A DNA stretch of 31,060 nucleotides. Source: a virus. Where the stretch lies: IMG/VR virus record IMGVR_UViG_3300040856_001006, positions 1 to 31,060 of that record; one strand, 5' to 3'. Made by a program: the position numbers and the translations under genes. A model generated the notes under the pieces. It did no database searches. It was not told the origin of the DNA and was given only the letters and a program-made list of their open reading frames with translations. This document shows, one piece after another, positions 1-31,060 of this stretch. Numbering within the stretch: the stretch's first letter is position 1; the number at the start of each line of letters is the position of its first letter.

Positions 1-218
1 GGTGGGTTTGGCAAGTTTTGCAGGGGGTAGATCACATATGGATCGCAGTAGGTGTTTATGTAGGGGTGCAGATACCAGGTGTATCTTTTGGAGGGGTCTT
101 TGACTGGCCTATATTCGCGGTACACGCAAACGCGAAAGTGTCCGAGCCTGGTTCTTGAATTTGGTAGCCATGTGTGGGCGTAGGAGTCGAGGACGAGCGC
201 AAGGATAATAGTTTCCAC
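1..218 (-). CDS. Partial ORF leaving the window, overlapping zinc-ribbon ORF
   Basis: Starting from a GTG at 218 with a GGGAG sequence eight bases upstream, this frame stays open to base 1 (72 codons). It reads like true protein: VETIILALVLDSYAHTWLPN, then FRVCVYREYRPVKDPSKRY and YLHPYINTYCDPYVIYPLQN, rich in Tyr, Arg and Pro. It overlaps the zinc-ribbon ORF by 163 nt in the -1 frame, and a TGA closes the frame upstream. Either it is a separate GTG-started gene, or the two frames form one protein through a -1 shift. I do not recognise a family. Confidence 0.5.
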   Translation of the reverse strand, partial: METIILALVLDSYAHTWLPNSRTRLGHFRVCVYREYRPVKDPSKRYTWYLHPYINTYCDPYVIYPLQNLPNP

Positions 219-298
219 GCTCTCTTCTCCCGGCAGTCAATACATAACGCATCTCGAATTGGCACCCCTGCCTTGTTACAGACATAGCAATGCCGCAT
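56..298 (-). CDS. Small zinc-ribbon protein, uncertain C-terminus (80 aa)
   Basis: The ATG at 298 overlaps the nuclease stop (TAATG), a standard coupled start. The first 22 residues hold two knuckles, C4-x2-C7 and C19-x2-C22 (HCYVCNKAGVPIRDALCIDC), that would bind one zinc ion. After REKRAWKLL the sequence turns into S/T/P-rich low-complexity text (LRSSSTPTPTHGYQIQEPGS) that looks less like protein. At the same place a second frame becomes protein-like (see the ORF ending at base 218). The zinc-ribbon part is likely real. The part after about residue 27 may be an artefact of a frameshift or an overlap. The role is unknown; zinc-ribbon peptides of this size often bind nucleic acid or act in transcription. 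Confidence 0.5.
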   Translation of the reverse strand: MRHCYVCNKAGVPIRDALCIDCREKRAWKLLSLRSSSTPTPTHGYQIQEPGSDTFAFACTANIGQSKTPPKDTPGICTPT

Positions 299-723
299 TA
301 CATGGTTCCCTTGGATTTGTGGTGCTCGATGCAAAGCTCATGCAGCTCTAGCAATTCCTTTTTATTCTGGCCGTGATAATCCACAGCCAGGCGTTGCTGT
401 TTTAGCTCTTCGTTGAGGCTGGTTTCGGATCCATCCCGGTACAGCTCGCAGAGGATCCGACCAAACTTGCCCTTTCTATCCAGGTGCGTCTTGATAACCA
501 CCTTCGAGCCCGGGGGCACGGCATCATTGACGAACTGCTTTGCCAGATTGCCGAGCCACTTCAGCTCCGGGGTGCCGCCCCTGGTTTCGCTCGTATCGAT
601 ACCGTACAAGCGACATGACTCTTTGCGGATCCAAACCCCGAATCCGCAGTCAATGTCGAGGACTACGCTATCTCCATCGATCCAGCGCACAACCTCCCCG
701 GCATAGACAAACTTGGGTTGCAT
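298..723 (-). CDS. Staphylococcal nuclease-like (SNase) protein
   Basis: This 141-residue protein matches the staphylococcal nuclease fold, which cuts DNA or RNA with calcium. Active-site equivalents are visible: D17 and D19 in RWIDGDSVVLDID, R38 in SCRLYG, D43 and E46 in GIDTSETRG, and R89 in KFGRILCELY. The spacings R38-D43-E46 and E46-R89 are close to those of the classic enzyme. The D19-R38 gap is a few residues longer. No signal peptide is seen, so it probably acts in the host cytoplasm (host DNA breakdown or nucleotide recycling) or travels in the particle. There is no clear Shine-Dalgarno sequence, and translation likely depends on the upstream stop three bases away. The stop overlaps the following zinc-ribbon ORF in TAATG. 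Confidence 0.85.
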   Translation of the reverse strand: MQPKFVYAGEVVRWIDGDSVVLDIDCGFGVWIRKESCRLYGIDTSETRGGTPELKWLGNLAKQFVNDAVPPGSKVVIKTHLDRKGKFGRILCELYRDGSETSLNEELKQQRLAVDYHGQNKKELLELHELCIEHHKSKGTM

Positions 724-726
724 GGC

Positions 727-861
727 TTACAGGAAAGCGATGAGCCCAATCAAAAATAGATTGAACGAAACCCCGGCGATAAAAACAAAGCCGGCTTCTG
801 CTTCAGTTAAGTGCAACATTCTCGACTTGCACTCTTTGCCGATCGATCTGATAAAAGTCAT
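727..861 (-). CDS. 44-residue single-span membrane protein
   Basis: A small ORF has its most likely start at the ATG at 861, ten bases after the preceding stop. A longer form would run back into the upstream gene. The product begins MTFIRSIGKECKSRM, has a short polar stretch, and ends in one hydrophobic segment, GFVFIAGVSFNLFLIGLIAF. Size and topology fit a small holin-like or accessory lysis protein, but nothing in the sequence proves that. The Shine-Dalgarno sequence is weak (AGG at long spacing), so the start is uncertain; an ATG at codon 15 is an alternative. The stop is three bases from the next ATG. Confidence 0.5.
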   Translation of the reverse strand: MTFIRSIGKECKSRMLHLTEAEAGFVFIAGVSFNLFLIGLIAFL

Positions 862-871
862 ATTGATGTAC

Positions 872-1324
872 CTATTGGGTTGTTGGATTCTGTAAGTGGG
901 CCTGGGGAACGAAATAGGCTGGCCTGCCGCCTGCTGGATCTTTCCAGTACCGTTCATGCTTAGCGTCTCGAGCGTAAATTCCTCCGTGGAAACGGTATTC
1001 CCCGTTGCCGCCGGTCAGCAGATAAATAAAGCGACCGTCATCATCACGGTCGTGAACAATCAAATCGTATGTGTGCTTGCTCCTGGTTCGGACATCAACA
1101 TCGCCAACATCCGGGGCCCGCATCTTCCCTTTCCCGTCCCAGTAGATACCCAGGTGCTTGGCTAGCGCCATTTCCCCCAGGGCACCTTCGATATGGAGCT
1201 GCCAGTCATTTTTGTTTCCAGCGCCATACGCCGGGACAGCTCCGTTTTTCAGGTTTTGTATTTGTCGCTGTATGCCAACCTGGGCCGCAATCTGCATCTC
1301 GGCCAGGGTGAGCTTGATATTCAA
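872..1324 (-). CDS. Conserved phage protein, possible PD-(D/E)XK-like nuclease (150 aa)
   Basis: This 150-residue soluble protein has an N-terminal helix (TLAEMQIAAQVGIQRQIQNL). Residues 41-60 (WQLHIEGALGEMALAKHLGI) contain the E-x4-E layout common at the start of restriction-endonuclease-like folds. Residues 71-80 (PDVGDVDVRT) are an acidic beta-hairpin with D75 and D77 that could serve as the metal site, though the usual lysine is replaced by R79. A conserved aromatic end follows (YRFHGGIYARDAKHERYWKD; PAYFVPQ). I recall the same layout in uncharacterised proteins of many phages. The start appears to be TTG in a TTGA overlap with the previous stop; an ATG at codon 10 is the alternative. Nuclease activity is inference and the lysine is missing. 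Confidence 0.62.
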   Translation of the reverse strand: MNIKLTLAEMQIAAQVGIQRQIQNLKNGAVPAYGAGNKNDWQLHIEGALGEMALAKHLGIYWDGKGKMRAPDVGDVDVRTRSKHTYDLIVHDRDDDGRFIYLLTGGNGEYRFHGGIYARDAKHERYWKDPAGGRPAYFVPQAHLQNPTTQ

Positions 1325-1788
1325 ACTGAAGTTATCAGCGAGTAAACGGAGTAAATGACAAAGCCGCTAACACAAATACCCAGGAACACTGCAATGCAGT
1401 CGAGCAGGAGCTGCCGGCGCTTTCGTTGTTTGTATAGTGTCCGCTCCCGGCGCTCCTTGATCTCCCGCCGCATCGCCATCATCTCGCGGTAAACCTCAGT
1501 GCCATAGACCATGCAGATCATCGATCTGATAGAAGCCTCATGCTCCTTCAGTTTTTGGCGAGCGATTGTGGCGTTTAGCGCCTCCTGTTCTACTGATTCC
1601 CCATCAAATAACTGCTTAAACAATGGCGGGCTTTCTGCCTCCGCCTCTGCCTGGGCTATATCTGAAGCCAGCGTGTACCACTGGCCCAGCTTGACCGCTA
1701 CCTTCTCGATCTCAGCACCCCTGGCAACCAATCCTTCAATGCCTTTCACGACGGTGCCAGCCATCGCGAGCATAGATAACGGATCCAT
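1321..1788 (-). CDS. Small C-terminally anchored membrane protein (155 aa)
   Basis: This 155-residue protein begins MDPLSMLAMAGTVVKGIEGL. A segment about residues 28-60 follows (EKVAVKLGQWYTLASDIAQA, then PPLFKQLFDGESVEQEALNA). A long charged helix comes next (REMMAMRREIKERRERTLYK), and residues about 130-150 form a single hydrophobic span (LLLDCIAVFLGICVSGFVIY). I recall similar proteins, with the same PP.FK.LF.G.SVE.EA core and a C-terminal anchor, in many T4-like and podo-like aquatic phages, where the function is unknown. With basic residues before the span, the soluble part should face the cytoplasm. It could belong to lysis or to virion-membrane contact. The start is four bases after the giant gene's TAG. 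The stop overlaps the next gene in TTGA. Confidence 0.7.
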   Translation of the reverse strand: MDPLSMLAMAGTVVKGIEGLVARGAEIEKVAVKLGQWYTLASDIAQAEAEAESPPLFKQLFDGESVEQEALNATIARQKLKEHEASIRSMICMVYGTEVYREMMAMRREIKERRERTLYKQRKRRQLLLDCIAVFLGICVSGFVIYSVYSLITSV

Positions 1789-1790
1789 GG

Positions 1791-4700
1791 CTACTGCTCG
1801 AATTGTTCCGCAAGAATCTCAGCGGCTATGCCATACCTCTCCGCCACTTGTTGCGCTTTCTCTGGGCCGAGAACCCTGAGAGCTGCCAGGTACTCATTCC
1901 TGACAGATACTGCGCTCAGCATCATGGGAGGCACTTCGCCTTGCATCAGGTAGCCCATGTCCAGCCGGCCGAAGCCAGCCGCTTTTAAGGTCTCCTGGAT
2001 CTGAACGGTATTTAGCCCGGCTGACCTGGACGCAGAGATCAGTCTCAATGCTTCGTCAAACGTGCGCTGACGCATCTCCAGGGAGCGCTCTACGGCCTCC
2101 TGTACGCCTTCATCTCCGAACTGGTTAGGATCCCTGAGAACGCGCTTTAGCTGTGTGCTGGCCTCATTACGGCGCTCTTTGATCTCTATCGATCTAAACC
2201 GCAATGCAGTCTTGGGGTCGAATGTAGTGGTGCGGAACCCGAAAAAAGCAGCAGTCTCGTCCTCGAGGGTGTAGACCTTCCCGTATGGAGTGGCCGGGGC
2301 CTCTACAGCCTTATAGATTCTCCGGGCGTTACCAATGATCCCTGGTTCCACTGCCTTAGAAACATGAGAAGCCATATCCGCAGCTTGCTGTGCGGCAGTG
2401 TCGCTATCGTTGTAGATTGCCCCACCAGTTGCCTTCTCGTTTTTGGCCACCTCAAACAATGCTGTGGCAAGAATGTCCGATCCGAAAAATGGTCTAACCA
2501 TGTCCTTCGCCGCAGAAATAAACTCTTCTTCCCAGGGCTGGTCACGCAGAACCGCGTTGATCGGACGCTTGAAGTAGTTGTACGGATCCATAAAGGAAAC
2601 ATCTAAATACTCAAGCTGACTTTTCTGGTTGCGTCCCATATACAGGAAGTTGGAGTTTTCCATCCAGTACGGAGACATAAGGCGGATCGCCTCTTCCTCA
2701 TCATCAGAGACATCAAACATCTCTTTAGTGATGGACTGAATGGCATAAGGCATAGCCGCAGCCATACTCATCCCGGTCAACCGCTTGACACCTAGGGCTC
2801 TGCGGCCGGGAGTCTGCATATCCTGCGCGGCGATCTTAATCATGTTGTACTGAGTACGGATGATTTCAGCCGGGAAGGAGACAAATGTGCCGGCGAGCGG
2901 GAATCTCCGCAGCGCGTTCACGAAATTACCGACCAGGGAATATGTCGGATAGGTATTGCGGATGCGGTTTGCGGCCTCGACTTCAGCCTCTGCTTCGCTC
3001 ATGCCCGTACCCAAGAGGTTCGCCTTTTCGTTTTCGTATCCGACGATCTTCCAGAAGTCATCACCAAACTGGTACATCCGCTGCGCGACCGTTGCCAGGT
3101 CTTTGACTGTGCCCTGGACTGCACCCATCTCTGCGCGCTCACCATCAAACAACTTGGTTTCTTCCAGCAGACGCATCATCTCGCCGGCAAAGGGTGTGTC
3201 ATAAACCACGCCGAGCTCTTTCAGCCTTCTCAGGTACGCGAGCTTTCCTTTGTCGCCATCGCGAGTGAAGTATTCGCGCATGACCGAAAGTGATTTCTGC
3301 GTCTTTGTCAGATCCCAGTGGCCGTTCGCCATAGCGAAGAAGGCAGCAGACATGAAGTTTCTGAACTGGGTAGTCGGTGCCAGGACGGTCTTGCCGAACT
3401 TAATGCCACCGTTCAGACGAATGATCGCCTCTGGCATCCCGATAAAGTCTCGCACCTTGCCGGCGTCCGAAAATGCCTGGGCAACATCTCGAGGGGCGTA
3501 CAGACCGTTCAGCGGCTCTAGGGACTTGTTGCCTTCTACTGCGATCCTGGTGGTATTTGGTGGCCGGTTATCTTCCGTGAATAAGAAGTTACCCATCCCG
3601 ATCTCTTTCACCTTATCCAAAAACCGGGTGTTATGAATCAGCCGCGCCATCTTAGTTGTGGTCTTGGCGTAGTTGACCCGGGGATCCTGGTACTCACCCA
3701 GGAGCGCACGAATCTCAGGCGCTATGTCTTTCCGCTTCTGCAAGATCGACAAGTCTTTAGCACCCAGTTTGGACTCCTTGATGAAGGACTCCATCGATCC
3801 GTAGGCAGTGCCCTCCTTGAGAATGTCATTCAGCACCACCTCAACACGCGCAGCAATGCGATCAGGATCCATGCCCGAATCCGCCATCCGCTCGCTCAGA
3901 TATCTCCTGGCGTCATTCAGCACGTTATCCGGCACATTCTCGAACCAGTTAGCGTCATCGAACGCCCGGTACGATCGGTTTACATACTTGCCGGTGTTGG
4001 AGCGAATGACGTTAAGCAGACTGAGCTGAGATATTGCTTTCTGAATATCGTTGATTGGCTGGCGCAAATCAGTGCTCATTCCCTCTGCCGCAGCAGACTC
4101 TTGGAACTGCGCTTTTGCCTGGTCGAGAATGGCATTAGCTTCGCGCTTATTGTCTACCTCAGACGCTCTCATATAGGCGTCCAGGAGCTCTCTCTGGGGC
4201 CCTGAGAACGTCGCTAGGAGCTCCCCTGCCTGGCGATCGAGGATCTTGATGTACTGCTTAGACAGCCCATCAATGCTCTCTCTCATGCCAATGATGGCTT
4301 CCTTGACCGGCTGCGGTAGTGAGTCATCCAGCTTGCCCGCCAGGGACTCATTCAGCCTGGCTTGCTGATCTGCCGGCAACGCCTCAATGGCTCCACCCAT
4401 TGTGCTCTTAACCGCCTTCTCGAGCTGTTTGACGTAATAAACCGTATCGAATTCGACGGACGCCAGTTGATTGTCGCGGGTGATCTTCTCGTCAAATACG
4501 GCTTTAGGCAGCAACCCGCCAGGAGCGAGCTCACGCCTGGCTTTCCTCTTCACTCTCTCTACCAGGGTGACATCCTTCTCGCGGATGCGCTCGTTCTCTT
4601 TCTGGAACTGGCTAGGCTCATTCAAGAACAGGGAAATCCCTTCAGATCGCTGCTTCTCGACTGCCTGCTCAGTAATTGGCACAGCCCAACCGGCCACACC

Positions 4701-7700
4701 GATTGAGTCGAGCAATCTATTGCGATGCACAATCTTCGCTTGCTTGACTGCCTCTTCCCTGCTGTTTATCGGGGTTGCAGGAGTGCTGTACACGCGGATC
4801 TGCCCACTCATCATGGTGGGAATATCTGCCTGGGTGCCATCAGGCAACTTTCCGCGCAATCCAAGCTCAGGGTTTGGGTAGCGAATATCTACAGTCCAGT
4901 CGTTATAACCGCCCATACGGGACTCAAATCCGTCCTCCTCCATGTAGCGGCCTTTTTCTACCTTTTGAACTTGAAGCTCCGCCATAACTTTATCTACGGT
5001 CGCTAGCTCTTTATCCGCGACCTTGCCGTGTATAGTCACCGGGACAGCTTTAGCGCCGGACACCTTCTCGATCTCCTTGCGCCACTTCTGGTCATAGATT
5101 GCCGTGTAGTCTCTACCCCACCGCGTACCGGGCCGGTTCGAGCTAGTAACCACTAGGTAATCTTTGGCCTCTTCAGCCGCTGTTGCGAAGGCTCTTTGCG
5201 CCGCCAGGCGGATGTACTTATCCCCAGGCAGCGGAGGTCTAGCCGCGATGCGCTCTGAAGTCAGGCGATTTGCAGTCGCATCAACCCTCTCTTGCGCGTC
5301 CTCTAGTTGCTTTTCGTTTTCAGTAGACTCATCAAGCAGCCGACCATACTCAAAGAGCGCGTTAGCTAACTCATCCTGGCTCGGCGTGTAAGCAGCGCGC
5401 TCTGGGTTGCTAGGTGCCTGTGAAGGCGCTTCAAAGTTAAAGGATGCTGAAGCCTGCTCCGGCGTGTAACCGAGCACTCTCTGCTTGAGCGGGCCATAGC
5501 GCAAAATCGAAAGCGAATTGCCAATAGACAAGTCGTATTTCTCGAAAATGTCCATCCGGCGGTTGAGGTTTTCTGGCCCGGATATGCCCGGCGCAAAGTT
5601 TATAGAGTTGCCGTCCTCAAACATCGTGCGGAGTTTTTCACGGATAGTTTTTCTTACGCGAGGCAGGCCACCGTGCTCATCGTCTTTGATGGTTTGTTCC
5701 AGCGTTTTTGTTTGCCGGCCTTCCTGGTTTTTAATGGATGTCTGAGTCAGCCTATACAAAGCTGATTTGCCGCGTTGTGTCAGGATGGGGTCTAGCTCAG
5801 AAATCAAAAGCGCCAACTGATAGGTGTCCATCGACACAGCCCTGTCAGATGCGTAGCCATTGACCTCCATGACAGTCTGCCTGGGATTTTGGCCTCTAGG
5901 CACAATCCCCAGGGGCCCGAAATCTGTGCGCTCACCGTTCTGGTAATCATCGAACGAGGCAATGCGCTTTCTGATTTCCTCGAGCTCATTGTTGATGATC
6001 TTGCGGTCTAAATTGGCAGACTCCAAATCTTCCTTGAACCCAGCTACCCGCTCATCAAAGTCAGGATCTAGACGGGATATATCTAAGCCCTGTTTCCGCA
6101 CCGCAGTGCTCCAGTCTGACTGAGCCTCTTCTATGAAGAGCGCCTTGCCCTCGAGGTATTCGGTTCTTTGGGGTGTGGTTAGGCCATCCAGCATCGTCGT
6201 ATTGATGGCCATTGAGTCATTTCTTGCCGAAACCATATCGAAAGAGCGATCCGTGGTAATAACGTCATAGACCGTGTTGACGTCGAAGTGATCGCCCTGG
6301 TACCGGCCCCAGGCGTTGTTTTCTATCTCAAGCGTAAACTCGCGGTACTCAGACCAGTTTGTTTCACCGTCCAAGTCATCATCAAAATACTGACGGAATT
6401 TAGCGTTGCCTTTTTCGAGCACCTCCATCATTAGCTCAAAATCAGATATGAATGAACGAGCACGGATAAACGCTTCGTTTAGCCTGGTTTCATCTTCGTT
6501 AAGAACTTCCTCAAACTTGCGATCCTCACCCCGGCCGCGCCATGAATACGCAGTAACTCTCCAGCCGTAATCTTCGTTGCCTGAGATTTTGATAGACGCC
6601 AATGATTCCATATCGTCTGAGGTTTGCTGACCACCCTCCTTAACTGCTTCCTGGACGGCCTTGGAGATCGAATAAACCTGATATGGGCTCTGCGCCTCCT
6701 GTATCCGCGCCAGCTTCTCGACTTCTTCTTTCAGCGTTCCTCTTAAAGTTGCCGGCAGCTTGTCTAGCAATTCCGCAAGCATTTCAGACTGCGCCATGTA
6801 CGAAACTGGCTCGCCATCTATTTCGTCGGGAATATTGATTAACGGTTCGAGTGCCTGCGCTAAAGAAGAGTCGCTGCCGAACTTTTGGATAAGATTCTCC
6901 ACCGCACTTTCAAGCAGATAATCATTGTCACCAGCCATCGCCTCATCGACGTAGGTGTTAATCAGATCCTCGTCAACAATCACCTTCACCGAGAATAGTT
7001 TTTCATCTTCAATAGTCCCGAGATTCGTCAGGCTATCTTCATCCAGCTCATACTCAGCGACTGCCTGGTATTCCGTGTACCGGGGTCGGCCCTTCATCTC
7101 CATGTAGTCGAGGATTTGCTGACGGCTATAGCGAGTCTCTGGCTCGAGGAACTGCTCAATCCTAGAGAAACGCGCCTCATCGGGCTTCATGCCCTGGGAC
7201 TTCAAGAAGGAAAGGATCTGATCGCCGCGCACTAATGCGTCCGGGTTTCTCTTGGACGCCTTGAATATCTTGTCGCCCTTGGTCAGCAGGATCTCTTCAA
7301 TGCCGGAGTAGAAATTGAATTCATCTCGCTGGGCCCTACGCCCTTCCTGGGTGTCGGAGAATCGGGAGTCGGTGTCTGTTGTTCCACCCAGCGCCTCAGA
7401 GAACGCCGTGCGCGCCTGCTTAGCCGCATAGACGATATCTGTCACGCCCAGGTCAGCAAGCGTGGCAAAGCCGTTTCTGCGTAACCATTCGCGGATAGCG
7501 CCAATCGCTTCCTGCACTCTGAGCTTAAAGGTCTTAGATCCCTGCTCGCCCACATTAGCCAGGACTTCTTCAACCAGGATGCGGTTACGCACCTCACCGG
7601 AGTAGTTGCTCTGCTCCAGGCCGTCCCGGTAAGGAGCGATTCTGTCCTCGAGGCCCAGGTCGGCAACAATCTTGTTGAAACCTTTTTTGCCGCCCATGGC

Positions 7701-10700
7701 CACAAACATACGGTTGAGCGCCTTTTCAACGCCCTCATCCGCATACATCTTGGCAGCGCCAACGTGCGTGGCTTCGTGCAGGATAGCTCGCTCTACATGA
7801 GCCTCATCGACCATCCGGTTACGGACTATGTATACCTTGCCCTCATTGACTGCGGCGGCAACATTGTTGAGGCCCTGGTTCTTGGCATCGTCCTGCACGT
7901 TCTGCGGCAGATCATCGAACCGACGAACCACAATGATGTTGTTTCGAGCTGCCTGGTTGTCGCCAACAATGCGATCGATAGTTTCTTCAATCTTTTCAAA
8001 AGAAACCATTGGCCGGGGCGGATATGGGATATCAAACGCTTCTGCCAGCGAACGCTCGCTTTCTCTGCGCCTCTCCATAGCCTCGATGCTTTCCCGGCGC
8101 ATCTCATTTGCCCGGTCACGCGCATCCCGCATCCTGCCGCGGATGGCCCGCAGCTCTTGCATCGCCGTAGCTCTTCGCTCTTCGACGCTATCTTCTCTGA
8201 ATAGTGAGCCCTGGGTTCTGTCGGTCTGCGTTGGGTCTGCGGTGCCGGAGATCGTGCCTTCGCCGGGATCCAGGTCAAACAGTTCCCGCTCACGATCGAT
8301 CTGCGCTCTCTGCTCCGCCGCGCCGGTATCTCTCTCTGCGCGCTCACTCAGCTCTTCTTCCGTGTATGTGGTGAGGGTGTCGCGCCCCTCATCCATGAAA
8401 CTGCTTTGTGCCCGATTCTGTCCGGTACGCTCACGGTGGCGATCCATCAAAGCTGAAAGGGCTTTGCGCTCATGCACCTTCTGGCTGAAGTTCTTGTTAT
8501 CGTCGCCGTAATAGCCAGTGAACACTTCAAACTGAGGCTCAGCGTCATCGAAGTACCGGGCAATCGATGCGTCAGGTAGCGACTCTATGATCCCGATAGC
8601 CTCTGGATTCTCTGTTCGCGCTGTACGAATGATTCGGCTGTACGCGGGTGTACTGCTACGGGTGGTTTCCTCACCAATGCGTTGCGCTTCTTCAACCGTG
8701 TAGTTGCCGCCAGTCAGGTATTTAAGATCCTGGGCTCGCATCGGCCGGTAATTGGGATCGTACTTATTGGGATCGTCTGGCGGCGCTAATTCATTCGCCC
8801 GAGCTACTGCGGCGTCTAACCTCGCCCTTCTCTCAGCTAGATTCTGCTCAACAACACCGGCAGCAATTTCAGAAATGTCGGGCCCAGAACGAGAAACGGA
8901 GCCTTGTGGCTCCGTCTCAGTGTCTATCTCAGCTTGTGTGTCCGGTGGACTTATATCCGGTATTGGAGAGTCATCAAACGTCTCCGCAGACCGCAGCTCT
9001 TCCATTAAGGCATCACGCCGGTTACGCAACCCATCACGCTCTTGCGATTTTCTTCCTGGCTGGCCGGCCTCGAGGAAAGTTAAATCCTTGTTTTCTTGCC
9101 ATTGAAAAATGGCATCACGGATAATGTCGATAGTGCGGTTTGCATCTCCAACCTGGGCGTCATAGGAATCACCGCTTCTTACCAGGTAGCCTGCTTCTTG
9201 CATGAGCTCTGTAAGCTCATCGAACGTCTTTCCGTTCGCCTTGAACAGCCCGCTCGGAACGCCTTGCCCGCTCACACTGAAATCTTCGCTACGGGCATCT
9301 GACGTCTTAATCCCGCCCATCATTTTAATTGCGCTGAATAGGTCAGTATCTGCGTTATAGCCCCCGCGGGTAGTGCCACGATTAATAGCCCGGATCGCCT
9401 TATCCACCTCTGCGATTTCCGCATCGATTGTCTCAGCATCTCTAGGTGCGTCTGCAGGACGGTAATCAACCGGGATCTGAACCACATTATCTCTAACCGG
9501 GATTTCAGCCTCTGCGTCTTGGGCCGCTCGCAATGCCTGCTCTTCCCTGCTCAGACCGCGACCCTGCTCATCGATCACGCCAGCGCCAGGCCGCATAGTC
9601 TCCCGGATAGACTGGATATCCACCTCTCTCGGCGGCAAGCCTTCTGGCAATCTACCTTGAAGAGCAAAGCCAGCACCGTCCTCGATAACATCCCAGTTGT
9701 AATCCAGGTTTTCGCGCTTCACGCGAGTCAGTGCAGCGGATGCAGATTGCCTGGTCGGATAAGACTCACCATTAGCTTTGCGTAGAATCTGAGTGCTGGG
9801 TCGATCCTCGACATCCACCCCTAGCATCGGAGCCGTGGGAACGCCTCGTCGTGCCGCTACCTCATTAGGCGTCCCGGCAACATTGCCTTCTCGATCAACG
9901 GCAAAATCCATCGTGGGGCGGGGAGCTGGTTCAGGTGCCGGCTGATCTCCATAGATAATGTTCTGATCTTCAATCAGATTATCTCTGGCTCGAATGTCTG
10001 GAATATCGGCTTGCTGAGTAGTGGAGCGCGGCCTTCTCGTCTCGCCGGCAGGATCCACTTCAAAGTCTGCCGGAGCTCGCAAGGCGGGCCGCTCTGTCCT
10101 GGGTATTACCCCGGCCTGCTGATACAGCTCGATGGTTTCATCAATGCGAGGCATCAGCTCGCCTTCAAGTACGTTTACATAGTCAAACGACTGACGGCGA
10201 CCAAACTCTGGGGAAAGGATCGGCCGGGCCGCAATGTCTCTGACCTGAGAAAGTATTGGCGGGATAGCAGCGGAGTTGCCTTCAGAACCATACCGTTGAG
10301 CTTCTTGCAGCCTGGTCAACCCAAACTGCAAACGGGAAATGTCATCCTCGAGCTCTTGGGTTTGCTGTGGGTCGCTATCGCCCAGGGCTCTCTGCTCGCG
10401 TCTTGCGGTAATGATGGCCTTGTTGAGACTGGCCCGGAGGGATGCAATCAAATCCACGCCTGGAGTAAGCGCAGCCATTTGCTCTTGCCGGCGGGCTTCG
10501 GTTTCCTGGACTTGCTGCTCGAGAGTGTCAGCGATCTGAGGGGAGTCTGTCTCAATGACAGCTTGAGTGGTGGGTGTCTCTATTGTGCGAGGCTGTGAGG
10601 CGGCTTGAGAGGCCCGTGCGGCCGCGTTAGTAGCCTGGTCTAACCCATCCCCGCCCTGCGCTCTAGCTTCAGCCTGGCCCGCTCTAGCGGCCACTGAGAT

Positions 10701-11873
10701 AGGGTCGAGAATGGAGCCCAGGTCAAACGTAAAATCAGGGAAAGCAAGGCTGGCTTGCTTGGCATCTGCCTCGAGCGCGGCTCGCTGTAGCTCAGCAGCA
10801 TCAGCACCTAACCCGCCCTCGATCCTGGCGTTAAGAGAAGCAGCGCGAGCCTGCAATTCCTCTAATACCTGGCCGGGTTCCTTGCCGGCAAATGGATCGT
10901 AGTCGGATCTAAGCGCACCGCTTATACCGCCACCAACGCCACCGATCGCACCACCCAGGGCAAAGGCTGTACCAGCCGCCCCGCCGACACCCTCTAAAGG
11001 ATCCTGGTTTGGATCGACGCCGCCAACCAGAAGATTGCTGACAAGCTGACCGCCGCCTTCCTCCGCGACCTCTTGTATGCCCTCGCCCGCAAGCCCGCGT
11101 CCGAAGCCTCGTAGCAGTCCGCCCTTGCCGACATCGCCCACAACGGTTCTTTCGATCGTTCCTGGCAAGAATGTAGTAGCCGCGGAGATTGGAGCCACGA
11201 TCCCGGCAGTGATCCTCGCCTGGCGTAGCGCAATCTCTTCCTTGGCTTCATCAGCACCGATCTCGAGAGATCGATTCATGAACTCTTCGTTGCCGGCCCA
11301 TATCTCATCAGGCAAGGAAATAATTTGCTCGTATGTGCCCGTGGCAATATCTGCCGCGTTCATCGCACCGCCTGTCGCGGCGGCTCCTGCTGTACCCGAT
11401 CTGATTGCGGCCTTTGTCCCAGCGCCTAATGCTTTTGCTCCGGCACTGGTAGCAAGGCCAGCTCCGCCTGTGGTCAACAGCAAAGGCAATTGCTCAAGCA
11501 CCATATTCGCCATGAGGTACGGGTCAGTGACTGTGCCCCAAACGGCAGTAGCTGCTTGATCCCAAAACCCGTCAGCCGAATTGATGGACTCCTGCAAGCG
11601 CCTCTCGCGCATCTTCAGATCGTCGCTCTTCATTGCATCGAGCGATGCTCTATTTTCTTGCGCCCACTGGTAAACAGGGTTATCCATGTCGCCAGTAGCC
11701 AGGCCGTAAAGGCCACCCACCATAGATACCAGGGCGTTGCCTCCGCCTAAGATCGACGCCCCAAAGTCGCCGCCGATAGAGCCCTCATTTGAGAAATCAA
11801 ATGGGTCATATGCGGTCTGCCGTCCGACTGTTTGCTGGCCAGAAAAGTCGAACGGGTCGTATGCTTTAGCCAT
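1791..11873 (-). CDS. Giant polyvalent virion protein with zinc-peptidase motif (3360 aa)
   Basis: One uninterrupted frame of 3360 codons takes a third of the window. Residues 5-11 and 22-28 repeat YDPFDFS, and YDPFAG recurs at 325. Residues about 40-325 are glycine/alanine-rich with hydrophobic patches (121-150, 297-321), as in internal virion proteins that meet membranes. A linker rich in R, E and Q follows. A zincin motif, HEATH, is at 1366-1370 (bases 7778-7764), with EEVLA at 1435-1439 as a likely further ligand. Around 1550 there is a GDQILSFLKSQGMKPDEARF unit. IEEAQSDW at 1914-1921 and WGRDY near 2250 with a following YDQKWRKEIEKVSG are hallmarks I associate with 'large polyvalent protein' domains. 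Region about 2475-2552 and a long helical C-terminus (RFPLAGTFVSFPAEIIRTQY near 2990) also recur in giant phage proteins. It is probably packaged and ejected. The substrate is unknown. Confidence 0.8.
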   Translation of the reverse strand: MAKAYDPFDFSGQQTVGRQTAYDPFDFSNEGSIGGDFGASILGGGNALVSMVGGLYGLATGDMDNPVYQWAQENRASLDAMKSDDLKMRERRLQESINSADGFWDQAATAVWGTVTDPYLMANMVLEQLPLLLTTGGAGLATSAGAKALGAGTKAAIRSGTAGAAATGGAMNAADIATGTYEQIISLPDEIWAGNEEFMNRSLEIGADEAKEEIALRQARITAGIVAPISAATTFLPGTIERTVVGDVGKGGLLRGFGRGLAGEGIQEVAEEGGGQLVSNLLVGGVDPNQDPLEGVGGAAGTAFALGGAIGGVGGGISGALRSDYDPFAGKEPGQVLEELQARAASLNARIEGGLGADAAELQRAALEADAKQASLAFPDFTFDLGSILDPISVAARAGQAEARAQGGDGLDQATNAAARASQAASQPRTIETPTTQAVIETDSPQIADTLEQQVQETEARRQEQMAALTPGVDLIASLRASLNKAIITARREQRALGDSDPQQTQELEDDISRLQFGLTRLQEAQRYGSEGNSAAIPPILSQVRDIAARPILSPEFGRRQSFDYVNVLEGELMPRIDETIELYQQAGVIPRTERPALRAPADFEVDPAGETRRPRSTTQQADIPDIRARDNLIEDQNIIYGDQPAPEPAPRPTMDFAVDREGNVAGTPNEVAARRGVPTAPMLGVDVEDRPSTQILRKANGESYPTRQSASAALTRVKRENLDYNWDVIEDGAGFALQGRLPEGLPPREVDIQSIRETMRPGAGVIDEQGRGLSREEQALRAAQDAEAEIPVRDNVVQIPVDYRPADAPRDAETIDAEIAEVDKAIRAINRGTTRGGYNADTDLFSAIKMMGGIKTSDARSEDFSVSGQGVPSGLFKANGKTFDELTELMQEAGYLVRSGDSYDAQVGDANRTIDIIRDAIFQWQENKDLTFLEAGQPGRKSQERDGLRNRRDALMEELRSAETFDDSPIPDISPPDTQAEIDTETEPQGSVSRSGPDISEIAAGVVEQNLAERRARLDAAVARANELAPPDDPNKYDPNYRPMRAQDLKYLTGGNYTVEEAQRIGEETTRSSTPAYSRIIRTARTENPEAIGIIESLPDASIARYFDDAEPQFEVFTGYYGDDNKNFSQKVHERKALSALMDRHRERTGQNRAQSSFMDEGRDTLTTYTEEELSERAERDTGAAEQRAQIDRERELFDLDPGEGTISGTADPTQTDRTQGSLFREDSVEERRATAMQELRAIRGRMRDARDRANEMRRESIEAMERRRESERSLAEAFDIPYPPRPMVSFEKIEETIDRIVGDNQAARNNIIVVRRFDDLPQNVQDDAKNQGLNNVAAAVNEGKVYIVRNRMVDEAHVERAILHEATHVGAAKMYADEGVEKALNRMFVAMGGKKGFNKIVADLGLEDRIAPYRDGLEQSNYSGEVRNRILVEEVLANVGEQGSKTFKLRVQEAIGAIREWLRRNGFATLADLGVTDIVYAAKQARTAFSEALGGTTDTDSRFSDTQEGRRAQRDEFNFYSGIEEILLTKGDKIFKASKRNPDALVRGDQILSFLKSQGMKPDEARFSRIEQFLEPETRYSRQQILDYMEMKGRPRYTEYQAVAEYELDEDSLTNLGTIEDEKLFSVKVIVDEDLINTYVDEAMAGDNDYLLESAVENLIQKFGSDSSLAQALEPLINIPDEIDGEPVSYMAQSEMLAELLDKLPATLRGTLKEEVEKLARIQEAQSPYQVYSISKAVQEAVKEGGQQTSDDMESLASIKISGNEDYGWRVTAYSWRGRGEDRKFEEVLNEDETRLNEAFIRARSFISDFELMMEVLEKGNAKFRQYFDDDLDGETNWSEYREFTLEIENNAWGRYQGDHFDVNTVYDVITTDRSFDMVSARNDSMAINTTMLDGLTTPQRTEYLEGKALFIEEAQSDWSTAVRKQGLDISRLDPDFDERVAGFKEDLESANLDRKIINNELEEIRKRIASFDDYQNGERTDFGPLGIVPRGQNPRQTVMEVNGYASDRAVSMDTYQLALLISELDPILTQRGKSALYRLTQTSIKNQEGRQTKTLEQTIKDDEHGGLPRVRKTIREKLRTMFEDGNSINFAPGISGPENLNRRMDIFEKYDLSIGNSLSILRYGPLKQRVLGYTPEQASASFNFEAPSQAPSNPERAAYTPSQDELANALFEYGRLLDESTENEKQLEDAQERVDATANRLTSERIAARPPLPGDKYIRLAAQRAFATAAEEAKDYLVVTSSNRPGTRWGRDYTAIYDQKWRKEIEKVSGAKAVPVTIHGKVADKELATVDKVMAELQVQKVEKGRYMEEDGFESRMGGYNDWTVDIRYPNPELGLRGKLPDGTQADIPTMMSGQIRVYSTPATPINSREEAVKQAKIVHRNRLLDSIGVAGWAVPITEQAVEKQRSEGISLFLNEPSQFQKENERIREKDVTLVERVKRKARRELAPGGLLPKAVFDEKITRDNQLASVEFDTVYYVKQLEKAVKSTMGGAIEALPADQQARLNESLAGKLDDSLPQPVKEAIIGMRESIDGLSKQYIKILDRQAGELLATFSGPQRELLDAYMRASEVDNKREANAILDQAKAQFQESAAAEGMSTDLRQPINDIQKAISQLSLLNVIRSNTGKYVNRSYRAFDDANWFENVPDNVLNDARRYLSERMADSGMDPDRIAARVEVVLNDILKEGTAYGSMESFIKESKLGAKDLSILQKRKDIAPEIRALLGEYQDPRVNYAKTTTKMARLIHNTRFLDKVKEIGMGNFLFTEDNRPPNTTRIAVEGNKSLEPLNGLYAPRDVAQAFSDAGKVRDFIGMPEAIIRLNGGIKFGKTVLAPTTQFRNFMSAAFFAMANGHWDLTKTQKSLSVMREYFTRDGDKGKLAYLRRLKELGVVYDTPFAGEMMRLLEETKLFDGERAEMGAVQGTVKDLATVAQRMYQFGDDFWKIVGYENEKANLLGTGMSEAEAEVEAANRIRNTYPTYSLVGNFVNALRRFPLAGTFVSFPAEIIRTQYNMIKIAAQDMQTPGRRALGVKRLTGMSMAAAMPYAIQSITKEMFDVSDDEEEAIRLMSPYWMENSNFLYMGRNQKSQLEYLDVSFMDPYNYFKRPINAVLRDQPWEEEFISAAKDMVRPFFGSDILATALFEVAKNEKATGGAIYNDSDTAAQQAADMASHVSKAVEPGIIGNARRIYKAVEAPATPYGKVYTLEDETAAFFGFRTTTFDPKTALRFRSIEIKERRNEASTQLKRVLRDPNQFGDEGVQEAVERSLEMRQRTFDEALRLISASRSAGLNTVQIQETLKAAGFGRLDMGYLMQGEVPPMMLSAVSVRNEYLAALRVLGPEKAQQVAERYGIAAEILAEQFEQ

Positions 11874-11874
11874 A

Positions 11875-11887
11875 AGGGGCCGTCCCT
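11875..11887 (-). promoter_or_regulatory. Weak hairpin over the giant gene ribosome binding site
   Basis: The likely Shine-Dalgarno sequence of the giant gene, AGGGA (minus strand 11887-11883), can pair with CCCT just before the ATG (AGGG-ACGGC-CCCT). Spacing to the ATG at 11873 is nine bases. The small stem could lower initiation, which would suit a protein needed in few copies per virion. Confidence 0.35.
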
Positions 11888-11924
11888 CTAGGTTAATGAA
11901 GGATTCAAATAAGAGTTGGAGATA

Positions 11925-11940
11925 CCGGGGTACTCCCCGG
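11925..11940 (-). other. Perfect hairpin between coiled-coil gene and giant gene
   Basis: On the minus strand CCGGGG-AGTA-CCCCGG forms a perfect 6-bp GC stem with a four-base loop. It begins 12 nt after the coiled-coil gene stop and lies 52 nt before the giant gene start. No T-run follows, so it is more likely an mRNA-stabilising, processing or attenuating hairpin than a full terminator. Confidence 0.6.
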
Positions 11941-11951
11941 CTGGTTATCGA

Positions 11952-12773
11952 CTAGCGCTGAGCAAAACTCTCGCTAAAAGCGCTAAACCCCGGATTTGCC
12001 GCTTGCGAGTTAAGCCTTTCTAAACGCCGCCTAAGCTCTTGCAGACGCGACTCAAGCTGCGGCCTGGTCGCTCCCCGCAAATTACCTGAGTCGAGTGCGG
12101 ATTCAATCTGATCGATGGCATTTTGCACTGCCGGCGCGTCCAAATCGTTTATCCCTGGTGAGGGAGGAGGAGTGGGCGGCTCCCTACCAACTGAAGAACT
12201 TGGCGAGACTAAGTCACCAATCCCGCCAAACGTAGCCACCTCTCTAACTCCAGTCAGCTTGCCATCCTCGTAAACTGGGATGCCGAGGCTAATGGCTCCG
12301 GTGAATTGGTTGGTATTAGAAATAATCTGCGATTGCTGGATTGCTCGATCGTAGATTTCGTACTGCTCTGTACCAGGCTCAAACTTATCTCTGTCGGCAA
12401 TTAGCTGGCCGATGGACGACTGCGGGAACTTCTGGCCGTAATCAAGTAATGCCTTTTGCGCGTTGACGCCCAGCGTCTGCAACGCCACTTGCTGACCAAA
12501 TTCAGTGTTGCGAACTTGATCGTCATAGGCTCTCTGTTCAGTCAGCAAGCCCTTCTGGAATTTGCGCTGTGAGGAAACATCAGCTAACTGGTCTGTGCGC
12601 GCCCTCTGGTAATCAGCGAGCTGGTCTTTCCTCGCTCTGTCATATTCCTTGTCGCGAATAGCTTGCAGGCGCTCTTGCTTCCTTTGATCTATCGCATCGC
12701 TGAACATAGCGGTGCCAATCGTGGTCAGCGCTTGAGCGCCACCAGCCAATAGTCCACCCAAAAACGCGCTCAT
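11952..12773 (-). CDS. Putative internal virion protein with coiled coil (273 aa)
   Basis: A 273-residue protein starting with a short hydrophobic helix, MSAFLGGLLAGGAQALTTIG. A long charged coiled coil of about residues 25-110 follows (DQRKQERLQAIRDKEYDRAR; DQLADYQRARTDQLAD). The middle has a small beta region (GAISLGIPVYEDGKLTGVRE), then a proline-rich linker (REPPTPPPSPG, about 196-206). The C-terminus is a second helical segment (LESRLQELRRRLERL). This arrangement, with a small hydrophobic N-terminus plus a long coiled coil ahead of a giant protein, resembles the smaller ejection proteins of podophages such as T7 gp14, but no homology is claimed. The start is the TGATATG junction with the upstream gene. 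The stop is followed by a 78-nt gap holding a hairpin. Confidence 0.65.
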   Translation of the reverse strand: MSAFLGGLLAGGAQALTTIGTAMFSDAIDQRKQERLQAIRDKEYDRARKDQLADYQRARTDQLADVSSQRKFQKGLLTEQRAYDDQVRNTEFGQQVALQTLGVNAQKALLDYGQKFPQSSIGQLIADRDKFEPGTEQYEIYDRAIQQSQIISNTNQFTGAISLGIPVYEDGKLTGVREVATFGGIGDLVSPSSSVGREPPTPPPSPGINDLDAPAVQNAIDQIESALDSGNLRGATRPQLESRLQELRRRLERLNSQAANPGFSAFSESFAQR

Positions 12774-12774
12774 A

Positions 12775-13350
12775 TCAGACTCTCATCATTTGCTGGTTAT
12801 TTTCTGCGCCTACTTCGGCGTTCTCGTCACCGACCGGGACATCCTCATCCGGGATCTGTTCGTCAAAATTATCTGGCAGAGCCTGGGCTCCTTGTGCCAA
12901 CTCGGCATCATCAACCTGGCGCATAGATGCAGCCAAAGTTTCTATCTGAGCTTTAGGCAATCCCTGCTCTCTAGCAAAAATCAACACCATTTCTTGAAAT
13001 GCGGCAGATACGTCAGCCGGGGTAATCTGCATCCCCGCTTGCTCAGCGATCTCTGCAACCTCGTTCAAGGCCACCATGCCGATAACTGAAAGATTTTCTT
13101 CTTTAATATCACCATCAGTTTCAACGTCGGATGTTTCAGCAAGCCGGTAGGCTATTTCGGCAAGTATCTTGGGTTGCGGTTGCGGAGACTTCTCAACGAC
13201 TTTGGCGATCTCTATAGCAACATCCTCTGCATACAGTCGCTGTCCTAAATACTCAATCGCTTGCTCGAGAGCCGGATCATCAAACTGGGATCCAGCGCCA
13301 GAATCGTTGGGGCCCGTGCTTTGGCCCTGTGCTTCTAGTAATCCAGCCAT
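12775..13350 (-). CDS. Acidic virion-associated protein, unknown (191 aa)
   Basis: The frame is open further upstream, but the upstream stretch lies antiparallel to nothing and inside the preceding gene, with cysteine/arginine-rich shadow-like composition. I therefore choose the ATG at 13350, which follows the previous stop in TGATATG. The product is acidic, with predicted helices at about 25-50 (DDPALEQAIEYLGQRLYAED), 60-75 and 85-150 (VGMVALNEVAEIAEQAGMQI style) and a disordered, very acidic C-terminus (about 155-191, PDEDVPVGDENAEVGAENNQ). There are no membrane segments and no catalytic motif. Its position between two candidate ejection proteins suggests an internal virion component or a chaperone for one. 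I do not recognise a family. Confidence 0.65.
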   Translation of the reverse strand: MAGLLEAQGQSTGPNDSGAGSQFDDPALEQAIEYLGQRLYAEDVAIEIAKVVEKSPQPQPKILAEIAYRLAETSDVETDGDIKEENLSVIGMVALNEVAEIAEQAGMQITPADVSAAFQEMVLIFAREQGLPKAQIETLAASMRQVDDAELAQGAQALPDNFDEQIPDEDVPVGDENAEVGAENNQQMMRV

Positions 13351-13351
13351 A

Positions 13352-14299
13352 TCAAGCCACCCCACCATCTTCAGATAGCAACGGGTTTTCATATTTACCT
13401 GTCGCCGGGTTATAAACAGGGAAAACAATCGGTGATCCCATGTTGGCCTGATAAGCGGCCAACGCCTCTCTAGCCGCCTTGTCTTGCTGCCATGCGGCAA
13501 TACCGCCGGACAACATCTGCCCGCCGCCCATAACCGCCGCTGCCTTCCCGTATGGGCCGAGGCTATTCCAACCTTTCGCAATCCCACTGCCAACCCTGCC
13601 GAGCAAGCCAGGGCTAGACGTAGACGTTTGCAATGCCGATGTGCCCGTCAGATAGTTGCCAGTAGTCGCCGCCGGAGTGGCGGCCGGAGTAGCGGCCGCT
13701 GGCGCAACCGCGGCTGGCGCTGTTGATGCTACGGTAGAGGATCCCCCTACGGCCCCGGGAGCGGCCCCAGGAGCCGTTGCAGGGGCTCCTAGCAAGTAAT
13801 TCCCACCAGTGGCCGGGGCGGTTGTAGAGGCTCCTAGTAAGTAATTCCCGCTAGTCGCCGCACCCGTGCCAGTAGCACCAGTAGCCCCTGCCGCACCAGC
13901 GTATGCCGGCGCTACTTTGGTCGCAGTCACGGCAATAGGGGTAAGCGCATTTGCTCCTGTTGCTAAACCAGCCGCCTTAGCGCCTGTCAAACCACTCGCT
14001 AAAGAGCTACCAGCTCCAGCAATGTTTCCAGATGCCAGTGCAGTACCAGCACCCGTGATGCCTCCCCAAGCGGATGCTACGCCGGCCTTAGCGCCGGCCA
14101 TAAAGCCTCCTGCTCCGGCCCCCATCCCTCCAATCCCGCCCATAAGGGCAGCACCTCCGAAATAAACCGCGGCGGCAATAGCTACGATTTTCAGAAACTT
14201 GGATTGCTTGATCTTTTTCCAGACCTTCTTGACGCCTTTCACGACGCCCTTCACGACCTTTTTAACGGCCTTTCCAATTTTTTTAACGACCTTACTCAT
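13352..14299 (-). CDS. Virion-type protein with cationic amphipathic N-terminus (315 aa)
   Basis: I place the start at the ATG at 14299, which overlaps the GNAT stop in ATGA, rather than eight codons upstream. The first 37 residues are lysine/valine-rich with a regular helical spacing (MSKVVKKIGKAVKKVVKGVV and on), much like a membrane-active peptide. A hydrophobic stretch at 37-55 follows (LKIVAIAAAVYFGGAALMGG). Residues 55-230 are Ala/Gly/Thr/Pro low-complexity sequence with three GNYLLG-type motifs at 151-156, 166-171 and 214-219. The C-terminus (about 230-315) is more ordered (GLLGRVGSGIAKGWNSLGPY; SPIVFPVYNPATGKYENPLL). Proteins of this build are found among virion genes of several aquatic podophages. 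I suggest a virion protein that touches the membrane during DNA delivery, without proof. Confidence 0.7.
   Translation of the reverse strand: MSKVVKKIGKAVKKVVKGVVKGVKKVWKKIKQSKFLKIVAIAAAVYFGGAALMGGIGGMGAGAGGFMAGAKAGVASAWGGITGAGTALASGNIAGAGSSLASGLTGAKAAGLATGANALTPIAVTATKVAPAYAGAAGATGATGTGAATSGNYLLGASTTAPATGGNYLLGAPATAPGAAPGAVGGSSTVASTAPAAVAPAAATPAATPAATTGNYLTGTSALQTSTSSPGLLGRVGSGIAKGWNSLGPYGKAAAVMGGGQMLSGGIAAWQQDKAAREALAAYQANMGSPIVFPVYNPATGKYENPLLSEDGGVA
13784..13855. repeat. 45-bp spaced duplicate encoding GNYLLG motif
   Basis: Two nearly identical 27-bp stretches (ggctcctagcaagtaattcc and following bases) begin at 13784 and 13829, giving a 45-bp period. They encode successive GNYLLGA motifs in the 315-residue protein. 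A third, more diverged copy (GNYLTG) lies near 13642-13660. Confidence 0.75.
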
Positions 14300-14736
14300 T
14301 GCTGACCTCGCACATAGGTGCAATTCATAGAAATTCGGGAGAAACCAATCCTGCCCATCAGCTTCAACAGCCGGGGATCTGTGTCCGGTTCCATTTCAAT
14401 TACTGCGACTTTGATGACCGGGCGAGACTTCACCCACTTGCCAAACTCTCTGAGGAGCTTGACGCCCTCGCCCGGCACCCTGGTGTAGTACAGCATCACA
14501 CTGCACTGCTGACGCTCGTACCAGAATGAGCGCTCTGACATAGCACCAACTGCGGCCACCACTTCACCGTCGATCTCAGAAACCCAGACAAAATGCTGGT
14601 TTCCGGCAATAGCCTCTCTAGCTGTCTCTGCCATCGAATCACGGCAGATTCGGACTGGGAGTGGATTTTGAGAAACCGACTCTACTGCGATGTCTACAAT
14701 CGCCGGCACATCAGCCAGCGTAGCGGCTCTTATCAT
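14296..14736 (-). CDS. GNAT-like N-acetyltransferase
   Basis: A 146-residue protein with the layout of a GNAT acetyltransferase. It starts with strand-helix MIRAATLADVPAIVDIAVES, continues with VWVSEIDGEVVAAVGAM (beta2-beta3-beta4), and then a pyrophosphate-binding-like loop and helix, VPGEGVKLLREFGKWV, with a shortened form of the R/Q-x-x-G-x-G/A motif. It ends with VAVIEMEPDTDPRLLKLMGR and the beta6-beta7 tail. The loop is not canonical, so catalytic activity is uncertain. GNAT-like genes are known inside structural clusters of several marine phages, but the substrate is unknown. It overlaps the next gene in ATGA, which ties its translation to the cationic protein downstream and makes that protein a possible substrate or partner. 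This last point is inference. Confidence 0.75.
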   Translation of the reverse strand: MIRAATLADVPAIVDIAVESVSQNPLPVRICRDSMAETAREAIAGNQHFVWVSEIDGEVVAAVGAMSERSFWYERQQCSVMLYYTRVPGEGVKLLREFGKWVKSRPVIKVAVIEMEPDTDPRLLKLMGRIGFSRISMNCTYVRGQQ

Positions 14737-14743
14737 TCAGCCC

Positions 14744-17700
14744 TTATGGGACTCCACCTGGAAGGTTGATCGGTACATATTGACCGTTCTCTAGGCGGTA
14801 ATAGCGCCCATCCGGGCCAATAAAGAGTGAGCCGTTTGTGTTGGCAACAGGGGTATACCCGGCGGCGTTAGATCCAGTGCCGGTTGGATCCCAAGTCTGG
14901 TTATTCCCGCCCGCATTTGTATTAGTTCCAGTCCCATTGTTAGTGCTATCCCCCGAAGTGTTTGTATCGGAGTTTGGATCCTGAGTGTCCGTTTCGGAGT
15001 CTTGTCCAGGTGGCGGCAAGTTTGAAGCGATTGTGCCTAATAGCTGTGGCATTGATGTCGCTACGTTCAAGACGTTGGTGGTCGCCGCAGTTTTTTGAGC
15101 GGAAGTTAAATTAGGATCAGCATAAATTGACGCGATAGATTCCATTGTTGAATACATAACGCTTGAGGCAGCTTGTGCATTGATTGAGTAATACTGGAAA
15201 TCTCGCTGAAGGGCATTTTCCGTTGCTCTCCAATCTTGCTCGTTTGTCTGCATATACTGCAAAAATGCCTGCTGGTCGTTTTGCATTAACTCATTGAAGG
15301 CGCGATCTGCCGCGTTCTCGCTTGCGGCAAATGCGTTCTGGTTATCCTGCATAAACTGCTGGAACGCCTGGGAATCATCCTGCAGAGACACTTGCAAGGC
15401 TCGGTCAAGCGCTCTTTCGGAGCTTTGGAATTGCCTGTCAAGCTGATTTTGAGTGCCTTGGAAACCAAACTGATTTCGCTGTAGGTCTGTCTGCAATGTT
15501 CGGTCAAGCTGATTCTCACTGCCAGTGAACGCGAACTGATTGGCCTGCAACGCACTTTGCAATTCTCTGTCCAAAGCATTTTCTGAGCTTTGGAAATCAA
15601 ATTGACGCGATTGCAATACCTCTCTGAGAATCCGATCTGCCGCGTTTTGCTCGGCAGTAAACATCTGGTCATCTTCTTGCATGATTCGTGCGTTTTCACG
15701 TTGCAAGAAATTCTGCAGAGCAATGTTTGCCTGGTTCGCATTGAACTGACCGGCTTCGTTTACAGACTCAGCATTGAAGCGATTGGTGACGTTTTGCTCG
15801 CCAACATTGAAGATATTGACGTTGGTGCCAAGAGACGCATCCTGCAAATTAGCTTGATTCTGAGCGTTCACATTCTGGGATGCCGCCTGCCGGAAAGTGT
15901 CAGCATCTTGCTGTGCGATCTGTAAAGCCTGGCTGTAAACGGCCTCTTCAGCCGCCTGGCCTGCTATAGATGAATTAAGCAATCCCCTGGCATTAGCCAT
16001 TTGCATCCCGCGGGTACGGGCTCTTGCTAACAGCGGGTTATCACTTTCGAGCAAGGCTTCAAGCCTTCTTTCCACCAGCTCGTCATCGGTAACCGTTCTC
16101 TGGGCAACTTCTGCAGAAACTGCTTCAGCTTGGCCGCTATCATCTACGGTGGTCGGAACATACGTTTCAGTTTGATCGACTGCTTGCTGTGCTGTAGTTT
16201 GCGATGGGGTTAGATCCGGCGTAGCAGTATCACCGTTGTTACCGGAGTCGCCTGTGTTGCCAGTATCGCCTGTGTTGCCAGTATCGCCTGTATTGCCAGT
16301 ATCGCCTGTATTGCCAGTATTATCAGTGCCGCCATTGTTTTGAGAATTTAGGTAAGCCTGACCCTCTGGCGAATCAATAATGCTCTGCCTAATTTCTTCT
16401 AGGCTAACTCCTGCTCTAGCTTGGTTCAGCCAGGTATTAAGACCGTCAGGAGCTGGCTGTCTGCCAAGGTGCTGTTGATAAAAGCCAGTGATGGCGTCTG
16501 TCGCAATCGCCTCATATTCTGGGGAGTTAGTTACTCCGGCGCGTATTTCTTCAATAGTCGCGCCATTCCTCATCTCGTCCAGCCAAAGATTTAAAAACTC
16601 TGGCGCAGGATCCCTGCCCAAAAAGCTCTGGTAGAAACCTTTAATCTGATCTGTGGCAGTTGCTTCATCAAAATCACCGCCAGCTCCGGTTTCGCCTGTC
16701 GTATCGCCTGCACCAGCAATTTCAGCCGCTGCTTGATCTAATGGCCCCAGGGCGGTAATTAACTGCTCCACGGTCACGCCAATGACGCCCGCCGCCTCTT
16801 GCGCGGTCAACAGATTGCTCTTCAGGCCATCAGCAATCGCGTACAGCGTATTGATGTTGTAAGTCAGCCCATCCGTTGAAACATATGTTTCGGAGTCATC
16901 GCCGCCTGAACTATCTTGACCGCCATTTTGCGCGCCCAAAAACTCAGGCGACTGCCTAATCGCTTGCTCGATTTCTGCGAGCGACATCCCGGAATCAACC
17001 CAGCCCTGGACAAACCCATCTGCTCCGTCCCTACCAAGAAGCGACTGATAAAGACCTTGAACCTCATCTGCTGTTACACCGTCACTTCCAGCCTGTGCAA
17101 GTTGTTGCGCCTCTTGAGAGTTAGCGATCGCCTGCTCAACGTCACCCAGCGTTGCACTACCGTTTGCAATAGATGCAACCCACTGATCTAAATATTCTTG
17201 CTGTGGCGCTCTCCCCAGATACTGCTGATAGAATCTAGCGACTTGAGATGAAAGCTCATACGCCCCAACAGCATCAGATCCAGCGCCAGCAGAACCATCC
17301 GCTACATCCGCTACTGCCGTTTCAGAAGCCGCAGTTTGGTTTTGTACGGCGGCAATCTGATTGTTGAAAGCACTGGTTGCGCCGGAAGCTGTTTGAGTTG
17401 CTTGCTGATTAGTTTGAGCATTTTCGGCAGTTTGTGCGGTTTGTGCGGTTTGTGCGGTTTGCGCGGTTTGCGCGGTTTGGTTTTGCGCGGAAGCTAGCTG
17501 AGCGTTAAACGCATTAGCTGCGCCGGAACTTGCTTGTGGGGTAGGGGCCGCAGATGTCTCCCCAGGCTGGCCGAACTGGCTTTCACGGTATGCAATAGCC
17601 TCTGGAGAGTTAGCGATTGCCTTGCCAATGTCAGCCATTGACGCACCGCCTTGGAGCAAGCCAGTCCAGTATTCAGCCCCACCAGCGTCCGGGGCCCGGC

Positions 17701-17932
17701 CTAACAGGTTTTGATAAGCCTGATTGACAAAATCTTGCGGGCTTGGTGCCGCAGACGGCTCACCGTTAGCCGAGACAAATGCCCTGGGCGATGACATACC
17801 ACTATTAAGCAAGCCAGCAGGCATGGATGTGCCGGGTGCGACAGGCGTTTGTGCTGGAAGCTCCAGCTTTTCATCATCTATCCTGCGGGCACCGCCACGC
17901 CTGCCCATGAAGGACATTCCGGTTGTCGGCAT
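14744..17932 (-). CDS. Large virion-type protein with DUF4214-like modules and helical repeats
   Basis: A 1062-residue protein. Five copies of a roughly 50-residue DUF4214-like unit (FYQxxLGRxPxxxxLxxW...G.sl.eI..aI..SPE) lie near residues 66-115, 226-276, 288-333, 427-473 and 478-525. Low-complexity linkers separate them: a TAQ repeat at 153-170 and an NTGDTG repeat at 537-566. A further helical unit (YNINTLYAIADGLKSNLLTA) sits at 358-405. Residues 605-700 match a segment I know from other phage virion proteins, with MANARGLLNSSIAGQAAEEA and QALQIAQQDADTF. Residues about 755-912 are a Q/N-rich amphipathic helix built of 22-residue repeats. The C-terminus carries a short SLFIGPDGRYYRLENG strand unit. 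The ATG follows AAAGGAG. DUF4214 is better known from bacterial surface or secreted proteins. The role is unknown; it may be a structural or appendage protein. Confidence 0.72.
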   Translation of the reverse strand: MPTTGMSFMGRRGGARRIDDEKLELPAQTPVAPGTSMPAGLLNSGMSSPRAFVSANGEPSAAPSPQDFVNQAYQNLLGRAPDAGGAEYWTGLLQGGASMADIGKAIANSPEAIAYRESQFGQPGETSAAPTPQASSGAANAFNAQLASAQNQTAQTAQTAQTAQTAQTAENAQTNQQATQTASGATSAFNNQIAAVQNQTAASETAVADVADGSAGAGSDAVGAYELSSQVARFYQQYLGRAPQQEYLDQWVASIANGSATLGDVEQAIANSQEAQQLAQAGSDGVTADEVQGLYQSLLGRDGADGFVQGWVDSGMSLAEIEQAIRQSPEFLGAQNGGQDSSGGDDSETYVSTDGLTYNINTLYAIADGLKSNLLTAQEAAGVIGVTVEQLITALGPLDQAAAEIAGAGDTTGETGAGGDFDEATATDQIKGFYQSFLGRDPAPEFLNLWLDEMRNGATIEEIRAGVTNSPEYEAIATDAITGFYQQHLGRQPAPDGLNTWLNQARAGVSLEEIRQSIIDSPEGQAYLNSQNNGGTDNTGNTGDTGNTGDTGNTGDTGNTGDSGNNGDTATPDLTPSQTTAQQAVDQTETYVPTTVDDSGQAEAVSAEVAQRTVTDDELVERRLEALLESDNPLLARARTRGMQMANARGLLNSSIAGQAAEEAVYSQALQIAQQDADTFRQAASQNVNAQNQANLQDASLGTNVNIFNVGEQNVTNRFNAESVNEAGQFNANQANIALQNFLQRENARIMQEDDQMFTAEQNAADRILREVLQSRQFDFQSSENALDRELQSALQANQFAFTGSENQLDRTLQTDLQRNQFGFQGTQNQLDRQFQSSERALDRALQVSLQDDSQAFQQFMQDNQNAFAASENAADRAFNELMQNDQQAFLQYMQTNEQDWRATENALQRDFQYYSINAQAASSVMYSTMESIASIYADPNLTSAQKTAATTNVLNVATSMPQLLGTIASNLPPPGQDSETDTQDPNSDTNTSGDSTNNGTGTNTNAGGNNQTWDPTGTGSNAAGYTPVANTNGSLFIGPDGRYYRLENGQYVPINLPGGVP
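15197..15670. repeat. Diverged ~66-bp repeats encoding 22-residue helical units
   Basis: This stretch encodes residues about 755-912 of the DUF4214-bearing protein. Three clear 22-residue units follow each other (MFTAEQNAADRILREVLQSR, then DFQSSENALDRELQSALQAN, then AFTGSENQLDRTLQTDLQRN, each closed by QF) and more degenerate ones follow. The consensus is xFxxxENxLDRxLQxxLQxxQ. Twenty-two residues equal two 11-residue steps, which fits a long regular amphipathic helix. Confidence 0.75.
16241..16320. repeat. 18-bp tandem repeat (NTGDTG coding)
   Basis: Four full 18-bp units of the type gccagtatcgcctgtgtt occur at 16241-16258 (diverged), 16259-16276, 16277-16294 and 16295-16312, followed by a partial copy. 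The last two differ from the second at one base. On the minus strand they encode the NTGDTG linker of the DUF4214-bearing protein. A unit length divisible by three means gain or loss of copies would keep the frame. Confidence 0.9.
17430..17474. repeat. 9-bp tandem repeat (TAQ coding)
   Basis: Five consecutive 9-bp units occur: gtttgtgcg three times, then gtttgcgcg twice. They encode the Thr-Ala-Gln repeat of the DUF4214-bearing protein on the minus strand. The near-perfect copies suggest recent slippage. Confidence 0.9.
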
Positions 17933-17971
17933 TATCTGCTCCTTTACAAGACGCTAGAGTGGGGGAAGGAT

Positions 17972-18352
17972 TTATGCCGGCTGTGTCGGCCAGTCAGCAC
18001 CCTCTAGTAAAGGCCAGTTTGCGTGGGTAGGTAGATCCCTAAGCGCCTGACGGTAAGTGGCCCAGTCAGCATCAACAACGCCGCCCTCTTCCATTGCCTT
18101 AACAACAACCCAGTCAGACTCGTCAAGAAACTGATTGCGGAGGTTGCGGTTATGTATCTCACCGAAGTCAGAGAAAGCAGCGGATTGAATCGCCGCGATC
18201 TCATCATCAGTCAAGGCAACAACGTCACCATCCGAGTTCTTTTTAATCTGGTCGCCCACGGCAAACTCGACTCTCTCGAAGTCGTCTCGCGTGGTTGCAG
18301 ACATTGCAACGCAAGCCCCAGACTTATCAAATTGTGCAAATGAAACAGCCAT
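17972..18352 (-). CDS. Tail fibre assembly chaperone-like protein
   Basis: A 126-residue protein whose C-terminal half has the pattern of phage tail assembly chaperones (Pfam Phage_tail_APC type): RNQFLDESDWVVVKAMEEGG, then DADWATYRQALRDLP and a proline-rich end (ANWPLLEGADWPTQP). Such proteins help trimeric fibres fold and are commonly encoded directly after the fibre gene, as here. The ATG overlaps the preceding fibre stop (TAATG). The N-terminal half (AVSFAQFDKSGACVAMSATT) is a small beta region also typical of the group. It is a cytoplasmic assembly factor and probably not in the virion. Confidence 0.82.
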   Translation of the reverse strand: MAVSFAQFDKSGACVAMSATTRDDFERVEFAVGDQIKKNSDGDVVALTDDEIAAIQSAAFSDFGEIHNRNLRNQFLDESDWVVVKAMEEGGVVDADWATYRQALRDLPTHANWPLLEGADWPTQPA

Positions 18353-19446
18353 TATCGATCTCCGTATAAAGCCGCGGCCGCGGTGTAAATGGTGTAGGGG
18401 TAGTTCACGCTATCTGCTGCAGTGACACATCGCGCAGTCTGCAATGCAGAAAGGATCCTGATATCGCAAAAAATGCTTGAATCAGAAAAGGTCGTAGCCA
18501 AATCGTAAAACTGGTTGGTGTCCGGGAATTTGTAGGTTGTCTGGTAAGAGTGAGTAGATACCAGCATTACCAGCACCGTGGTGTTAGCAGGCACCGGCAC
18601 GGTTTGGGCTCCGTGGTCGTAGTCAACATTATTAGAAGAGTAAACGCTCAGCGACGTCCAAGATCCACCCGTCTGCTGCGAATACAAAGTTCCAGAGCCA
18701 GAAGGAGTGTAATAACCAATGGCGGTGCCCTGATTACTTGTGTAACTCGAGCATTTAGCTTTAACTGTGACGTTAATAGCAGCATTGCTACTGTTTCTGA
18801 TTGGCAAAACCCTAAAGGTATGACCGCCATAGCTGGTTGAGTTTTGGTTATATTCGTAGTGCTTATACCAGTTGCCCACGCGATTGTTGTGAGCAAAAAC
18901 AGCTACCCTCACATTAGATCCAAAGTAGTTGTTGGCAAACATTTTAGTGCCTGTGGTCAGATGGGGGTCGCCATCTCCCAAAAACAAATTCCAGGTAACA
19001 TCGTCATTGGTGTTGTTGAAAGCGTTTTCCGGTGAATAGTTATTGCCATTCGAGTCAGTGCTAGACCAGCCTCCACTGGAGTAGGTGTTGCCGCGAGCAG
19101 TTTGGGTTTCAACCGTCCCGATAAGTAAGGATGAATTACTGTCGACTGGCAATCCTGGTGAGGCGCTTGCCCATGACGCGGCAGTGCCATTGGTTGTTAA
19201 TACCTGGCCGTTATTTCCGGCTCCTGTGGGCAGGGCGAATCCGCCAAATTGAAGCTGTCCGGCACCATCGGTTGTAACAGGCTTGTTTGCAGCGCCATCA
19301 GACGCAGGCAACGCCAAAGGCGAAAATGTAAGCGCCCCGGTAGTTGACCCGACAAGCGCCTGGTTGTTTGCTGTGGCATCAGTAGCGGGCAGAGTCAGTA
19401 CGTCCCCGCCATTCTTCTGAATCTGATCTACAATAATCTTAGACAT
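18352..19446 (-). CDS. Tail fibre / appendage protein with conserved N-terminal anchor
   Basis: A 364-residue protein with the N-terminal signature MSKIIVDQIQKNGGDVLTLP that many aquatic phages carry at the start of appendage proteins. Residues about 15-95 hold repeats of the 'short strand-turn' type: LPASDGAANKPVTTDGAGQL, and GNNGQVLTTNGTAASW. The TDGAGQL element is also found in the fibre at 21734-22945. Residues 100-364 form a beta-rich distal domain with many N, S, T and Y (TWNLFLGDGDPHLTTG, VRVAVFAHNNRVGNWYKHYE). This is probably an adhesin head. It overlaps the chaperone gene in TAATG, so it is likely folded or assembled with the chaperone's help. Confidence 0.75.
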   Translation of the reverse strand: MSKIIVDQIQKNGGDVLTLPATDATANNQALVGSTTGALTFSPLALPASDGAANKPVTTDGAGQLQFGGFALPTGAGNNGQVLTTNGTAASWASASPGLPVDSNSSLLIGTVETQTARGNTYSSGGWSSTDSNGNNYSPENAFNNTNDDVTWNLFLGDGDPHLTTGTKMFANNYFGSNVRVAVFAHNNRVGNWYKHYEYNQNSTSYGGHTFRVLPIRNSSNAAINVTVKAKCSSYTSNQGTAIGYYTPSGSGTLYSQQTGGSWTSLSVYSSNNVDYDHGAQTVPVPANTTVLVMLVSTHSYQTTYKFPDTNQFYDLATTFSDSSIFCDIRILSALQTARCVTAADSVNYPYTIYTAAAALYGDR

Positions 19447-19466
19447 GGTTAGTTCCTATGTTGAAA

Positions 19467-20144
19467 TTAGCTCGCGGGGACGCGAAGTTTTTTGTAAACG
19501 TAGATATTGCTATCTCCGTAAAGTGACGATGGGCTGGCGGAGGCTGATCCTGTAAAGCCAATACCAAACGCATCGAAATCTGCAGCCGCAACCAGATGGT
19601 GATCCGTGACTTTTCTAAAAGTTTGATAGCCCGAGGCAGCAGGGATTCCATTTTCATGGCGAACGCTAAACTGCCTACGGCCGTTATTTGGTGCGTTTAA
19701 TTTATTGATCCAAATGGTCATTTCGCGCCAGTTTGAGCCTTCGATAGCGTCGGTTTGCCCCGCTGAAAGCTGAAGATCACTGCCGGAAAAACTTGTATTG
19801 CTACTAACGTAGGGAGACGCAGAATCTCTGTAGATTTGATATTGCCACTGGGTTGTGCCGCTTATACCGGATAAGCCTTTCTGAATGTTGAGGTAGCAGT
19901 AACCCTGGGAACTGCCCCCCCAGTTTTTCATAATCACGCGGTAGGCTTGCACGTTGTCAAAATCAACGCTGGGAATAATCGTAAAAGGATAAGACTGCGC
20001 GGATGAGTATCTAGTTTGAGTATCCAAAACCCACTCGCTGTTTTGCGCTATGAGAGTTTTAACGTCAGAGGATGTCAGGCCACTGGAGCCTACACTGGCC
20101 TCAATTCCACCCGCAGCGCTATTGAGTCGTATAGCTCTGCTCAT
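19467..20144 (-). CDS. Putative tail fibre / adhesin component (225 aa)
   Basis: A 225-residue protein translated directly from the preceding stop (TAAATG). A short helical start, SGLTSSDVKTLIAQNSEWVL, could be an anchoring helix. The rest is beta-rich with many aromatic residues and looks like one compact lectin-like or galactose-binding-like domain (for example QAYRVIMKNWGGSSQGYCYL, NWREMTIWINKLNAPN, DAFGIGFTGSASASP, SNIYVYKKLRVP). The order of strands would suit a jelly-roll, but no family can be named with confidence. It sits between two other fibre genes, so a role in host recognition is the most likely reading. An AGGAAC sequence for the next gene lies just downstream. Confidence 0.65.
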   Translation of the reverse strand: MSRAIRLNSAAGGIEASVGSSGLTSSDVKTLIAQNSEWVLDTQTRYSSAQSYPFTIIPSVDFDNVQAYRVIMKNWGGSSQGYCYLNIQKGLSGISGTTQWQYQIYRDSASPYVSSNTSFSGSDLQLSAGQTDAIEGSNWREMTIWINKLNAPNNGRRQFSVRHENGIPAASGYQTFRKVTDHHLVAAADFDAFGIGFTGSASASPSSLYGDSNIYVYKKLRVPAS

Positions 20145-21722
20145 TTAGATAGCCACCTCAGTAATGGTGATAGAAATATCTGCGGCGGCATCTAAATTTT
20201 CTGCATAGACAGAATCGCCGGAGTTAATAATCAATCCGTTGCGGGTGTAGTTCCCAACTGCTGTCTCTTTCTCGAGCAGTCCCGATTGGACAATATTTGC
20301 AAATCCAGTAACCACCTCAACAACCTCTCCTGTGGCACTGTTTACGAAATATTCTTTTTCGGGAGAGTCGGTAGTGTTGGCCTGGAAAACATAACTGCCA
20401 TCAATAAATTCTGAGGCCGATTTCCAGGTCTTTAAGTCAGTAGAAAACAGTGGGGCGGTTCCGGCGTAATTGCCGCCAACACTATACGAAACCCACAAAG
20501 ACGAGCCCACCTTTGCGGGTATCGTCATTTTGGCAACGCCCGCGGGAAATTCGGCCACCTTTTTCCACTTTGAAAACTGAGCTATGTTGGGGTTTGCAAG
20601 CGAGTTACTTACGGGCCCAGATCCTGAATCTCCCCAGGTAGCTACTGCAGAGCTAGAAAATTTCCCCCATTCAACCTCCCAAATGCCAGCCTCATCGGCA
20701 GTTCCTGTAGAAAAACAGAAATAATATCTATCCGTCGTTTTGTTGTACTTCATCCACTCGAACGAATTGGTAGCTGTTTGCATCCAGGTCGAATAGCTGC
20801 TGTAACTGAAGTTAGCGGGGGTCCCGAGAAACTGCGCGCCACTGGAGGTGTTAACAAAGGCCGTTTTATCTGCCGGGAGGGTTCCGCCCCACTCGCCCCG
20901 CCCGAAAGGAAACATACAAAGAAAATCTGTAGAGGCATTTCTCCAACCGCTTACGCAAATTAAGCCACCGTCAGCCACCATATGTGGTTTTGTATAAGAA
21001 TTTGAGGAATAGGTTACTGCGTCTTGAGAGCCGCCCTGGGCGTTATAAATACCGCTGTCGCTACTACGGTTTGCAGTTGAGTGGGTGCCTCCACCAACGA
21101 TAAACATCCCGGCAGAGGCATAATTCTGAGAGTTGTAGCCTAAAAACGCGCCAGTGTGTTGGTCAATGACAATCCCACGATCATAGTAACTGAGGCTGGC
21201 ACCAAAATTCCGATCAGCGTTATTGCCGGAATATGCAAAATACTGAGCAAAATTCGATTTGCTATCTAATACATTAGTAATGTAATTCGCCTGCTGCTGA
21301 TAAACGTGACCAAAGCCGCAAATAATGTCACTTGCATTGCCATACTCTGAAGGCTTCTGAAGCATCCAGGGATCATAGGTTTGAAATCGGCAAGACCAGC
21401 GGGTGTTGGCGACAGTGGTTTCAAAAGGGGTTCCCCCCGAGCCTAAGTAAGTAAAGCCATTCTGTGTATTCTGAACAACCGTAGCCCCCTTGTTGGGTAT
21501 GTCGATATCAATCGTGCGGTCTGTCCACACCATGCTGTATTTCTTTTCAGGAAAATTTAGCTGGGCGTTATTTGCATTGTGTACCAGCATTGAAAATTTT
21601 GGATTGAGCGTTGTGGTGTTTGAAACGGCATTGACACTAATCAATTGCGCGCTAGTGCTGGTATTGGTGTGTAAAAGAGCACCCCTTTTTGCCTGCAAAA
21701 TCGTGGATGTTCGTGAAGCCAT
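20145..21722 (-). CDS. Putative receptor-binding / adhesin-like tail protein
   Basis: A 525-residue beta-rich protein in the fibre cassette. It starts MASRTSTILQAKRGALLHTN, close in style to short adaptors that dock onto a fibre. The body is strand after strand rich in S, T, Y, W, G and N. The segment PLFSTDLKTWKSASEFIDG resembles an Asp-box/BNR unit ('S.D.G.TW'), and WSCRFQTYDPWMLQKP and FCFSTGTADEAGIWEVEWG look like further propeller blades. A beta-propeller is therefore possible, but I cannot count blades reliably. The C-terminus (NYTRNGLIINSGDSVYAENL) is a small jelly-roll-like end. The ATG at 21722 follows AGAGG. The stop abuts the next ATG directly (TAAATG). It could recognise a surface sugar. 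No hydrolase catalytic set was seen. Confidence 0.7.
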   Translation of the reverse strand: MASRTSTILQAKRGALLHTNTSTSAQLISVNAVSNTTTLNPKFSMLVHNANNAQLNFPEKKYSMVWTDRTIDIDIPNKGATVVQNTQNGFTYLGSGGTPFETTVANTRWSCRFQTYDPWMLQKPSEYGNASDIICGFGHVYQQQANYITNVLDSKSNFAQYFAYSGNNADRNFGASLSYYDRGIVIDQHTGAFLGYNSQNYASAGMFIVGGGTHSTANRSSDSGIYNAQGGSQDAVTYSSNSYTKPHMVADGGLICVSGWRNASTDFLCMFPFGRGEWGGTLPADKTAFVNTSSGAQFLGTPANFSYSSYSTWMQTATNSFEWMKYNKTTDRYYFCFSTGTADEAGIWEVEWGKFSSSAVATWGDSGSGPVSNSLANPNIAQFSKWKKVAEFPAGVAKMTIPAKVGSSLWVSYSVGGNYAGTAPLFSTDLKTWKSASEFIDGSYVFQANTTDSPEKEYFVNSATGEVVEVVTGFANIVQSGLLEKETAVGNYTRNGLIINSGDSVYAENLDAAADISITITEVAI

Positions 21723-21733
21723 TGGCTAAACCT

Positions 21734-22945
21734 CTATATAAGTCCGAAGTAAATGAGCTCACCGCTTGAGCGAACGGCATCAGATGACGCGCCCAGAGCA
21801 GGAGCGGCATCAACGCCTTGCACCGTGCCACTCGCTGTAACCGTGTAAGTAGCCGCATCTGCGATGTGCAGGATCTGATAAAAAACATGGCCGGAAGTAA
21901 CCGATTCCGACTCATCTATGTAACTGCCATCCTTTGCGATCGCAGGAACATCTGACACATGAAGCGTGGTATTCGCACTGGTAAAGCCCTGGTAAGTGCC
22001 TGTAACGGTCAGCGTCGCAGGAGTAATGCTGTAAGTCTCTTTGAATACAAAAGCGCCTTCCGGCGTGGTCAGCACCTGATAAGCCTGTGCTCCGCCGCCA
22101 ACAGCGCTGCCATCTGAGGATCCGCCAGAAATCGTGCTGAAGCCTAACTGCCCGGCACCGTCCGTAATGACTACCTGGCCGGGAGTTCCGTCAGCGGTAG
22201 GCAGATTTAGCGCAGTGACAAACGCCTGCAAATTCGCATCGTGGGCCAGAACATCAGTTCCGATAGCTAACCCCAGGTTCGTGCGCGCCGTGGCGATATT
22301 GGACAGGTCGCTCAGATTGTTTGCCGCTAATACAGCGCCGGCTACATTGAACGCGGCCTGATTCCATGAGCCAGAATCCAGCACATACAGTTGGTTTAAG
22401 GTGCTGTTCCAGTAGATCGCACCCTCTGCAACCCCTGACGTAGACGGTGCGCTTGCAAAGGCACCCAGGTACTTGGCTTGGAAGTCGCTCAGCGTAGTCG
22501 CGGCCGCACTCGCAGAATTCGCAGAGTTAGTCGCACTGGTCGCCGCAGCATTTGCGTGTCCTAGCGCGGTCGTAACATGATTGCTTGCAGTCGTAGCACT
22601 GCCTGCCGCAGCGGTAGCGCTGTTTGCGGCATTAGTGGCGCTCGTCGCCGCATTTGTTACTTCTGGAGCTACCGCCGCAAGAGCCGCAGTTTCAGCCGCA
22701 GGGACTGCCGCCGCTATTGCGCTTGCAGTAACAGTCGTATCAGCATACAGCTTGGTTACTGCATGGTCGTTAGAAGTAGGTGCCCCAACCGGGACAGGAT
22801 CCGAAAAACCTTGGCCCACTGCTAAAGGTGCCGGCAATTTGTCAAAGCCAGAAACTACATGGCCGTAGCGAGTATTGATATCCGCTGATCTTGCCAGCTC
22901 TCCTGGCAATAGATCCGAAACTGTCGGGACGTAGTTGTTTGTCAC
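21734..22945 (-). CDS. Tail fibre protein with Ala-rich coiled-coil shaft
   Basis: A 403-residue fibre. The N-terminal roughly 75 residues (LLPGELARSADINTRYGHVV, then APTSNDHAVTKLYAD) match the virion-attachment part of many phage fibres. Residues about 75-150 are an alanine-, serine- and threonine-rich repeat (NAATSATNAANSATAAAGSA and similar), a trimeric coiled-coil shaft. Then come a GAIYWNSTLNQLYVLDSGSW beta unit and a classic fibre repeat, NNLSDLSNIATARTNLGL. Next is a TDGAGQL motif shared with the gene at 18352-19446. The C-terminus is beta-rich. The start is GTG (22945-22943), supported by a strong AGGAGG nine bases upstream and by a GTGA overlap with the nozzle stop. This is probably the most proximal fibre or the fibre anchor. 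Confidence 0.83.
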   Translation of the reverse strand: MTNNYVPTVSDLLPGELARSADINTRYGHVVSGFDKLPAPLAVGQGFSDPVPVGAPTSNDHAVTKLYADTTVTASAIAAAVPAAETAALAAVAPEVTNAATSATNAANSATAAAGSATTASNHVTTALGHANAAATSATNSANSASAAATTLSDFQAKYLGAFASAPSTSGVAEGAIYWNSTLNQLYVLDSGSWNQAAFNVAGAVLAANNLSDLSNIATARTNLGLAIGTDVLAHDANLQAFVTALNLPTADGTPGQVVITDGAGQLGFSTISGGSSDGSAVGGGAQAYQVLTTPEGAFVFKETYSITPATLTVTGTYQGFTSANTTLHVSDVPAIAKDGSYIDESESVTSGHVFYQILHIADAATYTVTASGTVQGVDAAPALGASSDAVRSSGELIYFGLI

Positions 22946-24429
22946 CGTAAAAGCCTCCTGGGGGAGTAATGCAGGGTTACACCGTGCAGTGTGTGAACAG
23001 CGTTTTCTGTACCGTCTGTGGCGATGTAAACGCCCATATTCGCGCCGGTAACGGACACCCGTACCTTCGCGTCATTGGAATATGCAGAGCCCCAGGAAAA
23101 TTCATCCCACTCAGAAATGTCGTACAAAGAGCCGGGGGCGGTATACAAAAGCGATGACAGTCCTCTCGAGGCTTCCCCCAGGCCATACTCTGTCGTGGCC
23201 CGGATTCCTACCCGTATCGGCTGTCCCTCTACCCGTATATCGGGCTGTACCAAACGGAACCGCTTACGCAATGTCGGGCCCTGGTACGCCGTAAAATTCG
23301 TGAGCACAAAGGCGTAGATCGCTGTGCCGCCAAAGTTGTACCCGGTATCCATCTTGTAGACGTTCCCGGACTCATCACCAAAAAAACTGATCTCTGTTTC
23401 AGTTTCATCAATAGCAGATGCCGCACACTTCACTTGATGCGGAAATCGCGTCTTGGTTACGCCAATCAGCTCCGGGCCATTGAAGGCGAAATACAGGCCG
23501 TCTTTGCCATGAAACAATCGGTACTGACCGTTCGCTCGGTTCAGAACGCTCACTGACGTTTCGGAGTAATCCTTAATCAGCGTTTTGACTTTTCCAGAAA
23601 TTGAGGCATACGCAAAGTTGCCGTACTGCTGTGCCGCCGCAAGGCTCATCAAGCCCTGGCGGTCAAGGCCAATAACCTGGCCGCCAATCGACTGCATTGT
23701 GCCGCTGTATGTGCCGGCTTTGTTTAAATCATCAAGCTGCCAATCCAGCGAGGACGATCCGTAAAGCGTTTTGGTTGAATCCTCGCAGCCAACAATCAAA
23801 GCACTCGAGTGTTCTTTGAGGTTGGTCAGCGTGTCGCCAACAGCAATTTCAGCCGCGCCGCCGCCCACCGTGTAACCGCCCGGATTGCCAATCTCGGAAA
23901 TGTGCAAAGAGGACTGAATGCCCAGCACTAAATGCTTTTTGTATCCCACTACAAGCGATGGGTTGTCCTGAGTAGCACCAGTTGAGATTAACGTAAACGT
24001 CACGCCATCAAACTCAGTAGCCTGGTCAATGCCATTGACGATATACATCTTCTGGCTGGCGTCTTGGCCTTGGAAGTTATAGTTCGCAAACCTAAACGTG
24101 CCATTCAACGACCACGTTTTTGCCGAATTAACCTCAGACCAGCCACTGCTGGTTGCCTTGTACATCCGAGCGTTTGTGCCATCCTCGCGGATCGCATAAA
24201 CATCGCCCTGATAAATATGCACACCCTTGACCGGGCCAGTCCCGGGAACCGCCTGTGACGCCGTGGTTTGGCCGTCATACAACGTATAGCCAAAAATGCG
24301 ACGATACCCGCCATTTGGCAGGCACTCATAGTTTGCAACGTCTACAAGCTCACCAGGCTTCAAGGAGAGAGGTGGTGCCTCTTGGTTCAACCCCCCTACC
24401 GCCGGGAAATACTCAAGCTGTATGCTCAC
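22942..24429 (-). CDS. Tail nozzle / tail tubular protein B-like
   Basis: This 495-residue, almost wholly beta-strand protein probably forms the hexameric nozzle below the adaptor, like T7 gp12 or P22 gp10. The N-terminus is typical for this group: EYFPAVGGLNQEAPPLSLKP, then LVDVANYECLPNGGYRRIFG. The pattern 'most points are defined, node named, then GGYRRIFGY' recurs in podophage nozzle proteins. The remainder reads as repeated short strands with loops (KGVHIYQGDVYAIRED, GYKKHLVLGIQSS, YRLFHGKDGLYFAFNG) compatible with a propeller-like or beta-barrel fold. The start is GTG at 24429 in a GTGA overlap with the adaptor stop, with AGAGG upstream. The end overlaps the next gene in another GTGA. 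The role is inferred from order and composition. Confidence 0.78.
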   Translation of the reverse strand: MSIQLEYFPAVGGLNQEAPPLSLKPGELVDVANYECLPNGGYRRIFGYTLYDGQTTASQAVPGTGPVKGVHIYQGDVYAIREDGTNARMYKATSSGWSEVNSAKTWSLNGTFRFANYNFQGQDASQKMYIVNGIDQATEFDGVTFTLISTGATQDNPSLVVGYKKHLVLGIQSSLHISEIGNPGGYTVGGGAAEIAVGDTLTNLKEHSSALIVGCEDSTKTLYGSSSLDWQLDDLNKAGTYSGTMQSIGGQVIGLDRQGLMSLAAAQQYGNFAYASISGKVKTLIKDYSETSVSVLNRANGQYRLFHGKDGLYFAFNGPELIGVTKTRFPHQVKCAASAIDETETEISFFGDESGNVYKMDTGYNFGGTAIYAFVLTNFTAYQGPTLRKRFRLVQPDIRVEGQPIRVGIRATTEYGLGEASRGLSSLLYTAPGSLYDISEWDEFSWGSAYSNDAKVRVSVTGANMGVYIATDGTENAVHTLHGVTLHYSPRRLLR

Positions 24430-25049
24430 GCAAGCGCCTCTGGCGCGACTATTCGAGCAAGCTGATCTCGCTCCAAGTCTGCAAGCATCTCCTCGAAATA
24501 CAGAAACGCCCGCTTTTCCAGCTCTGGCGCTTCGTCAAACTGAGCGTATGACCGCAATGCCTCGTAAACGATCAGCATATGGTATCGATCGGGCAAGGCC
24601 GGGGCGTCAGTCGTCGCAACCATTTTCGATGGCGTGGCGAATGACTCGTATGTGACAGTTTTGTTTTCAGTAGGCTTGGCGTTAAAAACCAATACGCCAT
24701 CTGGCCGGATAGACCAGATAGACGGATCGCCATCCTGGATCTTGCGGTACGCATCGGCAAAATCGTTGTAGTCCTCAGACTGAAGATATGACTGCCCGAG
24801 AGACACGCGCTTAATCGTTTCTACTGTGGAGGGCAGCGTAATAGTGTAGGTGCCAGCAGTCAGTGTCGCTGTGCCAGTGCCCCACGCCCAATTCCAGTCC
24901 GCCCTCATTGATTGGATCTTTAGCCAGGCGTCATTTATCCAATTAACAACCCGGCCCATATCACCAGTCTGACCAGTAACAGTAGACGGGCCATCATCAG
25001 CAATGCCCGTCTCTTGCACTAATCTCTGGCAAAGATCCAAAAAATTCAT
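24426..25049 (-). CDS. Head-tail adaptor protein
   Basis: This 207-residue protein should bind under the portal and connect it to the tail nozzle, like P22 gp4 or T7 gp11. It opens with helix MNFLDLCQRLVQETGI, followed by VVNWINDAWLKIQSMRADWNW (about residues 34-54). This is the characteristic helical pair of podophage adaptors. A beta segment follows (TATLTAGTYTITLP), and the C-terminal helices (LPDRYHMLIVYEALRSYAQF, ELEKRAFLYFEEMLADLERDQLA) match adaptor proteins that stack against the portal. It ends in a GTGA overlap with the nozzle gene. The gene order adaptor-nozzle-fibres is the usual podophage order. Subfamily identity was not checked by search. Confidence 0.85.
   Translation of the reverse strand: MNFLDLCQRLVQETGIADDGPSTVTGQTGDMGRVVNWINDAWLKIQSMRADWNWAWGTGTATLTAGTYTITLPSTVETIKRVSLGQSYLQSEDYNDFADAYRKIQDGDPSIWSIRPDGVLVFNAKPTENKTVTYESFATPSKMVATTDAPALPDRYHMLIVYEALRSYAQFDEAPELEKRAFLYFEEMLADLERDQLARIVAPEALA
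24430..24446 (-). promoter_or_regulatory. Hairpin over the nozzle gene ribosome binding site
   Basis: On the minus strand GCGCC-AGA-GGCGC (24446-24434) is a perfect 5-bp hairpin that buries the AGAGGCG Shine-Dalgarno sequence of the nozzle gene, whose start is a GTG at 24429. The upstream adaptor gene is still being translated through this site, so a ribosome finishing the adaptor would open it. This suggests obligate translational coupling. Confidence 0.5.
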
Positions 25050-25050
25050 A

Positions 25051-25452
25051 CTAGCCCTCTACGCGAAATGGATAGGTTGGAACCATCTTTGTGACTCCAT
25101 CCTTGCCGTTCCATACAGCCTGTTTTGCGTCGTGAAGAACATTGACTACTTCCGGGGGAACCTTTACCGGCTCACCTCTCCGGATCCAATACGACTTGCC
25201 ATTTACCCCGACAAAAACTGGTTGCTGATCTCTTTCATCCTCAGAAATGACCACTGTTTTCCAGTCCTTCTTTCTGTCGGGCGCTTCCTCTGCGCGAGGC
25301 TCAAATCCCTCTGCCGGCTCGATGTTGACTGCGGCACGGATGCGATCTCTCAAAGTATCTGCGCTGGGATTGCCGCGAATGACAATGCCAAGAATTCTTG
25401 CTTGCTCTTTCAGTTCCTCAACACTTAGGTTGTATAGATTGACTTCAGACAT
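25051..25452 (-). CDS. Putative head or head-tail connector virion protein (133 aa)
   Basis: A small protein is encoded between the capsid and adaptor genes. Residues 1-45 (SEVNLYNLSVEELKEQARIL, then a second helix DTLRDRIRAAVN) look like a helix-extended-loop-helix unit of the LEM/SAP/Rho-N type, which often binds DNA or proteins. After an acidic and basic linker, residues about 75-115 form a beta-rich block: PVFVGVNGKSYWIRRGEPVKVP and then a short helix. The same pattern appears in small structural proteins of several podophages and T4-like phages, often with no assigned role. A good Shine-Dalgarno sequence (GCAGGAG) precedes the ATG. The stop is followed by the adaptor start in TAGTATG. 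It may be a head-decoration or connector protein. Confidence in a real gene is high; confidence in the role is low. Confidence 0.75.
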   Translation of the reverse strand: MSEVNLYNLSVEELKEQARILGIVIRGNPSADTLRDRIRAAVNIEPAEGFEPRAEEAPDRKKDWKTVVISEDERDQQPVFVGVNGKSYWIRRGEPVKVPPEVVNVLHDAKQAVWNGKDGVTKMVPTYPFRVEG

Positions 25453-25490
25453 ACTGATCTCCTGCGGCCCGTAGGCGGCTTAAAAAAGGC

Positions 25491-25597
25491 GGGGCTGACA
25501 CAAGCGCATGGGTATTCCCTCAACGTACCTTGTGCGGCCTTAACTGAGGCGCGAATACTCGCCTCGCGTGGCAACGTCTTGCCTGCCTGCCAGCCCC
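25491..25597 (-). ncRNA. Putative structured RNA, multi-branch fold
   Basis: The 107 nt after the capsid terminator are closed by complementary ends: minus-strand GGGGCUGG (25597-25590) pairs with UCAGCCCC (25498-25491). Seven pairs are Watson-Crick and one is a G-U wobble. The wobble would be an A-C mismatch on the other strand, which favours a minus-strand RNA. Inside are three local hairpins: GGCAA/UUGCC (25583-25570, loop GACG), GAGGCG/CGCCUC (25565-25546) and CACAAG/CUUGUG (25534-25499). The last abuts the closing stem, so the two could stack. A GCC plus six T follow at 25490-25482. It is not a tRNA: it is too long, has no standard arms and lacks an anticodon layout. The function is unknown. 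It may be an RNA element, a processing site, or a second terminator-like structure. Confidence 0.4.
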
Positions 25598-25599
25598 AT

Positions 25600-25622
25600 A
25601 AAAAAGGGGGCCGAAGCCCCCT
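25600..25622 (-). terminator. Strong Rho-independent terminator after major capsid gene
   Basis: On the minus strand the sequence reads GGGGGC-TTCG-GCCCCC followed by a run of T. The stem is a perfect 6-bp GC helix closed by the very stable C(UUCG)G tetraloop. It lies about 20 nt after the capsid stop. Capsid mRNA should end largely here, with partial read-through supplying the lower-abundance connector and tail genes. Confidence 0.92.
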
Positions 25623-25643
25623 GTGATTACTGCTTTTCGTTAC

Positions 25644-26636
25644 TTAGAGCGCGGTCGCTGCCACTTCCAGTCGGCACATCCAAGACTGGTTAGCGATGAA
25701 CGCCTTGTGGTAGGTTTTCCAACCAACCATGCCCTTCTGACCCAGGGGATCAGACTTATCGAGCTGGCCGGGGTTGATGATGGTGGGAGTCATAGCCTCT
25801 GCACCCTTCAGAGCAACGTGGCCGTATGCGTCCTTCGCAACGTAGACAACGGGGTAAACATCCGCAGATGAACCAGTTGTAGAAACGAAGTTGCCACCAG
25901 CAGCGCCACCAGCGTCAGCGATAGAGCTCAGTACAGGCGTCAGGATGTAACGAACATCCTCAACCTTGCCGATCTCGTAAGGCAGAGCCTGCATAGATCC
26001 GTACTGCTCAGTCGGGGTAAACCCGGCCAGGCCGCGGATGTCTGACTCAAGATCAGTGTGAGCAAACGCAATAAATGCGGCCGCTACTTGCTGAGTGTTG
26101 TACTTCACAGAAGAAGCAAGCATAGAAGTTACTTTCTTTCCGCGATTGGCCTTGAGCTGGCGGGTAATGGCGCGTTGCTTGTTCAACGTAATAGCAGTGT
26201 TTACTGCGTTACGAGCTGCGCCGTTTGCGTAAAAGACGTTGGTTCCACCCTGCAAAACACCCCACATAAGGGTTTCGATCGTTTCTGCAGCTTGCTCACC
26301 ACACATCATAGCGGCATCTTTCAGAACCGGATCTTCTGCCAGGTCATGTACAACATCGGTGATTTCAACAACATCACCGTACTGGCTCAGAGTGACTGTT
26401 ACATCTTCGTAGGTCATAGCCTTCGCAGTAGGCGGTGAGCCTTCCGTCAAAGGCGTGGTAGCTACAGCCAAAGGCACAGGGCGACGAAACTTAATTACGT
26501 TCGCCTTGTTCTTGGGCATAGGCTTGGTCATGCCAAACTTGCTCAAACACAAGATTGGCTCAGCGTGGGCAAGCATTTCTTTCGCGGCGAAAGCGTTAGT
26601 ACGCTGCGAAATGCTGGCGTAAGTAGAAGTTGCCAT
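25644..26636 (-). CDS. Major capsid protein, N4 gp56-like (HK97 fold)
   Basis: This 330-residue protein makes the icosahedral shell. The sequence matches the pattern I know for the N4-gp56 family of capsid proteins. It has an N-terminal MATSTYASISQRTNAFAAKE, then a FRRPVPLAVATTPLTEG segment, then the strongly conserved YGDVVEITDVVHDLAEDPVL helix region (about residues 86-105). A C-terminal block, GWKTYHKAFIANQSWMCRLE, ends the protein. There is no N-terminal prohead-protease extension, in line with a separate scaffold gene. The start at 26636 follows AGGGGAG. The gene sits between scaffold and head-completion genes and is followed by a strong terminator, as expected for the most abundant virion protein. 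The family call is confident. It is made from recalled sequence features and not from a search. Confidence 0.93.
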   Translation of the reverse strand: MATSTYASISQRTNAFAAKEMLAHAEPILCLSKFGMTKPMPKNKANVIKFRRPVPLAVATTPLTEGSPPTAKAMTYEDVTVTLSQYGDVVEITDVVHDLAEDPVLKDAAMMCGEQAAETIETLMWGVLQGGTNVFYANGAARNAVNTAITLNKQRAITRQLKANRGKKVTSMLASSVKYNTQQVAAAFIAFAHTDLESDIRGLAGFTPTEQYGSMQALPYEIGKVEDVRYILTPVLSSIADAGGAAGGNFVSTTGSSADVYPVVYVAKDAYGHVALKGAEAMTPTIINPGQLDKSDPLGQKGMVGWKTYHKAFIANQSWMCRLEVAATAL

Positions 26637-26789
26637 AAATTTTCTCCCCTTGAAGGTTCACTGATTGGCAAATTAAAAGTTCAATCGACCGATCACCGAG
26701 CCAATGAGGGATTACAGCGACACGCGGCTTTCGCGGCGTTTACTGCTCTACGTCACTTGCTTTGGTGTTAGTCCGTGGAATCTCGCCGG
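26637..26789. other. Leader of the capsid gene, 153 nt non-coding
   Basis: This gap lies between the scaffold stop and the capsid start. On the minus strand a hairpin (CTCGCC/GGCGAG) spans the scaffold stop and has no T-run, so it is not a standard terminator. Further on, ATTGGC and GCCAAT could pair around a loop of about 33 nt. A strong Shine-Dalgarno sequence, AGGGGAG, sits before the capsid ATG. I looked for a -35/-10 pair and found none convincing, although TGTAAT and TTGAAC occur without the right partners. It is probably a stabilising leader for a highly expressed mRNA. Confidence 0.4.
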
Positions 26790-27662
26790 CTAAAACTGGC
26801 GAGCGTCTTTCTCAACGAAGTAGTCAAACGCGGCCTCAAAATCATCATCTGGCGGCATTACTTGCTGAGAACGACCGCCCCTGGATGGGACGTTCTGTCC
26901 TTGTCGAAGCTGCTTCTCTCGTCGCTGCTTCAGGCTTGAGATCGTTTGCGCGGCGGCATCCGATGTCTCATTTTTGTAAACGCGGAGCAAATATGCCGCG
27001 TCACCAGCTTGTTCGCTGCTCATCATTTCTTGGACGTTTTGCGGCTGCATAGAAACCCAGTCTTTGAATTTCTGTGAGGCGGCAACCTCGTTCCAATCTG
27101 GATGCTCTTGAGCAAGCATTTGGTACTGTTGCGCTACATAAGACTCATGCAGTTGACCCTGGATCGGAGCTAACTGCGCTTTAAGCGCATCAATTTCAGC
27201 TTGGTGTCTGTGCGCTTGCGTTTCGTAAAACGCCGCAACACCCTCTGCAATATCTGGATAATCCTGCTTGATGGTTCCCCAGGTGGCATCATCAATGCCG
27301 GGGTTGGTCGACTGAGCCGACCGTAATTTTGCAATCTCTTCGTCGCGCTCTTTTAACTGGCGCTGATAAGCATTTTGACGGCCAAGGTCTGAGCTGTATT
27401 TGTGCTTCCACTGCCTTAGCTCGTCTTGCAAAGCCGCAATCTGTACACCTTCATCAAACTCTTCGTCAGATTGCCCAGGCCCTGCTTCTTCTTGGGCTAG
27501 TACCCGCCCGGCTTGCTCTTCTTCTTCTTCTTGCCCTTGTGATACGGCATCGTTACTCTCCTCGCCCGTAGGCTCTGCAGTGGTTTCAGCAGACAAACTA
27601 GACTCATCTGCCAGTTCATTGAAAGCATCCTCAAAAGACTGCTCTGTGTTTTCTTCAGACAT
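26790..27662 (-). CDS. Capsid scaffolding protein
   Basis: This 290-residue protein, immediately before the major capsid gene, should guide prohead assembly and then leave. It has the usual scaffold make-up. There is a very acidic disordered N-terminus (residues 1-75, with a run of glutamates near 45-49), a central coiled coil (about 75-115, ALQDELRQWKHKY onward, and 145-180), and a basic patch near the C-terminus (KQRREKQLRQ, about 245-255), the usual coat-binding feature. Unusually, both ends carry a similar short amphipathic motif: SFEDAFNELAD at 9-19 and DFEAAFDYFVE at 274-284. The ATG at 27662 has an AGGGA Shine-Dalgarno sequence six bases upstream. No protease domain is visible. The call rests on composition and position rather than on a catalytic signature. 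Confidence 0.85.
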   Translation of the reverse strand: MSEENTEQSFEDAFNELADESSLSAETTAEPTGEESNDAVSQGQEEEEEQAGRVLAQEEAGPGQSDEEFDEGVQIAALQDELRQWKHKYSSDLGRQNAYQRQLKERDEEIAKLRSAQSTNPGIDDATWGTIKQDYPDIAEGVAAFYETQAHRHQAEIDALKAQLAPIQGQLHESYVAQQYQMLAQEHPDWNEVAASQKFKDWVSMQPQNVQEMMSSEQAGDAAYLLRVYKNETSDAAAQTISSLKQRREKQLRQGQNVPSRGGRSQQVMPPDDDFEAAFDYFVEKDARQF

Positions 27663-27693
27663 ACAAATCCCTAGCGGCTCTCGCGAGCGGCCA

Positions 27694-27715
27694 TAAAAAA
27701 AGGCCCGAAGGCCCT
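27694..27715 (-). terminator. Rho-independent terminator upstream of scaffold
   Basis: Read on the minus strand, AGGGCC-TTCG-GGCCTTTTTTT forms a short GC stem with a C(UUCG)G tetraloop, followed directly by seven T. It lies 20 nt after the stop of the 56-residue ORF and 31 nt before the scaffold start codon, so it separates the terminase-portal part from the scaffold-capsid part. A GCTC-GCGA-GAGC hairpin follows between this T-run and the scaffold Shine-Dalgarno sequence. Confidence 0.82.
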
Positions 27716-27734
27716 GGTGAGTTAAGGTGTGTTT

Positions 27735-27905
27735 CTAGGTGTCAGGGTCGGCTTGTGCCAAACCTTCCAGTCGCTCAAGCATCAATAGCGCGCCACGCTG
27801 TTGATCTGAGTCTCTGTCGGCAATCAAAAAATCAACGCAGTCTTTGCGCTGGCTAGCGATAAACTTTTCGATTGCCTTCCAAGTGGCGGAATGAACGTCA
27901 ATCAT
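27735..27905 (-). CDS. Small 56-residue protein between portal and scaffold
   Basis: A short ORF starts with an ATG whose A is the last base of the portal stop codon (TGATG) and ends at a TAG at 27735-27737. The product starts MIDVHSATWKAIEKFIASQR and ends in LERLEGLAQADPDT. It is charged, looks mostly alpha-helical, and has no signal peptide or membrane segment. The start overlap and the intrinsic terminator just downstream of the stop make it likely to be a real, translationally coupled gene. Many podophages carry an uncharacterised protein of 50-80 residues at this position. I cannot assign a function; a small capsid or portal assembly accessory role is only a guess from position. Confidence 0.65.
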   Translation of the reverse strand: MIDVHSATWKAIEKFIASQRKDCVDFLIADRDSDQQRGALLMLERLEGLAQADPDT

Positions 27906-30166
27906 CAGCCAAAGGTATCAAAACCATTCGAGATATTGCGGGAGCGCAACGAGGCGTCGGTTAGCCGGACGTTCGTATTTGCCGCCGCTTTATCGCGATC
28001 AGTTCTAATCTTTTCTACATCAACAGCAGTGCGAGTCTGCATCTGCTCATTGCTCATTGTGTATTTTGTGCGGAGCTCAGCCAGCTTCAAGCGCTCTTGA
28101 ACCTCGAGCTTGTACATCTCCAGGCGCTCTACTTGCTCCAACCGGGCCTGCTCTAGCGCCGCCTTGGTCTGAAGCTCTGCATTATCCTGGGCAATGTTGG
28201 CGCTTGCTTTCTGAGCCTCTAACTCTAATTTTTGTTGCTGTAACTGCAATTCGACTTGCTTGAGTTGCATATTCAACATCGCCGCTTCTTGACCAGGATC
28301 GGCTTGTTGCATGGCCATCATTTCAGCCTGCATCTGCTCCATCTCAGCAATGTCAGCCTCATCCAAAGTGATCTGGTCATAAGGCAGCTCTAGCGACTTA
28401 GCGATTTCTCGATCAAGCTCAGCCCAGTCTCTGCGCTTAGAAAACTCCGGCACAGACATAGACATATTGGCGTAAATCATCAGGTTCTCTTGCTGCTTCT
28501 CGCGTACTAGCAAGGCCCCGGATCCGCGGGCTTCAATACTAAAATCACCTTTGATATCAGCCCGCTCGTTAAACTGCATATTCCAGTCATAGAACCGAGT
28601 AATAAGCGGCCGGGTGATATCGTCATCCCAGTTCTTCACAGCCTTCCGTAATACGATATTTGAGCTGTTCATCAGCATCGCCATACCGGATGACGTCTTG
28701 GTAACGTGTGGGCCCATTTCGCCCTGGGCGATCAACGGCAGATTTGTCTCCTCGTCTGCAAGCTGACGCGCCATAGTGAAAATGTTAGCGAGCTCTATTT
28801 GATGGCTAGGCGTAGCAAACGATGCAAACGCCTCCTGCACCGATCTGGTCTTATCGCGCAGATACCAAATCTTTTTTGGAGTCATATCCCAGGTGCCATC
28901 AGCGGGATAAAGGAGCTCTTTGTTAATAACTAACTGATCCGCTACCGACAGTCCGGCGTTGTCCATCATCATTCGCCAGGACGCATTGATGACGCGCTGA
29001 GCGCTTCTCATCAGGCATGGCACACCAAACCCAAAGATCGAGGACTCATCCTTTTCCCAGTTAAACACTGCGAATGGCCGCTCATCAGAATCCATAGGAT
29101 TGACGGCAACCTTGATGACACGATCGCCGGAGAAGAAAACCGTAGCCTCTACTTCGTCATGCAGCTCGTCGATCTCTTCTTGATCTATCTCGTCGTCTGA
29201 CATCCGCATAGCGTCAATCAGCTCAGACTTGGATACAGGGCCGTGGTACTCCCATATCTCGTACTTATTGCCCTCGCCTACCGTGTTGATCCCGGTAATG
29301 TTTCGGATGTCATCGGTAAAGTCTTTGGCAATGTGAGTGCTCTTAGCACTGGTCTTTACAATCTCTCGAAGTTGACTGACCAAGACGCCCGGTAAATTCG
29401 CCATGTCCCTCAACTGCTTTTTGCTCAGCCGACGGCGCTCAAATACAAACTCAGCCTCAGAGATAGTCTTGGCTGACATATCCGGGTAGAAATCCCAGGG
29501 ATCTATCCGTTCTACCGTTGGCTCCAGCGCCTCAACAATCTGCAAAACACTCATGCCGTCAGGCATAACGTCCCAGCGCTTTTTGGTGCGGCCAACAATC
29601 ACCGGGCCTTTGATAATCGCAGTCCCAAGCTGGCAGGCATCGTGGATGATGTCGCGAGCCTTAATGTGATATCGAGACTCTAAAAGCTGATCGTCAATTA
29701 CATCCTGCATCTGCATGGCTGACTGCGTAGCTTCAGCCACTATGCTTCGTGCCGCCTCGATAGCAGTCTGCTGATCTGGCGTCTCTGGCTCTTGCTTGCT
29801 TATGTAATCGAGCTCTGGAACCGGAGTCGGGTAAATCCCAAAGTTTCGGTCATCAGTCGGAAACAACATATCCTGCAACCGCGCTTCGGCTGCGTTGGTC
29901 TTGTTCCGGGTAATATTGACGAACACCTCAGAGCCCTTGGCCCTGGCGAGCTTTGCCGCCTCATCAGAGGCATACTCACCGTGGTACTGGCGAATATCGT
30001 CCAGCCACCGTTGCTCGATCTGATTGCGCTTCGCGACTTGTTCTGTCGCTAGCTTGTTTAGTCGAGAAGCAAAAACATGAAGGCGCTCAGCGATCTCCAG
30101 CTCATGCTCTTCCGCAGTTTGCGGAGACATAAGCTCGTCGCCATAACCTTCCATCTCTTCTTGCAT
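27905..30166 (-). CDS. Portal protein
   Basis: This 753-residue protein should form the dodecameric ring at the capsid vertex through which DNA enters and leaves and on which the tail is built. Its length and position directly after the terminase fit the large portals of P22- and N4-type podophages. Around residues 45-120 it has the conserved portal opening: RWLDDIRQYHG, then a VFVNITRNKTNAAEARL helix and LFPTDDRNFGIYPTP. From about residue 608 to 740 it is an uninterrupted glutamine-, glutamate- and lysine-rich coiled coil with few helix breakers. This corresponds to the C-terminal helical extension ('barrel') seen in large podophage portals. The ATG at 30166 is preceded by AAAGGA at good spacing. 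The stop TGA shares its A with the ATG of the next small ORF. Confidence 0.93.
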   Translation of the reverse strand: MQEEMEGYGDELMSPQTAEEHELEIAERLHVFASRLNKLATEQVAKRNQIEQRWLDDIRQYHGEYASDEAAKLARAKGSEVFVNITRNKTNAAEARLQDMLFPTDDRNFGIYPTPVPELDYISKQEPETPDQQTAIEAARSIVAEATQSAMQMQDVIDDQLLESRYHIKARDIIHDACQLGTAIIKGPVIVGRTKKRWDVMPDGMSVLQIVEALEPTVERIDPWDFYPDMSAKTISEAEFVFERRRLSKKQLRDMANLPGVLVSQLREIVKTSAKSTHIAKDFTDDIRNITGINTVGEGNKYEIWEYHGPVSKSELIDAMRMSDDEIDQEEIDELHDEVEATVFFSGDRVIKVAVNPMDSDERPFAVFNWEKDESSIFGFGVPCLMRSAQRVINASWRMMMDNAGLSVADQLVINKELLYPADGTWDMTPKKIWYLRDKTRSVQEAFASFATPSHQIELANIFTMARQLADEETNLPLIAQGEMGPHVTKTSSGMAMLMNSSNIVLRKAVKNWDDDITRPLITRFYDWNMQFNERADIKGDFSIEARGSGALLVREKQQENLMIYANMSMSVPEFSKRRDWAELDREIAKSLELPYDQITLDEADIAEMEQMQAEMMAMQQADPGQEAAMLNMQLKQVELQLQQQKLELEAQKASANIAQDNAELQTKAALEQARLEQVERLEMYKLEVQERLKLAELRTKYTMSNEQMQTRTAVDVEKIRTDRDKAAANTNVRLTDASLRSRNISNGFDTFG

Positions 30167-30175
30167 GAGAATCCT

Positions 30176-31060
30176 TTAGTAGCCGGCAACCTTGTCTACG
30201 ATCGTAGGCTGCTCAATCATGTTGTCGAAATCGTTTTGAGTAAGCGGCTCTGCAAACGTCAAAGCCAGCGCATCAGCGCAGTCCGTCGATCTATACCCAC
30301 GCTTTTTGATATCGTCCTTGCTCTCTAACTTGCGCCTGGCGTTAGAGTCATACTTGTACTGCGGGGCGCATAGGTCGGTATGCAAGTCATCCCGATCCGG
30401 GATCATTACCGGCACATCGCCATCCAGCCAATCTCGCATTGACCACCACATCTCCGCCCGGCGGTTTAAAAACCTTTTCGGATCCAATGCGGCACTACCG
30501 AAGTTAATCGGCACCACCACATCCTTATGCCCTAGTTCCATCAAGCGATCGACAACACCAGCACCTAAGCCGCCAACGTCTACGGCAACCTGGGCAGGGT
30601 TTTCGTTTTTAATCATAGAATGAACAATGCCGGCGATCTCCATCGTTGACCGCTGCTCGAACGTCTCTAAAAAATATGCCGATCGGCCTTTACGCCGAAT
30701 AATGGCCGTCCTGTCATCGCCAAAACGCGCAGGATCGACGCCAATAATCAAAGGGCCTACCGCCAATACCTTGGCTTTGCGGGCCTCTACGACGAGCTCC
30801 GGCTTAATCAGGCTATCTCCGCCAGTGACCTGGAACGCCTCTTGCGCGGTCATGGGGTATTCCTGCCGGAAAGAAAACGCCCCATCTATCCCGTCAGCAG
30901 ATAACTCCGCAATCTTGGATCGCCGGAACGCTAACTGCTGACTGTCCAAGCCATACGCCCGGATCAACTGCTCTTCCTCGTCAGTCGGCACCAAACCACC
31001 CGCCGGCTTCCGATATTCATCCTGCCAGTACCAGGGCACAAAGATCGCCTGGAATGGACT
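30176..31060 (-). CDS. Terminase large subunit, C-terminal part (partial)
   Basis: This is the DNA-packaging motor subunit that cuts concatemeric phage DNA and drives it into the prohead through the portal. Only the C-terminal 294 residues lie in the window. The frame stays open to the right edge, so the GTG at 31039 is internal and the ATPase half is outside. The visible part is the RNase H-like nuclease domain. The first catalytic aspartate is in LIIGVDPARFGDD (codon 30734-30736), the second in AVDVGGLGAG, and the terminal acidic pair in STDCADALAL. The start of the fragment, PWYWQDEYR, is the usual linker between the ATPase and nuclease halves. The TAA stop merges with the Shine-Dalgarno sequence of the portal gene (TAAAGGA). 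The family is clear. The exact subfamily (N4-like or another podovirus type) is inferred from the neighbours. Confidence 0.93.
   Translation of the reverse strand, partial: SPFQAIFVPWYWQDEYRKPAGGLVPTDEEEQLIRAYGLDSQQLAFRRSKIAELSADGIDGAFSFRQEYPMTAQEAFQVTGGDSLIKPELVVEARKAKVLAVGPLIIGVDPARFGDDRTAIIRRKGRSAYFLETFEQRSTMEIAGIVHSMIKNENPAQVAVDVGGLGAGVVDRLMELGHKDVVVPINFGSAALDPKRFLNRRAEMWWSMRDWLDGDVPVMIPDRDDLHTDLCAPQYKYDSNARRKLESKDDIKKRGYRSTDCADALALTFAEPLTQNDFDNMIEQPTIVDKVAGY

Follow-up and report, generated by a model that had tools for sequence, protein, structure and literature searches.

The window analysed here, a 31,060-base virus fragment, carries one exceptionally large minus-strand open reading frame at 1791-11873, whose intact reading frame encodes a protein of 3360 amino acids, as the preliminary description of this DNA had claimed. 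This multidomain protein lies among late genes, with portal, capsid, tail, and terminase genes encoded in the same window (Table 1). Related contigs L013-L015 also keep the frame intact and are 87-88% identical to it across residues 318-3360. The capsid protein was correctly described as N4 gp56-like (TIGR04387, E 3e-95), and the strings quoted from the giant (IEEAQSDW, GDQILSFL, MKPDEARF, and YDQKWRKEIEKV) all occur in its translation. N4-gp56 capsids and ejection genes at the end of the structural block are widespread, and the argument that the giant occupies the slot of the N4 virion RNA polymerase (vRNAP) is therefore weak on its own. Megablast of the giant ORF against phage records returned no match, a PDB sequence search gave no meaningful match, and no Pfam or NCBIfam model scored above cut-off on the protein. 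Downstream of the giant gene, positions 298-723 encode an endonuclease-family protein (phrog_452). On the far side of the acetyltransferase gene, 14744-17932 encodes a protein of 1062 aa, probably a tail fibre, in which four DUF4214 stretches and a collagen-like repeat occur. The GNAT-type acetyltransferase itself sits within the structural block, and Pseudoalteromonas phage vB_Pun_Y3 (proposed Poorviridae; Y3) has a counterpart at the same place that is 26% identical.

Table 1. Features of the window discussed in the text, with the basis of each assignment.
Feature	Position	Strand	Basis
Probable giant polyvalent ejection protein, 3360 aa	1791..11873	-	ORF; intact in L013-L015
Residues 36-323, predicted membrane-inserting N-terminal module, homologue of N4 vRNAP ~114-448	10905..11768	-	Profile searches, shuffles
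Residues 330-1289, polar linker/cargo region without assigned domain	8007..10886	-	Composition; no Pfam model above cut-off
Residues 1289-1496, putative zincin-like metallopeptidase domain	7386..8009	-	Profile common to other giants; AF2 pLDDT 72
HEATH motif, residues 1366-1370	7764..7778	-	H1366, E1367, H1370 invariant in 15-sequence alignment
E1436, candidate third zinc ligand	7566..7568	-	Invariant in 15-sequence alignment
Residues 1533-1640, GDQILSFL...MKPDEARF block	6954..7277	-	Matches GVKxEE block of L017 (sequence comparison)
Residues 1840-2300, EE(A/I)QSDW-YDQKW domain	4974..6356	-	Conserved blocks in L012/L015
Residues 2432-3360, predicted helical C-terminal virion module	1794..4580	-	PHROG 22602; polyvalent-protein C-terminus fold
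Small gene upstream of giant, candidate ejection partner	11952..12773	-	Co-diverges with N-terminal module; similar position in Y3
Candidate ejection partner ORF, true start uncertain (overlaps next ORF)	12775..13593	-	Co-diverges with N-terminal module
Gly/Ala-rich gene, one hydrophobic segment, candidate ejection partner	13352..14323	-	Co-diverges with N-terminal module
GNAT-type acetyltransferase, upstream flank of exchanged block	14296..14736	-	~90% identical in relatives
Major capsid protein, N4-gp56 family	25644..26636	-	TIGR04387; 50% identical to Y3 MCP

The N-terminus of the giant is the part that connects it to N4. Residues 141-313 align with residues 263-438 of N4 gp50 at 31% identity, and colinear alignments were found between several giants and several vRNAPs. 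SEG masking drops the blastp match between the window protein and N4 below cut-off, the segment being Gly/Ala-rich. Because of this composition, the match was retested by HMM search, reversal, and shuffling, and it holds. An HMM of the vRNAP N-terminus, run against 2916 ORFs, ranked the window giant next after the 12 vRNAPs themselves (E 9.5e-14), and the reciprocal HMM, built from 18 giants, recovered 7 of 12 vRNAPs at <1e-6. HHalign of the two N-terminal profiles gave a probability of 98.4% over 261 columns, compared with 1.1% for the reversed alignment, and the real sequence scored 66.7 bits, where the best of 1000 shuffles reached 7.7; column shuffles gave a probability of at most 0.6. This sequence evidence marks residues ~36-323 as a homologue of the N-terminal domain with which N4-type vRNAPs enter membranes. 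The N4 domain, hitherto a puzzle, inserts into membranes and was not resolved in a recent cryo-EM study; the counterpart of the module (~114-448) includes putative membrane-spanning helices at 224-278 and enters nanodiscs (PMC12633501). Hydropathy analysis of the window module found no classical transmembrane segment. By the preliminary description's own measure, a significant match of any segment to N4 gp50 would speak against its reading. Such a match exists, but only in the non-catalytic N-terminal part, the RNAP core being unmatched.

The genes upstream of the giant appear to share the history of this module. Relative to L013 and L015, the three upstream genes have 48-65% amino acid identity and residues 1 to ~320 of the giant fall to 0-50% identity per 20-residue step, while the stretch compared beyond residue ~380 is mostly 95-100% identical. 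The break in divergence at residue ~320 is sharp and falls where the vRNAP homology ends, a boundary that was located independently. Thus, as read from the aligned sequences, the three genes diverge jointly with the N-terminal block, as one block, and we infer that candidate pore genes and a membrane module may have been swapped as a unit. The corresponding cassette in N4 is gp52-gp51-gp50 (PMC12633501), and N4 gp50 is likewise the last gene of its structural/ejection block, with small genes upstream. No sequence match was found between the upstream genes of the window and N4 gp51 or gp52; the gene at 13352..14323 is 44% identical over 111 aa to a Y3 gene at 21519-22472.

Beyond the shared N-terminus, the window giant has no detectable RNA polymerase. 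A core profile of 12 Schitoviridae vRNAPs (N4 residues 998-2103), which are 17-73% identical to N4 across the core, gave E 0.24 and an HHalign probability <1% against the giant, and the ExDGxxxG motif, present in 12 of 12 vRNAPs, has no occurrence in it. These results bear out the earlier statement that the protein lacks a polymerase. The Rx3Kx6-7YG and HDS motifs, both of which had been listed as missing, are indeed absent. The companion statement that T/DxxGR is missing was wrong in that form, since the motif occurs three times (DEQGR 768, TQEGR 1508, and TRWGR 2250), though 2.6 are expected by chance, so this motif is uninformative either way; ExDGxxxG, taken with the core profile, tests the point better. 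The core profile was also without a match in the rest of the window record, in 21 related records, and in Y3, with N4 and phiCB2047-B matched as positive controls, and PF00940 was found in neither the window, 15 related records, nor Y3. By the Schitoviridae criterion of an N4-gp56 capsid together with a vRNAP, the window fragment has the capsid, and no vRNAP was found within it. The vRNAP C2 region was considered as a homologue of the giant's C-terminal module and rejected (HHalign 1-2%).

The giant could in principle be a divergent N4-type vRNAP whose polymerase domain has drifted past recognition, as would follow from the published PSI-BLAST identification of Y3 ORF30 as an "RNAP" (PMC11654794) and as the N-terminal homology might be taken to indicate. 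The vRNAP match nonetheless ends at residue ~323, a core HMM spanning such diverse vRNAPs and the search for ExDGxxxG both fail on the giant, and the core is missing from Y3 and the 21 relatives as well. Moreover, the region between the N-terminal module and the zincin-like domain is polar in the window protein, and its composition suggests that residues 330-1289 are probably largely disordered; the same interval in relatives holds ParB, LPD, or methylase domains. A drifted polymerase is, on this record, highly improbable.

The C-terminus belongs to a different set of phage proteins. PHROG 22602 matches residues 2601-3318 (E 1.5e-79), and the module is 41% identical to the Y3 protein (ORF30/31) over its C-terminal 920 aa. 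It is also homologous, at 26% over the C-terminal ~700 aa, to Cellulophaga phage phi18:3 gp123 (PHROG 22602), which its record lists as a virion protein by experimental MS/MS proteomics; unlike the window giant, gp123 has only 1935 aa, and no match to the N-terminal module was found in it. In tblastn searches against phages, the N-terminal, zincin, and EEAQSDW regions were each without a match, so only the C-terminus ties the giant directly to named phages by this method. An AF2 model of the C-terminus (pLDDT 80) had no usable Foldseek match in the PDB; in BFVD it gave 76 matches at E<=0.001, down to 1e-36, many of them named LPD-containing and others large polyvalent, ART-PolyVal, or Zeta toxin proteins. 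The assignment of this region as a virion or ejection-type module is supported by these matches, and the polyvalent character attributed to the protein is borne out by a fold common to polyvalent C-termini and by the domains of its homologues. Relatives sharing the C-terminus carry ART-PolyVal, LPD5, LPD1, LPD23, MuF_C, ddrB-ParB, InPase, RadC, or methylase domains; others are 1250-1400 aa long and apparently contain little else. No curated Pfam model for LPD, MPTase, or ART domains exceeded cut-off in the window giant itself, though its homologues do pass. The counterpart of the EEAQSDW block in L017, in the same relative position, reads EEIQSDWHQ, and a deeper search with this region gave close relatives only.

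The HEATH site reported earlier is present at residue 1366, in a protein whose 12 histidines give a chance expectation of 0.004 HExxH motifs, and it is kept in distant relatives. Across 15 divergent sequences, most of them 14-28% identical to the window protein, H1366, E1367, H1370, and E1436 never vary; relatives mostly have HExxxH (HETIAH, HEVVGH, and HELIGH), and the window protein and its closest relatives carry HExxH. Polyvalent MPTases with HEXXXH have been described (PMC5512222). Among giants with the N-terminal module, most also contain a domain of this zincin-like family (residues 1289-1496 in the window protein). An AF2 model of the domain reached a moderate pLDDT of 72 and has a secondary-structure order compatible with a zincin, yet a Foldseek search of the PDB with this model returned no zincin. 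Pfam metallopeptidase models likewise gave no match to the domain, and MuF_C was rejected as its identity for want of a match. Of the earlier "zincin" claim, then, the conserved H, E, H, and E stand and the fold was not recovered, so that the putative metal site has the backing of conservation but not of fold. In L021, L022, and L115 the HE..H motif is lost: the domain is kept, EEILVH replaces the motif, and a separate HEWFH site lies beside it, which suggests that this zincin-like copy is catalytically dead. L012, which also has no HExxH, was not scored as a loss since its ORF begins past the domain.

N4 gp50 has an HExxH of its own at residue 2228, as do the other 11 vRNAPs, and the window HEATH domain shows a weak HHalign match to the vRNAP HExxH domain (probability 77%; controls <=0.3%). 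The proposal of a peptidase in place of the polymerase accordingly stands in part: the polymerase is missing and a putative peptidase site is present, but N4 gp50 carries an HExxH domain itself and has a homologous N-terminus. Because of that N4 domain, the comparison is better put as the same membrane domain and a similar putative peptidase, with the polymerase missing. The novel element is the use of the vRNAP N-terminal module without an RNAP, and the contrast of peptidase for polymerase was overstated. The vRNAP of Roseovarius podovirus RPP1 (L095, FR719956.1) has an ART-like segment at 1020-1131 and a second HExxH (HEMAH) at 1291; its ART had already been noted (PMC5512222).

Whether the domain acts as an enzyme in the host can be weighed from these data. 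The giant might have a structural role only, as a core or channel protein in the manner of T7 gp16, its HExxH and LPD domains being relics without an enzymatic role after injection. The conserved C-terminal virion module, the absence of a detected HExxH from short family members of ~1250-1400 aa, the loss of HE..H in the three relatives, and fold searches that confirmed no enzyme fold in the window giant would all fit such a protein. The invariance of H, E, H, and E across 15 divergent sequences and the diverse, enzyme-like cargo domains of relatives argue otherwise and make this reading quite unlikely. Somewhat less unlikely, but still disfavoured, is a peptidase whose site of action is the head before packaging, and not the host, through autoprocessing such as has been inferred for P1 DdrB. 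P1 DdrB has an MPTase domain and is cut before packaging, and a long polar stretch precedes the zincin-like domain of the giant; on the other hand, the N4 vRNAP, with its HExxH domain, is packaged uncleaved (PMC5512222).

The best explanation of the whole, and a likely one, is that this giant is built of modules, belongs to the polyvalent class of phage proteins, and acts in ejection, being injected without a polymerase. The proposal builds on sequence-level results, namely the modules and their homologies, the lack of an RNAP in this protein, and the joint divergence of N-terminus and upstream genes. The giant would be packaged in the head and exit with the DNA, and its N-terminal ~320 residues would enter the host inner membrane beside a pore formed by the products of the small upstream genes. 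The zincin-like domain (H1366, E1367, H1370, and E1436) may cleave a polyprotein or a host protein, with the EEAQSDW/LPD region as presumed cargo, and the helical C-terminal ~930 residues would serve packaging or ejection, replacing the C2 region of N4. With no polymerase delivered, early transcription would presumably fall to the host RNAP. Most relatives sharing this C-terminus are temperate phages with an integrase, and no N4-type RNAP is encoded by any that were searched. Of 15 related records >40 kb, 11 had an integrase match that passed its cut-off, close relatives sit in genomes of Pseudothauera, Azoarcus, Pseudomonas, Halopseudomonas, and Marinomonas, and Y3 has O-, P-, and Cro-like genes. 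Because the relatives are mostly temperate and those searched are without N4-type or PF00940 RNAP, they presumably depend on host RNAP, and the different early-infection strategy envisaged earlier is plausible.

Set against known systems, the giant resembles N4 gp50 (Schitoviridae vRNAP, phrog_2206) in its N-terminal module, HExxH domain (C1 in N4), and similar size, and differs from it in having no polymerase core, ExDGxxxG, or N4-like C2 and in possessing a C-terminal module of its own. With the phage polyvalent proteins (Iyer et al. 2017, PMC5512222) it shares large size, multiple domains, late-gene setting, an MPTase-like site, LPD-type blocks, and the C-terminal fold. In that study, searches that took the N-terminal region and polymerase of N4 as queries returned only RNAP-containing relatives, whereas the window carries an RNAP-less version, and the N-terminal link between such a giant and vRNAPs appears to be new. 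Burkholderia phage JC1 (Bcep22-like) offers a parallel by description as a virion polyvalent protein: its gp69, a DarB-like antirestriction-type polyvalent protein, was detected in virions of this temperate podophage (PMC9144972).

These comparisons suggest one delivery chassis with exchangeable cargo. A broader proposal, to which we give an even chance, is that the N4 vRNAP is one member of a superfamily of injected giants, sharing the zincin-like domain and an N-terminal module co-inherited with upstream pore genes. The polymerase would be one kind of cargo, interchangeable with others (ADP-ribosyltransferase, ParB, methylase, and LPD), and temperate phages would use the chassis polymerase-free. 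The occurrence of the N-terminal domain on RNAP-less giants, co-diverging with three upstream genes, is independent evidence for viewing it as an ejection module and not as a piece of the polymerase, and these giants offer natural variants for testing how proteins of several thousand residues cross the envelope. They also carry a warning that "vRNAP" annotations derived from full-length profiles can be wrong. In a screen of N4-like viruses, ExDGxxxG was present in only 983 of 1,984 long vRNAP-profile matches (PMC10654107).

The Poorviridae "RNAP" hallmark, Y3 ORF30, looks like an example. Only two segments of the Y3 protein were found to resemble vRNAPs, the N-terminal module (residues 131-384 against phiCB2047-B, E 6e-8) and the ART segment common to RPP1. 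The Y3 assignment probably rests on the shared N-terminus, which suggests that the Y3 protein is the same kind of RNAP-less giant. It shares with the window giant the zincin-like family, the N-terminal module, and gene order, and differs from it in having ddrB-ParB, two ART matches, methylase, LPD5, LPD1, and a second HEWWH site, none of which is found in the window, where the EEAQSDW domain occurs instead. The Y3 giant is, in addition, split into ORF30 and ORF31 by an exact 1001-bp tandem duplication (L002, OR779980.1, 33394-35394) that is probably an assembly artefact; the published "ADP-ribosyltransferase AMG" (ORF31) is therefore the C-terminal part of the giant.
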